NCBI GenBank assembly: GCA_030536255.1
Contig: JAUNQI010000011.1
Location: 23,813 to 83,627 of the forward strand
DNA from: Eubacteriales bacterium
GTDB lineage: Bacteria; Bacillota; Clostridia; Oscillospirales; Oscillospiraceae
Direction: 5' to 3'
Length of the DNA stretch: 59,815 nucleotides
Numbering within the stretch: the first letter of the stretch is position 1; each line of letters begins with the position of its first letter. The position numbers and the translations under genes are program-made. The notes beneath the pieces were generated by a model. That model did no database searches and was not told the DNA's origin. It saw only the letters and a list, made by a program, of their open reading frames with translations. Of the stretch, positions 1-59,815 are shown piece after piece.

Positions 1-3000
1 CTGACCAAGGGCAGCCTTGCCCTCTACGTCGGATTCCTTCGTTACTTCAAGTGCATATTTCGGATCGTCTGTTTTAACCTCGTCTTCAGATTCGTAGGGT
101 TTATCGTTTCCGCTGAATTCTACCTTAACATTGTTTACAAGCGAATCTTTGCTCAGGATATCGTCTTCAGTAATTTCATAATATGCTTTTACTTCAAACG
201 AATCTCCGGGCTGAACAGGTTCTTCTGTTACGTATACAGTCGTACCATTTTCAAACTTTGCCTTGCTGTTAAGCTCAGTTACCGTTACTATTTTTTCTTC
301 ATCATAGATATTCGTTACTGTAATGGTAAACTCAACTGTATCGCCAAGCTTGTATACGCCTTCCGTATGCTCTTTTGTAACAACTTCAGGATCAACATCA
401 TCAGTTCCCGGATAAGTCGGATCGTCCTCATCACCGTTGTTATCAAGGACTATCAGCTTTCCGTTTTCTTTCTTAACGATATAGTTTCCTGTTACATCAT
501 TACCGGCGTTATCTTTGATTACGACATCACCAACAACCGCATCCGTTTCACCAACGAGAGTACGCTCACCGGAGAGCGAGACAGAGATAACATGCCCTTC
601 TGCAAGTTTAACTTCAACTTCATCCTTGTTGTATCCGAGATCTGAAGCTTTTATCGGATCTCCGTCATAATACTTTTTCCCGCTGTTCGCTTTAACCGTA
701 ATCTTAATCGGATTGATTGTGAGTGAACCGGGTTCAACAGCACTGACAATATATTTACCGGTAGTATCTACCGATCCTTTAGCAGTTTTTCCTTCAGGAG
801 CACTGAAGGTTACATCATAAGCCGGATTCGTCGCTGTTGTAATATTGATGCCTTCACCATGTGCAGTGATTCCTTCAAATTTCAGATCAGAAACACTTGC
901 AGAATATCCGTCTGCAGACTGAGATTTTCCATTATACGTCCTTGTATCACTATTTGCTGTAAGCTTTACATCTTTATAATAGTAGACATTGATAACATTC
1001 GCTTCTGTGTCTGATGAAATGTTCTTCGATCCGCCGTCTACACTAAAGCGAGCAAACGTATAACCCTCAATGCTCTTCTGCTCAGCTGTAAAGGTATCTC
1101 CGATATTCCCGGTTCTGGTAACAGAATCCACCAACGTATTCTCAAGATCACCGAGCCAGTAATAGTTGACCGTGTAAGAAGCAACACTCTTCTTGTAATA
1201 GAGCGTAATCTGATTCTGGTCATTATCCGCTGTGATCGTCAGAGGATTCGGATCTCCTTCAACAAATTCATAATTCTCAATTGCATATTCTTTTACTGCT
1301 GCGAGATCTGATGCAGAGAAAGAGTCCCCAAACGATGCCTGTGAAATCACATCTTCTCTTATCTTTATCTCATTATCTGAACCACGGGAAGCGATATCTA
1401 CAAAGTGGATCGTGTACTGGTAAGTTCCTCTTGAAATTGTCGCAACAATTTCAACGTTGGAAGCCGGCATTGTGAATTTGCCGTTTTCATCAACAGTAAC
1501 TCCGGCAGTACGGACAGTCCATCCTGTTACAGTATAGCCGGTATCAACAGTGTACGCCGGACGCAGTTCTACTTCTGAACCGTAAGCATGATTTTCTACT
1601 TCGCCGACAACAGTTTCGGTTCCGTCAACACCAATTACTTTATATGTAACATTATATATATTGGGTTCATAATGGCCCACAAATGTTACGTTATTGTCGG
1701 GCATGAGGAACTTGTTCCCTGTGACAGTAACATCTTCAGTAGACCAGCCGCTGAATGTATACCCGGTCTTATCTTCAGCATTAGCCTTAACTATTTTTTC
1801 AGTACCATATTCTACTGAAGTCTCAGTAAAGTACTTTTCATTTGTAAAATACTGACCATCAATCTTATATACGAGGTCATGAGTATTTTTAGCAAAGAAC
1901 AGAATAATGACATTCTTTGTCTCATCCACACCGACAGTAATAGACTCTTCCGGAGATGACTTAACATAGTGATAGCCCACGAAAGTATCAGTTATCTCTT
2001 TGTTATCAGCTCTCACATCGGAAACTTTTACTGTTGCTCCATAGGTCTGAGCCTCAACAGTTGTCGGATCATGAAGCTGGGCATTCGTTCCCTGGTCAAG
2101 ATACTTCACCGTGTAGCTCAGATCCGTACGAGGTGTATAGTACACCTTCATTACATTGTTCGCTGCTACTTCGGTGATTGTCAGAGGCTTGTTCTCGACC
2201 TTATCGAGCTTGTATCCCGTGATGTTCTTGTCTTCGTAGCTGTCGATCTGGCTGCCGTATTCTGCCGTATCGCTCTCGGTCTTGCTCTCATCCAATTTCC
2301 CGTCATAGTAGTACTCTACCGTGTAACCAAAGCTGAGAGGAGCAAACTTTGCATAATAGGTTGCACTGTAATGAAGAGCAACATCCTGCTGAGGCGTGAG
2401 CTTGTTGCCATCAAGCCAGGCTTGGGATACCGGAATCTGGCAATCTTCATCCTCAAACCAGCCGATAAATTCGTAACCAACAGAAGCAGTCGCTTCAGAC
2501 CCGTTTATGGTCATATTATCGGCATAACCATCACTTTCACGTGCTGAAGACAATTGTCCGCAGTTATCCGATCCAATGATCTTATAGAAAATGCTGACCT
2601 GCTTCGGAGAATAATAGAACGTGATAACATTCTTATTCTCATCTTTCCCTATCGTAAGATCTTTTGTTTCAGACTGTCCGTCTGTTAATTCATAGCCTTC
2701 AAATTCCTTTGCGGAGGCTGTTACTTCTGAGCCAAATCTGAATTCTCCGGACGGAGTCTCCGTTTCAAGGACATTCAAAGGATCCGACTGATAAACAACA
2801 TGCTGAACCTTATAGCCATAAAGGTTACGGTTAAAGTAGATATGGACCTCAACACCGTTTTCTCCAATATTGACCTTAATATCACCGCTTACAGAAAGAT
2901 CTTCATTGTTTGCGGTAGCATGATCAATCGTAAAGCCATCAAATGACTTGACCGGAACACCGGTTTCCCCTGAATTTTTGGGTACCTTCTGGTTAATTAC

Positions 3001-6000
3001 CGTACTGTCCTGCGTGTAGTTGTCATCCGAGACATTCTGAAGATAATACTTCACTATGAGGGGAACATTTAATTTATCCTCTCTGTATTCAAAGACTATT
3101 ATATTTTCTTCTTCTGTCGCAACTACCAGTGTCTGCTGCGCCTTATCCGGAAGGAAATTAGCATAATCACCCTCGGGAGTGATGCAGTCCTCAGTCACCG
3201 TCGACATTCTATTGTCCTGATGGTTATCATCAACACTGCGATAAACTTCATTTCCCTCGGAATCATAGAAGATATGATAGACAGTATAGGGAACTGCCTC
3301 TACTTCCTCATACTCAAAGGTATATTCAACAAGGGTCTCATCATCCGCGCCGGTGCTTACAACATTATGGCTTCTGATCTTCGGGAATATACCCTCTGCG
3401 AATGCGGGATACAGATCCTCACCGGCTTTTGCATCAAAGGTCTTGGAACCGCCGGACATGATATCTCCGAGCGTTTCATCTGCGACATCTGTCTCATCCA
3501 AGCGATAATGGATCCGGACTTTTATAAGAGAGTCTCTTGTATACTTCGGCATAAGGGTAATATCTCCGACAACGGGAGATTCTTTTCCAAACGGATGCTC
3601 TACCTCATTCTCATCGACATAATACCAGTAAAGGAAACGCTGATCCTTCAGCTGCGGTGCATCGGGGAAGAGCTCCTTGGGAATGCTGTCGCCATGATTA
3701 AGAGTAATATCCTCCTCTAACAGGCTTTCTCCGCTGGCATTCTTTATCCTTACCGTATGCGTTTTCGGTTCCCACTTCGCATAGAAAGTAATCGGACCAT
3801 TCGGCATGGTATCGCTTTCTACTTCGTCCGAATCAACAAGTTTTGCCTCCGTCCCGGGCAGGCAGTCTGAAGTCGTATACCAGCCTGCGAAATCATATAC
3901 GCCGGGCTCAAGGCTTTCAGGATACGCTGGAACGATACTGCTGATTGAGGAATTATTGTAAGTAACCTTACTCAGCGGCATCTCAAACATTACATCAGTA
4001 ATAGTTGCTGTTGTCGTTCCATAATTATCTAAGAATGTAATTGTATTCCGGTTACGTTTATAATATAGATTAAATGTATTCCCGGTTTTCTCAGATTTAT
4101 CTAAGTAAGTAAATCCATCAATTTTTTTGCCGCCCCAGGAATTAGTTGATGTGTACTTCAAAGACTGGCTGTATCTCTCATCATTTACAAAGATCCTATT
4201 ATCATAGGTCTTTGTTGGAACTTCGACATTACTGCCATACAAAGATTCTATCCAATAATTAATCTGATAATCGCTTACATTATTTGAAGTATCAGCGGTT
4301 AAAGTTTTTCCACTATCAACACAAAGATCAGCAGTCATTGTATAAATCTTTGTTACCTGCGAGGAGTTATTAACTTTCTCCCAGCTTATAAGATTAGTGG
4401 GAACCTGGGCATAATTCGTTCCATCCGGTTTCTGATATGTTTGCCCGGCAATCGGCCATTTGTCACCAATATCCGCCTGATATTTTGCTTTAATAACCTG
4501 ACAAACATCATTATCATTTTTAAATGTTACCGTATATTCATTTCTGGTAAAGTAAACATTCAGGACAGTGGAACCGTCACCGTTTACAATAACATTATTC
4601 TCATCCAGGCCGGAATAATAGGTAAAGTGCTTGGAATCATTTCCTGTAAAATTATTAGCCTGATGTTTTGAACTGCTTACAGGAGTGCCGGCTTCAGCTG
4701 TTCCGGATCCTTTTCCGGCATAGCTGTAATTATCTATGTCATTTTTATCCGTACTGTCCGCATTTTCATACCAGTAAACTACCGTATAGTTAACTTCGTT
4801 TGCTTTCCATTCAGCCTCTAAAACGATATCCTCCGCCGGGACAGACGTTGTATAGCTGTATGGTGTTTTAGGATCATGTGTCGGCCCGACCTGTTCGCCA
4901 TTAAGTGTATAATACAGGAACGTATAACCCGGCTTTGTCGGTGCCGGAATAGTAACAGCCGTTCCGTAAAGCTCATAGATCGGCTCAACTCCGTATCCGC
5001 CAACAAGGTCAAAGTCGATAAGACTCATATTTCTGTCATAGTACAGTTTTACAACCGTGCTTCCGTCAGCAGCTACAGTGATCGTGTCATCATATGCCTT
5101 TGACCAGAATCCGGGAAATTCTTTTCTGAAAGAATCCTCATATTCTCCGACTTTGACTCCGGTTTTTGCGACGGAAATCGGCATATCTTTTTTAGAATCG
5201 TCTGCTAACTCTTCACCGTAGGTATAGCCTTTTCCGTCAAGATTCTGGAAATAGTATTCAACGTTAAATCCGACTTCTGCGGGTTCGTACTCTATTCTGA
5301 AGGTCTTATCACCTTCCAGAGAATCAATATTCACTCTGTAAGACGAAATATTGCCTACAGGAGCATAACCAAGGACCACAGGACATGAAACGGAATAATC
5401 ACATTTCGAATATGCCGGGAGCTGATCCTGCTGTGTTTTTATAATATCTCCGCCCTTGATAGCGAAAATGACGGTTACAGTATATTTGGTTAAAGGTTTC
5501 TCAATGATTTTTACATTGACATCTGCTGTTTTTTCGCCGACCGAAACAGTAACTACCGCAGTATCATGGCTGAGATCATACTGAGTTGCAGTAATCGTTG
5601 CCGTTTTTCCGTCATCGGAAGGCTCTACCGAAATATAATCCTCATATCCTTCCGCCACAGACCAGACAGGCTTAAACCTGTCATCAGCGGCAGCAATACT
5701 GTCAAGACTATATTCTGCTGTGACTACATCACTCGCTCCGGCAACAAGCATAATATCCGACGGGCTGACAGATAAGTTCCCAACATGGGTTTTAACTTTT
5801 ATCGTTTTTTCCGCCTTTACCGGGCTCTCCGTGCGGCCTTCAAAAATGTACCGTGCGCCAATCGTAACTTCTCCCTCGGAGATTGCTGTTATCACCCCGG
5901 TCTGCGGATTAACTTCCGCAACCGACATATCAGAAGAATACCAGGTGAGATTACTTGTTTCACGTCCGTCAACATTTGTTTTTTCGGCTGTAAGCGAGAA

Positions 6001-8175
6001 CGTATCCCCGGCATAAACCTCCGAACTGCCGGAAAGTTCAAGCCCCGGAGCTGCCGCTACGGTTACAGATGCAATATTTGATGTTACGCTCTTGTCTCCG
6101 TTTTTGATTACAGCATAAATTTCCGCATCGCCAATACCTTTGGCTGCAGCAGCACCGGAAGTCTTATTGATCTGAACACAGGAAGGATTGGAAGAGTACC
6201 ATTCAAGCGTATATTCAATACCGTCCGCTCCGGTAACAGTACTCTCAAAGTCGATCGTTTCTCCTGTGAAAAGTGATCTTCTTTCCGGAGTAATTGCAAC
6301 CTGAGGGCCAGTAACAACTACATTAACTGTAGCTTTCTTACCGCTTCCATCAGCAGCCATTGCAGTAATCACTGCGCTTCCGTTGCTCTTTGCTTTAACA
6401 AGACCGTTCTCGTCAACAGTTGCAATCGTCTCGTCGCTGGAAGACCAGACAATCATCTGCTCCGCGTCAGCAGGGGAAACGGACGCACTAAGCTGAGCTG
6501 AATCCACATCAAACGTATTCAGCTCAATCGTCTGTTCTTCGGTGTCTATTGATACAGATTCCGCATGTTTACGTACATGAACAATAGCTTCTCCATAAAC
6601 TCTGGAACCATCGTTCGCGGTTGCTCTGATCACTGTATCTCCAACGTCGACAGCAGTCACAGTACCGTTAGCGTCTACAGTTGCCACTGAACCGTTACCG
6701 GATGTCCAGGTAACGGACTTATCATCTGCATCCGTCGGGGTTACCTCAGATGTAAAGGCAACAGGATCATCACCGAGATAAATTGTCACCTCGCTAGGAG
6801 CAACATCTATATCAGAAGCTTTTATAACACCTTTCTCAACTGTAACGTAATAATCGACAATGTGTTTTGTAAAGTTATTATAGGAGCCAGTATAGTATAT
6901 AAGCTCAACAACGGTAGGACCGCCGACAGACTGAGGTGTTAATGTTACTCCAACCTTATTGTGATAGTAATTGTATGAGAGCTGTGCAGAAACATTTTCC
7001 CCAGATTTAGATATAGTAGGATTATGGGTATCATTATTGTTGTAACCATTGTAATAACAATCAAATCTATCTGTAGTCAGCGGCTCTCCCGGATACGTAA
7101 GAGTGATTTCTTCTTTTCCTTTTACGGTTATTGTCGCAGTGGCAGATTTATTGGATCCGTCCGTAGATCTGGCTGTAATCGTCACTTCGCCCGTAGAAAC
7201 TGGGGTCACAACTCCATTGGAATCTACCGTAGCAACCGAATTGTTGCTGGAAGACCAGGTCAAATCTTTAATCGACGCATTCTCAGGTGAAACTGTTGCT
7301 GAAAGTGTCAAAGTTTCATCTGTATAAATATCATGTGCGCCTGTAATGGTGACTGAGTTTACATTTACTTTTTTCTTTACCGTAATCGTCGCCGTGGCTG
7401 ACTGATTGGATCCGTCTGTGGCTGTTGCGGTTATCGTTACTTCACCCTGAGAAACTGCGGTAACTTTTCCTGTATTATCTACCCTGGCAATAGCAGGATC
7501 ACTTGAAGTCCACGTCAAAGACTTGTTGGTTGCATTCGCCGGTTCAATCGAAGCCGTCAGGGTGCAGTTATCTCCTGTATAAATGGTGGTATCGTTTGGA
7601 GTAATGGAAATACCTGTTACTTCAACACCTTTTTCGACAATAACTTTATAATAGTTTGTACCCCAATTATTACTGACAGACTTGATTATTGCATATCCAT
7701 CTGGGTTAGTTCCTATAACTGTAATATTAGAGACATTTGTTGTATCACTTGAAGATATTTCTACATAATCAGCCCCATCTATTATAGACCAATTACAGCC
7801 AATTCTTCTTGACAAAGTAATTGAACTACCTTCTGTTACTGTATAGGTATCAGTATAATCAACAACCTCAACACTAAAAGTTTCTGAATGTTCTTTTGAA
7901 CCCGGCTGAGAGCCATTTTTATATTTATGTGTTATCGTTACAATACCACTTTTTTTCCCTGTTACTGTTGTAGTATTGCTATTATTTGTAACTGTAGCTA
8001 CACTTTTGTCTGATGAGGACCAACTTACATGGACAAGCTGTTCGTCTTCTATATTCAATGTTTTTCCAACTTCTAAAATGTAAGAATCCCCAGCGAAACT
8101 GAAAGTTGGCATCATTCCGAAAAGCATAACAAACGTAAGAAACAGTGCTATTACTCTTTTGAATGTATATTTCAT
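1..8175 (-). CDS. Giant Sec-exported BIG2/InlB-B surface protein (3' end beyond window)
   Basis: The frame is open from an ATG at 8173-8175 to the window edge, giving 2,725 visible residues with no stop. AAAGGA lies about 10 nt before the ATG. Residues 1-28 form a Sec signal peptide: basic MKYTFKR, a hydrophobic core, and an end at SFA. Residues about 30-900 carry repeated bacterial Ig-like (BIG2) domains with the typical W(T/S)SS(D/N)..VATVD..G.VTAVS.GEVTITA pattern. Residues about 900-2350 carry InlB-B/MucBP-like repeats (YTVKYYY, GYTF.GW, YAKW patterns). Residues about 2400-2580 hold two MBG/YDG-like domains, and the last visible part looks like a DUF11-type conserved repeat (GDTVEFTITVTN). 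The family is extracellular and usually adhesive, with an anchor at the C-terminus, which is not visible here. Ligand unknown. The gene lies downstream of the acidic repeat protein, separated by a hairpin. Confidence 0.85.
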   Translation of the reverse strand, partial: MKYTFKRVIALFLTFVMLFGMMPTFSFAGDSYILEVGKTLNIEDEQLVHVSWSSSDKSVATVTNNSNTTTVTGKKSGIVTITHKYKNGSQPGSKEHSETFSVEVVDYTDTYTVTEGSSITLSRRIGCNWSIIDGADYVEISSSDTTNVSNITVIGTNPDGYAIIKSVSNNWGTNYYKVIVEKGVEVTGISITPNDTTIYTGDNCTLTASIEPANATNKSLTWTSSDPAIARVDNTGKVTAVSQGEVTITATATDGSNQSATATITVKKKVNVNSVTITGAHDIYTDETLTLSATVSPENASIKDLTWSSSNNSVATVDSNGVVTPVSTGEVTITARSTDGSNKSATATITVKGKEEITLTYPGEPLTTDRFDCYYNGYNNNDTHNPTISKSGENVSAQLSYNYYHNKVGVTLTPQSVGGPTVVELIYYTGSYNNFTKHIVDYYVTVEKGVIKASDIDVAPSEVTIYLGDDPVAFTSEVTPTDADDKSVTWTSGNGSVATVDANGTVTAVDVGDTVIRATANDGSRVYGEAIVHVRKHAESVSIDTEEQTIELNTFDVDSAQLSASVSPADAEQMIVWSSSDETIATVDENGLVKAKSNGSAVITAMAADGSGKKATVNVVVTGPQVAITPERRSLFTGETIDFESTVTGADGIEYTLEWYSSNPSCVQINKTSGAAAAKGIGDAEIYAVIKNGDKSVTSNIASVTVAAAPGLELSGSSEVYAGDTFSLTAEKTNVDGRETSNLTWYSSDMSVAEVNPQTGVITAISEGEVTIGARYIFEGRTESPVKAEKTIKVKTHVGNLSVSPSDIMLVAGASDVVTAEYSLDSIAAADDRFKPVWSVAEGYEDYISVEPSDDGKTATITATQYDLSHDTAVVTVSVGEKTADVNVKIIEKPLTKYTVTVIFAIKGGDIIKTQQDQLPAYSKCDYSVSCPVVLGYAPVGNISSYRVNIDSLEGDKTFRIEYEPAEVGFNVEYYFQNLDGKGYTYGEELADDSKKDMPISVAKTGVKVGEYEDSFRKEFPGFWSKAYDDTITVAADGSTVVKLYYDRNMSLIDFDLVGGYGVEPIYELYGTAVTIPAPTKPGYTFLYYTLNGEQVGPTHDPKTPYSYTTSVPAEDIVLEAEWKANEVNYTVVYWYENADSTDKNDIDNYSYAGKGSGTAEAGTPVSSSKHQANNFTGNDSKHFTYYSGLDENNVIVNGDGSTVLNVYFTRNEYTVTFKNDNDVCQVIKAKYQADIGDKWPIAGQTYQKPDGTNYAQVPTNLISWEKVNNSSQVTKIYTMTADLCVDSGKTLTADTSNNVSDYQINYWIESLYGSNVEVPTKTYDNRIFVNDERYSQSLKYTSTNSWGGKKIDGFTYLDKSEKTGNTFNLYYKRNRNTITFLDNYGTTTATITDVMFEMPLSKVTYNNSSISSIVPAYPESLEPGVYDFAGWYTTSDCLPGTEAKLVDSDEVESDTMPNGPITFYAKWEPKTHTVRIKNASGESLLEEDITLNHGDSIPKELFPDAPQLKDQRFLYWYYVDENEVEHPFGKESPVVGDITLMPKYTRDSLIKVRIHYRLDETDVADETLGDIMSGGSKTFDAKAGEDLYPAFAEGIFPKIRSHNVVSTGADDETLVEYTFEYEEVEAVPYTVYHIFYDSEGNEVYRSVDDNHQDNRMSTVTEDCITPEGDYANFLPDKAQQTLVVATEEENIIVFEYREDKLNVPLIVKYYLQNVSDDNYTQDSTVINQKVPKNSGETGVPVKSFDGFTIDHATANNEDLSVSGDIKVNIGENGVEVHIYFNRNLYGYKVQHVVYQSDPLNVLETETPSGEFRFGSEVTASAKEFEGYELTDGQSETKDLTIGKDENKNVITFYYSPKQVSIFYKIIGSDNCGQLSSARESDGYADNMTINGSEATASVGYEFIGWFEDEDCQIPVSQAWLDGNKLTPQQDVALHYSATYYAKFAPLSFGYTVEYYYDGKLDESKTESDTAEYGSQIDSYEDKNITGYKLDKVENKPLTITEVAANNVMKVYYTPRTDLSYTVKYLDQGTNAQLHDPTTVEAQTYGATVKVSDVRADNKEITDTFVGYHYVKSSPEESITVGVDETKNVIILFFAKNTHDLVYKIDGQYFTNEKYFTETSVEYGTEKIVKANAEDKTGYTFSGWSTEDVTVTGNKFLMPDNNVTFVGHYEPNIYNVTYKVIGVDGTETVVGEVENHAYGSEVELRPAYTVDTGYTVTGWTVRTAGVTVDENGKFTMPASNVEIVATISRGTYQYTIHFVDIASRGSDNEIKIREDVISQASFGDSFSASDLAAVKEYAIENYEFVEGDPNPLTITADNDQNQITLYYKKSVASYTVNYYWLGDLENTLVDSVTRTGNIGDTFTAEQKSIEGYTFARFSVDGGSKNISSDTEANVINVYYYKDVKLTANSDTRTYNGKSQSADGYSASVSDLKFEGITAHGEGINITTATNPAYDVTFSAPEGKTAKGSVDTTGKYIVSAVEPGSLTINPIKITVKANSGKKYYDGDPIKASDLGYNKDEVEVKLAEGHVISVSLSGERTLVGETDAVVGDVVIKDNAGNDVTGNYIVKKENGKLIVLDNNGDEDDPTYPGTDDVDPEVVTKEHTEGVYKLGDTVEFTITVTNIYDEEKIVTVTELNSKAKFENGTTVYVTEEPVQPGDSFEVKAYYEITEDDILSKDSLVNNVKVEFSGNDKPYESEDEVKTDDPKYALEVTKESDVEGKAALGQ
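1150..5500 (-). repeat. Array of InlB-B / MucBP-like repeats in the giant surface protein
   Basis: Many degenerate units of about 60-80 codons contain the elements YTVxYYY or YTVTFK, GxxVx, GYxFxGWxTxxD and YAxWxP typical of Listeria-Bacteroides (InlB-B) and MucBP-like repeats. Several share recognisable sequence with units of the giant prepilin at 30566-47680, for example GDGSTVLNVYFTRNEYTVTFK here against [21 protein letters not shown] there. Boundaries are approximate. Confidence 0.6.
5500..7610 (-). repeat. Tandem BIG2-type Ig-like domains within the giant surface protein
   Basis: At least six BIG2-like units of about 80-90 codons follow one another. Each has a beta-sandwich core like TWTSSDPAIARVDNTGK followed by VTAVSQGEVTITATATDGS. 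The first two clear units, about 7380-7610 and 7110-7365, are close in sequence, and later units diverge. Such arrays act as stalks in bacterial surface proteins. Boundaries are approximate because I read them by eye. Confidence 0.65.
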
Positions 8176-8217
8176 GGAATTAATTCCTTTCAAAGATTCA
8201 GATTCTATATACTCCAT

Positions 8218-8244
8218 AAGTGCGGAGAAAATATCCCCGCACTT
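8218..8244 (-). terminator. Hairpin between acidic repeat gene and giant surface gene
   Basis: On the minus strand AAGTGCGGGG pairs with CTCCGCACTT (10 bp, one G-T) around a 7-nt loop, starting about 20 nt after the stop at 8263. No U-run follows on the minus strand, so it may be a partial terminator or an mRNA-stabilising hairpin that lowers read-through into the giant gene. The plus strand does have TTTTGTT after it. Confidence 0.5.
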
Positions 8245-8262
8245 TTGTTACTTATATGGTCA

Positions 8263-9894
8263 TTATCTTATTGTTTCAATGACACATAGGCGCCAAATAT
8301 TCATACAATTCTCTTTAGTCATTAACACTGAATATACAGGATTCTTTTCTCCTTCTACTTCTTCCCACGTCTCTCCGTTATCCATTGAGACATCCCATCT
8401 GAATTCACATTCTTCAACATTTGAGAAAGAACTCAGGTCAGCAGAGAATCTGAACGGATAACCGTCTGTTACATTCCCTTCAAATTCTTCTACGATTACT
8501 TCCGGATAGCTTTCCTTATATTCCGGTTCTGTATTCTCTGTTTCCTCCTCTTCTTCCAGCGCCGCCTTATCCGAGATCAGACCTTCAAACACCAGTCTGC
8601 CGTTTTCGGAGAGGCCTTCCAGGAAGACTGCCTTTTCTTCGTCGGTCATCTCAAGATATTTGTTGTAGTTCTCAATGAGATCGGCGTAGGCATCCAGCTT
8701 TGCTTTCTCTTCTTCGGAGAGATCCTTCAGATATTCTTCCTTCTCCTCATCGGTAAGATTGAGGTAGGCTTCATATTCTTCGTTGAAAACATGAGGAAGG
8801 TCTTTCTCTTCTTCCGGTTCAGTATTTTCTTCCTCTTCAGTCTTTATTTCAGTATCTTCTTCGGGGAGCTGTTCTTCGTCAGATTCCTCATCTTTCTTTT
8901 CAGGAACCGATTCTTCGTCCTCTGACTCTCCCTCGGATGCTTTCGTCTCCTCTTCGGGATCTTCCGGAATCTCCTCCTCTTCAGACTCTTCTTCCGTTTC
9001 CTCAGGAATCATTTCTTCGTCATCGGGAATTTCTTCTTCGGAGATTTCTTCGACGATTTCCTCTTCAGGATCTTCGGACGGTTCCTCTTCGGTTTCTTCG
9101 GGGATCTCCGGCTCTTCGTTCTCCTCGAAATTCTCTTCGGGGATCTCCTCGAATGTATTCATAAAGAATACTTCCGGCTCTTCGTTCTCCTCGAAATTCT
9201 CTTCCGGGATTTCTTCGGGAATCTCCTCGACCGTGTTCATAAAGAATACTTCCGGCTCGCCCTCTTCAGAGCTTTCTTCAATCACTTCGAAAGGCTCCTC
9301 CGGGATCTCTTCGGGAATCTCCTCGAATGTATTCATAAAGAAAACTTCCGGTTCTTCATTCTCCTCGAAATTCTCTTCCGGGATTTCTTCGGGAATCTCA
9401 AAAATTATGGGTTCTTCACTCGGAATCTCTTCGATGATCTGCTCCTCTGCAGGAATTTCAAAAACGATCTCTTCCTCCGGAATCTCTTCAATCGTTTCCT
9501 CTACACCGTTTTCAATAACATTAATGAAATCCATCAGCTCATTATACTGATCGATCGTAAGCGTATTGAGATAAGCATCGCCCTCTATCAGGTAACGCTC
9601 ATACGCCGTCTGGACATCGAAAGGTCCTTCGGCATAGACGACGTTCCCGAAATCCTCAAACATATCCACAACGGAGAACTCGTACACATTATCCTCCGGA
9701 TTCTCATAGCTGAAGAGGTCAACGATCTGCTCATCGGGAGCTTCACGGACGACCATCGTCTCAAGCTCTTCCTCGTCCGCCTTGAGAGAGGAATCCTGCG
9801 CGACAAGAAGCCCCATGCCGAGCACGATAGCTGCCGCAAGAGCGATACTGAGAACGCGTCTGATGTTCTTCTTCATATTTTCATTCAATTTCAT
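8263..9894 (-). CDS. Secreted acidic EEIPEE-repeat protein
   Basis: A 543-residue protein. I chose the ATG at 9892-9894 (MKLNENMKKN) because GAAAGGATGG lies about 9 nt upstream, whereas the longer frame would need a TTG with no ribosome site. Residues 1-38 form a signal peptide or signal anchor with the core VLSIALAAAIVLGMGLLVA. The middle (about residues 130-350) is a low-complexity, extremely Glu-rich array with repeats such as EEIPEENFEENEEPEVFFMN, here partly duplicated. A second acidic Asp/Glu helix-forming segment follows (LTDEEKEEYLKDLSEEEKAK). The last about 65 residues resemble a short Ig-like domain (FRWDVSMDNGETWEEVEGEK). No catalytic motif was seen. Plausible roles are a cell-surface spacer or cation binding; the function is unknown. 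The gene has its own strong promoter at 10227-10255 and a 326-nt leader. Confidence 0.8.
   Translation of the reverse strand: MKLNENMKKNIRRVLSIALAAAIVLGMGLLVAQDSSLKADEEELETMVVREAPDEQIVDLFSYENPEDNVYEFSVVDMFEDFGNVVYAEGPFDVQTAYERYLIEGDAYLNTLTIDQYNELMDFINVIENGVEETIEEIPEEEIVFEIPAEEQIIEEIPSEEPIIFEIPEEIPEENFEENEEPEVFFMNTFEEIPEEIPEEPFEVIEESSEEGEPEVFFMNTVEEIPEEIPEENFEENEEPEVFFMNTFEEIPEENFEENEEPEIPEETEEEPSEDPEEEIVEEISEEEIPDDEEMIPEETEEESEEEEIPEDPEEETKASEGESEDEESVPEKKDEESDEEQLPEEDTEIKTEEEENTEPEEEKDLPHVFNEEYEAYLNLTDEEKEEYLKDLSEEEKAKLDAYADLIENYNKYLEMTDEEKAVFLEGLSENGRLVFEGLISDKAALEEEEETENTEPEYKESYPEVIVEEFEGNVTDGYPFRFSADLSSFSNVEECEFRWDVSMDNGETWEEVEGEKNPVYSVLMTKENCMNIWRLCVIETIR
9060..9490 (-). repeat. Internal EEIPEE / EEPEVFFMN coding repeats
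   Basis: Imperfect in-frame repeats built from EEIPEE and EENEEPEVFFMNTFEEIPEE occur at least four times. DNA copies are nearly identical at about 9121-9180, 9175-9245 and 9318-9375. The near identity at DNA level suggests recent slippage or recombination and probable length variation between strains. Confidence 0.75.
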
Positions 9895-10226
9895 ATCCGC
9901 ACCATCCTTTCGAATGTCTCTTTTCAAATACAGTGCCTTTTTTCAACTTTTTCTTCGGTTTTGCTTCCGAGGTTATTCTTTCGATCTATAATATAATACG
10001 TAGGACGAACTGAGACGTTACATCCTGCGGAACCCATGTCCGGTGATGGAAGCGAAGAAACTGAGACGTTTCTCCGTGTTCATAATATAAAGAGTGAATG
10101 ACTTATCAAAAAGGCTCAAAAAAATTCAAAAAAATCGAAAATATTTTTTCAGGATCTTTTCAGGAAATGCATATCAGCTCTGCAGCGGAAGCTTACTAAT
10201 TTATAATTTAAATTTATTCATTGTTA
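9895..10226 (-). promoter_or_regulatory. Long 5' leader of the acidic repeat gene with two AACGTCTCAGTT repeats
   Basis: If transcription starts from the consensus promoter at 10227-10255, the leader is about 326 nt. It contains two exact direct copies of AACGTCTCAGTT on the minus strand (plus coordinates 10052-10063 and 10009-10020), 43 bp apart. The first copy sits inside a small dyad, GAAAC-N6-GTTTC. A second possible promoter, TTGATA-N16-TATTAT (10082-10109), lies just before the repeats, in which case they would be near the start site as operators. No conserved riboswitch core known to me is recognisable. Confidence 0.4.
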
Positions 10227-10255
10227 ATTATATTCTCTGAAAAAGGAACTGTCAA
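10227..10255 (-). promoter_or_regulatory. Perfect SigA consensus promoter
   Basis: On the minus strand TTGACA (10250-10255) is followed by a 17-nt spacer and TATAAT (10227-10232). Both hexamers and the spacing match the housekeeping consensus exactly. It faces the acidic repeat gene and is divergent from the GGDEF-like operon promoter. Confidence 0.8.
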
Positions 10256-10342
10256 TTTCCATATTGTAAATAATTCTCATTTTATATGCGAATATATTGT
10301 AAATTTGTTCTTTTTCTGCTGTTTTTTATTTACACAAAACAA

Positions 10343-10371
10343 TGGATTTTTTATATTACTTCTGTTATAAT
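10343..10371 (+). promoter_or_regulatory. Extended -10 promoter of the GGDEF-like/sigma operon
   Basis: TGTTATAAT gives an extended -10 (TATAAT at 10366-10371), with a weak -35 TGGATT 17 nt upstream. It lies 40 nt before the start codon at 10412. Confidence 0.6.
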
Positions 10372-10411
10372 GCATTCTGTATAAGAATCCAATCTTTCGG
10401 GAGGTTCTCCG

Positions 10412-11110
10412 ATGAAAAAATATACGACCTATAAGACGATCCAGCTGATCCTTCTGATCCTCATGGCGGCAACGGCAATTTTTCTTGTTTTCAGAAACGC
10501 TGACGTCTATCATCAGGTAGCCACGGATTCCACGATGACGCTCCTTGCATCTATTCTCTGGGTCCTGCTTGCGCTGTCCTTTGTCTTTATTTTTCTGGAT
10601 TACACCTTCTTTTTCGGATATAAGAAGGAATATCGTGAAATGGAGTTTGCCGTTCGTTCCGATCCAACCTCCGGTATTGCCAACCGTTTCAGCTGCGACA
10701 TGGTCATCGAAAAATATCTCGACAAGCCGATTCCCGCCGATTTGGGCTGCATTATGTTTGACCTGACGAACATTCAGGAGATCAACAAGCTGTACGGCCA
10801 TCTTCAGGGCAACATGCTGATCCGTGATTTCTCCAACATCCTGAGGCTCTCCTCCGATGAGCTCTGCTTCGTCGGGCGCAACGGCGGAAACAAATTCCTC
10901 GCGATCTTTGAGCACAGCACTCCGTTCGACATGGAAAAGTTCCTGGAAAGAGTGAATCAGCGTGTTCGCATGCATAATACGGATATCAAGAACAACATGA
11001 TCGAATATACCTACGGGCAGGCTGTAAATGAAGACAGCAGCATCCGTGAGATCACCCAGCTCATCGCTCTGGCCAATGAGCGCAGTTCCGCCGGGGAGAT
11101 ACACTCCTGA
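10412..11110 (+). CDS. Membrane protein with degenerate GGDEF domain
   Basis: A 232-residue protein whose ATG is preceded by GGGAGG at 7-nt spacing. Two membrane segments (about residues 10-28 and 43-68) come before a cytoplasmic domain that aligns by motif with diguanylate cyclases: DPTSGIANRF corresponds to D.LTGL.NR, and DLTNIQEINKLYGHLQGNML to the D.D.FK.IND..GH..GD..L region. The active-site GGDEF loop reads GGNKF (about residues 165-169), so the catalytic Asp/Glu pair is lost. Cyclase activity is therefore unlikely, and a sensory or GTP/c-di-GMP binding role is more plausible. It is first in an apparent operon with an ECF sigma factor and a membrane protein, which suggests it feeds a signal into sigma control. 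Confidence 0.8.
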   Translation: MKKYTTYKTIQLILLILMAATAIFLVFRNADVYHQVATDSTMTLLASILWVLLALSFVFIFLDYTFFFGYKKEYREMEFAVRSDPTSGIANRFSCDMVIEKYLDKPIPADLGCIMFDLTNIQEINKLYGHLQGNMLIRDFSNILRLSSDELCFVGRNGGNKFLAIFEHSTPFDMEKFLERVNQRVRMHNTDIKNNMIEYTYGQAVNEDSSIREITQLIALANERSSAGEIHS

Positions 11111-11174
11111 CGCCTCGTCAGCCGGTGAACAGAAATGAAAATGATTGATTATTACAGGAAGGAGATGGTGCTTT

Positions 11175-11765
11175 CTGGCAGAACTTGATTACAATTATAT
11201 CGGCGAGCTTGTGGAGATGTCCAGAAGCGGTAATTCGGACGCTTTTGCCGAGCTTTACGCCGCAACCTACCAGAAGCAGTACATCTTTTCCTACTGCTAT
11301 CTGAAGGATAAATTCCTTGCCCAGGATGCTCTTCAGGAAACATATATCCTTGCGCTGAAAAATCTCGCCTCATTGAATGATCCGAAGCTCTTTGTCTCCT
11401 GGCTGAACCAGATCAACTTCCGCGTATGCTATAACCTGGCGGAAAAGCAGAAGCGCTGGAACGAAGAGACCTCCCGGTTTGCCGACGCCGCAATGGATCT
11501 CCGGGCCGCACCTGAGCCTTCTCCGGAGGAACAGACGATCTCGGTAGACAACAGCAACTACATCATGCAGCAGGTCATGGCCCTGCCGTATTCCGAATCT
11601 CAGGTCATCTTTCTTCACTATTACAAACACATGAAGCTGGAAGAGATCGCCTACATGATGGATATCTCCAAAAGCACCGTGAAGCGGTATCTGCAGAGCG
11701 GAAAGAAACGCCTTGCAAAGTCACTTGATGAATACGAAAGGGGGAATATCACATGGCTGGAGTAA
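11175..11765 (+). CDS. ECF-type RNA polymerase sigma factor
   Basis: About 196 residues. Sigma region 2 (about residues 15-85) shows AFAELYAATYQKQYIFSYCYLKDKFLAQDALQETYILAL; region 4 (about residues 130-185) shows LPYSESQVIFLHYYKHMKLEEIAYMMDISKSTVKRYLQSGKKRL, a clear helix-turn-helix. No ATG lies in frame near the domain. The best start is CTG at 11175, about 10 nt after AGGAAGGAG; a TTG at 11145 lacks a ribosome site. The 3' end overlaps the next gene by 13 nt, the usual coupling between an ECF sigma factor and its anti-sigma factor. Function in the family is to direct RNA polymerase to envelope-stress or surface genes; the regulon here is unknown. Confidence 0.85.
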   Translation: MAELDYNYIGELVEMSRSGNSDAFAELYAATYQKQYIFSYCYLKDKFLAQDALQETYILALKNLASLNDPKLFVSWLNQINFRVCYNLAEKQKRWNEETSRFADAAMDLRAAPEPSPEEQTISVDNSNYIMQQVMALPYSESQVIFLHYYKHMKLEEIAYMMDISKSTVKRYLQSGKKRLAKSLDEYERGNITWLE

Positions 11766-12889
11766 AATCCGGTAAGCCCGGGAAAACCGAAAAGTCCGGA
11801 AAAGCCGTGAGGGCCGGAGATTCCGATAACATACCTCCGTTTGATCTCAACACGGAAGACATGCTCAGAAAAGAACGCCCTGAACTGAACGAAGATACGG
11901 CAACCAAGCTGCTGGCAAATATATTTGACGCCTGCGGATGCGAGCCGAGCAATATCCCCCTGAAGAAGCTGGAATCCTACAGCGAATACCGGAGAGAAAA
12001 GTATTCGCTCCAGAAGCTGCTGATCGTGATCATCCTTGTGATCTTCCTGCTCCTCCCGATCTGCTTCATCACGCCGGACTTTACGATCAGCGAGATTGCC
12101 GACCGCCAGGCCGGACGACGGATCTACGATGTGACGGTTCGCAGTTTTCTCCCGGTCAACCTCGTGGCAGCCTCGGTTGACGATCATGCTTTCCCCGTAT
12201 TTGAGACCGGTGACGGGACCTACACCGTTGAGCCCACCGTAAACGGGAAAATGAAGGTCAAGGTGGTACTGGCCAACCGTCAGTACGCTGTGAAGGAAAT
12301 TGAAGTATCCGAGATCGACTTTGACAAGCCTGTCCTCATCAGCCAGAATCTGGACGACGGAAAGCTGTATATCTACGTTTCCGACGGAGAAGACGGCTCC
12401 GGAATCAACTGGGAACAGGTCCACTACGAAACAAACAGCGGAAGCTACGTAACTCCGGTGGAAATCGACGAGATTCAGGAATACGCGGCGTTTACCTTCC
12501 CCAAAGAGAGCGTCAACTTCTACTTCCCCGACAACAACGGCAACATTCTTCAGCTCCTCTTTACCCCACAGGCAGCGCCCAAAGCGGATACCGGAAAGAA
12601 CAAAAACAATTCTTCCAATACGGAGGAAGAGCTTGTGATCGATACGGATGGCGACGGAATTCCGGATGCTCCCGCAGATGTCACGGAAACCGAGAACAGC
12701 AAACCCGCCGGCCCGCACACGGAACCCAAGAGAAAGCCGCGCACCCCTGAGAGCTATGCGCTCCTGATGGAAGTGAGTGGAATCGGTCCGGCAGTGGAAG
12801 AAGAACGCACCACGGAAGACGCTGAAAGCACCGCGCAGAACTCTGCAGAGTCTGCAGAGACGGATACTGCACCAGCTGCCGGTTCCTGA
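11753..12889 (+). CDS. Single-pass membrane protein, probable anti-sigma factor
   Basis: A 378-residue protein whose ATG follows GGGGGA with 7-nt spacing, overlapping the sigma gene by 13 nt. Residues 1-83 are cytoplasmic, with an NTEDMLRKERPELNEDTATKLLANIF segment that could hold the sigma-binding helix. One membrane helix (LLIVIILVIFLLLPICF) lies near residues 88-105. The extracellular part has two beta-rich Ig-like segments and a DTDGDGIPD calcium-binding loop (about residues 299-307), then a Pro/Glu/Ala-rich low-complexity tail. No known anti-sigma family motif (for example a zinc-binding HXXXCXXC) was seen, so the role is inferred from overlap with the sigma gene and from topology. Confidence 0.65.
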   Translation: MAGVKSGKPGKTEKSGKAVRAGDSDNIPPFDLNTEDMLRKERPELNEDTATKLLANIFDACGCEPSNIPLKKLESYSEYRREKYSLQKLLIVIILVIFLLLPICFITPDFTISEIADRQAGRRIYDVTVRSFLPVNLVAASVDDHAFPVFETGDGTYTVEPTVNGKMKVKVVLANRQYAVKEIEVSEIDFDKPVLISQNLDDGKLYIYVSDGEDGSGINWEQVHYETNSGSYVTPVEIDEIQEYAAFTFPKESVNFYFPDNNGNILQLLFTPQAAPKADTGKNKNNSSNTEEELVIDTDGDGIPDAPADVTETENSKPAGPHTEPKRKPRTPESYALLMEVSGIGPAVEEERTTEDAESTAQNSAESAETDTAPAAGS

Positions 12890-12919
12890 TGTGATAAAAC
12901 TCAATACAGGTTATGTTAA

Positions 12920-12952
12920 AATCTCTGGAGTTCAGACTTCAGAGATTTTTTA
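12920..12952 (+). terminator. Rho-independent terminator of the sigma operon
   Basis: AATCTCTGGAG pairs with CTTCAGAGATT (11 bp, one G-T) around a 6-nt loop, followed directly by a T-run (TTTTTT), 30 nt after the stop at 12889. Confidence 0.85.
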
Positions 12953-12958
12953 ATTAAA

Positions 12959-12998
12959 AATCGTCTGCAAAAACCGGATCAGTAATTTGCAGACGATT
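12959..12998 (-). terminator. Terminator of the APC permease gene (bidirectional)
   Basis: AATCGTCTGCAAA and TTTGCAGACGATT form a perfect 13-bp stem with a 14-nt loop. On the minus strand the tail is TTTTTAATT; on the plus strand it is CTTTTCTTTC. It therefore also backs up the plus-strand terminator just upstream. Confidence 0.8.
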
Positions 12999-13100
12999 CT
13001 TTTCTTTCAACTTTTTAATTATGTTTACTAAATTATCTTTACTTAATTACGTCATTTATATTATTGCAAATATTTTGTGTTAACTTAAATCGCAATAATT

Positions 13101-14564
13101 TTACTTGTTTAAAAAGTTCTTCCGCTCCTTCAGATAGAAGATCACACCCAGAACGATCCAGACAATGAGCATCATATAGCTCTCTTTGCCGAAGTGAACA
13201 CCGGAGAGGCCGGGAATCGGAATAAGCTGAAGAACCATAAAGGCGAGGGAGAAGCAGACGCCGGTAACGGCCATCCCTTTGAGGAACGGAGTTCCGTCCC
13301 CGTCTCTCTTCAGAGTAACAAGCGTTGCAGCACAGGTGAAGAAATATCCGATCGATGCGCCGATTGCCGACATATCCACGAACCAGCCGAGCGCTTCACG
13401 TCCGAGGATCGGTCCGGAAAGGGAAACGATCATGCAGAAGATCATGGCGTTCTTCGGCGTATGATACTTCTCATCGATCTTTCCGAATACTTCTGGAAGG
13501 AACCCGTCTCTGGACATGGAGAACATCAGGCGACTGGAGGCAAGGTAAAATCCCATGATCCCGGAGAGAACTGCACAGGAAACCCCCACACCCACGAGGA
13601 CTTTTCCGAACGTGCCGAGAAGCTCTTCCGCCGCAATGAGCAGGACCCAGTCCCCTGCCATTACTCTGTCCGGCCAGTTGGCAAGCGCGGCTGCCGCTAC
13701 GGTATTGTTGGAGGTATACACGAAGCAGCCGAAAGCGATGGCCACGACCATAATACCCATGACCTTTTTATAGGAGAAGCGGAATTCCTCCGCCGCCTGA
13801 GGAATGGTATCAAAGCCAACGTATGCCCAGGGGGCAATGGCAAAGGTCGCAAGGATTGCGGAAAGGATCCCCTTCGTGCCGGTATGCGCAAAGTCCGTTA
13901 TATTTTCAGTAGTGGCTCCCGCCGCGATCGCCGAGGCCTTATCAAAGCCCCAGACCGGCTGCATGTTGACGCCCTTTGCCTTTGCGGAAAAGATTCCGGC
14001 CAGACACAGCGTAAACGCAGAAACAGCGAGAAGAATGGCAAGAATCGTCTGAACGAATCCGGCCTTCTCGACCCCGATGATATTCAGGATCCCGAAAAGG
14101 ATCAGGATCAGCATAGCGAAGATCATCTCACCGAAATATACTTCAAAGCCGGCGATAGAATAATGGAAACCGAATTTCAGAATATCCGCGCTCCCGTCGA
14201 TCCCGTCAACGATCAGACCTATGGCCGTGGAATTCATCGGAACATTTGTGAGATACGCCGCAACCAGGAACCAGCCGCAGAGATAGGCGGCGGTTTTGCC
14301 GAAGCATTTTTTTGTAAAGGTGAATTCTCCACCCGCCTCCGGATACTTTGGAACCATATACGCATAGCTGCAGGCAATGATGACCATTACCAGCGCACCA
14401 AGCACCATGGCGATCGCTGTTCCGGCGACACCGGAATTGGGCAGGAACTTTTTGCCGGGGTTAATAAAGGAACCCCATCCGATAATGCATCCGAAAGCAA
14501 TAGCCCAGACATGCGTCGGACTGAGCTGCTTTTTCAGTTCGGGCCTCTGTTTGTTGTTTTCCAT
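13101..14564 (-). CDS. APC superfamily amino acid/amine permease
   Basis: A 487-residue protein with 12 predicted membrane helices; AAAGG lies about 9 nt before the ATG. Helix 1 contains the unwound substrate-site motif of the APC fold, IIGWGSFINPG, and the Pro-rich GEFTFTKKCFGKTAAYLCGW segment follows helix 2, typical of amino acid-polyamine-organocation permeases. It would import an amino acid or amine by proton or ion coupling. Substrate is not determinable from sequence. It lies 102 bp downstream of the HTH-LicC-like gene on the same strand, so an amino-alcohol substrate such as choline or ethanolamine is a reasonable guess, but only a guess. Confidence 0.85.
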   Translation of the reverse strand: MENNKQRPELKKQLSPTHVWAIAFGCIIGWGSFINPGKKFLPNSGVAGTAIAMVLGALVMVIIACSYAYMVPKYPEAGGEFTFTKKCFGKTAAYLCGWFLVAAYLTNVPMNSTAIGLIVDGIDGSADILKFGFHYSIAGFEVYFGEMIFAMLILILFGILNIIGVEKAGFVQTILAILLAVSAFTLCLAGIFSAKAKGVNMQPVWGFDKASAIAAGATTENITDFAHTGTKGILSAILATFAIAPWAYVGFDTIPQAAEEFRFSYKKVMGIMVVAIAFGCFVYTSNNTVAAAALANWPDRVMAGDWVLLIAAEELLGTFGKVLVGVGVSCAVLSGIMGFYLASSRLMFSMSRDGFLPEVFGKIDEKYHTPKNAMIFCMIVSLSGPILGREALGWFVDMSAIGASIGYFFTCAATLVTLKRDGDGTPFLKGMAVTGVCFSLAFMVLQLIPIPGLSGVHFGKESYMMLIVWIVLGVIFYLKERKNFLNK

Positions 14565-14665
14565 CGCATTAACCTTTCTTTCTCATACAAATTCTACATT
14601 ATTCTGCTTCAATCTGACCGGGGCATGCTTAAGATGCGAAGGCATGGATACAGCTTAACAGATTC

Positions 14666-15562
14666 TCAGACATCATATGACCGGTCAATGGCTTTGAGCT
14701 CGCGGAAGGTGTCGATCTCAATGATATCCTCATCACGGCATTCTCTGACCTCTACCTGATAATTCTCTTTCCGGAATACCAGAGGAACCTGCTCCCAGTA
14801 GCGTTCTTTTCCGCCGGGAGTCTGGAAAACATCCTGAATATCCGCGGTGAGCTTATGTCCGTCCGCTTCGTTCCAGTAGCTGATTCCCACCATCTGCCAG
14901 CAGTCAAGCCCGCCGACCTTTTCCTCCGTGATCACGCCGTTCTTCACCGTGAAGCACCAGTCATCCGTCCTGCTTTTGGGAATGGCAAGGAAATCAGAGG
15001 TGTAGTGATACTTTGTAATGATCTTCGGATTGCTGATCAGCAGATCCGCCTCAAATACGTAGGCGTTGGAGAGCATATATCTCGCGCACATGGCGGAAGA
15101 GATGTTGTTGGCCTCATTGTACGAAGGATTCTCCAGGAAACGGATCATCGGATATTTATAAAGAAGCTGGTCAAACTGCTCGGCAAGATAGCCTCTGACA
15201 ATATAGATCTCGGTAATTCCGGCTTCGAGACAGGCATCGATCAGACCGTCAATGATCCGCTTCCCGTTAACGCGCACGAGAGGCTTGGGGGTATTGAGCG
15301 TAACAGGAACAAGCCTGGAGCCGAAGCCGGCGGCAATGAACACCGCTCTTCTCGCTCTGTAGGGTTCCAGCGCGTCGATCCCGGCAGGAGTGATCTGCCC
15401 GTCCTGCACAAAACCGAGCTCGGCAAATTCCTTCATGGACTTATTGATCGTACCAAGGGAATGACCCGTAAGCTCCTCCAGCCTGCGCTGGCTCATTTTT
15501 TCCTTATTCACGGCAAGAGCCGAAAGAACATCAAACTGTTTTCTCGTAAGTTCAACAGACAT
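14666..15562 (-). CDS. HTH domain fused to LicC-like nucleotidyltransferase
   Basis: A 298-residue protein. The ATG at 15560-15562 (MSVELTRKQF) follows AAGGACGG with good spacing; a longer frame to 15598 has no ribosome site. Residues 1-68 form a winged helix-turn-helix (DVLSALAVNKEKMSQRRLEELTGHSLGTINKSMKEFAELGFV). Residues about 72-298 form a sugar-phosphate/choline-phosphate nucleotidyltransferase: the loop AGFGSRLVPVTLNTPKPLVRV binds the nucleotide, EADLL supplies an acidic metal ligand, and PSYNEANNISSAMCAR matches the LicC group (CTP:phosphocholine cytidylyltransferase). The family activates phosphocholine or a similar phosphoamine with CTP for decoration of surface polymers. The HTH fusion suggests autogenous or substrate-linked regulation. 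Exact substrate is inferred, not proven. Confidence 0.75.
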   Translation of the reverse strand: MSVELTRKQFDVLSALAVNKEKMSQRRLEELTGHSLGTINKSMKEFAELGFVQDGQITPAGIDALEPYRARRAVFIAAGFGSRLVPVTLNTPKPLVRVNGKRIIDGLIDACLEAGITEIYIVRGYLAEQFDQLLYKYPMIRFLENPSYNEANNISSAMCARYMLSNAYVFEADLLISNPKIITKYHYTSDFLAIPKSRTDDWCFTVKNGVITEEKVGGLDCWQMVGISYWNEADGHKLTADIQDVFQTPGGKERYWEQVPLVFRKENYQVEVRECRDEDIIEIDTFRELKAIDRSYDV

Positions 15563-15668
15563 ATGGCATCCGTCCTTTTCTGAACATAAAATATACAAAT
15601 TTTGACAAAAAGAAAATACAAAAGCCCTGCGTTCAATTTGAAGCAGGATGTTTGTTATTTATGAACAT

Positions 15669-15697
15669 AAGATAATACAAAAGGAACAATTTGTCAA
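15669..15697 (-). promoter_or_regulatory. Promoter of the HTH-LicC-like gene
   Basis: TTGACA (15692-15697), 17-nt spacer and TATCTT (15669-15674) on the minus strand. The region also holds two similar blocks in plus-strand sequence, TGAACATAAAATATACAAA (about 15582) and TGAACATAAGATAATACAAA (about 15662), one overlapping the -10. They could be operators for the HTH domain of the encoded protein. Confidence 0.5.
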
Positions 15698-15871
15698 GCC
15701 TTTATGCAAATGTCATGATGAACATGCTTCCTGTTTTTTCTGACAAATCCAACTTAACTGCTCCTCTCGTCCGGAAGTGATCCTGTAGATTTGCAGTTCA
15801 GCGGTATATGTACAGCATATTTAAAATTTTTTAAAGGATTATTCTCTGAATGTTTTCAGATATCTTTAAAT

Positions 15872-15891
15872 TACGTTGCAAATGCAATGTA
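15872..15891 (+). promoter_or_regulatory. 20-bp dyad, candidate Crp/Fnr-family operator
   Basis: TACGTTGCAAATGCAATGTA is an inverted repeat with 8 of 9 paired positions around a 2-bp centre. If the -10 is TATTCT at 15911-15916, the start site is near 15923 and the dyad centre is at -41.5, the classical class II activator position for Crp/Fnr proteins. A Crp/Fnr gene (18330-19076) sits at the other end of this ABC operon. Confidence 0.5.
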
Positions 15892-15910
15892 ATAAGTTTT
15901 TCTTATTTGA

Positions 15911-15916
15911 TATTCT
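15911..15916 (+). promoter_or_regulatory. Putative -10 of the NitT/TauT ABC operon
   Basis: TATTCT with no good -35 17 nt upstream (TGTAAT). A weak -35 overlapped by the dyad at 15872-15891 fits activator-dependent transcription. The leader to the start codon at 15993 would be about 70 nt. Confidence 0.4.
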
Positions 15917-15992
15917 GCAGTCACAAAACAAATAACGCACTGAAGCTCCAAAGTGCTTGGTTCAATTCAGTGCTATCATTAAAGGAGACAAT

Positions 15993-16961
15993 ATGATGAA
16001 AAAATTGATTGCTTTTATTCTTTCCGTTCTTGTTCTTGCGGGAGCGTTTTCGTTCACCGCACTTGCTGATGACAGTACAATCAGGATCGCCGGATTAAAG
16101 GGCCCGACTTCCATGGGACTCGTTAAGCTGATGGAGGACAGTGAAAACGGAATCTCTGCTAACAGCTATGAATTCACGCTTGCCGGCAGTGCGGACGAAG
16201 TAACTCCTAAGCTGATCAAGGGAGAGCTCGACATCGCTGCTGTTCCCGCGAATCTCGCCTCTGTTCTTTATAATAATACGGACGGAGCGGTAAAGCTCCT
16301 TGCTGTCAATACGCTCGGCGTGTTATACATCCTGGAAAAGGGAGACAGCGTCAGCTCCGTGGCCGACCTGAAGGGAAAAACGATCTATGCGACCGGCAAG
16401 GGCTCAACGCCCGAATACACGCTCCGCTATATCCTTCAGGAAAACGGAATTGACCCGGATAAGGATGTTGTGATAGAATTCAAGTCAGAACCCACGGAAG
16501 TCGTTGCTCTTCTCTCCCAGGCGGAAAGCGGGATCGCAATGCTGCCGCAGCCTTATGTTACGGTTGCTCAGGGCTCCGTGGAAGGTCTGCACATTGTGAT
16601 CGATCTTACGGACGCATGGAACAAGCTTGATAACGGCAGCATGCTGATTACTGGGGTCATCGTCGGAAGATCAGACTTCATTGACTCTCATAAGGATGCG
16701 GTTGACAGTTTTCTTGAAGAGTACCGCGAATCCGCCGATTACGCCGTAAACAACACTGCGGAAACGGCACAGCTTATCGAAAAATACGGAATAGTAAAAG
16801 CAGCCGTAGCTGAAAAGGCGCTCCCCTTCTGCAATCTGACCTTTATGGCCGGAGATGAGATGATCGCTCCCCTGTCCGGTTATCTGCAGACTCTGTTTGA
16901 CCAGAACCCCAAGGCAGTGGGCGGGAAGCTTCCCGGGGAGGACTTCTTCTACCTCGGCTGA
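15993..16961 (+). CDS. ABC transporter substrate-binding protein, NitT/TauT type
   Basis: About 322 residues, starting at the first of two adjacent ATGs (15993/15996) behind AAAGGAGA. Residues 1-23 are a signal peptide ending SFTALA; no lipobox Cys follows, which is unusual for a Gram-positive binding protein, so retention may depend on the uncleaved helix or the permease. The mature part has the NMT1/SsuA-like two-lobed fold: IRIAGLKGPTSMGLVKLM at the start, DIAAVPANLASVLYNNT in lobe 1, VSSVADLKGKTIYATGKGSTPEYTLRYIL and IAMLPQPYVTVA in lobe 2. Related proteins bind sulfonates, nitrate, thiamine precursors or metal chelates. The substrate here is unknown. It is the first gene of a complete importer with 16979-17731 and 17773-18345. 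Confidence 0.85.
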   Translation: MMKKLIAFILSVLVLAGAFSFTALADDSTIRIAGLKGPTSMGLVKLMEDSENGISANSYEFTLAGSADEVTPKLIKGELDIAAVPANLASVLYNNTDGAVKLLAVNTLGVLYILEKGDSVSSVADLKGKTIYATGKGSTPEYTLRYILQENGIDPDKDVVIEFKSEPTEVVALLSQAESGIAMLPQPYVTVAQGSVEGLHIVIDLTDAWNKLDNGSMLITGVIVGRSDFIDSHKDAVDSFLEEYRESADYAVNNTAETAQLIEKYGIVKAAVAEKALPFCNLTFMAGDEMIAPLSGYLQTLFDQNPKAVGGKLPGEDFFYLG

Positions 16962-16978
16962 AACAGGGAATTTTAAAT

Positions 16979-17731
16979 ATGAAGCTGGACCCTAAAACAA
17001 AAAAATTTGCGGCTGCCGCTTTCCTGCTGCTCCTGTGGCAGGCAGCGGCTATGCTGCTGAATCAGAAGCTGCTGCTGGCTTCCCCGGCTGACGTTATCCA
17101 AAGACTGTTCAGTATCTGGAGGGAGCCGGCCTTTTTTGCTTCCGTACTGTTCAGCTTTGTGCGGATCTGCGCAGGCTTCCTCCTCGGTTTCACTGTCGGA
17201 GTGATCCTCGCCGTAATTTCCGGCAAATACAGCGCAGTAAAGATACTCCTTCAGCCGGTCATGGCAACGATCAAGTCCGTTCCGGTGGCTTCCTTTATTA
17301 TTCTGGCGCTGATCTGGCTGAATTCCTCGCAGCTCTCGGTATTTATCTCATTTCTGATGGTTCTTCCCGTCATTTATAACAACGTTCTTTCCGGAATACA
17401 GAGCATTGACCCGAAAATGCTGCAGATGGCGGATGTTTTCAGAATTCCCTGGGGAAAGCGCTTCCTGTTCATCTGGCTCCCGACAATCAAGCCGCAGCTG
17501 ACGGCAGCCTGCAGCACAGCCTTAGGCCTTGCCTGGAAATCCGGCATTGCGGCGGAGGTCATCGGGATCCCCTCCCGCTCGATTGGGGAAATGCTGTACA
17601 GTGCAAAGGTCTACCTCAACACGGTGGATCTGTTCACCTGGACGGTCATTATCGTAGTGATCAGCGTACTGTTTGAAAAGTTCTTTATGATGCTCCTTCG
17701 CCTCTTCTATCGAAAACTGGAAACTCTGTAA
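16979..17731 (+). CDS. ABC transporter permease, NitT/TauT (SsuC) type
   Basis: A 250-residue protein with about six membrane helices. The coupling (EAA) loop reads ADVFRIPWGKRFLFIWLPTIKPQL (residues about 143-166), equivalent to the EAA..G.....I.LP consensus of binding-protein-dependent permeases. The gene starts 17 nt after the binding-protein stop, so it is co-transcribed. It would form a homodimeric channel energised by the ATPase at 17773-18345. The 3' end contains a 12-nt direct repeat, ACTCTGTAAGAA, at 17723 and 17741, the first copy including the stop codon. Confidence 0.85.
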   Translation: MKLDPKTKKFAAAAFLLLLWQAAAMLLNQKLLLASPADVIQRLFSIWREPAFFASVLFSFVRICAGFLLGFTVGVILAVISGKYSAVKILLQPVMATIKSVPVASFIILALIWLNSSQLSVFISFLMVLPVIYNNVLSGIQSIDPKMLQMADVFRIPWGKRFLFIWLPTIKPQLTAACSTALGLAWKSGIAAEVIGIPSRSIGEMLYSAKVYLNTVDLFTWTVIIVVISVLFEKFFMMLLRLFYRKLETL

Positions 17732-17772
17732 GAATAATGCACTCTGTAAGAAAAAGTTGAAAAACTGCCGTA

Positions 17773-18345
17773 ATGAAAGATATTATTATTTCCAAACTGA
17801 ATAAGGCTTATGAAGGAACGGCTGTACTGAAGGATTTCAGTACAAGGATATCCGGGAACGGAATCACCTGCATCATGGGGCCGAGCGGCTGCGGAAAAAC
17901 AACGCTGATGAACATTCTGCTTGGTCTGGAAAAAGCCGACTCCGGAGAGATCAGCGGACTGCCGGACCGCGTCAGCGCGGTATTTCAGGAGGACAGACTC
18001 TGCGAGGATTTCAGCGCCTCGGCAAATATCCGGATGGCCTGTTCCCGCAGTCTCCCGGATGAGGAAATACAAAAATGGCTGGATCATCTCGAAATTCCTG
18101 AAATTCTGCATAAAAAAACCTCCGAGCTTTCCGGAGGAATGAAACGTCGCGTGGCGATCGCAAGAGCGATGCTGGCCGAAGGAGATATGATATTCATGGA
18201 CGAGCCGTTCAAGGGACTTGACGATGAAACAAGAAAGGCCGTTATCCGGGAAGTGAAAGCGTGCGGAAAACCGCTCCTGATCATCACGCACGACCCGGAG
18301 GATGCCGAGCTGCTCGGTGCAAATATCATTTACTTTAATACCTGA
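17773..18345 (+). CDS. ABC transporter ATP-binding protein, NitT/TauT (SsuB) type
   Basis: A 190-residue ATPase, shorter than the usual about 240-260 but with all motifs: Walker A GPSGCGKTT (residues about 36-44), Q-loop FQEDRL, signature LSGGMKRRVA, Walker B MIFMDEP, D-loop GLDD, and H-loop THD. It energises the importer encoded just upstream. It ends soon after the H-loop, lacking the usual C-terminal extension. Its 3' end overlaps that of the convergent Crp/Fnr gene by 16 bp, so mutual interference between the two transcripts is possible. The ribosome site is weak (GAAAAAC), suggesting translational coupling or low expression. Confidence 0.85.
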   Translation: MKDIIISKLNKAYEGTAVLKDFSTRISGNGITCIMGPSGCGKTTLMNILLGLEKADSGEISGLPDRVSAVFQEDRLCEDFSASANIRMACSRSLPDEEIQKWLDHLEIPEILHKKTSELSGGMKRRVAIARAMLAEGDMIFMDEPFKGLDDETRKAVIREVKACGKPLLIITHDPEDAELLGANIIYFNT

Positions 18346-19076
18346 AAACGGTTTTTCCGGAAATCGATCAGACCTTCACGCTTCATATTTCCCAGCTCGC
18401 GGGAAAGGGCGCTGACGTTTGTTCCCAGATATGCCGCCATATCCTCACGATTCATTGTTATTTCCACCGTATTTTTCCCGCTTACCGCGCACTCCTGTGA
18501 CAGGAACGTCAGGAGCTTTTCGCGGATCGTCAGCTTGGAGAGGATCTGAATCCGTCTGTTCATGGCAAGCGTTCTTGCGGCCAGTACCGCGGTAAATCTT
18601 CCGGAAAGAAGAACATCCCGGGGATCAAAAGAACAAAAGCTTGATATCTTCGAAGACCTTGCTCTATTCTCTGGAGCGGTCTTCATTTCATATCCGGCGG
18701 AAGAGAATATCTCGTTTGAAGCTGAGAACGAACAGACCCGCACAGCGTTCATTTTTAAAAGGACCGTATCCGAGGTAGCCTGAATGTACGCATAGGATTT
18801 TCTCCCGATATAGCAGAGCGACTCTCCGAACATTTTCCCGGGACCGACGGTATTCATGATCATGCGGTTCCCGTTCACATCATCCATATACACCTGAACC
18901 GTTCCGCTGATCACGAAAGCGAAAAAGCCAAGACTGTCCCCCGGGAGCTTGAGTATTTCTCCTTTCGCGATCTTTTTTTCCTCTGCGGAAAAGAAGCGAA
19001 GCGCATAGATATAATCTTCATCGGAAAGTCCCGTAAACAGCGGGCAGAATTCTCTCGGCGAGCATGAGCCTGGCAT
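18330..19076 (-). CDS. Crp/Fnr family transcription regulator
   Basis: A 248-residue protein; AAAGGGAAAGGAA lies about 10 nt before the ATG. Residues about 15-120 form a cyclic-nucleotide-binding-like beta-roll (IAKGEILKLPGDSLGFFAFVISGTVQVYM, GKMFGESLCYIG), followed by a long dimer helix. Residues about 180-245 hold a Crp-type winged helix with recognition segment NREDMAAYLGTNVSALSRELGNMKREGLI. Cys residues at about 5 and 11 are the only N-terminal pair, and no clear four-Cys iron-sulfur site as in Fnr is visible; the effector is unknown. It is convergent with the NitT/TauT importer and lies just behind hydA, so it may control either. The candidate operator at 15872-15891 supports the importer. 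Confidence 0.85.
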   Translation of the reverse strand: MPGSCSPREFCPLFTGLSDEDYIYALRFFSAEEKKIAKGEILKLPGDSLGFFAFVISGTVQVYMDDVNGNRMIMNTVGPGKMFGESLCYIGRKSYAYIQATSDTVLLKMNAVRVCSFSASNEIFSSAGYEMKTAPENRARSSKISSFCSFDPRDVLLSGRFTAVLAARTLAMNRRIQILSKLTIREKLLTFLSQECAVSGKNTVEITMNREDMAAYLGTNVSALSRELGNMKREGLIDFRKNRFQVLK

Positions 19077-19172
19077 AATAACGATTGTTCCTTTCCCTTT
19101 TCCATCAGTACCAAAAGGAAAAATGCGACAGACGAGGCGTACGCACGGTACTGGAAAAAGATTTTAATAAAC

Positions 19173-19197
19173 AAGGGCAGGCAAAGCGCCTGCCCTT
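19173..19197 (-). terminator. Terminator of the hydCBA operon
   Basis: AAGGGCAGGC and GCCTGCCCTT form a perfect 10-bp GC-rich stem with a 5-nt loop, followed on the minus strand by GTTTATT. It lies 58 nt after the hydA stop and before the Crp/Fnr gene on the same strand. Confidence 0.8.
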
Positions 19198-19254
19198 TAG
19201 ACATTCTAATAGGATCTGTAATCAGATTCTTATATTTTTCAGCTTACAGAAAAA

Positions 19255-20946
19255 TTACTTTCTGTCGTGATCGGGATAATGAACGTGAAGCAGATCGTGG
19301 GCACGGCCCTGAACGAGCTCGTCATAGACATACTTCATATCCGGGTTATCCTGGGAAATACGGTACTCGCAATCCATATCCGCCTGCAGCATTGCTTTGT
19401 AACGCTCTGCCTTGCGTGCGTTGGTTCCGGGCAGCTGTCCGCCGCCGCCGATGCAGCCGTTCGGGCAAGCCATAACTTCGATGAAGTCGAGCTTCTCTTC
19501 GCCGCTTTCAACCTTCTCGATGAGGGCGTCAGCGTTTCCGAGGCCGTTTGCAACACCGATACGGAGCTTCAGATCACCTGCGGTGACTTCGAATACCTTA
19601 ACACCGGTGAGGCCGCGAACGCCGCACTCAGCGATGGTCTGGAGGGTATCAGGAGAAGCATCGGCAAGGACGTAACGGATAACAGCTTCGGTAACACCGC
19701 CGGTATAACCGAAGATAACGCCTGCGCCGGTGGACTTGCTCAGAGGAGCATCCGTCTCGGAATCGGGCAGATTTGCGAAATCAATGCCGGCTTCCTTGAT
19801 CATGCGGACGAGTTCCTGAGTTGTGAGAACGAGGTCTATCACGCGCTTGCCGTCCTTTACGAGCTCGGGGCGGTCAGCCTCAAACTTCTTTGCGGAGCAG
19901 GGCATAATTGCTACAGAATAGACATCCTCATCCTTGAACTGCTGACGGATCAGGGCACCCATCATTTCCATCGGGCTTCCGCAGGTGGAAACCTGAGGCA
20001 TGAGGTGAGGATGAGCATGCTCAACATGCTGGATCCAGCCGGGGCAGCAGGAGGTGAACATCGGGAGCTTTGCGCCGGTCTTGACCTTGTTGAGGAATTC
20101 ATTGGCCTCTTCAAGGATGGTAAGGTCAGCGGTAAGGTCGGTATCGTATACAACATCAGCGCCGAGGCGGCGGAGAGCGGTAACGAGCTTGCCGGTTACA
20201 GGAACATCTGCGGGCATGCCGAATGCTTCAGCAAGACCAACACGGACAGAAGGAGCGAACTGAACAACGACCTTCTTCTCGCCGTCCTGGAGGAACTTCT
20301 CCATGGTCTTGGTCTCATTCTTAATGGTGATCGCACCGGTCGGGCAGACAGCAGCACACTGGCCGCAGCCTACGCAGCTGGTATCAGCCATCTCCATGCC
20401 GAAGCCGGGAGAGACAAATGCTTTCTTGCCGCGCTTTGCGAAGTCGATCGCACCGATGTTCTGAACCTCGGAGCACATACGGACGCAGAGACCGCAGAGA
20501 ATGCACTTGGAAGGATCACGGACAATGCACTTGGAAGAGGTGTCCTTGGGGAGCTTGGAATAGGTATTGGTATCGAAAGCTTCCTTTTCAATGCCGTAAC
20601 GGCGGCAGTACTCCTGCAGCTTGCAGGTACCGCTCTGGTCACAGGTGAGGCAGTCAGCTCTGTGGCTGGCCATCAGGAGCTGAAGAGTGGTTCTTCTGCT
20701 GTCAAGGACCTTCTTGGAGTTGGTCTTTACTGCCATGCCGTCTCTCGGACGCATAACGCATGCGGCATCGATCGCGCCCTTCTCGTTCTCAACCATGCAA
20801 AGACGGCAGCCGCCGTAGATGGAGAGATTCTCGCAGTAGCAGAGAGAAGGAATGTCTATACCGTTGTTGCGGGCAACCTCGAGGACATTGCGCTCATTTG
20901 TAAAGGGGCACTGAACCCCGTCAATAATCATCATTTTATCTGCCAT
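19255..20946 (-). CDS. hydA: [FeFe] hydrogenase catalytic subunit HydA (electron-bifurcating type)
   Basis: 563 residues from the ATG at 20944-20946 (MADKMMIIDG), with GAGGAG 8 nt upstream; the longer frame runs into hydB. Order: N-terminal [2Fe-2S] domain (CRLC), a His/Cys [4Fe-4S] segment (HRADCLTC..GTCKLQEYC), two [4Fe-4S] ferredoxin motifs (CILCGLCVRMC, CVGCGQCAAVC), then the H-cluster domain. The three H-cluster signatures are all present: TSCCPGW (about residues 297-303) including the proton-relay Cys, MPCSAKKFE (about 346) and MACPNGCIGGGGQ (about 492-504). It reversibly makes H2 in the cytoplasm. With HydB and HydC it forms the trimeric complex that couples NADH and reduced ferredoxin oxidation to H2 release. 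It starts 5 nt downstream of the hydB stop. Confidence 0.95.
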   Translation of the reverse strand: MADKMMIIDGVQCPFTNERNVLEVARNNGIDIPSLCYCENLSIYGGCRLCMVENEKGAIDAACVMRPRDGMAVKTNSKKVLDSRRTTLQLLMASHRADCLTCDQSGTCKLQEYCRRYGIEKEAFDTNTYSKLPKDTSSKCIVRDPSKCILCGLCVRMCSEVQNIGAIDFAKRGKKAFVSPGFGMEMADTSCVGCGQCAAVCPTGAITIKNETKTMEKFLQDGEKKVVVQFAPSVRVGLAEAFGMPADVPVTGKLVTALRRLGADVVYDTDLTADLTILEEANEFLNKVKTGAKLPMFTSCCPGWIQHVEHAHPHLMPQVSTCGSPMEMMGALIRQQFKDEDVYSVAIMPCSAKKFEADRPELVKDGKRVIDLVLTTQELVRMIKEAGIDFANLPDSETDAPLSKSTGAGVIFGYTGGVTEAVIRYVLADASPDTLQTIAECGVRGLTGVKVFEVTAGDLKLRIGVANGLGNADALIEKVESGEEKLDFIEVMACPNGCIGGGGQLPGTNARKAERYKAMLQADMDCEYRISQDNPDMKYVYDELVQGRAHDLLHVHYPDHDRK

Positions 20947-20950
20947 AATA

Positions 20951-22855
20951 TCACTCCTCGTAGATAGCACCCTTCGGGCATCCTGCCTTGCAGGCGCCGC
21001 ACTTGATGCATTTATCGGTGTCTATTGTATGGGGCTTCTTGAGCTCGCCGGTGATCGCACCGACAGGGCAGTTACGGGCGCACTTGGTGCAGCCGATGCA
21101 CTTCTCGGGGTCGATGCGGAGCTTTGCGAGGCTCTTGCAGGTACCGGTGCGGCACTTCTTGTCGTAGATATGCTCACGGTACTCTTCTTCAAAGTTCTGG
21201 AGGGTGGAGAGAACAGGGTTCGGAGCAGTTTTGCCGAGACCGCAGAGAGAGGAAACCTGAATCATCTTTGCGAGATTTCTCAGCTCTTCAATGTCGCCGT
21301 CTTTGCCGTTGCCTTCAGTGATACGATTGAGGATGTCAAGCATTCTCTTGGTGCCTTCACGGCAGGGAGTGCACTTTCCGCAGGACTCTTCGCAGATGAA
21401 GTTCATGAAGAACTTTGCGATGTTGACCATGCAGGAATCCTCGTCCATAACAACGAGTCCGCCGGAACCGATGATAGCGCCGACCTTCTTGAGGGAGTCG
21501 AAGTCCATCGGGAGATCAAGGTGATCCTTGGTCAGGCATCCGCCGGAAGGTCCGCCGATCTGAACTGCCTTGAATTCCTTGCCGTTCTTGATTCCGCCGC
21601 CGATTTCATAAACGACCTGACGCATCGTGGTTCCCATAGGAACTTCGATAAGGCCGGTGTTCACAACGTTACCGGTAAGAGCGAATGCCTTGGTACCGGT
21701 GCTGCCTTCTGTGCCGAGCTCCTTGAACCAGTCAGCACCCTTGGTGATGATGTCAGGAACATTGGCGAGGGTTTCAACGTTATTGAGGCAGGTGGGGTGC
21801 TCAAAGAGACCCTTGTCAACGGAACGGAAGAGCTTTGCTCTGGGCATACCGCGGTTGCCTTCGATGGAAGCGGTAAGAGCGGAGCCTTCGCCGCAGACGA
21901 AGGCGCCTGCGCCGCAGTTGATGTGCATATGGAATGCCTTGCCGGAGCCGAGGATGTCATCACCGAGGATGCCATACTCTTCAGCCTGAGCGATTGCCTT
22001 TCTCAGACGGGCAACAGCGAGAGGATACTCAGCACGGACGTAGATGTAGCCTTCGGTAGCACCGGTAGCTACGCCGGCAATGATCATGCCTTCAATGACC
22101 TTGTTCGGGTCACCTTCCATCGTGGAACGGTCCATGAATGCGCCGGGGTCGCCTTCGTCACCGTTGCAGACGATGTACTTGGGAGTCGTGGTGTTGGCAG
22201 CAACCTGTGCCCACTTCTTACCCATGGGGAAGCCTGCGCCGCCGCGGCCGCGGATACCGGAATCGGTGATCTCCTGAACGATCTGATCGGAGGTCAGCTC
22301 AAAGAGAGACTTTGCGAGTGCCTGATAGCCGCCGAGAGCAATGTACTCTTCGATGGACTCGGCATCGATATGACCGCAGTGCTCGAGAACACGACGGGTC
22401 TGGAGTTTATAGAAAGGAATGTCCTCCTGGCGCTTGCAGAGCTCGCCGCCCTTGTTGTAGCCAAGGCGATCAATGAACTCTCCGCCGAGGATCGTCTTTT
22501 CAACGATCTCTTCAACATCTTCTACTTTAACCTTGGTGTAGAGCCAGCCTTCGGGCTCGATACGTACCAGAGGTCCCATCTCACAGAAGCCATGGCAGCC
22601 GGACTTCTTCAGACCGATAACGTCCTTCTTCTCGACGATCTGAGGATTCTTGGACTCAGCTTCGAGAGCAAGACTAACCTGAACATTCAGGCCGAGCTCG
22701 GTCATGCGGGACTGCAGAGCTTCATAGATATTAAGGCTGCCGCCGGCAACACAGCCGGTACCGCAGCAGACGAGAACCTTGCGGTTCTGGGCTTCACGGG
22801 CTGCCTTGCAGGCAGCGGCGAAGGATTTGAATTCTTCAACAGATGCAAACTTCAT
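20951..22855 (-). CDS. hydB: Electron-bifurcating hydrogenase subunit HydB (NuoF-like)
   Basis: 634 residues. An N-terminal thioredoxin-like [2Fe-2S] domain (CCGTGCVAGGS..GCHGFCEMGPLV, residues about 30-110) precedes the NuoF core with the NADH/FMN site GRGGAGFPMGKKWAQ (about 198-212), VCNGDEGDPGAFMDR, and the [4Fe-4S] site ESCGKCTPCREG (about 488-499). Two C-terminal [4Fe-4S] ferredoxin motifs (CIGCTKCARNCPVGAI, CIKCGACKAGCPKGAI) end the protein. HydB binds NAD(H) and FMN and is the bifurcation site. It lies 3 nt from the hydC stop on one side and 5 nt from hydA on the other, a tight operon. Confidence 0.95.
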   Translation of the reverse strand: MKFASVEEFKSFAAACKAAREAQNRKVLVCCGTGCVAGGSLNIYEALQSRMTELGLNVQVSLALEAESKNPQIVEKKDVIGLKKSGCHGFCEMGPLVRIEPEGWLYTKVKVEDVEEIVEKTILGGEFIDRLGYNKGGELCKRQEDIPFYKLQTRRVLEHCGHIDAESIEEYIALGGYQALAKSLFELTSDQIVQEITDSGIRGRGGAGFPMGKKWAQVAANTTTPKYIVCNGDEGDPGAFMDRSTMEGDPNKVIEGMIIAGVATGATEGYIYVRAEYPLAVARLRKAIAQAEEYGILGDDILGSGKAFHMHINCGAGAFVCGEGSALTASIEGNRGMPRAKLFRSVDKGLFEHPTCLNNVETLANVPDIITKGADWFKELGTEGSTGTKAFALTGNVVNTGLIEVPMGTTMRQVVYEIGGGIKNGKEFKAVQIGGPSGGCLTKDHLDLPMDFDSLKKVGAIIGSGGLVVMDEDSCMVNIAKFFMNFICEESCGKCTPCREGTKRMLDILNRITEGNGKDGDIEELRNLAKMIQVSSLCGLGKTAPNPVLSTLQNFEEEYREHIYDKKCRTGTCKSLAKLRIDPEKCIGCTKCARNCPVGAITGELKKPHTIDTDKCIKCGACKAGCPKGAIYEE

Positions 22856-22858
22856 GAA

Positions 22859-23335
22859 TTAAGCCTCCTTTGCGCGGAGCTCTTCGATCAGAGCCTTTGC
22901 TTTGTCTGGGGTCATCTGCGGATGAACGGTTTCATTTACCATCACGACAGGAGCAAGACCGCAAGCACCGAGGCAGGATACTATCTCAATAGTAAATAGG
23001 CCATCGTCAGTGGTATGCTTGTCCTCGTTCAGGCCGGTTGCCGCATAGAGAGCATCCAGAATGGTAGCAGACTTACGGACATGGCAGGCAGTGCCGCGGC
23101 AAACCTTCAGGACATATTTGCCCTTTGCTTCGAGAGAGAAGTTGCCGTAGAAGGTCGCTACGCCGTAAATCTTTGCATTGCTGATGCCTACCTTCTCTGC
23201 GATGTGGCAGAGAGCTTCCTTCGGGAGATAGTTGTAAATCTCCTGGACATCCTGCATGATGGAAATGATTCTGGATTTGTCACAATTGTACTTAGCCAGG
23301 ATCTCATCCACCTGTTTGGAATCAAAATGATCCAT
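22859..23335 (-). CDS. hydC: Electron-bifurcating hydrogenase subunit HydC (NuoE-like)
   Basis: 158 residues from the ATG at 23333-23335 (MDHFDSKQVDEIL), with GGAGG 7 nt upstream; the upstream hydrophobic extension seen in the longer frame is leader sequence. The thioredoxin-like fold carries the [2Fe-2S] ligands in CRGTACHVRKS and CLGACGLAPVVMVN, as in NuoE/24-kDa subunits, and the N-terminal half has LPKEALCHIAEKVGISNAKIYGVATFYGNF. It transfers electrons between HydB and HydA. It is the first gene of hydCBA, behind the promoter at 23399-23427. Confidence 0.95.
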   Translation of the reverse strand: MDHFDSKQVDEILAKYNCDKSRIISIMQDVQEIYNYLPKEALCHIAEKVGISNAKIYGVATFYGNFSLEAKGKYVLKVCRGTACHVRKSATILDALYAATGLNEDKHTTDDGLFTIEIVSCLGACGLAPVVMVNETVHPQMTPDKAKALIEELRAKEA

Positions 23336-23398
23336 ATGTATCCTCCAATTAAAAAATATTATGCGAAAAAGGTATATTGCCCATAACAATACGTATAT

Positions 23399-23427
23399 AA
23401 TATAAATAAAAATTCTCTGAAAATCAA
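23399..23427 (-). promoter_or_regulatory. Promoter of hydCBA
   Basis: TTGATT (23422-23427), 17-nt spacer, TATATT (23399-23404) on the minus strand, 64 nt before the hydC start. Just downstream is a loose dyad, GTATTG-N7-CAATATAC, near the start site. It does not match the Rex consensus well. Confidence 0.6.
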
Positions 23428-23544
23428 GAGGAAATTTGTGCATTTGTTAAAAGATTGTCGCTATCCACAAAAAGCTCTCTCTGCCCCCTCCGGGCAGGCG
23501 CGATATACCGACAAAATGACCGCGCCGGTTTCAGCAATTATTTC

Positions 23545-23574
23545 TTGACAAAGTACGCTGTTCATTTCTATAAT
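23545..23574 (+). promoter_or_regulatory. Promoter of the pilD-pilM-pilN-pilO operon
   Basis: TTGACA (23545-23550), 18-nt spacer, TATAAT (23569-23574), perfect hexamers. The roughly 120-nt leader contains a short hairpin, AACGGG with CCCGTT (about 23613-23637). Confidence 0.75.
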
Positions 23575-23699
23575 ATATTAATATTATAGGGTCTATATAC
23601 ACTTTTTTCAAACGGGTAAAGCATACTTCCCGTTGATAACTCTTTTCAGACAGTTCTTTTGTTTTTTTATAAAAACGAAAGCGTACTTGCGTCAGAGAT

Positions 23700-24464
23700 A
23701 TGCAGGATTTTTTCTTTGAAGCCTATATTGTTTTTCTCTTTTTCGTGCTGGGGCTCGTTTTCGGCTCTTTCTGCAATGCCTGGGCATGGCGGATTGTTCA
23801 CGATGAGAATATCGCCAGAGGCAGAAGCCACTGCGCCGTGTGCGGGCATGAGCTTGCCGCGAAGGATCTGGTTCCCCTGTTCAGCTGGCTGTTCCTTAAA
23901 GGGAAATGCCGTTACTGCGGAGCTCCGATCTCCAAAAGGTATCCGCTTGCCGAGCTGATCCTCGGAGCTTATTTTCTCTCTGTCTATCTGGTTTACGGTC
24001 TGACGTTTGACTGTCTCCGGCTGATCATCCTCGGCTGTCTTCTGCTGGTTTGCTCGCTCGTGGACTACGATACCATGGAGCTTCCGGATCCTCTGATGGC
24101 TGCAGCCGCCCTTGCGGCACTCCTGAGGCTGACGGAGCCCGGAGGATGGAAGAGCGCCCTGATCGGATGCTTTGCCGTTTCTGTTCCCCTGCTTATTGTA
24201 GTTCTTATAGCGGACAGGATCCTCAAAAAAGAATCCATGGGCGGCGGAGACATCAAGCTGCTTGCCGTACTCGGGCTGCACTTCGGCCCCGCCAAAACCT
24301 TCTTTCTGCTGATCATCGCCTGCATTATCGGGATCCTCGCTGCATCCGCGGCAAAGAAAGGCAAAGGAACAGCATTCCCCTTTGGACCGGTTCTGGCTCT
24401 CAGCGCATGGATCACCGCACTGATCGGAACACCGGTCGTTAACTGGTATCTCAGTTTATTTTAA
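23700..24464 (+). CDS. pilD: Prepilin peptidase / N-methyltransferase
   Basis: A 254-residue polytopic membrane protein. The N-terminal methyltransferase-like part has GSFCNAWAWRI and two zinc-type pairs, CAVCG and CRYCG (residues about 45-85), characteristic of full-length PilD/ComC/TcpJ enzymes. The aspartic protease sites are D in LVDYDTMELPD (about 120-130) and the GxGD-type MGGGDIKLL (about 180-188). It cleaves prepilin leaders on the cytoplasmic face after Gly and methylates the new N-terminus. Substrates in this window should include the major pilin (52581), two minor pilins with recognisable cleavage sites and the giant prepilin (30566-47680). First gene of the pilus assembly operon; the ribosome site is weak. 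Confidence 0.95.
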   Translation: MQDFFFEAYIVFLFFVLGLVFGSFCNAWAWRIVHDENIARGRSHCAVCGHELAAKDLVPLFSWLFLKGKCRYCGAPISKRYPLAELILGAYFLSVYLVYGLTFDCLRLIILGCLLLVCSLVDYDTMELPDPLMAAAALAALLRLTEPGGWKSALIGCFAVSVPLLIVVLIADRILKKESMGGGDIKLLAVLGLHFGPAKTFFLLIIACIIGILAASAAKKGKGTAFPFGPVLALSAWITALIGTPVVNWYLSLF

Positions 24465-24501
24465 TTTTCAGAATCTTTATATACGGAGAAAATACGGAAA
24501 A

Positions 24502-25503
24502 ATGTTTGGATTTGATATCGGTACCTACGAACTGAAGATCGCGGTATACGAAGCCGGAAAAGTCCGGAAGCTTGTTTCAGCTGAAATGCCGGAGAATCTC
24601 ATCAAGGACGGAAACATAACGTCCTATGAGGCAATGGCGGATCTCATCAAGCATACGCTGAAGGTGAACAAGCTGCGCGGGACAAAGAAGGCTTCGGTCA
24701 TTCTTCCCGCAGATCAGGTCTTTTTCCGCCGCGTTACCACGCCGGCCATGACAGTCAGCCAGCTGAACGTCAATCTGCCTTATGAGTTCAGGGATTACCT
24801 CACGATGGACAAGAGCAAATATTTCTACGACTATTGCGTGAACTCCATCAAAAACGATGAGGAAGGCAACCCCTCCGAAATGGATCTCACCATTGCGGCA
24901 ATCTCCAAGGAGACGATCGCCGACTACAAAAACATGTTCAAGCGGATCGGCTTCAAGCTTACCGGTGCTATTCCGGCTGAATGCGCATACGCAAATGTTC
25001 TCCGCAACTGCAGCGCCAAAAGTTCCGACGAATATTGCTTCCTCGATCTCGGCTATACAGCCACCCGCCTTTCCATCTTCACGGGGACGACGTTTGAAAC
25101 CTCCAGAAGCATGGATTCCGGTCTGTTTTCCATAGAAGAAGCGATTGCCGACCAGCAGAGCGTTGACAGGCATGTTGCCGCAACATATCTCGTCGCCAAC
25201 CATGAAAATGTTCAGGAATCTGAGGCAGCGCAGAACGTCTACTCCGCCATTTCTCTTGAGACGCGCAAGGCTCTCAACTTCTACAGCTTCAACAACCGCG
25301 AAAGCAACCTGAAGGACGCTTACTGCTGCGGCGGCGGAGTGAATATCCCCAATCTGCTGAAAAGCCTGAACGAAGCGCTTGACTTTAACCTGCACCCGGC
25401 AGGCAATCTGCTTCCCGAGTCAGTCAAAAATCTCACAGATTCCGATCCCGGCGCATATACGCTTGCCATCGGCGCAGCAATGCAGGCAAAGGAGGGTAAG
25501 TGA
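24502..25503 (+). CDS. pilM: Type IV pilus assembly actin-like protein PilM
   Basis: A 333-residue actin-like protein. The phosphate-1 loop is FGFDIGTYELKIAVYE at the N-terminus, the second phosphate loop is FLDLGYTATRLSIFTG (about residues 178-193), and the adenosine-side loop is CCGGGVNIPNL (about 275-285). RRVTTPAMTVSQLNVNLPYEFRDYL is the PilM-typical helix. PilM sits at the cytoplasmic membrane and links PilB to PilN/PilO. AGAAAATACGG precedes the ATG. It is 37 nt behind pilD, and its TGA overlaps the start of pilN. Confidence 0.9.
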   Translation: MFGFDIGTYELKIAVYEAGKVRKLVSAEMPENLIKDGNITSYEAMADLIKHTLKVNKLRGTKKASVILPADQVFFRRVTTPAMTVSQLNVNLPYEFRDYLTMDKSKYFYDYCVNSIKNDEEGNPSEMDLTIAAISKETIADYKNMFKRIGFKLTGAIPAECAYANVLRNCSAKSSDEYCFLDLGYTATRLSIFTGTTFETSRSMDSGLFSIEEAIADQQSVDRHVAATYLVANHENVQESEAAQNVYSAISLETRKALNFYSFNNRESNLKDAYCCGGGVNIPNLLKSLNEALDFNLHPAGNLLPESVKNLTDSDPGAYTLAIGAAMQAKEGK

Positions 25504-26126
25504 TGACTTTTAAACGCAAACCGGCAAAAAAGGTCTATCCTTCCAAAACAACGATAAACCTTGCCATGAGGGACATGCCCTCCATCAAATTCGGCGTGGC
25601 CTTCCCTCTGATCCTGCTCATCCTCGCTCTGGCAGCAGCATTCTCAAAATTCGCGGTAATTGACCGTTTTGAAAAGGTTCGGGAAGCGGAAGCTGCGGTT
25701 GCCGCCCTTCAGAGCCAGAAAACAGCGCTGGAGAAGTACACCGCAAACTATACCGACGTTCAGAATGAATATGTCCGTTATTCCACGAAATGGATGACCG
25801 ACGCCGAGAGCGGGACCGTCCCAAGGATGGATATGCTTTCGCTCGTTGAAAAAGAGCTGGCCGGTCAGTACCGGGTACTGGATTTCTCCGCAAACGGGAA
25901 TGTAGTATCGCTCAAGATCGCGGGCGGCACACTGCAGGAGATCTCCAGGATCGTTACGAAGCTCTATGCCCGTGAGGATGTTTCCAGCGTGGAAATCTTC
26001 AACGCCTCCAATAAAGAAACCTACGAGATCACCAATGACAACGGAAAAACGCAAAGAGTCGTTGATGAGGTCATTTCCATCGTTATTACGATGAATAAGG
26101 TCGAGCAGGAAGGAGGAGCAAAATGA
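25503..26126 (+). CDS. pilN: Type IV pilus assembly protein PilN
   Basis: 207 residues. The ATG at 25503 is preceded by GGAGGG; an in-frame GTG at 25500 is possible but too close to the ribosome site. A short basic cytoplasmic end (with INLAMRDMPS, the segment that docks into PilM) is followed by one membrane helix (FPLILLILALAAAFSKFAVI, residues about 34-53), a coiled coil (RFEKVREAEAAVAALQSQKTAL) and an alpha/beta ferredoxin-like extracytoplasmic domain. It forms the alignment complex with PilO. It overlaps the ends of both neighbours, giving translational coupling. Confidence 0.85.
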   Translation: MTFKRKPAKKVYPSKTTINLAMRDMPSIKFGVAFPLILLILALAAAFSKFAVIDRFEKVREAEAAVAALQSQKTALEKYTANYTDVQNEYVRYSTKWMTDAESGTVPRMDMLSLVEKELAGQYRVLDFSANGNVVSLKIAGGTLQEISRIVTKLYAREDVSSVEIFNASNKETYEITNDNGKTQRVVDEVISIVITMNKVEQEGGAK

Positions 26127-26689
26127 ATAATTCCAAACAGTTTTCCCGCCGCGAGAAAATTCTCCTTCTGATCCTCGCCCTGCTTGTTCTGGGCAGCGGA
26201 TATTACTTCTTTGTGCACCGGACAGTAGTGGACAGCCTTGAGCGCTGTGCCCAGCAGACGGAATCGCTCAATACAGACATCACGATCCTCACTGCGAAAA
26301 AGCAGAAACAGGACGAGATGCAGAAGGAACTCGACGAGATCAAGGCACAGGGCAACCCTCCGATTGTTCCCGACTATGACAATCTTGACAAGGAAATATC
26401 CTACCTTTACGGCGTTCTGAGCACTACGTTTGACTATAAGCTTTCCGTGCAAAGTGTCCAGAAGGCATCTGACAATTCCAACATTGTCAGAAGAAGCATG
26501 ACGCTTTCCTTCACCTGCCCGGATTATGACGAGGCAAAGCTCGCCATCTCCAAGCTTCAGAATAGCCCGTACTGCTGCCGCCTTGGCGCAACCTCCATTA
26601 CAAGAAGCACCACCAAGACATCCCGCTCCATCATGGAGGGTGCAGTCGTTGTCACTGTCAACATGACTTTCTTCGAGCATATTGTTTGA
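26123..26689 (+). CDS. pilO: Type IV pilus assembly protein PilO
   Basis: 188 residues; the ATGA overlap with pilN and an upstream GGAGGAG set the start. One membrane helix (LLLILALLVLGSGYYFFV, residues about 13-30) is followed by a coiled coil (ESLNTDITILTAKKQKQDEMQKELDEIKAQ) and a small alpha/beta domain with two adjacent Cys (YCCR, about residue 152). PilO pairs with PilN. It is the last pilus gene on this strand, and no pilP or secretin follows, as expected without an outer membrane. Confidence 0.85.
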   Translation: MNNSKQFSRREKILLLILALLVLGSGYYFFVHRTVVDSLERCAQQTESLNTDITILTAKKQKQDEMQKELDEIKAQGNPPIVPDYDNLDKEISYLYGVLSTTFDYKLSVQSVQKASDNSNIVRRSMTLSFTCPDYDEAKLAISKLQNSPYCCRLGATSITRSTTKTSRSIMEGAVVVTVNMTFFEHIV

Positions 26690-26776
26690 TCATCACTGCT
26701 CAAAGAAATCCTGAAGATAGCCATTTTAACTTTATAATCTCTTGTCTGTTTCGTTTTGCGAAAGGAGGAATTATTC

Positions 26777-28555
26777 TTGAAGCTGCACAGCAGTGAACGT
26801 CTTGAATCCGAAGCGCTGATCCGGAAGCTGTTTCTCGGACTGTTTCCTGTTCAGGCGCTCTCGGTAGGTCTTCCGGCAATCAATACTCTTCTCAGCGGAT
26901 TTATCATCGGCAGCGCTTACGGATCTGTTGCTATGGCCGCGCTCGGATTTGCTTCCACATTAACCGCGCTGGCATGTGCATTCGGAACGCTGTTTTCCAG
27001 CGGTTCTCAGCTTCTCAGCGGACAGAAGCTCGGAAAGGGAGACGAAGACGGTGTTCGTGCCGTGTTTAATTCCTCCATCGGAATGTCGGTTTCTGTCGGC
27101 GTTCTGTTTACCCTCTTCGGCCTTCTGCTTCCTTCTCTTGCCGCCAGGCTGATGGGAGCATCCGGAGATACGTTTCAGATGACAGCGGATTATATCCGCG
27201 GGCTCAGTTTCGGGTTTCCCTTTATGATCCTGAACGCTTGTGTTCTCCCGTTTCTTCAGCTAGACTGTCAGAAGAAACGTGCCTCTCTCTCCATTCTTGT
27301 GCTCGTTTCCGTTAACCTGATATTCTGTCTGTTAAATGCAACCGTTTTTCAGCTTGGTCTGTTCGGTATCGGTCTGGCTACCTCACTTTCCAACATTCTC
27401 TCCTTTTTTGTTGCTCTTCCGCATTTTCTCAGAAAATCCAGGGTATTCCGTTTTTCTTTCTCCTCTATCAGCAAACAGGTGATTTCAGATATCCTGAAGA
27501 TGGGAGCTCCCGCAGCTGTTAGCCCGACGCTTTGTGCTGTCAGGACTCGTCTTCTGAACTATTTTCTGTTTTCTCTAGCCGGAACAGCCGGTGTTTCCGC
27601 ATTCACAGCAGCGATAAAGGTCGCTGAAGCCATTTGCTGCACAATTGAAGCCGGTTATACCGGCGGTACTCTTCTAATCAGCAGCGTTCTGATTGGAGAA
27701 CGAGACAGCGAATCCCTCCGTACGCTTCATGGGATCGAAGTTCGCAGCGCTTTCTATTTCAATTTCATCGGTTATGCTCTGATCTTTCTTTTCGCCAAAC
27801 CGCTCTCTGTTCTTTTCGGAGCAGCTCCAGAGGAAATTCCCATCTTTTGCATGGCCATTCGCTGCGTGAACTTATTTGTTATCACCAGTCTCCTGAAATG
27901 TATCCCGATCAACCTCTACCATTCTCTCGGAGACACCCGATTTGTGATCTTCATTCATTTCTTCAATCTGTTATTCATGTCTCTGGTTTTTTGTCTGCTT
28001 GCAAAATTTACCACGGCAAAGATCATTTTCTTCTTACTGCCGGTCGGAGAAGTTCTTGTTTATTTCCTCTATATCTTTTATTTTCGGCTTCGTTCCGGAA
28101 GATTTCCGAAATATCTCTTTGAGGTCGTTCACATTCCGGATTCCTTCTATATTCCTTCCGAAAACCGCCTGAGCGCAAAGATCACCAATCAGGAAGAGGC
28201 GATCAAAGCCTCCAGAGATGTTGTTTCCTTCTGCACATCAAAAGGGCTTTCTCCGAAGGACGCCTATTACTACGGGCTGTGCGTTGAGGAAATGGCCATG
28301 GATACCATTAAGCACGGATTTACCGGCAACAAGGACAAGGATATCATTGACCTGCGCATGATTCAGGATCAGGAAGGCAAGATCACGCTGATGATCCGTG
28401 ACAGCTGCAGCGACTTCAATCCCACGGAATGGATGGAGCTTCACGCAAAAGACGATCCGTCCCGCAGTCTCGGTATCAAGCTTGTCTCCAAGATCTCCAA
28501 GTCCATGTACCACACGACAAACCTGGGGCTGAATGTGCTGTTTATTGAGATCTAA
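26777..28555 (+). CDS. MATE family transporter fused to an RsbW-like ATPase domain
   Basis: 592 residues. I chose the TTG at 26777 (KLHSSERLES next) because AAAGGAGG lies 8 nt upstream; the frame upstream codes for the ribosome site itself. Residues about 15-445 hold 12 membrane helices of the MATE/MOP fold (LFPVQALSVGLPAINTLLSGFIIG; LGLPFL-type helix FPFMILNACVLPFLQLDCQKK). Residues about 465-592 form a cytoplasmic GHKL ATPase module of the RsbW/SpoIIAB type: N-box CVEEMAMDTIKHGF, G1 region MIRDSCSDFNP, G2 region SRSLGIKLVSKIS. The N-box Asn is Asp and the G1 DxGxG is altered, so kinase activity is uncertain. MATE proteins export drugs or metabolites, or flip lipid-linked sugars; the fusion suggests regulated or partner-switching activity. 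It lies 87 nt behind pilO and ends at a strong terminator. Confidence 0.8.
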   Translation: MKLHSSERLESEALIRKLFLGLFPVQALSVGLPAINTLLSGFIIGSAYGSVAMAALGFASTLTALACAFGTLFSSGSQLLSGQKLGKGDEDGVRAVFNSSIGMSVSVGVLFTLFGLLLPSLAARLMGASGDTFQMTADYIRGLSFGFPFMILNACVLPFLQLDCQKKRASLSILVLVSVNLIFCLLNATVFQLGLFGIGLATSLSNILSFFVALPHFLRKSRVFRFSFSSISKQVISDILKMGAPAAVSPTLCAVRTRLLNYFLFSLAGTAGVSAFTAAIKVAEAICCTIEAGYTGGTLLISSVLIGERDSESLRTLHGIEVRSAFYFNFIGYALIFLFAKPLSVLFGAAPEEIPIFCMAIRCVNLFVITSLLKCIPINLYHSLGDTRFVIFIHFFNLLFMSLVFCLLAKFTTAKIIFFLLPVGEVLVYFLYIFYFRLRSGRFPKYLFEVVHIPDSFYIPSENRLSAKITNQEEAIKASRDVVSFCTSKGLSPKDAYYYGLCVEEMAMDTIKHGFTGNKDKDIIDLRMIQDQEGKITLMIRDSCSDFNPTEWMELHAKDDPSRSLGIKLVSKISKSMYHTTNLGLNVLFIEI

Positions 28556-28608
28556 TACGAATTCTTATCAGGTATTCGTATAAAGACTGAGATTTGTTAA
28601 GAAAAAAG

Positions 28609-28655
28609 AGCAGGTATACAAGGGAAGTACCCTTTGGTATACCTGCTTTTGTTTC
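28609..28655 (+). terminator. Bidirectional terminator between MATE-ATPase and minor pilin operon
   Basis: AGCAGGTATAC pairs with GTATACCTGCT, with an inner AAGGG-AAGTA-CCCTT extension, so the stem is about 16 bp. The plus tail is TTTTGTTTCTCTTTTTT. The minus tail is CTTTTTTCTT, serving the minor pilin gene that stops at 28694. Confidence 0.9.
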
Positions 28656-28693
28656 TCTTTTTTAGTTTACGTAATATAGTTTCAATAATAACG

Positions 28694-29182
28694 CTAACTC
28701 TCTGCCATTGGTCTGATGGAAAATTCCCGGGATTCTCCGGAACCTGCACAGGTCAGTTTTACTTTAAAAATTCCGCTTGTCTCATCATAACTGACAAAGG
28801 TATTGGCTGTTCCCGCATCAAGTTTTATTTTCCCTTTTATATAAGAGCCGTCACCGATCAGATCTTTTTCAGCTATCTTCATTTTTCCGTCAGCCCCTAC
28901 TGAAAAGGAAGCCCCCGGACCGTAGTTCAGGCTGGTGAAGGTAACGACACCCGATTCAATTTTCGGATCTCTGGCATTTCTCAGCTCCGACATCACCGCT
29001 TCGGCCAGAGTTGACAGCAGTGTTCTTTCCTCCGCATGACGGATGGATTCGTTGTATACTCTCATGGAAGCGGAGACTCCTGCTGTGAGGGCAATCGTCA
29101 TAATGCTGACAACTAGGAGCGCTACCAGAAGCTCACTTAAAGAAAAACCTTTTTTCGATGATATTTTTTTCATCAGTTTCAT
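28694..29182 (-). CDS. Minor pilin (prepilin N-terminal methylation motif)
   Basis: 162 residues from the ATG at 29180-29182 (MKLMKKISSKKG), with AGAGGA 6 nt upstream. The leader is 12 residues (MKLMKKISSKKG), then FSLSELLVALLVVSIMTIALTAG: Gly at -1, Phe at +1 and Glu at +5 are all canonical. The helix continues as YNESIRHAEERTLLSTLAEAVMSELRNA, and the C-terminal about 90 residues look like a beta-sheet pilin head (GVVTFTSLNYGPGASFSVG). No Cys pair brackets a D-region. It resembles PulJ/PilW-like minor pilins, which form the pilus-tip priming complex. It is last in the operon led by the giant prepilin. Confidence 0.85.
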   Translation of the reverse strand: MKLMKKISSKKGFSLSELLVALLVVSIMTIALTAGVSASMRVYNESIRHAEERTLLSTLAEAVMSELRNARDPKIESGVVTFTSLNYGPGASFSVGADGKMKIAEKDLIGDGSYIKGKIKLDAGTANTFVSYDETSGIFKVKLTCAGSGESREFSIRPMAES

Positions 29183-29253
29183 ATTGTATCCTCTTGTATT
29201 CACATTGAATACTTTTGATTGCTTATCAGATAAAAGCATCTAAATGCGGCCGA

Positions 29254-29610
29254 TCATGCTCCCGCGGATGATTCTGCCGGAGTGGCAGGAATACTGTAGG
29301 AAGAAAGCTTCAGATTCCCGGTAGAAGTTTTATAATTCACCGTGTACTTGACAGGATCAGCGGAATCATTCCCCAGGATCACAGAAAGCGAATCCTGCGC
29401 TCCGCCCTCAGAAGCCATGGCAAGAATCGCGTTATCCAGCTCCTTGTCATAATTCTTGGCCTTGATATTCATTCTGCTGGCAGCGCCGATCATAGCCGCC
29501 AGAACAACGCTTGCCAGGGAAACGATCAAAACAGAAACAAGAGTTTCCGCCAGGGTTTCTCCTGAGGTATTTTTCAGCTTTCTGAGAATTCTTTTCACTT
29601 TCTGTCTCAC
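29254..29610 (-). CDS. Minor pilin / pseudopilin with GETLAE cleavage site
   Basis: 118 residues; GTG start with AAAGGAAGA just upstream. Residues 1-17 are a basic leader (VKRILRKLKNTSG), then ETLAETLVSVLIVSLASVVLAAMIGAA. The probable cleavage site is G/E rather than the usual G/F, with Glu still at +5, so processing by PilD is expected, but the +1 residue is unusual. The head is short (about 75 residues), beta-rich, and ends TPAESSAGA. It resembles GspI/PilV-size minor pilins. Third gene of the giant-prepilin operon, 72 nt before the next minor pilin. Confidence 0.75.
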   Translation of the reverse strand: MRQKVKRILRKLKNTSGETLAETLVSVLIVSLASVVLAAMIGAASRMNIKAKNYDKELDNAILAMASEGGAQDSLSVILGNDSADPVKYTVNYKTSTGNLKLSSYSIPATPAESSAGA

Positions 29611-29686
29611 TCTTCCTTTATTTCTACACTCACTTCACAGGAATTCAGCTTGATTTCCCGATACAGGAGAATTCCAAAATATCTTT

Positions 29687-30409
29687 TTATGTACCGTCAG
29701 AGGGATCCGGAGTCTCATTATTATTCACGACACCGCGCTCTATAGACTCCTGATACCACCGGATCTCCGTTGTCTGCACATAGCCGCTGATGTCGTTATC
29801 GCTTTCCGCATCCCTGATAAATTTCTTCGAGGTTTTTACCAGCGGAGCATATTTCAGCGTAACGGGATTGCTCTTCTTTTCTTTGTCTTTATCTGTGGCC
29901 CACAATGTAATCGTCAGACTGTAGGATTCGTATTCGGAGATCGTATCCTCTTCCGACAAACCTGAACCTGTACCCGCTCCGGTCGTTCCGTCCCCCGCTG
30001 AAGAATCCGCTTTGGACAAGATCACACTTCCCGTCACTGCCGGTATGGCTTTTTCGGAGTTTTCGGGAATTGTCAGTTCTTTCGTTGCAGGAACAAGCTG
30101 TCCTTCCTCGCTGAAGAATTTTTTCAGCAGGTTGGCGGTACTCAATTCGGTATTAATTGCCGGATCAGCGTCTTTTTCCGCCTCGATGACAATAACACTG
30201 TCGTTCAGATCGCTGTTTAATACTCTGACAGCCGATTCAACCGCGTAGTATTCCTGCTGGTCCTTCAGCGCATGGCTCGCTCTGCCGGCATTCGTCCCTG
30301 CGGCAGACAAAACCGCCGCACCCACCATCATTGCCACAACAAAGAAAAGAAGCGCAATGATGGAGGACGCCCCCAGGCTGCTTTTCAGTTTTTTCTTTAA
30401 TGCGTTCAT
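29687..30409 (-). CDS. PilX/GspK-like minor pilin
   Basis: 240 residues from the ATG at 30407-30409 (MNALKKKLKS), with AGGAGG 4 nt upstream. The N-terminus is LKSSLGASSIIALLFFVVAMMVGAAVLSAAGTNAGRASHALKDQQEYYAVESAV: a Gly, a short polar stretch, a hydrophobic helix, then the QQEYYAVESA segment typical of PilX/GspK minor pilins. A canonical G(F/M)xxxE is absent (G/ASSII), so no Glu +5, which is a known feature of tip-type GspK. The rest is a 190-residue head with low-complexity Gly/Ser/Thr linkers. It probably caps or primes the pilus. First gene after the giant prepilin gene, behind a hairpin at 30503-30537. Confidence 0.65.
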   Translation of the reverse strand: MNALKKKLKSSLGASSIIALLFFVVAMMVGAAVLSAAGTNAGRASHALKDQQEYYAVESAVRVLNSDLNDSVIVIEAEKDADPAINTELSTANLLKKFFSEEGQLVPATKELTIPENSEKAIPAVTGSVILSKADSSAGDGTTGAGTGSGLSEEDTISEYESYSLTITLWATDKDKEKKSNPVTLKYAPLVKTSKKFIRDAESDNDISGYVQTTEIRWYQESIERGVVNNNETPDPSDGT

Positions 30410-30502
30410 TTTGCCTCCTGACAGGCAGATTGCTTCAGAAAATTTACCGCTTCCTGTAAATCTTTCCAGCATATGCTAAAAATCCGAAAAATACTTTTCA
30501 TT

Positions 30503-30537
30503 GCATAGCTTCCTCTGTTTCACAGGGGAAGCTATGC
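30503..30537 (-). terminator. Strong hairpin between giant prepilin and downstream minor pilins
   Basis: GCATAGCTTCC with GGAAGCTATGC (11 bp) plus an inner CTGT/ACAG, loop GAA on the minus strand. The U-rich tail is loose (AATGAAAAGTATTTTTC). It lies 29 nt after the stop of the 17-kb gene, so it may be a partial terminator or a 3'-end stabiliser that sets the ratio of giant to minor pilins. Confidence 0.6.
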
Positions 30538-30565
30538 ATTCTGTTTTAAAGAGTTTTGTGAGTAT

Positions 30566-33500
30566 TTATTGTTCCACCGGAAAATCGCTCTCATTGAGGA
30601 ACTCAGGATTTTCAGAAACTTCATTTTCCATGCTTTCCCCGAACTCCAAATTCGGAGACTCCGTACTCAGCGAAGGATCACCAAGCACTGTTATGATCCA
30701 GAAGGTTTCATGTGTCCCTACCTCGAGAGAAGCCTGAATCAGCTGATTCTCCGCAGCATCAGGGGCATGGAGACGGACAAATACGTCGCCGGAGTCGGTT
30801 CTCTTAACAGAACTTTCCATTCCATCATCGCAGAACACGCTGATGCTCTGTCCTTCTTCCACATTAAACAGATGCAGATAGATTGAATCGCCGGATTTCA
30901 CAATGAGCGGTTCTTCTGCGGATGTATCCGAATCTCTATCAAAGAGATTGCTGTCTTCCAGATAATCCTCTGTCAGCTGATCCTGATAGGACAGCTCTTC
31001 CCGCAGATCATCATCGTCAAAGAGACGGGCAAGGGTATCATAATCATCAGAAGTGCACTTTGCCGACTCAACGCTGACCATGCTCATTATTTCAGCCTCA
31101 AATGCTTCCGCTTCCGCAATGGACTCTGCAATTTCAATGGAAAGGATCGGCTCCTGCGGGACAAAGATCTCTCCGCAAACCTCACAATGGCTGCCTTCTG
31201 TCAGACCAAACTCCGTATAGGTAGGCTCAACAGCAGGATCAATTACTATTGTATGCTCAGCGGGAATGATCTCCTGCGGAATCAGGATTTCGCCGCAGAC
31301 GGAACAGTGGCTGCCTTCCGTCAGACCTTCTTCAGTGCACGTTGCCGGAACGGCTTCGTCAATTTCTTCGGTATGGCCGAGTGCCGGGACGACTTCCTGT
31401 GCTACCAGAATCTCTCCGCAGACAGCGCAGTGACTGCCTTCCGTCAGACCGGGTTCCGTGCAGGTTGCAGGTACTGCTTCGTCGATTTCTTCAGTATGGC
31501 CGAGTGCTGGGACGTTTTCCTGTGCTATCAGGATTTCGCCGCAGACGGAACAGTGGCTGCCTTCTGTCAGACCGGGTTCCGTGCAGGTTGCAGGTACTGC
31601 TTCATCGATTTCTTCGGTATGGCCGAGTGCAGGTACTGCTTCCTGAGCGACCAGGATCTCGCCGCAGACCGAGCAGTGGCTGCCTTCCGTCAGGCCGTCT
31701 TCCGTGCACGTTGCAGGAACTGCTGCATCGATCTCTTCGGTATGGCCGAGCGCCGGGACGATTTCCTGTGCGACCAGAATCTCTCCGCAGACGGAACAGT
31801 GGCTGCTTTCCGTCAGACCGGGTTCCGTGCAGGTCGGCATTACTGCAGTATCAATCTCTTCTGCATGAACATGCTCTTCTTCATTTTCTTCTGTAGAACC
31901 AGCATCGTCTGCGTCCGATCCGCTTTCTTCATCTGCTGCATCATCCTCGTCTTCTCCGTGTTCTTCCAGAGCATCAAGAGGATCATCCGGGAGAAGCTTG
32001 TCCTGATCAGAAGACGGCAGCAATGCATCCGAACCAGCCGAGTCAGATGTCAAATCCGGAGCAGCGGACATCAGCGGCGACATCGCCATCATCGTTGGCC
32101 TTGGTGACATTGCCAGCAAAGGAGGATTATTCTCATCATCGGGATCTGAAGCGGCATCGGCATGCTTAACATAGAATATAACCTTTGCCGTGACTTTCTG
32201 CGAGCCTTCTACTTGCTGGGGACTGATCATTATGGATGAACCGGACGTACCGGGATCTGACGGATTTCCGCTGTACCAGTAGTGATCCAGCTCATAATCC
32301 AGTGCCTTCTCCCCGTCACCGAAACTTACCGTTGGATTCGGTTCATAAGAGGTAATTGTATATACACCAATCGGATCTTCATCTTCAGCTGCATCAGCAA
32401 AACGATATTCAATGTCATAGAACCAATGAAGCTTCAGACTGCCATAGGAATAAATGAACTCATAGTTATCCTGAAGTGTCTCTTTATGTCCCTGAGCTGA
32501 GTCTTCTTCCCACAGATCTATATCAAATTCGTTGTAATCCGTAATACCAATATTCTTACGGAAGGATTGGATATTGAAATCAGGATCAAAACCTTCCCCG
32601 GGAGCAAAAGCATTCGCGTCTGCTTCACCGTTTTCTACTGAAGAAGCGATCACAACATCCCGTTTCAGAATATCCGATCCACTGACAGGATCTGAATACG
32701 GATACTCTTCATCTGCTGATTCAGACCTGAGATAAACTGTTCTCCTGTCTATAACAAATCTGTAAGCTCCCGATTCATCTTTCCAGAGCAGATATCTGTT
32801 TGAAGGAGTACCGGTAGCCGACACACCATCGTAGAGAGAAATTACGATATAACCCTTAACCGGGTATATTCCGGCATTCTTAACGGATGCGCTTTCTCCA
32901 TCACCACAGACAGTTACCTGTTCAGCTACAACTGTTTTATCTTCTGTTGTAATAATTGTCTCCGGAGGACTTGTCAGTACGCTGACAGGCTCACCGTCAT
33001 ACACTTTATAGCCATTAGCAAATGGGAAGGAATTCTCATCCAGTTCAAGGTAATAATCGATAACAACATTCTCTCCGCTCGGAACAAGCACTGTTGCTGC
33101 ATCGGTTTCTGTCGTCTGTCTTCCGTTTCCGCTAACAATAGTTTTAATCAAAGCGAAACCGGAATAATCTTTCGGATCATAGGAAATCGTTTCAACCTGG
33201 TTAAATGCTGGCCTTATCTCGGTAAGAAGGTCTACTACTGTTTCCGCATCAGACATGCTGAACGTTGTCCCCACACCGTTGACAGGAACTGTTCCCTCTG
33301 CATACGATCTTAACCGGAGATGATAATTCACCTGATATTCCCAAGGAGTAATCGGAATGTAGAAGACGTTAACATTCTGATCATCACCCGCAGTGACAGT
33401 ATAATATGTAACCATGATTTCAGCATAATAACCGCTGAGATCATTCAAAGAGAGGATCGGTATGCTGGAACCTATAAGGTTTTCACTGTAATACTCGATC

Positions 33501-36500
33501 AACGGGTTCCCGCTCGTATCTCTGATCGGAATAATACTGTCACCGCTCCTTGTTACGTGATGAACCGTAACCGTTCTCAGATCGTCTTCAGAAACAGCTC
33601 CTTTCCGGATCCATTTCGCATAGAGCGTCAAATCCGATGGAATCTGCATGGAACTGATAAACGGCATATCGCCGCCGTCTGTTCCTCGGTAATACCAACC
33701 CTCAAAGTTATAGCCTTCTTTTTCAGGGATATATGCAGGCAGAAGATTTCCGTCAGCATCCGCAATCTTCCCGCTGATATCAGTATACTTCTCACATACT
33801 ATTGACTGCATAGGAGTTTCTGAACTGCCGGGCACAGGTTCATCCACATAGAAATTAACCGTAACATCCGGAGCCTTCCATCTTCCATACAAAGCAAGAT
33901 TTCCCAGCGGCATCTTTTCAGGGGCTGACTCAGAAAGCTCAGGGTTCACATACCAGCCGGTGAATTCGAAATCTTTTTCCACATCAGCCGGTCTGGACGG
34001 ATCTGCAAGGTACGCCGCAAGAGGCTCCTCATACTTAACGGAGCGAACTGTTGAGCCGGTATAGCCGAGCTGATGGAATTCAAGATTATAACTTTTTCTG
34101 AGATAATACAGGTTATTTGTTCCGGGATTCTTATTGCTCTTGTCGGACGCCGCATAATTCTTGTTCCCGACGCTCCACGCATATCTGTCAAAGCCGTCTA
34201 TTACATGGAATTCCTCATCATATGTAATATAGTTAAAGGAATGCTTTACGGTCTTGTACAGTTTAAAGTAATGCTTGGAATCTCCATTCAGATGCATTTC
34301 AATTACTCCTGAAGTTCCCTGTTCCTCCGGGAGAACTTCAAGATAATAATTGATTGTACTCTTTGTACCATTACTATAACCGCTAAACGTTATATTCGCT
34401 CCGGGAATTCTATCCAGTGTCTGAAGAACATATTTGTAAACTCTTCCGGAACTGTCTTCCCAGCAATATCCGTTATAGTCTTTGCCATTTGTTCCTTTGA
34501 TTGGGAACTGATCCGCTATCAGTGTGTTGTATTTCCCGGTGATCCGATATATTTCTTTTCCACTGACCTTAAATATGAGCGTATACTCATTTCTGCTCAG
34601 ATATACATTCCGTACCGTAGAGCCGTCACCTTCTATTGTTACGGTCTCATTATTCAACGATCCGGAACCGGTTTCATAGGAAAAATACTGATAATCAGGA
34701 AATACTGTACTGATACTCGGGATAAGCTTTGCGAAATTCTGATAATCCGAAGCTTTGACCTCTGCTCCTGTCGTTCCTGTGCGAGAAATGCTGGTAACAT
34801 AGCTGTAACCGTCACCTTCAACATTTTCACACCAGAATGCCACAGAGTACGGCGTATTCTTTGCCGCAGTCCATCCTGCCTTGGCCACAACATTATTTCC
34901 GGGCATTGTTGCCGTTGTTACAGGATCAGATTCATTACCCTTATTATAGAGCTTCCATCCGGTAAAGGAATAACCGCTTCTTTCCGGCTTCGGCCATGAA
35001 TTGGGATCTCCCATCGGCTGACCATAATAGAAACGCATAGGCGGGCAATAGCTTCCGGCTGCTGAGTCAAATGTGATTACAAACTGCTTGCGCTCATAGT
35101 CAATATAGACTATTCCGTCTGTAATCTTTATTTCATTCGTTGTGCAGACAAATCCTGTTTTCGTTTCAAGTCTTAAGGCAGGCGTTTTTCCCTTTGGAAC
35201 TTTGAAAGGCTCTTTATCACTGTACGGATGCGTTTCATATACATCTTCTCCGTAAGCTGTTGAGTTGCCGTCCGTATGATGATAACGATAAACTACCCTA
35301 TACTCCTCATAATCGACCGAATCCTCAATTTCAAATACAATGATGAACTGCGCTGAACCGGTAACATTGTTGATAAAGTACTTACCGTCTTCAATCTTAA
35401 TGCGGTCATCAGATACTACTTCTCCGTTAATATCATAGATGCCTGCAGTAACATTATCTGAATATTTATTGCTGAAAGACGGGAGCTGCACACCGTTATT
35501 ACTGTAACTAACCTGGCTCATCGGAACACTTATTCTGATCTGTGACTTTTCCGACTCCGTCTCTTCAACACGATAAAGCGGAACAGATCCCATAGGAGAT
35601 GTTTCTTTACCGTATTTATACATAAAGTCAATCGTGATCAGATAATTTTCAGCAGGAATATATTTTGCATAAAACTTAATATTATCCTCGGCAGAAAGCT
35701 CAGATATCTGATTTTCTCCCGTAAAGCTGACAGGCTTTGTGAGCTCCGGATCCAGATACCAGCCTTCAAACAGTTTGTCCGGCAAAGATCTCTGGGGAGG
35801 TACAATTTCGCTTAGCTTTGCATCTCCCGATTCCGCCATAGGAAGTCCCATACGCATGAATTCCCCGGCTGTTCCTTCTGCAGGGCCGGTCGGATCATAG
35901 TAGAAGAACAACGACTTCTTTCCTTCTTCATGCTGATATCCGCCTACTGCAACCAAACTTATATTTTTACCGGTAAGCGCACTGTCAAGGACAAGATAAC
36001 CGCCTTCCGCACTCAGAGAGACAATTTTCTCGCCCAAGTTCTGATCGTCTGTTTTTTCATAGATATCCCACGAATCGGATACAGTATAACCCGCAACCTT
36101 TCCAAGACTCGGCAAAGGTAAGGAATTCTCTCTGCCGACAATATACATCTGCTTTCCAAGATTTCCGTCGGAAACTGGCTTACGCAGGCCGTCTTCAGGA
36201 TCTACATAATAGAACTCTATTGCATTCTGCTTTGTAGGAGCGTTAATTCCGGGCTGCCAGTCACCGTAATAATCCGGAGTTCCTCCGCTCTTACTCCAGA
36301 TTGAGAACGGATACTCTTTTCCGTTCAGCGTTGAATCATAGACATGGGTATTCGCAGGTTTTGTGTTTGGATCAATTTTCGCAGCAATAATATTCCCGCT
36401 GCCTTCCGTATACTCAGTCCGTTCTATTGTATTTGCAAAGCTGCCGGTGCTTGCTGAACCAAGCGCCGGGACAGAAGACACGCCGCCTACTTCCGTCCAC

Positions 36501-39500
36501 TCGGGATAAATAACAGGAAGATAATAAGTCGATTCGTTATCTACCGTTATTCCGGCCGAAACATAACCCGCAAAGGCACCGGTATAGCTGTTATCCGCTC
36601 CGATTCTGGCATTGATATCCGCAACCGGTGCAACAACATATACAAGCTTCATGCTACCGTTGGATAGAATCCCGCCGGTAATTCCGCCCGAAGCGGAAGA
36701 AGAAGTCATATCCGCAGCAGTCGGCTCCGGCATTCCCTTTACGGAGCAAACGGATGCAGCACTGAATGAACGGGAAATATCAAAGCCCGTTCCGCCAAGA
36801 ACGCCGACAAGACCTCCCGCCTGAGCTTCAGCAGAAACAACGTTATAATTCGTATCATAATGACCGGATTCTGTATGACCTCCTGCATAGGAGGAATTCA
36901 TTGTCAGTTTTCCGCCATTGGACATTCCAATCAGACCACCCGCAGGACCTGCTGAGTAAACATATACCGAAGCGGAAGAATAATCGATTGCAACATCCCC
37001 TGCGGATATGCAGCCGATCAGACCGCCTGCAGAACAATTATCCGCAAGCGCCGTTACAGAACAGGCTGAGCCTGTATTAGTATCTATTACGACAACCGAG
37101 TCAATAACAACTTTTCCGTCCGGAGCAAACACTTCTCCGATAAGAGAACCTGCATGACCGCCGGAAGACTGCAATTCACATTTTTCCAGAGTAAGCTCTC
37201 TGATTTTTATGCTTCCGCTGACAGTGCCGAAGAGACCGGCATTGCCTGAATTGGATACTGTCAGATTCTTTATTGTATTCTCTTGTCCGTCATATCCCGA
37301 AATCGCTGTATTCACGATTGGAGCGAAAACGGCCATGGGACTGCCGCTCCAGTCAATATCACAGTACTGAACAGCAGTTGTTGTATCCGCTCCGACTGCG
37401 GATGTATTCATATCAAGATTCTGGAGATGTCTGCGGTTTGCGATTTTTGCCGTGCTGCCCCCGTTGTTTGCTTCATCCGACCGGTCATAGCCGAAGAGAC
37501 TGTTCGTCTTTTCAACGCCGGTGGACTCTGCTGTTACAGGAGCACTGCTGCTGTTATTGCTGTAAGAGAGAGAACACTTTACTTCAATATCCGCACCGGG
37601 AACGATACCGCTGCAGATATTGCTGAAATGCTCGGAGGGATCATCCGACAGACTGTCCAGAAGTACCGTAAACTCCATTGCATTGCCTGCAAAGTACTTT
37701 AAGGAGCCGGCATTCAGTTCACTGGCATTGATATCCTGATTTATTACCGCTTCCCTGTTTGTACCGTCAGCTCCCGTTCCGGAAACCGTTACGCTGAGCG
37801 TATAGGTTCCGCTCTTCGGGAGACCCTCTGCTTTGGCAATATTGATTACCGCTGTCAGCTGATCCTGATACTTCGCCTCGCCGGTCAGCTCATCACCGTG
37901 TACCGTAACCGTTATTTCCGGCATAGCAATCCACTGCGCAACAAGCTTTACATCACCGTATTGACCGGAAGGTATACTTAAGCCTTTATAAACCTTTCCT
38001 TCCGTCCAGTTCGATGCTGCCGAAGAACTCTTATCCGCTTCGACCTTCCAGCCGTTAAAGATATATCCGGGTCTCTGAGGATTCTCAAGTAAAATTGAGT
38101 CTTCTATTGTAAATGTAACAGGAGATTTTTCTATCTCACTTCCACCATTGGAATCAAATTCCGCAGTGTAGTCCTTTATCTGCCACTGTGCGAGAAGAGT
38201 AATAATATCCTCCGCCTCAGCTTTTATGTTGCCAGTCTTATCCTGATCAGTATATTCTTTATCGTCAGAATCTTTCCAGCCGGTAAAGCTGTAGCCATCC
38301 CGCACATATGAGTTCGCTGTAAGCTTTGCCGGAGAATAGGAGCCGTCCTCATTGATTGAAACCGACAATTCATCCATGCTGCCGGCTGTCGCACCATTTC
38401 CATTAAAGGATATCGTAAACGCATTCTTTGATTCCCAGATAGCATACAGTGTCAGCGGCCCGGTTATAATCTCAGCATCAGTTTCATAATGCCATTCCCC
38501 GGTACCGTCCCTGTTTTCATTCCAGCCAACAAATACATAACCTGTTCTGGTCCATTCAGGAACGTTGCTTCCAACTGTTTTTCCGTAAACGACCTTCGCA
38601 ATCGTACCGTCAGTGCTTTCCGGAGTAAAATTCTTCACAAAGCGGACATTAATATTCCATTTCGGATATAGCACATTGTTTAAAGGATTTGATGAAAGCG
38701 TAACGGTGCTGCCTGATTTGTACGGCGTTGTCGGATTTGAAAAATCAGGTTTTGTATACCATCCGCCAAATTCCGCAACTTCATTTCCTTCACTGTCCGT
38801 CCAAACAGGATCTATCATATCTAAAGTATATTTATATATAGAGCCGTTTTTAACAGAAGTAAATTTTCCTTCATATGCCGTATAGTCAGGTCCAACGATG
38901 GAAGTGTCAAAGATCACATATGGCAGCTCCGTCCATTTAGCATACAGCGTAATATTCTCTGAAACAGCAGTTGAAAAATCATACGCATTCTCCGTAGATT
39001 GTTCATTATACCAGCCTTCGAAGAGATAACCGTTAACTATTGTGTTGCTTGCCGGAGCATCAGGCATTACTGCTCTCTGCCCCTTAGTTACGAACTGCAC
39101 AGAAGGAGGATCCGAAATCTGATTGCCGTTAAGATCAAAGGTCACACAGTATTGTGCTCTCTCTTCCCACTTCGCATATAAAGTAATATCCTCTGTAACG
39201 GGTTTGTTGAACTTATATTTTTCTGTCAGATTGCCGGATGCATCCTTTACATACCATCCGACAAAGTCGGCGTCTATAGCCATCGGAATCAGAGCAGGCT
39301 CTGAAGCATAATCACCGTATTCCAGATTTTGTTGGGCCGGTTTATATTTGTCATCTACTCCAGACCTATTAAGTTCAAAACTGACTACAGGCTTCATCGA
39401 CTCCCATTTCGCATATAATGTGAAACTGGAATTTATATTAGAGATAGTGTATTTTTTATTCCCTGCCTTGTCTGTGCACCAATATAAAAATCTGTAGCCT

Positions 39501-42500
39501 TCAAGTTCAACGCCTGGAAGTGATTCTAATTTATTACCTTTTTTTACCGGAATTGAATCTGGTGGTTTCCCCGGCATACCATTTAAATCAAAACTAACCT
39601 CTAATAAATCATCATCACTTTCAGACGCATTCAAATAAATAACAATGTCACCAGTTATCAAATTCTTATTAATTGAAATATCTTTTAGATTTGACGTTGT
39701 ACCAAAAAACTGTGTATCAGCGTAAGTAACAGTATAACCGCTAATCAGTTTATCATCACAATAAATTGAAATCTTGTTATTAATTTTTTTGTGGGTTGTA
39801 TCTTTTCCTCCCAAAAGTGAATAAGACCTAATATCACTAAGATTTATCGTTTTAAGCTTATCTTTTAAAGAAGATATACCGGTATTTCTAGAGATTGAAA
39901 ATTCCTCAGTTTCCTTAATATAATCAAAAATGCTCCAATCAAAATAACTGATAACGACCCTAACATTATATGTATCTTTAATTACCGTTCCAAATTTCGC
40001 ATAAAGCGTTACATTATCAGTAATCCGCGTGTTGAAATCCCAGGGATCTCCTGAGAATGTAGAATCTGAATACCAACCGATAAATTCTCCCCCTGCGGAA
40101 TCCACCGGATTTGGTTTAAGAGGATAAGCGGGATTTCCGTGAACAACAGTCTGCTCACCGATTTTTACTGTCTTGTTATAAAATTCAACAGTATGAGTGC
40201 GCTCAGCATCCTTAACCCACTTCGCATATACCGTTGTATTCTGAGTAATGGATTTGCTAAAATCAAATTCCGTCTGATAAAGGTTATTAACATACCACCC
40301 GGCGAATGTATATTCTCCGGTTTTATCGCCAATTACAGGAGTCTCCGGCTTTGCCGCCGTCTGACCGTCCACAACAGTCTGAGCGGGAACATCAACCTTA
40401 CCGGCCGTTTCAAAAGTGACAATATACGGTACGTCAATCTTTGTCCACTTAGCGTACAGTGTTACGCGTTCATCTTTGATATCGGCTGATGTAACAACAT
40501 CCGTGGAGAAATTCCATATATTTGTACAAGAACTGTCTTTGTACCAACCCTCGAAAAGGTAGTCCTTCGCTTTTGGCTGTGGATTACTTGTAATCTTTTC
40601 TTCAATGGTAACTGAGCTGTCAGTTATTTCAGCAATTGTTCCCTTCAGCTCCTGAAGATCATACTTTACCGGATAGATCTTCGCCCACTTTGCATACAGG
40701 GTATAATCCTTGGTTATCGTACGGGTGAAATAGAATCTGTCTGAGAAAGTCCCAGTACTACTATCATACTGAGTATACCATCCTTTGAATTTATATCCGT
40801 CTACTGCGGGAGTAGGTACACTAAGGCTATTAGGCCATTTGTTTCCGGAATTAATGGAAACACCCTTTGGATAAGGATTGGTCCCATGGTCTAACATATC
40901 AAATGTTATTGTGCACACAGTCGGCGTCCACTGCGCATACAGTGTTATTGTTTTACCATTTTCAGAAGTAAGATTTCGTACACTCTGTCTGTCGTTAAAT
41001 GATATTCCACTTCCATCGGATTCCGTATTCCATCCGACAAAAGTATAGTTTTCCATCTTAAACTTGTTTTCGCTGAGACGTCCGGAAATATCGTAGGTCA
41101 TCTCAACAGCCGGAACAGACGCTCCGACAGGCAGAATTCCTTCGTTACCATCAAACTCAATTATGTATTTATTGGGCTCAAAACTGACATAATATGTTGC
41201 AGGCAGGTAGACTTCCTTTGTTTTCTCTGGGAAATTAGGATCATCTACAGTTTCTTTCTCCGGAATGAACGAGTCATCCTTCTCGACGGGCAGAACATTC
41301 CCCTCTGAATCTGACCAGATATAATGATACCCTTCATCCGGTACAGCTGTTGCACCCTTCGCATCTTTTCCGGGTGTAACAACCTCAGAGGCTTTCTTCA
41401 CTGCCTTATCGCTGTCAGCGCCTTCTCCTTCAGCAGAACCATCCTCAGTTTCCCCGGATGCTTCTGAAGGATCCGGATTCAGCACTATTCCGCCGTGCTC
41501 CGTCTTGGCTTCATAATTGAGAGTAACACTAAAACCAGCATAAAGGATCCTGTTACCGGTACTTCCCTTTGTGATTTCGTCTACTCTGCTGTCCTCGGAA
41601 TAATCCGGAGCCTCTCCTTCAGGCGCACTGAACCAGCCGGAGAAAGTATACTGACCTTCTTCGTCTCCTTTTTCCGGTTTCTTTTCAAAACCATCCACGT
41701 AATCAATTGTTTCGGTATCGGCATTGTAGGACGCAGGATATCCCTCCGGAAGAGTTCCTCCGTCGAGCTTATAGGTGATGGAGTAGTCGATCGGCTTCCA
41801 GATTGCTTTGAATTTTGTCAGGAAGCTCTCCGCTTTTCCTTCGGAAGGATAGGGGTCATTTTCCTGATACAAGGTATCCTCTGCAGGATCTTCCGAAGAT
41901 TCAGACCCATCATCCAAAAGCTGCCAGCCCCGGAAAGAATAATCCGGATTATTATTTACACCAGGATCAAGCAAAGAATACTTCACTCCGGGAAGAGTAA
42001 ACGTTCCCGCTGCAGAAAGCTGGCAGTAAGCTCCCGCTATCTTCTGGAGCTCATCATCTCCTTCAACAGCCGTTGCCTTACCTATTCTATTTGCAATAAG
42101 CTTTGCATCATTCAGATCATAAATCGCCGTATAGCAGCCGAGAATGATCGCCGTATCATCCGTTATATTGTTTACTTTAACGGATTCCACTATTTTTTTA
42201 CCGTCTGCGGTAGTTACATATCCCCCATCCGCATCCAGTTTATATAGAACAGTGTAACCTTCACCTTCCGTGAGAACATTTCCCCCGGAAATCACCGTGA
42301 TCATTTCCGCAGTAAGATCTCCGCTGACAACACTGCTCAGCGGGTCAAGCTCGCTGCGATTTGACGTAGTCCAGGATTTATCTTTTACTGCAAATCCTTC
42401 ATAGGCAAGAGAAACCTTGTCTCCCGCATTACCGTAAACACTGATCTTGCAGGTCTCAGCTGCTTTCCACCCTGCATATAGAGTTTTATCCGCTGTACCC

Positions 42501-45500
42501 CTTGTTTCATCGCTATTCCATATCCAGCGCATATCGAGAGCATTACCCTCTATCCATGATCCTTCACCGAAGTTCGGATCCGTACTCCAGCCGAGGAACT
42601 CATATCCCTCCAGTTCCGGAGAATAGAGCGTAATATTCGCATCAATAGGATGCTCCTCCGCGGACCACTTCTCCTGAATACCGGCTCCGATAGTGCCCAG
42701 ATCATACTTCAGCGTATACAGCTTCTGGGTAATTACGACATTGATCCCGCCGTCAATAATATTTCCATATATTGTCAGTGTATATGTGTAAGCAGGCTCA
42801 TCGTCTCTCTCCGCAGCTTCTCCAACACGCGAAAACTCAAGAGCCTTTTCTTCATCCAGCTTCAGGATGAGTGAATACTTATTATTCTCCTCATCTTTTA
42901 CATATTCAAAGCCTTCCGGAGGCGTCACATTCTCGAGGAACGGGATAAAATCATTATATTTCGTTCCACCGACAGTTACAGAAATTGTATCTCCAAGCCG
43001 GTATCCGAACTCACTGAAATCTTCATTTCTGTTCTTAACGGTATCGTCTTCCAGTTCCTCATAAGCGACTACGAAATCCGTACCGGCAATAACAGGCGTC
43101 TTCAGCTTATACTCGTCCGTTTTAAAGGTTTTATGCGTCTCATCATCAGGATCATGATATTTATACTGAACAGTAGCTGTAAACTTCTCTTCCATTGCCC
43201 AGTCTCCATAGTGAGGGAGAGATGAGAGCATTTTGAATTTAAAGTCTTCACTGCTGCTTTCATACGGATGGCAATCTGAGGAGGACGTCTCTCTCCATGA
43301 AGATTCTTCCGTCGGCCATACCTCAAGCTCTGCCCGGGCCATAGAGTGTTCAGCATCTGTTTTATCCGTACAGTTGCTGAATTTCCAGAAGGCGTATTTA
43401 TCTTCAGCTGACGGAGCGGTAACAGTTCCGGATGCAAAGCCGAGTCTGGTGCTCACTCCGCCGACTCTCATAAGGACATAGTTATAGCAGTTTCCTGTTA
43501 CCGAAAGTGCTCCGTCTCCGGCAAATCCGGCTGCCGAAGACGCAGACTCAATATATCCCATTGCATAACAGTTCTCAAAGGAAACTGAGCCGGCGGTACC
43601 GCCAATAACTCCGCCTGCTTTTGCTGCAGGAGCACTCAGACCACTGGTCCAGTCACTCTCTCCTGAGCGAAGACCCGTATCGGCATAGCTGCCTTTTACA
43701 GTAACATTATTTGCATGACCGATCAAACCTCCCGCCTCAGCAGCAGAGGGGGCGGAAATTTCAGGCCAGGCAGCAAGGCTGTCTGTAATACTTCCACCAT
43801 CGACCTCGCCAACAAGACCGCCGATATACTCGGAATTGCCTTTCAGATAGAAGTAACTCTCACCTGATGTATCTGTAAAGCTGAAAGTTTTGCTTCCGTC
43901 ATTTTCGCAATAGACGCGACAATCATTTATTGCTGTATTCTCAGTCTTTCCGGCAAGGCCGCCGACCGCGGATGCAGAATCAGCCCCGTCTATTCTGCAG
44001 TTCACAAGATAAACGCCATCGATCGAGCTTCCTGTGTAGAGGCCGAACAGACCGGCATAGTCCTTCCCATCTACGGTATTTCTGACTGAGTCCTCATCCG
44101 TCAGAAGATTCCGGATGATCTTTTTATCTCCGTTAAACTCATCAAGTGCAGAATTCGTAATCGGGGTAAACGAAATCGGATTCTGCTCTTCATCCCTTGC
44201 AAGACTCCAGTCAAGCATATTCAGCTGGACTGCTTTCGTAACAGTGGAGAAGACTTCCGAAGTCTCCGTATCAAGATTCTGCAGATGTCTGCAGTTATCA
44301 ATACGTGCTGCGTCAACCGGATTATCTTTCGCCGTCTTTTTCAGCTCAGAAGTACCTTTATCATAATAGAATAAGCTGTTGTACTCATCGCTTGATGAAC
44401 GTTTTGTCTCATCATCCGCCGGTTTAAAGAGATAGCTATCCTGCTCAGATTCCACAAGCTGAGCTGTAACACGAATATTAGTACCGGGAGTCAGACCTTC
44501 ACAGAGGCTGACGAAACGGTTCTCTTTGTAAGCACTGAGTCTGTCAAGATATACTCTGAACAGAGATTCCCCGGTTTTCTTTTCCGGGTCATACGAATAT
44601 GTAAATACTGTTTCCTTCTCTTCATCTTTTGTTTTTGTCAGAAGTACTCTGCCTTCTTCCTCTCCTACAGAAGAATCAGACGGAGCAGAGCCATCCGATG
44701 TTTCAGCCGAAGGCTCCGTATCGTCCGAAGCAGGATCCGGATCTTCTTCGCCGTCAACCGCTTTAAAATAGACGATCTTCGGTTCGGAAAGAGGATTACC
44801 TTCAGCATCGAGCTCCTCGACCTGAACACGAAGCTTCAGATTGAGTCCCGAACCGCCTTCGGAATAATAGTTCTCATAAAGATCCTTCCAATCTTCATAT
44901 GATTCTCCCTCCGGGAAATCTTCCTTCGGGGTACTCTCCGTGGGCAGAACCACACTAATATCCGCATAAAGGCTTCCGTTTTCATATCTCGATCCATTTG
45001 CATTTTCACCGTAGTCATCCACGATCACAACAGACGGCTTCGGCAGTGTCAGCTCAATAACATCCTCATACGGCCAGTCGCCGTGATGATCGATATTTTT
45101 CAGCTTCATGAACAGGAACTTCTCGCTGCCGTATCTCTTTTCATCCTCATGATCGACAAGATCAGGGCTGTAGGGGAAGGTATGATCCGAAGTCTCCGAA
45201 CCGGAGTCTCCGGAAGAGGCTGCTGCATCCGCGCGCTTCTCAAAGCTGCTGCCGCTGAAGAAAGCCTTAGAATCAGCGTCATCATCCTTCATCACGAAGA
45301 ACTCACGTTTTACCGCATTGGGATTTGCGGAAACTTTTCCGTCAGCTCCGGTGATCTTGCTGTCCTGGCAGTTGCCGCTCTTCCAGAAGCGGAACGTGCT
45401 GTCATCCGAAAATGCTGACGCAGGAGCGAAGCCGTAAGAGGTTCCCTTCGCTCCGGAAGCCTCTCCGCTGCCGGAAGCTTCTGCATCCTTGGCTTTTTTA

Positions 45501-47680
45501 AATACAGACTCATTGAAGTAAACAAGACTGTAGCAGGTGTCGGCGGTATTTGCGTTGTTTTCATCAGAAGCGCCGACAAAGCCGCCGGCTGTAACAGCAG
45601 ACGCGATATGACCCATTGCATAGGAATCATCCGCATTAACGCCTTCGGCATAGCCGATCAGACCGCCGGCAGTGCCGGAGGGTGCGCTGATACCGCTGTT
45701 TTCATCCCAGCAGTTCACTTTTACCTGAACCGGATCTTCCCCTTCATTCTCCGAAGGCTTGGTCTCCGTCTTTTCAGACAAAAGGCCGGTATCGGAATAA
45801 CACATGCTGACAGGAAGCGAGTCTCCTGTCCCGACTCCGGCATAACCGATCAGGCCGCCGGCATAGGCATTCTCTGCCGAAGCGCTGACAGCCATCCAGC
45901 TTGCGGAGCTTGTTTTCACGCTGCCGCCGCTGACTTCGCCGATCAGACCGCCGACATGGGCGGCGGAAGAAGACAGGACATAGTCTTTATAATCAAACCC
46001 GGCGACCGCCGAGCCGTCCGCTTCTGTCGGTTCAAGCCACATATGGCATCCGGTAACGGCTGTGCCGACAGTCTTTCCTGCAAGAGCGCCGGTAGTCGTT
46101 TTATCTCCGGAGGCCGCTGCGGAAATCTGCGGGTTGATCAGCTGAATATTGTTCAGCTTACTTCCGGAGAATTCACTGAAGAGACCGACATTTTCCAGAC
46201 CCTTGCTTGACTCCGGAGTGATTTTCAGATTGCGGATGGGATAATAGTCGCTGTTCTCATCCCGCATCGTATAGTAATTATCGAGAGAAGAGTTCACGAT
46301 CGGAATAAAATCAATTCCCGTGAGAACTTTTCCGGAACCCGCCGAAGGATCCGTCGGGGAAGGCGTGCCGTCGCCAACTGACGTTATCTCAGCTGCCGTT
46401 TCCCAGTCGATCTCCGCAGTCTGGATCACATCCCACTTGACGGAACCGTCTCCGCTGTCACCGGAAAGAGCGACTCCGGAAACATTCTGACCCAGGTTCT
46501 GAAGATGTCTGGGATAGGAAATTGCAATCTGGTTTGGCTCAGCTGAACCGGAGGTGCTAGTGGAAGAGTCACCATAATATATTGATTCGAACAGGCTGTT
46601 GCCGGAGGCACGTTTGACCGTAGACAGGAAGCCGAACTTGGCTCCTGCTTCATTCTTGCAGGATGCAAGGACTTCGACCTCAATATCCGCGCCCGGAGTA
46701 ATCCCATCGCAGATATCGCTGAAGCGCTTTCCTTCCGTCAGGGAATCCAGGACGATCGTAAGCTCTGCGCCCCCTGCTGCCTTAAATGGAGCGGAGTACG
46801 GCGTTTTTGCGGTTTCCGAAGCGGAGCTATACAGCTCGATGTATTTATCTTTTCCGTCAACCTTTACCCGGTTTCCGTTTTCATCCAGTTCATAAACCTT
46901 GATCTGGAAATCAATATTCTTCCCGTCAAGCTGCTTCGTAATCTGACGATGAAGCCGGTTGCTGTCCATAGTGTCAAAAGGAGTGATCCGGATATTCAGA
47001 AGCAGCTCTTCCTCATTATCCAGAGAAACCTGCAGCGGGAGATACTGGACTGTTGAATGGCCGTCGAGATTCGTGCCGTCATACCAGCCGACATAATCGT
47101 TGTATCGGGTACTCTCGGCTGAACTGCCGCTGTATTTATCCGTATTTCCGAAAACATTCTGCTCCTCTGAATAAAGGACCTCCAGAACCGTAGCCGTATT
47201 GAAGTCCAGCTTTACGGCATAGTTATTGGCTGCGAGCTGCCCTTCAATGGCATAATTCTCAAGAACAGAAACAAGCTTGGCATCCGATTTATCATACCAG
47301 ACGGGATTGGGCTGAAGGGTACCCTTCTCTTCATCATACTTGTCCTGATCCTTGAATTCTTCCGTTTTTCCCGCTGCTTCTGCTGCGGTAAGGCCATTCT
47401 GGGCAGCGATAAAGATCTGCCGTGAATAGTCATCCAGCTTTCTGATTTCCAGCTTATGCTTAATCAGCGCAACGGACGGAACAGCAATCGCAAACAGAAC
47501 CGCGAGAATGGCGATCGTCATCAGAATCTCTGAGAGCGTAAAGCCTCCGCTTCTGCGCGCACTTCCTGTACGACCGCTCCTGCCTGTTCTTCCGCCTCTG
47601 ATGCCGGAGCGGAATACAGTCTTCCTTTCAGAAATAGTATGATCAGAATTATTCAGTTTTCTGCCGAAAGAATTTTTCAA
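30566..47680 (-). CDS. Giant prepilin-type adhesin (about 5,704 residues)
   Basis: An unbroken 17.1-kb frame. The start is TTG at 47678-47680 ([10 protein letters not shown] next), with AGAGGT about 7 nt upstream; the frame goes back to 47707, but that TTG lacks a ribosome site. Residues 1-46 are a basic Arg/Gly/Ser-rich leader ([16 protein letters not shown]), then [31 protein letters not shown] at -1, F +1, E +5, a full type IV pilin segment. The body, on the first-TTG numbering, holds three modules starting RHLQNL (near residues 400, 1140, 3425) with GLUG-like repeats (AGGLIG), many InlB-B repeats (GY.F.GWY....LYAKW) at about 1660-3230 and 3960-4700, a MBG/YDG-like part near 4900-5000, an acidic linker, and six 41-residue CxxC repeats (about 5281-5521). 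Predicted mass is about 0.6 MDa. No LPXTG, SLH or other anchor was seen. Likely PilD-processed and displayed on the pilus; ligand unknown. Confidence 0.9.
31145..31867 (-). repeat. Six tandem 41-residue CxxC repeats near the C-terminus of the giant prepilin
   Basis: Five 123-bp units starting at 31867 and one at 31255 (one codon shorter spacing). The consensus is [20 protein letters not shown], then [21 protein letters not shown]. Each of the first five has three Cys (TCTE and CSVC) and His residues suited to binding a metal, or forming disulfides outside the cell. The sixth keeps CEVC but has TYTE instead of TCTE. The units are very similar at DNA level, suggesting copy-number change by recombination. 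Similar TCTE/CxxCG repeats are common in Clostridial surface proteins. Confidence 0.85.
33580..35850 (-). repeat. Second InlB-B-like repeat block of the giant prepilin
   Basis: Units such as [32 protein letters not shown] and [15 protein letters not shown], each followed by TLYAKW or a variant. Some are recognisably related to the 1-8175 protein ([21 protein letters not shown] against GDGSTVLNVYFTRNEYTVTFK), so the two giant genes share module ancestry. Confidence 0.6.
36540..37445 (-). repeat. RHLQNL/GLUG-like module 3 of the giant prepilin
   Basis: Third copy, far from the first two: [59 protein letters not shown], then [38 protein letters not shown] and [19 protein letters not shown] units. 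It lies between two blocks of InlB-B-type repeats. Confidence 0.7.
38000..42740 (-). repeat. InlB-B (Listeria-Bacteroides) repeat block of the giant prepilin
   Basis: More than ten degenerate units of 60-90 codons follow the pattern VTFD.NG, GY.F.GWYTD...., [13 protein letters not shown]. The block runs over about residues 1660-3240. A similar second block lies at about 33580-35850. The family forms beta-grasp-like stalk modules in internalins and related adhesins. Boundaries were judged by eye. Confidence 0.7.
43440..44300 (-). repeat. RHLQNL/GLUG-like module 2 of the giant prepilin
   Basis: Second copy: [69 protein letters not shown], then [32 protein letters not shown] and [14 protein letters not shown] units. 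The module order is conserved with diverged sequence, consistent with an old internal duplication. Confidence 0.7.
45500..46530 (-). repeat. RHLQNL/GLUG-like module 1 of the giant prepilin
   Basis: Starts with [12 protein letters not shown], then [49 protein letters not shown] and GLUG-like [24 protein letters not shown] and [10 protein letters not shown] units. The same order recurs in modules 2 and 3. GLUG motifs form beta-helical or beta-solenoid adhesin parts. Ends are approximate. Confidence 0.7.
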
Positions 47681-47798
47681 TTTGTGTACCTCTATATAAA
47701 ATCCCAATTTTTCGCAAAATATACTGTTTATATGAACAAATCTATCAGGAAAAATATGTATAATTACAATAAGTCTATCATATAATTATACAGTGTGT
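47681..47798 (-). other. 5' untranslated region of the giant-prepilin transcript
   Basis: About 110 nt between the predicted start site and the TTG at 47680. It is AT-rich and holds no recognisable riboswitch core or long hairpin. AGAGGTACACAAATTG gives the ribosome site and start. Confidence 0.5.
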
Positions 47799-47807
47799 AT
47801 TATATCA
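47799..47807 (-). promoter_or_regulatory. Extended -10 promoter of the giant-prepilin operon
   Basis: On the minus strand TGATATAAT contains TATAAT (47799-47804) preceded by TG at the extended -10 position. The -35 region is a T-run with no good hexamer. The same AT-rich region has a further TATAAT-like element nearer the gene (about 47781-47786 on the minus strand). The remainder of 47808-48004 is AT-rich with nothing else recognisable. Confidence 0.5.
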
Positions 47808-48004
47808 AAAAATGTAAAATAAAAAAAGAGTTTTTTTACAATTAATTTTCAGGTTGTAATGAATATGTCTTAATATATCTGAGTTTCTGATTTCTTCTCA
47901 TTTTTATAGGCAATCATCGCCGATATTTAAATTATGTTAACTAATTATTAAGTTTGGTTGACATAATGTAATTATACTTTACATAACATTGTTTCAATAA
48001 TGCA

Positions 48005-48050
48005 AAAATCGTCTATAGCGAGGAGAAACCCCTACATTATAGACGATTTT
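48005..48050 (-). terminator. Terminator of the PD-(D/E)XK-like gene (bidirectional)
   Basis: AAAATCGTCTATA and TATAGACGATTTT form a perfect 13-bp stem with a 20-nt loop. The tail is TTTTTGCATT on the minus strand. It separates the PD-(D/E)XK-like gene from the giant-prepilin promoter. The arm begins with the same AATCGTCT as the terminator at 12959-12998. Confidence 0.75.
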
Positions 48051-48065
48051 ATTCATTTATTCTGT

Positions 48066-48161
48066 TTTAAAGCAGCGTATTTTAAGTTGAGGTAGCATTT
48101 TTCAGGTCAAATCAGCATATTTTCAGGCTAAAGCAGCGTTTTCCAGGCAAAAACAGGCTAT
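48066..48161. repeat. Degenerate 20-21 bp tandem repeats after the PD-(D/E)XK-like gene
   Basis: Successive units GCAGCGTATTTTAAGTTGAG, GCATTTTTCAGGTCAAATCA, GCATATTTTCAGGCTAAAGC and GCGTTTTCCAGGCAAAAACA share the pattern GC(A/G)TxTTTxCAGGxxAAA. About four to five units run up to the stop codon at 48162, within the 3' untranslated region. Function is unknown. Confidence 0.6.
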
Positions 48162-49112
48162 TTATTTCAGATACTTTTCAATGATTCTGCAGATCAGCTG
48201 GAGATCCAGCGGGAGCTCCCTTGTCTCCTGCGTAACGATCAGCTTTCTTCCCGGGAAGAGTCCGCAGTATTCATACTTCCGGATGCGCCTGAGCGCGGCA
48301 GAAACATATTCCGGAGAATCCATCATCCCCATGTGCTCCCAGTAAAATTCTTCTTTCGTCCGGACATTCAGGACCGTGAAATCCGGGTGGAGTACCGTTC
48401 CGTCAAGAGAAACCGGGCACTCATATCTGTAAGGAATCCCCATCTGGGAAAGGGTATCCGCGATCAGACATTCGGATTTTGACCGGACGCGCTCCCCTTT
48501 CGAGGTGAAAAAGCTGCTGTCATCCTCCGGGTCGAATCCTCTTTCCGGATAGGAAACCGCGCTCCATGCCTCTGCATATTCGCTGTCGGTAACCGTAACA
48601 GGAGTAACCATCGAACTGCGGCTTTCCGGAAGAGATGAATAAAGGTCCTCTATTTTCCCGGGATTCACGCCGGAAAAATAGGAAAGAAGGTATTTCAGCT
48701 CAGACTCCGCATATTTTTTAACCTTGATGTCATATCCCTTCTGGGCAAGAGAAACCGCAACCGCTTCATTCTCTTTGTTCAGATACTTTTCCCCTGTCGG
48801 AAGCGTCTGATAATAATTCTCTCTGCCCCGGTAGCTTTTTACGGAAAGAGTTCCCTCCGGAGCATTGTTTATGCGTTCCTCCGTCCCCTGAATAATGGCC
48901 TGGAGCGCAAGCATTCTTTTTCTCATGATCTGGAGGATATCCAGCTCATAAAGGGAAAGGACTCTGCCCTGCGAATCCGTTACGGGCGGCTCCATGCTGT
49001 CTCCGTCTCCGTCGCTTCTGAAAGACGGAATCACAAAATCCTGAGCAGTGCTTTCTTCATTGACCAAGGTGTCGGGGTACAATTTTTCATCAGAGCTGTA
49101 ATCCAAGATCAT
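48162..49112 (-). CDS. Uncharacterised protein with PD-(D/E)XK-like C-terminal domain
   Basis: 316 residues; AAGGAG lies 6 nt before the ATG. Residues about 1-170 contain an Asp/Ser-rich start, then a helical coiled segment (LYELDILQIMRKRMLALQAIIQGTEERI). The C-terminal half has RSKSECLIADTLSQMGIPYRYECPV..HPDFTVLN..KEEFYWEHMGMMDSPEY: an Asp in PDF, then E in WEH, spaced as in the PD-(D/E)XK nuclease fold, although the usual Lys is His (ExH). No restriction partner or methylase is near. It lies between the giant-prepilin operon and pilB, with its own promoter, and could be unrelated to pili. A nuclease activity is inferred only from the fold pattern. Confidence 0.6.
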   Translation of the reverse strand: MILDYSSDEKLYPDTLVNEESTAQDFVIPSFRSDGDGDSMEPPVTDSQGRVLSLYELDILQIMRKRMLALQAIIQGTEERINNAPEGTLSVKSYRGRENYYQTLPTGEKYLNKENEAVAVSLAQKGYDIKVKKYAESELKYLLSYFSGVNPGKIEDLYSSLPESRSSMVTPVTVTDSEYAEAWSAVSYPERGFDPEDDSSFFTSKGERVRSKSECLIADTLSQMGIPYRYECPVSLDGTVLHPDFTVLNVRTKEEFYWEHMGMMDSPEYVSAALRRIRKYEYCGLFPGRKLIVTQETRELPLDLQLICRIIEKYLK

Positions 49113-49140
49113 TCATCTCCTTTTAAAATCTGATTTATTT

Positions 49141-49169
49141 ATTATACATGCAGCGTACTCAGTTGACAA
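49141..49169 (-). promoter_or_regulatory. Promoter of the PD-(D/E)XK-like gene
   Basis: TTGTCA (49164-49169), 17-nt spacer, TATAAT (49141-49146) on the minus strand, about 29 nt before the start codon at 49112. The stretch between this and the pilB promoter (49170-49384) has no other recognisable feature. Confidence 0.7.
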
Positions 49170-49384
49170 CAGAAAATCGTCTGTTTTTTCTGGAATTTAA
49201 TATTTCAGTCGACAATAACACTCTGTATTTACTTTTTTAGATTCGGTAATATTCCACATGTTTTGTGATTGACTTTGTAACTGCCGAATTTGATCAATTC
49301 ACAAACGGGAAGTCTCCATTTTTCGGCGCGAAAGCCGTTCGGAATCAGGTCTTCTTTTCTGTCTTCGTTTTGTAATTATTTTTC

Positions 49385-49412
49385 TTGATTATTGAGTAAA
49401 ACCTGTTATAAT
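49385..49412 (+). promoter_or_regulatory. Promoter of pilB-pilC
   Basis: TTGATT (49385-49390), 16-nt spacer, TATAAT (49407-49412) preceded by TG at the extended -10 position. It lies about 55 nt before the TTG start of pilB. Confidence 0.7.
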
Positions 49413-49473
49413 ACAGTATGGTATAATATCAATAGTTTTCTAAACGAACCCACCATGAAAGGGGCTGTGCGTT

Positions 49474-51171
49474 TTGGCATATAAAAGACTCGGAGACCTG
49501 CTTATTGCAGCAGGCCTGATAGACGAAGAACAGCTGGGAAAAGCGCTTGCACTGCAGAAAGAGAGCAAGGACCGTCTCGGTAATGTTCTGATCAGTTCGG
49601 GGATCATCACAGAGCAGCAGCTGATCGACGCTCTGGAGATCCAGCTTGGCGTTGATTTTATCGACCTGAGCAAAACGCCTCTTTCCCCGGAGCTTGCCCG
49701 CCTTGTTCCGAAGAATATAGCGAAAAAGCACAATATCATCCCTGTCAAGGTTGACAGAGAACAGATCTTCATCGCAATGAGCGATCCTCTGAACTTTATT
49801 GCCATAGAGGACGTTAAGCAGATCACCAAAAAACGCGTTGTTCCGATGATCTCCACGGAGGACGCCGTAGACAGAGCCATTACAGCGCTGTACGGCAATG
49901 AAGGCGCGGCAAGAGCCATGGAGGAAATGCGCCGCGAGGTCACCGGCAATGAGGATGTCTACGTGGACGAGAGCGTTCTCGGAACCGTCGTGGAATCCGA
50001 CACGAACGCAGCGCCTACGATCCGCCTCGTAAACAGCATTGTGGAACGCGCAGTAACCGAGCACGCCAGCGATATTCACCTGGAGCCGAGAGAAAATGAG
50101 ATGGCCGTCCGTATGAGGATCGACGGCGTACTCCGGAATATCATGACGATCCCGAGAGAGCTTCAGGGTTCCGTTATTTCCCGTCTGAAGGTCATGGGCG
50201 GCATGAACACCTCCGAGAGAAAGATTCCGCAGGATGGCCGTGCTAATGTAAGATCCAAGCAGAGCGACGTTGACCTGCGTATCTCCACTCTCCCAACGAT
50301 TTACGGCGAAAAGATGGTTATCCGTCTGCTCGACAAATCCACGCAGATCCTGTCAAAGCAGGGAATCGGACTTGACGAGAACAACCTCAAAAGATACAAC
50401 AAGCTTCTGCTGAATACAGCAGGTGTTATCCTGATCTCCGGTCCTACCGGCTCCGGTAAATCCTCCACGATGTCCACAATGGTACGTGAGCTGAACAAGG
50501 AAGAAGTCAATATCATCACGCTTGAAGACCCTGTGGAATATAATATCGACGGGGTAAATCAGGTACAGATCAACGAGAAGACCGGCATGACGTTTGCCAG
50601 CGGTCTGCGTTCCATTCTTCGTCAGGACCCGGACATCATCTCCGTCGGTGAGATCCGTGACGGTGAAACGGCTGAGATCGCCATGCGTTCCGCTATCACC
50701 GGCCATCTGGTGCTCTCCACCATCCATACCAGCGATTCCATTGCAACGCTTGACCGTCTACTGGATATCGGCGTGGAGCCTTATCTGACGACTTCCGCCC
50801 TGAAAGGCGTTATTGCCCAGAGACTTATGAGAAAGGTCTGCCCCAGCTGCAAAACGGCCTACACTCCTACAGCTGACGAGCTTGACCTAATCGGCATGGA
50901 ACCGCAGGAAGGGCTTACCTTCTATAAAGGCAAGGGCTGCCCGATCTGCTACCATACCGGGTACAAAGGCAGAACCGGCGTATTCGAGATCCTGACCATT
51001 AACCATGAGCTGCGCGGAAAGATCATGAAGCATGCGGACAGGGATGACATCCTTGAATCCGCGCTCAAGGACGGATTTGTTCCCCTTGCAGAGCGCTGCC
51101 GCCAGCTTGTTCTGGAGGGCGTAACCACCGCGGAGGAAGCGGCAAAGACGATCCATTCCACGGACGAGTAA
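49474..51171 (+). CDS. pilB: Type IV pilus extension ATPase PilB
   Basis: 565 residues. TTG start, with GAAAGGGG about 9 nt upstream (AYKRLGDLLIAAG next). An N-terminal MshEN/GSPII_E-N domain (residues about 1-140; PilB MshEN domains in other bacteria bind c-di-GMP, and RLGDLLIAAGLI..LGKALALQK fits the motif shape) precedes the GspE/PulE ATPase: Walker A GPTGSGKSST (about 323-332), Asp box DPVEYNIDGVNQVQ, Walker B DIISVGEIRDGETAEIA (about 387-403), His box HLVLSTIHT. A zinc tetra-Cys site (CPSC..CPIC, about 456-492) is present. It powers pilin polymerisation with PilC. Its MshEN domain makes c-di-GMP control conceivable. Confidence 0.95.
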   Translation: MAYKRLGDLLIAAGLIDEEQLGKALALQKESKDRLGNVLISSGIITEQQLIDALEIQLGVDFIDLSKTPLSPELARLVPKNIAKKHNIIPVKVDREQIFIAMSDPLNFIAIEDVKQITKKRVVPMISTEDAVDRAITALYGNEGAARAMEEMRREVTGNEDVYVDESVLGTVVESDTNAAPTIRLVNSIVERAVTEHASDIHLEPRENEMAVRMRIDGVLRNIMTIPRELQGSVISRLKVMGGMNTSERKIPQDGRANVRSKQSDVDLRISTLPTIYGEKMVIRLLDKSTQILSKQGIGLDENNLKRYNKLLLNTAGVILISGPTGSGKSSTMSTMVRELNKEEVNIITLEDPVEYNIDGVNQVQINEKTGMTFASGLRSILRQDPDIISVGEIRDGETAEIAMRSAITGHLVLSTIHTSDSIATLDRLLDIGVEPYLTTSALKGVIAQRLMRKVCPSCKTAYTPTADELDLIGMEPQEGLTFYKGKGCPICYHTGYKGRTGVFEILTINHELRGKIMKHADRDDILESALKDGFVPLAERCRQLVLEGVTTAEEAAKTIHSTDE

Positions 51172-51199
51172 AAAAGAATTGACAGAAGGAGTTCACGGC

Positions 51200-52411
51200 A
51201 TGAATTCATTTAAATATCTTGCCGAAACAAAAAGCGGAGAAAAAGTCCGCGGCGTAGTTGAAGCGTACGACGAGTTCGAAGCCGTAGCGCAGATCAAAGA
51301 CCAGAAAATGACCGTGCTGAGGATCGAACAGGTCGAAGAGGGCGAAAAGAACTGGAATATCGACCTCAATGAGCCTACCTCGATCAGCGAAAAACTGCTT
51401 TCGCTCACGGCATCCCAGTTTGCCATTCTACTGAGAGCCGGACTCCCGGCTTCCAGAACCGTGCAGATCATTGCAGCGCAGACCACGGACAAATACATGA
51501 AGAAAATTCTGGAGGAGGTCGCCGAGGACGTTACCGCCGGCTACAGCCTCTCGTCGAGTTTAGAGAGCAGAGGAAAAAAGATTCCCGTAACCTTTATCGA
51601 GACCGTCCGGGCAGGCGAAGAATCCGGTACCCTTGAAGAAAGCTTTGCCAAACTCTCCAAATATTATGAGAAATCCTACAAGCTGCACGCAAAGGTAAAG
51701 AGCGCGCTGACATATCCGGCGTTCCTTATAGTATTGGCCGTTATCGTTATCGCAATCGTTGTCAACGTCACCGTACCGGTAGTTTCCGAAGTAATCTACA
51801 GTGCCGGCGGAGATCTCCCCGGTCCCACAAAGATTCTGCTTGGAATGTACAACTTCTTCCGGAAATGGTGGCCGCTGGTGGTCGGACTCATTGCGGCCCT
51901 GATTATCGCCATCAAGCTCTATCAGCGCTCGGAAGAAGGAAAGATGAAGATGGCGGAGCTGGCTATGAAGCTGCCGGTAATCGGCAATATCAACGTAATG
52001 AACGCTGCCTCCCAGTTTGCCAATACAATGACGACCCTGCTTACAGCCGGTCTGCCTACTACAAGAGCATTGACGATCACCGGCAAAGTCGTGGACAACT
52101 TCGCCTTCGGAGCTTCCCTCGACAGAGCCGTCTCTGGGCTGGAAGAAGGCAAGGCGCTTGGCGATGTGCTCGGCGACAATGAATTTCTCCCTCCGCTGCT
52201 TATTGAGATGACAGCCGTCGGCGAACAGTCCGGTTCTCTGGACGATACGCTCACGACGATCGGCGCCTACTACGACAGCGAAGTCGAACAGGCCACAGCG
52301 AAAGCCCTCGGCATGCTGGAGCCGGCAATTACGATCGTTATGGGCGTTGTGATCGGCTTCATTGTTCTGGCGCTGTACATGCCGATGTTTACGATGTACA
52401 ATTCCATGTGA
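51200..52411 (+). CDS. pilC: Type IV pilus inner-membrane platform protein PilC
   Basis: 403 residues from the ATG at 51200 (MNSFKYLAET), with AGAAGGAG 8 nt upstream; the longer frame from 51179 lacks a site. Two GspF/T2SSF domains are repeated: SLTASQFAILLRAGLPASRTVQIIA (residues about 65-190) and NVMNAASQFANTMTTLLTAGLPTTRAL (about 260-390), with the paired GEESGTLEES and GEQSGSLDDT motifs that are diagnostic for GspF. Three membrane helices (about 165-190, 215-235, 372-395). It anchors the PilB ATPase and transfers pilins into the fibre. It begins 29 nt after pilB. Confidence 0.95.
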   Translation: MNSFKYLAETKSGEKVRGVVEAYDEFEAVAQIKDQKMTVLRIEQVEEGEKNWNIDLNEPTSISEKLLSLTASQFAILLRAGLPASRTVQIIAAQTTDKYMKKILEEVAEDVTAGYSLSSSLESRGKKIPVTFIETVRAGEESGTLEESFAKLSKYYEKSYKLHAKVKSALTYPAFLIVLAVIVIAIVVNVTVPVVSEVIYSAGGDLPGPTKILLGMYNFFRKWWPLVVGLIAALIIAIKLYQRSEEGKMKMAELAMKLPVIGNINVMNAASQFANTMTTLLTAGLPTTRALTITGKVVDNFAFGASLDRAVSGLEEGKALGDVLGDNEFLPPLLIEMTAVGEQSGSLDDTLTTIGAYYDSEVEQATAKALGMLEPAITIVMGVVIGFIVLALYMPMFTMYNSM

Positions 52412-52484
52412 TCACCGTATCTTGAGAAAGGTGCTTTCCCGATTTATACCACTGAAGAAATTTTGTGCAAATCTAAAAAAACTC

Positions 52485-52513
52485 TTGAAAAACTGTTACT
52501 GGTTTGTTATACT
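52485..52513 (+). promoter_or_regulatory. Promoter of the major pilin gene
   Basis: TTGAAA (52485-52490), 17-nt spacer, TATACT (52508-52513), just after pilC. The pilin therefore has its own strong promoter, with a roughly 60-nt leader and AGGAGG near the ATG at 52581. No c-di-GMP riboswitch core is visible in this leader, unlike the arrangement known in some clostridia. Confidence 0.65.
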
Positions 52514-52580
52514 TGCGTCAATACAGGGACAAAATGATTAGGTCTCATGTATCAATAAAAAAATTAGGAGGATATTCGAT

Positions 52581-52919
52581 ATGAAGAAATCCAAAGGCTT
52601 TACCCTCGCAGAGCTCCTGATCGTTGTTGCGATCATCGCAGTCCTTGTTGCTATTGCAATTCCTGTTTTTACTTCTCAGTTAGTTAAAGCAAGAGAAGCA
52701 GCTGATGAAGCAAATGTCAGATCTTACTATGCAGAGTGTGTAGTCGATGTATTAGGTGGAGAAGACGACGCAGCATATCCTGACGCATATGATGGAGCAA
52801 CATTGAATTATGAAGATAAGCTCACTTGGGAAGTTGATGATGACGGAGCTTTAACAGTTACTTATTCTGCAACGAAGATTCCCGTTCTTGAGCTTACAGG
52901 CGATCCAATTACTGATTGA
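52581..52919 (+). CDS. pilA: Major type IV pilin
   Basis: 112 residues with AGGAGGATATTCGAT just before the ATG. Short leader MKKSKG, then FTLAELLIVVAIIAVLVAIAIPVFTSQLVKAREAADEANVRSYYAE: Gly -1, Phe +1, Glu +5, and an unbroken helix. The head is very small (about 60 residues), acidic, with no Cys pair. Separate promoter, strong ribosome site, distinct AT-rich codon use and a terminator right behind suggest it is the abundant shaft subunit. It should be processed by PilD (23700) and assembled by PilB/PilC; the giant prepilin shares its N-terminal motif. Confidence 0.9.
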   Translation: MKKSKGFTLAELLIVVAIIAVLVAIAIPVFTSQLVKAREAADEANVRSYYAECVVDVLGGEDDAAYPDAYDGATLNYEDKLTWEVDDDGALTVTYSATKIPVLELTGDPITD

Positions 52920-52956
52920 TTATAATCTTCTTTGTGATAATATAATCTAACTGGTT

Positions 52957-52987
52957 AAGAGTCTCACTAAAAGTGAGACTCTTTTCT
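52957..52987 (+). terminator. Terminator of the major pilin gene
   Basis: AAGAGTCTCAC pairs with GTGAGACTCTT (11 bp, loop TAAAA), followed by TTTCT. It lies about 37 nt after the stop at 52919. Confidence 0.85.
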
Positions 52988-53076
52988 ATATACTAGATCC
53001 ATAATAAATCTGAAATACCAATAATACTACAACTTAACAAAGCTCAAACAATAGAAATCCAAATAAGAAATATATA

Positions 53077-53103
53077 GGGGCATGATATCAGCTATCATGC
53101 CCC
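53077..53103 (-). terminator. Terminator of hpf
   Basis: GGGGCATGATA pairs with TATCATGCCCC (11 bp, loop of 5), followed on the minus strand by TATATATTTCTTATTT, 50 nt after the hpf stop. Confidence 0.75.
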
Positions 53104-53153
53104 GAACCTATTCTACAAATCTATTTATTATATACTTCTTTTCTTTTTCAGTT

Positions 53154-53702
53154 TTACGCGTTCGCGTTATCCTCATCGCAGATCAGGCCGTAGCCGCCTT
53201 CCTTACGCTTATAGACAACGGACATAGCGTCATTCTCTTCCATGTTCTTGAACACAAAGAATTCATGGTCAAGCAGATTCATCTGCAGGATGGCTTCCTC
53301 CGGAGACATCGGCTTAATGGAGAAGCGCTTGCTGCGGATGATGCTGAATTCCTCGTCATTGTCCTCTTCAACCGGAGCAGCGGGAGCTGCGCTCTGATCA
53401 AAGGCACCCTCTCTGAGCTTTTTGCGCAGACGGGTCTTATTTCTGCGGATCTGGCGCTCGATAGCGGCAACACCAGAGTCCACGCTGGCGTACATATCAT
53501 TGGTCAGCTCACTGGCACGGTAGTACATACCATTATTATGAATGGTAATTTCAGCGAGGAACTTGCCGCGCTCAATGCTGAACGTCACATATGCGTCCGC
53601 ATCGGATTTAAAAAACTTGTCCAGCTTGCTGATCTTCTTCTGAGAATACTCACGAAGCTCTTCGGAAGCGGGCATTTTCTTTTCTGTAAAAGTAAAAGTC
53701 AT
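53154..53702 (-). CDS. hpf: Ribosome hibernation promoting factor, long form
   Basis: 182 residues; AAAGGAG is 7 nt from the ATG. The N-terminal S30AE domain (residues about 1-98) shows KKISKLDKFFKSDADAYVTFSIERGKFLAEITIHNNG and the basic helix IERQIRRNKTRLRKKL that contacts 16S rRNA. A flexible Ala/Pro/Glu linker leads to the C-terminal dimerisation domain (RSKRFSIKPMSPEEAILQMNLLDHEFFVFKN). The long form makes 100S ribosome dimers in stationary phase. The promoter upstream (53808-53813) is an extended -10. Confidence 0.95.
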   Translation of the reverse strand: MTFTFTEKKMPASEELREYSQKKISKLDKFFKSDADAYVTFSIERGKFLAEITIHNNGMYYRASELTNDMYASVDSGVAAIERQIRRNKTRLRKKLREGAFDQSAAPAAPVEEDNDEEFSIIRSKRFSIKPMSPEEAILQMNLLDHEFFVFKNMEENDAMSVVYKRKEGGYGLICDEDNANA

Positions 53703-53807
53703 AATGATTCTCCTTTCCTTATGAGGGAGCGAAGCTCCCGGTTAATGACTGATCCTATACATTTTCCGGACCGGGAATCATCCCGCATCCGGTTTTTTCT
53801 GTTTTTA

Positions 53808-53816
53808 TTATACCAC
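53808..53816 (-). promoter_or_regulatory. Extended -10 promoter of hpf
   Basis: TGGTATAAT on the minus strand: TATAAT at 53808-53813 with TG at the extended position. No convincing -35. It lies about 106 nt before the hpf start. Confidence 0.5.
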
Positions 53817-53863
53817 AGGATCCGGTAAAAAACAGTATTTTTTTATGAACAAACAGCCGGACC

Positions 53864-55615
53864 TCATCGGAAAACGATCGAGCAGTTCGGGAGATTCCTG
53901 TTCAGCTCATAGATCTGCTCATCGGTCAGCGGATTGCCGCCGAGATACAGCTCGCGTAGGCTGTCCATTCCGTACAGCGGGGTGATATTGGTTATCACAT
54001 TATCCGAAAGATTCAGCGTAACAAGATTTCGGAGGCAGGAGATCGCAGTAATATCCGAAATATAGTTCGCGCTCAGGTCCAGATACGTCAGCGTACGCCA
54101 GCTCTCGGTATACTGGAAGTGATAGATATTCGTCAGATTATTCGCCGCCAGACGAAGGGACTGCAGAGAGCCGAGCTGCATCAGGAAGGAGAGATCACTG
54201 ATTCCCTGTCCCGTAAGATCCATCTCCGTGGTATTTTTATCCACCGTACTGCCGAATGCCTGAATGGAATAGACAAGATCCGAATGCCGGATCCGGCAGG
54301 ACGGGATCAGACGCTGCAGTTCATCTACATTTTCACCGGTCAGAGAAGGATTGTTCTCAATATTCAGAGAAACGAGTCGGGAAAGATAAAGAAAATACTG
54401 GATATCCCCCGCCTGCATGCCGGTATTCGTCAGGTCAAGGGTCATCAGATTCTTGAGTTTCCGGATCCCCGAAAAATCCGAGATCGGATTATTGGAAAGA
54501 TCCAGCTCAAGAAGAGAGGTATTGGAACCGAGAGAAACCGTTGAATAAATACTGTTCGACGCAGCGGAAAGATACTTGATTGAAGTAAGACCCATCAGCG
54601 GCCGCAGGTCGGTAACACTGTTGGAGGAGATATTCAGAGAATTCAGATTCGGCAGATCCATCAGCGGGCTGATATCGCTGATGGCGTTTCCGCAGAGATT
54701 CAGCTTCATCAGCTTTCTGCATCGGGACAGAACAGATATATCCGTGATCCCGCGATAGCTGAGATCCAACTCCGTAACGTCTTCCTCAAACGTCAGACCG
54801 CCGAGCGCAAGAACGCCGGAATTCTCTACCGTTTCCGCTCCGTTGATCGCGCAGTTCGGAAGAGCGTTTGAAAGCTCGGTCAGCGCCTCTCTCGTAATCT
54901 GAATGCCCTTAATACTGAGAGAGGTAAGAGACTGGAGATAATAAAGCGGCGTCAGATCCGTTATGGGATTATTATCCAGATACAGCGTTCTCAGCCCGGT
55001 AAGAGAGGCCAGAGAAGATATATCCGTGACACGATTGTTGTTCAGATTCAGCGAGGTAAGACCGGCCAGAGAAGACAGCTGCGAGACATCCGAAACCGCG
55101 TTATCCGCAAGAGAGAGACTGCTGAGGGCATACATCCCTGCGATTTCCGGAAGGATCTCATTTCCGATTCCTTTTCCGTCAAGCACAAGAGAGGTGTCAT
55201 TCACGCCGTGGCTCTCCCCTGCCACCGTAATCTTTCCGGCATCCTGCTGCTTCCTTTTTGTTTCCTCTATCGAGGCGATCTTATTGGTAACAGCTGCACT
55301 CGTTGAGCTCATGCTGCGAAGAGACAGGACTGCCCGGTCGTAATTTCCCTGCGCCTCATAACACTGCGCCATCATCAGAAGGCACTCGTCGGTTGCATCG
55401 ATCTGCGCAGCCTTTCTCAGAGAGGCCAGTGCATTGTCATAGTCTCCGGACAGAGTACCCTCGCGGGCAGCAGACATATACCGGTCATAGGCGCGGCTGT
55501 CGGAAATGTCTCTGATCAGAAACGAGAGACCGAGAATGACCGCCGCCGCCATAATGGCGAGTACCAGAACAACAGAGCTTCCGCGTATTGACTTTTTTCC
55601 TCTTCTCTCCCTCAT
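53864..55615 (-). CDS. Membrane-anchored TPR-LRR protein
   Basis: 583 residues. A signal-anchor helix (SSVVLVLAIMAAAVILGLSFLI, residues about 12-33), a TPR-like pair (YMSAAREGTLSGDYDNALASLRKAAQIDATDECLLMMAQCYEAQGNYDRAVLSL, about 46-100), a short linker, then about 14 leucine-rich repeats of the 22-residue internalin type (LTSLNLNNNRVTDISSLASL; LRTLYLDNNPITDLTPLYYL) in two blocks split by non-LRR loops with NAINGAE and PSCRIRHSD. The fold is an extracytoplasmic solenoid for protein binding. The start ATG overlaps the stop of the previous gene by ATGA, so the two are coupled. Not an enzyme; partner unknown. No LPXTG, so it is held by the N-terminal helix. Confidence 0.8.
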   Translation of the reverse strand: MRERRGKKSIRGSSVVLVLAIMAAAVILGLSFLIRDISDSRAYDRYMSAAREGTLSGDYDNALASLRKAAQIDATDECLLMMAQCYEAQGNYDRAVLSLRSMSSTSAAVTNKIASIEETKRKQQDAGKITVAGESHGVNDTSLVLDGKGIGNEILPEIAGMYALSSLSLADNAVSDVSQLSSLAGLTSLNLNNNRVTDISSLASLTGLRTLYLDNNPITDLTPLYYLQSLTSLSIKGIQITREALTELSNALPNCAINGAETVENSGVLALGGLTFEEDVTELDLSYRGITDISVLSRCRKLMKLNLCGNAISDISPLMDLPNLNSLNISSNSVTDLRPLMGLTSIKYLSAASNSIYSTVSLGSNTSLLELDLSNNPISDFSGIRKLKNLMTLDLTNTGMQAGDIQYFLYLSRLVSLNIENNPSLTGENVDELQRLIPSCRIRHSDLVYSIQAFGSTVDKNTTEMDLTGQGISDLSFLMQLGSLQSLRLAANNLTNIYHFQYTESWRTLTYLDLSANYISDITAISCLRNLVTLNLSDNVITNITPLYGMDSLRELYLGGNPLTDEQIYELNRNLPNCSIVFR

Positions 55616-56508
55616 TCTTCCTGTGCGGCAGAAGCGGAGCCCTCATTAGGATCCGGCTGGGGATCAAGCGTCAGCGTTGCGGTGTACGGTGTGTCAAAAA
55701 ACGATTCATCAAAAACGGGCTTATCTTCCAGACTCTCTTCCTGCTTCAGGGATTCAGGCTGCGGAGCAGCCGGAGTCTCTGGAACCGACACAGGTTCCTG
55801 TTTAACCTCAGACGTCTCTGCTCCGGCGGTATTCTGCTCCGGCTTTTTCTTTTTCTTTGAAAACAGACGGGCAAACAGCCCCTTCTTTTTCGCTTTCTCT
55901 TTCTTTTCCGCCGGCTTGTCAGCTTTCTCCGCAGCAACCGCCTGGAAAGCAAAGGCAGCAAAAATCAGACCGAGAACGATGAAAAGAATGCTGAGCTCAT
56001 TCATCACAGAGGAGAAGGAAAGACTCTCTCCCCCATTCATAATGGCAGGATAATCTTCAAATATTACATGATAGACCGAGCCCAGGATGAAGATCGGGAT
56101 CAGCGCCCATTTCAGAACGGGAAACCGGAGAACCGAGCAGGAATACAGCATCAGCACCAGCAGATAGACACAGATATGGATCGCTACCGACCATTCTCCC
56201 GCTTTCCTGGCAAGGATATTATCCAGGGAAAAACTCCGGAGGATAAAAAACAGAATGCCGATCATCAGCGGGATGATTGAAAGCCAGAAATGATTTTTCC
56301 CGAACAGGACGATGCACAGGATCATCAGAGCACAGAATGTAAGAGGGAGCACGAGCTCCGAGAAGAGAGAATATTTATTCGTCAGAAGATCCCCGGCATG
56401 CTGAATGATCCCGAGACATCTGAAAACAACTGCCAGCGCAAAGAAAATGATCGCGTTTCTTCCGCTTCCGCTGTTTCTGTCAACCGTAACTCCGGTATTT
56501 CCTTTCAT
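55612..56508 (-). CDS. Polytopic membrane protein with basic and acidic C-terminal tail
   Basis: 298 residues from the ATG at 56506-56508 (MKGNTGVTVD); GGAGGT lies 7 nt upstream, and a GTG at 56514 is too close to that site. About six membrane helices (residues about 18-200) are followed by a Lys-rich stretch (EKADKPAEKKEKAKKKGLFARLFSKKKKK) and a disordered Pro/Glu tail (PETPAAPQPESLKQEESLED). No enzyme motif seen and family not recognised. It overlaps by four bases with the downstream TPR-LRR gene, so the two proteins probably act together at the membrane. Confidence 0.65.
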   Translation of the reverse strand: MKGNTGVTVDRNSGSGRNAIIFFALAVVFRCLGIIQHAGDLLTNKYSLFSELVLPLTFCALMILCIVLFGKNHFWLSIIPLMIGILFFILRSFSLDNILARKAGEWSVAIHICVYLLVLMLYSCSVLRFPVLKWALIPIFILGSVYHVIFEDYPAIMNGGESLSFSSVMNELSILFIVLGLIFAAFAFQAVAAEKADKPAEKKEKAKKKGLFARLFSKKKKKPEQNTAGAETSEVKQEPVSVPETPAAPQPESLKQEESLEDKPVFDESFFDTPYTATLTLDPQPDPNEGSASAAQEE

Positions 56509-56562
56509 AATCACACCTCCGGTTCATAACTCAATCTATTGTTAAACTTTTCTTTAAGGAAT

Positions 56563-57810
56563 TCAGTCCGCCCAGTCTCCGTTGACAAAAATCGCAACCT
56601 CTGTTCCGTCTTCTTTTATTCCGGTCACGGAAAGATCCGGAGAGCCGATCATAAAGTCCTCATGGATCATGGACTGATTCACGCCAAGCTTCCTTGCCTG
56701 AGCAGGGGTATAGGAGGAGGCATCCTCCAGACAGCTGGAATACCCGTCTCCCAGCGCCATATGGCAGGAGGCGTTCTCATCCAGCAGCGTATTGTAAAAC
56801 AGGATTCCGGAATCCCGGATTGGGCTGTGGTAAGGAACAAGGGCGCATTCACCGAGCATGGAAGCTCCCTTATCCATTGACACCATGATCCGGAGTGTCT
56901 CTTCATTCTTTTCCGCATGGACTTCCGACACTTTCCCGTTTTTAAAGCGAATGCTGAAATTCTCAATCAAAACACCGCGGTAAGACAGAGGACGCGTAGC
57001 GACAAGAACGCCTTCCGCATCTCCCTTCATCGGCGTGGTAAACACCTCTTCGGAGGGGATATTGGCATTAAAAAAAATACCATTGGCAATTCCTTCCGGA
57101 GTTTCCAGCGCATCTGCGCCTCCCATAAAGCGCATCTGCGGCATCAAACCTACGGAGAAGTCCGTTCCCGTTGATTCGCTCTTATAGACAAGCCGGCGGA
57201 GCTTCAGCGAGTTCAGCCATGCGCACCGACGGGCAAGATTTTCGTTATGCTCTTTCCAGGCGCCGATTGGATCCTCTCCGTCCGCTCTGCCGCACTTCAG
57301 GATCGCCTCCCAGAGCTTTTCCACTGCTTCCTCCGAGGGAATTCCGGGAAAAACCTTTTCCGCCCACTTTTTTCCGGGAACAGCGGCAACGCACCACTGG
57401 TATTTATTTTCCATTTTGTCCAGATACCGTTTCCGGATCCCGTACCGCATCTGCTGGGCTTCTGCCCATTTTTCGGAATCAATTCCCGAAAGCCCGTCCG
57501 GATCATCGGAGTCAAGATAGACATTGGCAGGGAGCTTCTTCACGCACTCACTGAGCTGGACTTTTTCCCACACTTCCACTCTGCCAAGCGTTTCAGGATT
57601 CTGGTATCTGATTCCCAGCCTCGTCAGCGGATCATAACGCCATTCCACCGAAACTTTCGACGCTCCGGCTTTATAGCACTCCTCTACAACCATCTCCAGA
57701 AAATCCAGCTGCTCGGGCGCCGTTCTGACGATCACTTCCTGACCGGGCATGATGTTCAGACCTGATCTCGCGATCAGCTCCGCATATTTTCTGAGTTTTT
57801 TTTCTTCCAT
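56563..57810 (-). CDS. M29 family aminopeptidase (AmpS/PepS type)
   Basis: 415 residues from the ATG at 57808-57810 (MEEKKLRKYA), with GAGG 7 nt upstream; the longer frame extends into the leader. Metal and active-site segments of family M29 are all present: NIPSEEVFTTP, GASMLGECALVPYHSPI, GILFYNTLLDENASCHMALGDGY and NQSMIHEDFMIGSPDLSVTG. The family is dimeric and binds two metal ions to remove N-terminal residues from peptides in the cytoplasm. It has its own promoter at 57893-57921 and is transcribed away from rsmG's terminator. Confidence 0.9.
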   Translation of the reverse strand: MEEKKLRKYAELIARSGLNIMPGQEVIVRTAPEQLDFLEMVVEECYKAGASKVSVEWRYDPLTRLGIRYQNPETLGRVEVWEKVQLSECVKKLPANVYLDSDDPDGLSGIDSEKWAEAQQMRYGIRKRYLDKMENKYQWCVAAVPGKKWAEKVFPGIPSEEAVEKLWEAILKCGRADGEDPIGAWKEHNENLARRCAWLNSLKLRRLVYKSESTGTDFSVGLMPQMRFMGGADALETPEGIANGIFFNANIPSEEVFTTPMKGDAEGVLVATRPLSYRGVLIENFSIRFKNGKVSEVHAEKNEETLRIMVSMDKGASMLGECALVPYHSPIRDSGILFYNTLLDENASCHMALGDGYSSCLEDASSYTPAQARKLGVNQSMIHEDFMIGSPDLSVTGIKEDGTEVAIFVNGDWAD

Positions 57811-57892
57811 CTGAAAACCTCTTGGCGGCAAACAAAATGTTTCCGAGTCATGCCTCCGGACTGTGCCCGGGAAATGATACTTGTACAGATTG

Positions 57893-57921
57893 ATAATATC
57901 ACAGAATCGGTCCGACTTCAA
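57893..57921 (-). promoter_or_regulatory. Promoter of the M29 aminopeptidase gene
   Basis: TTGAAG (57916-57921), 17-nt spacer, TATTAT (57893-57898) on the minus strand, about 80 nt before the start at 57810. Confidence 0.6.
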
Positions 57922-57939
57922 CTAAAAGTTATGTAAACA

Positions 57940-57969
57940 AAAATCTCCGCTTACACCAGCGGAGATTTT
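57940..57969 (-). terminator. Terminator overlapping the rsmG stop codon
   Basis: AAAATCTCCGC and GCGGAGATTTT form an 11-bp stem with an 8-nt loop (TGGTGTAA on the minus strand). The loop contains the rsmG stop codon TAA. The minus tail is TTTTTGTTT. Ending translation inside the hairpin may make termination depend on ribosome release. Confidence 0.8.
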
Positions 57970-58658
57970 TTGATCTGTGCCCACTTGCGGGGATATTTTG
58001 AAGGCGTCGGTTTCTTTTTCCCAATCACGATCAGACTATGTGTAACGTCTGTTCCGGGAACCGTATATCTGCTGCAGGAATCCGTTTTTCCTCCGAGCTC
58101 CCGGATGGCATTTTTTGCCGCTTCCAGCTCCTCGTCATAATCCGGACCCTTCATTGAAACAAACACCCCGTTTTCCTTTACATACGGAAGACAGAGCTCT
58201 GAAAGCACATTCAGCCCGGCTACCGCCCGGGAAGTGACCACGTCTCCTTTTTCGCGGTAGGATCCCACCGCTTCTTCGGCTCTGGCGTGAACGCAGGCAA
58301 CGTCGCGAAGCTCCAGAAGCTCACAGGTCTCCTTTAAAAATCCGATCCTTTTATCCAGACTGTCGATCAGGATCACGTTAGAATCCGGACGGAGGATCTT
58401 CAGGACCAGACCCGGGAACCCGGCACCCGTACCGATATCGATCAGCGTTTTTCCGGTAATATCCGTTTTTGCAAGAATCGCGGCGCAGTCCAGAAAATGA
58501 AGAGATGCAACCGCATCCTCCCCGGAAATTGCCGTGAGATTCATCACTTTATTGATTTCTTCAAGATGCGTATAATATTTTCTGAAGCGCACGATGGCCG
58601 TCTCATCATAATCCACGCCCAGTTCTTTCAGCCCTGTTCTTAAAAGGTCTTCCAGCAT
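57951..58658 (-). CDS. rsmG: 16S rRNA (guanine-N7)-methyltransferase RsmG
   Basis: 235 residues from the ATG at 58656-58658 (MLEDLLRTGL), with GGAGAAG 8 nt upstream; the longer frame has a weak start. The SAM-binding core has LIDIGTGAGFPGLVLKI and VILIDSLDKRIGFLKE, then DVVTSRAVAGLNVLSELCLPYV. It methylates N7 of G527 in 16S rRNA. C-terminal KKPTPSKYPRKWAQIKKSPL is typical of RsmG. It has a promoter at 58725-58753 and is divergent from the PerR-like gene. Confidence 0.95.
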   Translation of the reverse strand: MLEDLLRTGLKELGVDYDETAIVRFRKYYTHLEEINKVMNLTAISGEDAVASLHFLDCAAILAKTDITGKTLIDIGTGAGFPGLVLKILRPDSNVILIDSLDKRIGFLKETCELLELRDVACVHARAEEAVGSYREKGDVVTSRAVAGLNVLSELCLPYVKENGVFVSMKGPDYDEELEAAKNAIRELGGKTDSCSRYTVPGTDVTHSLIVIGKKKPTPSKYPRKWAQIKKSPLV

Positions 58659-58724
58659 GATAATCTTCTCCGATCCTGTTCCGCCGGGATCCGGTATAGC
58701 AAAGAAATTCCCGGCAACGGATAA

Positions 58725-58753
58725 AATATACCATGCGTTCATATTATTTTCAA
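58725..58753 (-). promoter_or_regulatory. Promoter of rsmG
   Basis: TTGAAA (58748-58753), 17-nt spacer, TATATT (58725-58730) on the minus strand. The leader to the start codon is about 60 nt. Confidence 0.65.
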
Positions 58754-58760
58754 TTCCCTC

Positions 58761-58789
58761 TTTACAAGTGTCCGTGATTATGGTATATT
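58761..58789 (+). promoter_or_regulatory. Promoter of the PerR-like gene
   Basis: TTTACA (58761-58766), 17-nt spacer, TATATT (58784-58789). The start site should be near 58796, so the operator at 58812-58826 lies just inside the transcript. Confidence 0.65.
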
Positions 58790-58811
58790 CTTAAAGAAAA
58801 TAATAATTGTT

Positions 58812-58826
58812 ATTATTATTAATAAT
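58812..58826 (+). promoter_or_regulatory. Perfect 7-1-7 inverted repeat, probable PerR/Fur box
   Basis: ATTATTATTAATAAT is a perfect 7-1-7 dyad, the layout of PerR boxes (TTATAATNATTATAA). It lies between the promoter and the start of the PerR-like gene, as expected for autorepression. Confidence 0.6.
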
Positions 58827-58845
58827 CATTCAGAGAAAGTTTTAC

Positions 58846-59241
58846 ATGGATATTAAGAGAAAGACAAGCGTAAAACGTCAGGCGATCATTGACGCGCTCA
58901 TGGCTGTGAAAACCCATCCGTCCGCGGAAATGCTGTACGAACAGCTCAAGCCGTCCATCCCGGATCTCAGTCTGGGAACCGTCTACAGGAATCTTTCCAT
59001 CTTCACGCAGGAGGGCAGCGCTCAGGTCGTAGCCCATGTGAACGGGAAAGAGCGTTTTGACGGCAGAACAGATGCGCACGCGCACTTTGTCTGCAGAAAA
59101 TGCGGCCGGGTCTGTGACCTTGATTCTCTTCCGGTTTACGAAAATTTATATCCGGAAATAACGGAAAATTATCATTTCGTACCGGAAAGCTATTCTCTTA
59201 CCTTTACCGGGCTCTGCAGCGGCTGCGATCCGGAACAATAA
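58846..59241 (+). CDS. perR: Fur family regulator, PerR-like
   Basis: 131 residues from the ATG at 58846 (MDIKRKTSVK). A winged helix (SVKRQAIIDALMAVKTHPSAEMLYEQLKPSIPDLSLGTVYRNLSIF) precedes the metal domain ERFDGRTDAHAHFVCRKCGRVCDLD, with zinc-type CRKC and CSGC pairs. The regulatory-site residues are His in HPSA, Asp in RFDG, HAH, and Asp rather than Glu after the Cys pair (VCDLD), the PerR-like pattern. PerR senses peroxide by metal-catalysed His oxidation and releases oxidative-stress genes. The operator at 58812-58826 and the neighbouring rubrerythrin fit this. It could still be another Fur type. Confidence 0.85.
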   Translation: MDIKRKTSVKRQAIIDALMAVKTHPSAEMLYEQLKPSIPDLSLGTVYRNLSIFTQEGSAQVVAHVNGKERFDGRTDAHAHFVCRKCGRVCDLDSLPVYENLYPEITENYHFVPESYSLTFTGLCSGCDPEQ

Positions 59242-59248
59242 TTTCGCT

Positions 59249-59276
59249 TTTACGGTCTGAAGCATTCAGACGTAAA
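59249..59276 (+). terminator. Hairpin after the PerR-like gene
   Basis: GTCTGAA with TTCAGAC (7 bp, loop of 3) extended by TTTAC/GTAAA across one bulged G. It is followed by an AT-rich stretch with TTTTATTTTT. It may partly separate the PerR-like gene from the rubrerythrin gene. Confidence 0.55.
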
Positions 59277-59277
59277 T

Positions 59278-59291
59278 ATATTATTTAATAT
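59278..59291 (+). promoter_or_regulatory. AT-rich dyad upstream of the rubrerythrin gene
   Basis: ATATTA-TT-TAATAT is a 6-2-6 inverted repeat, 25 nt before the start at 59317. It could be a second, poorer PerR site, but AT-rich dyads arise easily by chance. Confidence 0.35.
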
Positions 59292-59316
59292 TTTATTTTT
59301 CGGAGGATCTTTAATT

Positions 59317-59815
59317 ATGAAGAAATGGGTATGTCCTGTATGCGGTTACGTTCATGAAGGTGATGAAGCTCCCGAATTCTGCCCCCAGTGCAAGGTTCCC
59401 GGCTCCAAGTTCACTGAAGTCAAGGGTGAGCTCGCATGGGCTGCAGAGCATGTTGTAGGCGTTGGCAAGCAGTTCGGCGCTGATGTTCCCGAAGAGGCAA
59501 AGAAGGAAATCCTCGCAGGTCTCAAGGCAAATTTTGAGGGCGAGTGCTGCGAAGTCGGTATGTACCTTGCAATGGCAAGAGTTGCTCACCGTGAAGGCTA
59601 TCCTGAAATCGGCATGTACTGGGAGAAGGCAGGCCTTGAAGAGGCTGAGCACGCAGCAAAGTTCGCAGAGCTTCTCGGCGAAGTAGTCACTGACTCCACC
59701 AAGAAGAACCTCGAGCTCCGCGTAGAGGCAGAGAACGGCGCAACCGCAGGAAAGACTGACCTTGCAAAGCTCTGCAAGCAGTACAATCTCGACGCTCTCC
59801 ATGACACCATTCATG
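59317..59815 (+). CDS. rbr: Reverse rubrerythrin (partial, runs off the window)
   Basis: 166 residues are visible; the gene continues past the edge. CGGAGG lies about 10 nt before the ATG. The rubredoxin-like domain comes first ([29 protein letters not shown], with two CxxC pairs for one Fe), then the four-helix di-iron domain begins ([52 protein letters not shown], with the E..E..H ligands). The reversed order defines reverse rubrerythrins, NADH-linked peroxide/oxygen reductases of strict anaerobes. The neighbouring PerR-like gene is a likely regulator. Confidence 0.9.

Follow-up and report, generated by a model that had tools for sequence, protein, structure and literature searches.

A 5,704-codon prepilin gene within a type IV pilus cluster of an Oscillospiraceae bacterium, and its relatives in Clostridia

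The window considered here, a stretch of 59,815 nucleotides from contig JAUNQI010000011.1 of the Eubacteriales assembly GCA_030536255.1 (Oscillospiraceae), holds a type IV pilus (T4P) gene cluster in which one giant reading frame encodes an apparent prepilin (Table 1). The setting described in the first-pass annotation was recovered, with pilD, pilM, pilN and a gene taken for pilO on one side, the divergent pilB-pilC-pilA on the other and three minor-pilin-like genes, here X, V and W, downstream of the giant. The pilN, PilX-like and PilV-like genes lack Pfam matches at E<=0.01, their names coming from order, sequence and relatives, and the weak matches of the minor pilins to GspH, GspI, PilV and ComG models are all below cut-off. 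PF07963 has three matches in the source genome, every one inside the pilus cluster, and one further T2SSE-type gene above cut-off, which is pilT-like, lies on a different contig. T4P are patchy in the genus, with any PF07963 match found in 4 of 36 same-genus relatives, many of these genomes being incomplete. Between pilO and the minor pilins sits a gene (26756-28555, plus strand) for a 599-aa MatE protein with a C-terminal HATPase_c_2 domain, that is a transporter fused to a kinase domain of anti-sigma type. Upstream of the giant and on its strand (48162-49112, minus) is a 316-aa protein with no Pfam hit, in which a VRSKSE...HPDF stretch looks by eye like a PD-(D/E)XK nuclease, and a 583-aa leucine-rich-repeat and TPR protein (53864-55615, minus) faces pilA.

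Table 1. Features of the pilus cluster and of the giant prepilin, in positions of the window
Feature	Position	Strand	Basis
pilD prepilin peptidase	23700..24464	+	Pfam
pilM	24502..25503	+	Pfam
pilN-like	25500..26126	+	gene order and relatives; no Pfam hit
pilO-like	26123..26689	+	weak T2SSM hit below cut-off; order, relatives
PilW/GspJ-like minor pilin (W), G/FSLSE	28694..29239	-	PF07963
PilV/GspI-like minor pilin (V), G/ETLAE	29254..29610	-	order, sequence, relatives
PilX/GspK-like minor pilin (X), G/ASSII, no Glu5	29687..30472	-	order, sequence, relatives
giant prepilin (slot-H minor pilin, likely), 5,704 aa, 622 kDa	30566..47680	-	frame, PF07963, TIGR02532
class III leader, 46 residues, end RSGG	47543..47680	-	sequence
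pilin alpha1, residues 47-102, hydrophobic, Glu +5, predicted 54-residue helix at 49-102	47375..47542	-	PF07963, hydropathy, model, profile
module 1, residues 1-880, collinear with entire compact prepilin of relatives; ends in YGDW-like motif (residue 866)	45041..47680	-	sequence comparison
Ig/FnIII-like beta sandwich, residues 207-364 (predicted)	46589..47062	-	model and fold search
body module copy 2, residues 1023-1504, without pilin segment	43169..44614	-	29% to module 1, E 9e-46
InlB/List_Bact-type array 1, residues 1697-3250, 13 units by pattern	37931..42592	-	Pfam and text pattern
body module copy 3, residues about 3305-3810	36251..37768	-	sequence comparison
InlB-type set 2, sparser, residues 3973-4690, 4 units by pattern	33611..35764	-	Pfam and text pattern
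CxxC repeat array near C-terminus, residues about 5290-5510	31151..31813	-	pattern
pilB extension ATPase	49474..51171	+	Pfam
pilC platform protein	51179..52411	+	Pfam
pilA, ordinary-size major pilin, 112 aa	52581..52919	+	PF07963

Pilins normally have 100-250 residues. The frame of the giant is uninterrupted over its 5,704 codons, as claimed from the letters alone, with a predicted mature pI of 4.4; traced from 47707 down to 30566 on the minus strand it stays open for 5,713 codons and holds a single stop, the terminal one. The start was picked by inspection as the TTG at 47680, with AGAGGT 7 nt 5' of it, and the TTG at 47707 would give 5,713 aa. Both PF07963 (28.6 bits in the whole-genome search against a cut-off of 21.2, and 21.3 bits in a scan of a longer fragment) and the NCBIfam model TIGR02532 (21.3 bits, cut-off 16.3) match above cut-off, and on inspection a leader of 46 residues ending RSGG is followed by a mature start FTLSE with Glu at +5, which upholds the class III/IV prepilin signal (RSGG/FTLSE) noticed initially. 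The leader length falls inside the 6-51 range that PMC6916266 gives. By hydropathy alpha1 is the sole TM-like segment of the protein; hydropathy and motif search over its whole length found no LPXTG and no C-terminal hydrophobic segment, and neither SLH nor another anchor family is among its Pfam hits at E<=0.01, in keeping with the lack of LPXTG, SLH and C-terminal membrane anchor reported at first. It differs in this from a sortase-anchored adhesin, being without LPXTG and without a TM-like segment beyond alpha1.

The first structure model, built from 4 rows, was poor (pLDDT 37.7). AlphaFold2 with 89 rows reached a pLDDT of 79.8 and predicts a 54-residue N-terminal helix followed by strands, and the 89-row family profile retrieved 20 sequences from the PDB, 18 of them with pilin, fimbrial or pilus names, aligned at the mature N-terminus with a best E of 4e-11. 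Foldseek and VIA-align matches of the AlphaFold2 model included no pilin and were solely Ig/FnIII-like matches to residues 207-364. The helix-plus-domain fold anticipated for the N-terminal part is predicted as regards the long helix and the strands behind it, and was not returned as a pilin by either fold search. Over the first 447 residues alpha1 is the best conserved part, with mean majority frequencies of 0.66/0.65 vs 0.46, 0.36 and 0.29 downstream.

Beyond the pilin segment the protein is a composite of repeated bodies and arrays. Module 1 aligns collinearly with the entire compact prepilins of relatives at 25-29% identity, and body copy 3, like copy 2 lacking the pilin segment, matches module 1 at E 3e-15 and copy 2 at E 6e-24. 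Of the repeats proposed initially, the InlB-B-like ones were recovered as 7, 6 and 2 Pfam stretches of PF09479 (List_Bact_rpt) over three pieces and as 17 units by a text pattern of our own, and the CxxC ones as five exact-pattern units starting at residues 5333-5496. GLUG-like repeats are weak in the giant by Pfam, PF07581 being unreported for it at E<=0.01; this model is reported in one compact relative and many long ones. The CxxC array also matches the Pfam model A24_N_bact (PilD N-terminal, E 6e-7), probably through paired CxxC motifs only. GC3 is 0.54-0.55 in the first 1,000 residues and drops to 0.32 at residues 2501-3000, against 0.64 in pilB, pilC and pilM, and from this drop, the body copies and the repeat arrays the giant looks to have grown through duplication and insertion.

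A search with the giant's own N-terminus scored 1,008 candidates of comparable length and retrieved nothing but the giant. That the giant is a one-off was nevertheless rejected, since profiles and other family members retrieved many relatives. A family profile was made from its residues 1-890 and three compact relatives. Across the order it found matches in 18 of 394 genomes (E<=1e-15), in frames of 732 to 5,739 codons, of which 16 exceed 1,000 and 11 exceed 2,000; in the class it matched 8 of 391 genomes (1e-12), two of them already in the order set and at least two through other proteins and at GLUG level only. Scanning named genomes brought up 118 relatives, from which 79 loci were kept, mostly from MAGs of rumen and gut Clostridia, and isolates among the carriers are Oribacterium sp. 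NK2B42 and P6A1, Aminicella lysinilytica, Emergencia timonensis and Eubacterium pyruvativorans. Where the frame is complete (70 named loci), 56 are below 1,000 aa, 14 are of at least 1,000 and 6 of at least 2,000. A protein database returned 42 family proteins of 2,082-5,306 aa to a first query (query counted) and 386 to a second, the longest among 120 matches listed being 5,534 aa; further giants thus have 5,255, 5,306 and 5,534 residues, and among the matches listed the protein described here is the longest. Those matches also hold a large group of family prepilins of about 2,480 aa (P0049-P0152) on many contigs, one of them on up to 29, and this cluster is that of an abundant species. The homologues looked for, with PF07963 and more than 2,000 residues in Clostridia, were found many times beside pilB/pilC. 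Judged by its sequence, the giant is among the largest of a recurrent Clostridia prepilin family.

That family bears on whether the length of the gene could be an artefact of assembly or annotation, or the gene a decaying one. The contigs are from MAGs throughout, repeats are prone to mis-assembly, and the lower GC3 along the gene would suit such an origin, which is nonetheless very improbable given zero internal stops over 17 kb, the independent occurrence of family members with 3,700-5,500 aa, on contigs reaching 149 kb, and a gene order repeated in other genomes.

Gly or Ala at −1 together with Glu at +5 is found at all 79 named loci (at one, L066, by inspection), although these were found via a pattern lying in alpha1 and so their full retention of the pilin segment cannot reveal its loss; both residues are also present in 22 of 22 inspected family proteins. 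As to bodies lacking a pilin segment, the two weak body-only matches from the class that were read are both GLUG-level only; in G685 the protein has 543 aa and begins with an ordinary TM segment, in G058 it is Sec-exported.

In the published description of minor pilins (parts of PMC9934059), H, I, J and K are encoded by one operon, K lacks Glu5 and acts as cap, and the major pilin is contacted via H. At 62 of the 79 named loci X, V, W and the large prepilin are contiguous, the prepilin standing straight after X-V-W. By a scripted rule Glu5 is lacking from X at 68 of 69 loci and present in V at 68 of 69 and in W at 64 of 72. At the giant's own locus the three minor pilin genes claimed to follow it are indeed there, and X is without Glu5, an absence that in published work marks the K cap. 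It is likely, then, that X, V and W resemble the tip pilins I, J and K and that the giant fills slot H, an assignment drawn from Glu5 motifs and gene order that match the published H-I-J-K logic, not from fold. In the order survey five loci (L041, L044, L045, L048 and L049) read pilO-H-X-V-W, and at two (L039 and L046) H-X-V-W is divergent from pilB as at the giant's locus. With the H-I-J-K complexes FimU/PilV/PilW/PilX and GspH/I/J/K the cluster shares a four-pilin operon with one member lacking Glu5 and the order and motifs of I, J and K; it differs in that a giant body is here carried on H, and the likeness is drawn from motifs and order. Known H subunits are ordinary small pilins.

Such a context weighs against another reading of the class III signal, namely that it merely inserts and anchors a giant surface protein which, after PilD cleavage, stays in the membrane and never enters a pilus. 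A body far oversized for filament packing would fit this, as would the principle that a wall-spanning protein rooted in the membrane requires no pilus, and around two prepilins of the order survey (L050 and L052) the 20 kb examined are devoid of T4P genes, a third locus (L043) being cut by a contig end. We nevertheless hold membrane anchoring to be unlikely, as Glu5, used in filament assembly according to published work, is kept at every named locus, the gene is contiguous with X-V-W at most of them and adjoins pilB-pilO in many, and alpha1 is the part best conserved.

The reading we prefer, and consider probable, is that the giant is a modular type IV prepilin, likely the H of an H-I-J-K-like tip complex, which displays a giant and probably adhesive body on the pilus. 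Modular pilins are already known and the giant is an extreme variant of them. Like PilB and PilC of Streptococcus sanguinis, as described in parts of PMC8179133 and PMC9934059, it combines a class III signal and pilin segment with a C-terminally grafted non-pilus module, and in both cases the setting is a monoderm T4P, with the protein encoded together with minor pilins and predicted at the tip. The modular pilins of S. sanguinis are of about 50 kDa, whereas the giant has three body copies and repeat arrays besides. The most extreme multidomain case noted in the 2021 InterPro survey (PMC8179133) has 860 residues, a length that members of the giant's family commonly exceed with more than 2,000. 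Among open-licence PMC papers none was found on prepilins of the giant's size.

The relatives suggest a second way of arranging such a tip. Where the prepilin is compact, at about 700-960 residues, there is usually a giant as well that is Sec-exported and apparently unanchored, and its gene often adjoins. The X-V-W-H operon has, at 34 of the 79 loci, a gene of 900 codons or more on the same strand and no more than 300 bp away, and these genes belong to a single BLAST-linked family (35 proteins), whereas any same-strand neighbour of at least 900 aa was found for only 10 among 433 other genes in these loci. By hydropathy all 15 visible N-termini are Sec-like, without a prepilin motif, and both LPXTG and a hydrophobic end are lacking from all 25 visible C-termini; Pfam reports SpaA domains in two proteins of the family. 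At full length these Sec giants have about 3,000-5,500 residues (4,945 aa in G054, 3,079 in G270, 5,484 in G014 and 4,878 in G026), and those of G014 and G054 share 46% identity across 4,901 residues, G054 belonging to another family. The G014 protein (L141:1352-17806, plus strand), also without LPXTG, represents a separate, conserved family of secreted giants. Within the source genus G014 has a compact H of about 790 aa and, 3 kb upstream of it, the Sec giant, both on one contig, G026 has an H of 843 aa with its Sec giant on another contig, and the source genome, with its 5,704-aa H, gave no Sec giant when searched with a profile of the Sec-giant N-terminus. The same profile matched 22 of 25 compact-H genomes vs 7 of 31 long-H genomes (Fisher p 9e-7, ignoring kinship and with some matches weak), the compact-H set including 21 named genomes, 19 of them selected as lacking an adjacent partner, and the base rate of the profile is 6 of 147 genomes of the order. 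That long H and Sec giant strictly exclude each other was rejected on account of the seven, L091 and L109 having the two adjacently. The first-pass annotation had reasoned that homologues keeping the body and exchanging the pilin segment for a Sec signal would speak against a pilus-borne adhesin; Sec-exported giants do adjoin the operon, and they accompany a compact prepilin and do not replace it.

At three loci (L084, which is the same contig as L037, L071 and L094) a prepilin is fused to parts of the Sec giant. At L084, a single low-coverage MAG contig, the latter part of a 2,901-aa prepilin, about 2,000 residues, aligns collinearly with the G054 protein (33% over 1,362, E 2e-168); the L071 fusion is cut by a contig end, L094 carries a short stretch and L114 a weak match. 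For the giant of the window a simple Rosetta-stone argument was rejected, its tail matching the Sec family solely in InlB-type repeats. Since these repeats are all that the two share, the equivalence of covalent and docked forms is for this gene one that we infer. Other long forms are built differently, the tails of six (L091, L102, L105, L109, L120 and L138) repeating the H body, and the giant is linked to other long forms at about 30% identity and by a long branch in a tree made by a quick method, whose well supported branches force just 2 of 11 changes between long and compact. In Aminicella lysinilytica a second H-body protein of 1,349 aa (L125:14062-18111, plus strand; G/NAALI, no Glu5) stands directly behind a 1,418-aa H. 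An ordinary-size pilin of 191 aa in G599 (L145:1304-1879, plus strand) bears the family alpha1 signature AxxLFVAAxNSLT and is followed by an X-like gene, the match reading through a TGA; this is perhaps the ancestral size of H.

How the giant would function can be sketched on these grounds. At the membrane PilD would cleave off the leader of 46 residues; the filament would be nucleated by X, V and W, and the giant would join as fourth subunit, touching the major pilin. Its body, presumably unable to pack in the shaft, would be pushed through the wall as PilB extends the pilus, and would then bind a surface, host or substrate, with PilT retracting the load. In relatives a compact H that docks the separate Sec-exported, unanchored giant would probably do this work, and the giant gene would then be the covalent version of that arrangement. 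A different use of the same parts, in which the cluster makes a type II-like secretion or DNA-uptake pseudopilus and the giant is a released substrate or effector and not a displayed adhesin, seems improbable to us. H-I-J-K sets are common to type II secretion and type IV pili (according to the portion of PMC10191384 consulted), the minor pilins weakly match Com and Gsp models, far below cut-offs, and the partner in the compact system is secreted; yet the source genome has the pilT-like retraction ATPase, whose gene adjoins pilB in most relatives, a pilM-N-O set and ordinary PilA are present, and the giant body is covalently joined to alpha1.

Displayed at the pilus tip as preferred here, the giant would work as PilC/PilY1 does, as a large effector, and the Sec-exported unanchored partner of the relatives resembles PilY1 in logic. 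PilC/PilY1 is however a non-pilin with a PF05567 beta-propeller and a Sec signal, whereas the giant has a prepilin N-terminus and no other TM-like segment. PF05567 is absent from the Pfam hits of the giant at E<=0.01, and a genome-wide search matched 0 of 23 genomes, a result that carries no weight as the controls were silent too; passages of PMC9934059 describe PilY1 as absent in monoderms. The split form of the relatives is also like CofB-CofJ of ETEC type IVb pili (from what PMC8179133 says in the parts seen), where a tip minor pilin adapts a secreted unanchored protein; CofB-CofJ is much smaller, and the likeness is one of arrangement. For the family at large it can be proposed, as a tentative generalisation that we would rate a little short of an even chance, that in many gut Clostridia the T4P have a tip of megadalton scale reached by either of two interchangeable routes, docking of an unanchored Sec giant (about 5,000 residues, encoded by a neighbouring gene) to a compact H or fusion of the body to H itself, that evolution went repeatedly from docked to covalent, and that this tip is the monoderm counterpart of PilY1. 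We know of no fused form of CofB-CofJ.

If the reading of the giant is true, prepilins of 1,000-5,700 residues recur in slot H and the pilus motor would extrude and retract subunits that exceed the shaft pilin more than 20-fold in size, and gut bacteria of a large group, for which no type IV pilus tip adhesin is identified, would possess one. The occurrence of split and fused arrangements is a direct genetic argument for pairing the secreted giant with a pilin. With culturable carriers such as Emergencia timonensis SN18, Eubacterium pyruvativorans i6, Aminicella lysinilytica and Oribacterium, adhesion by monoderm pilus becomes testable.
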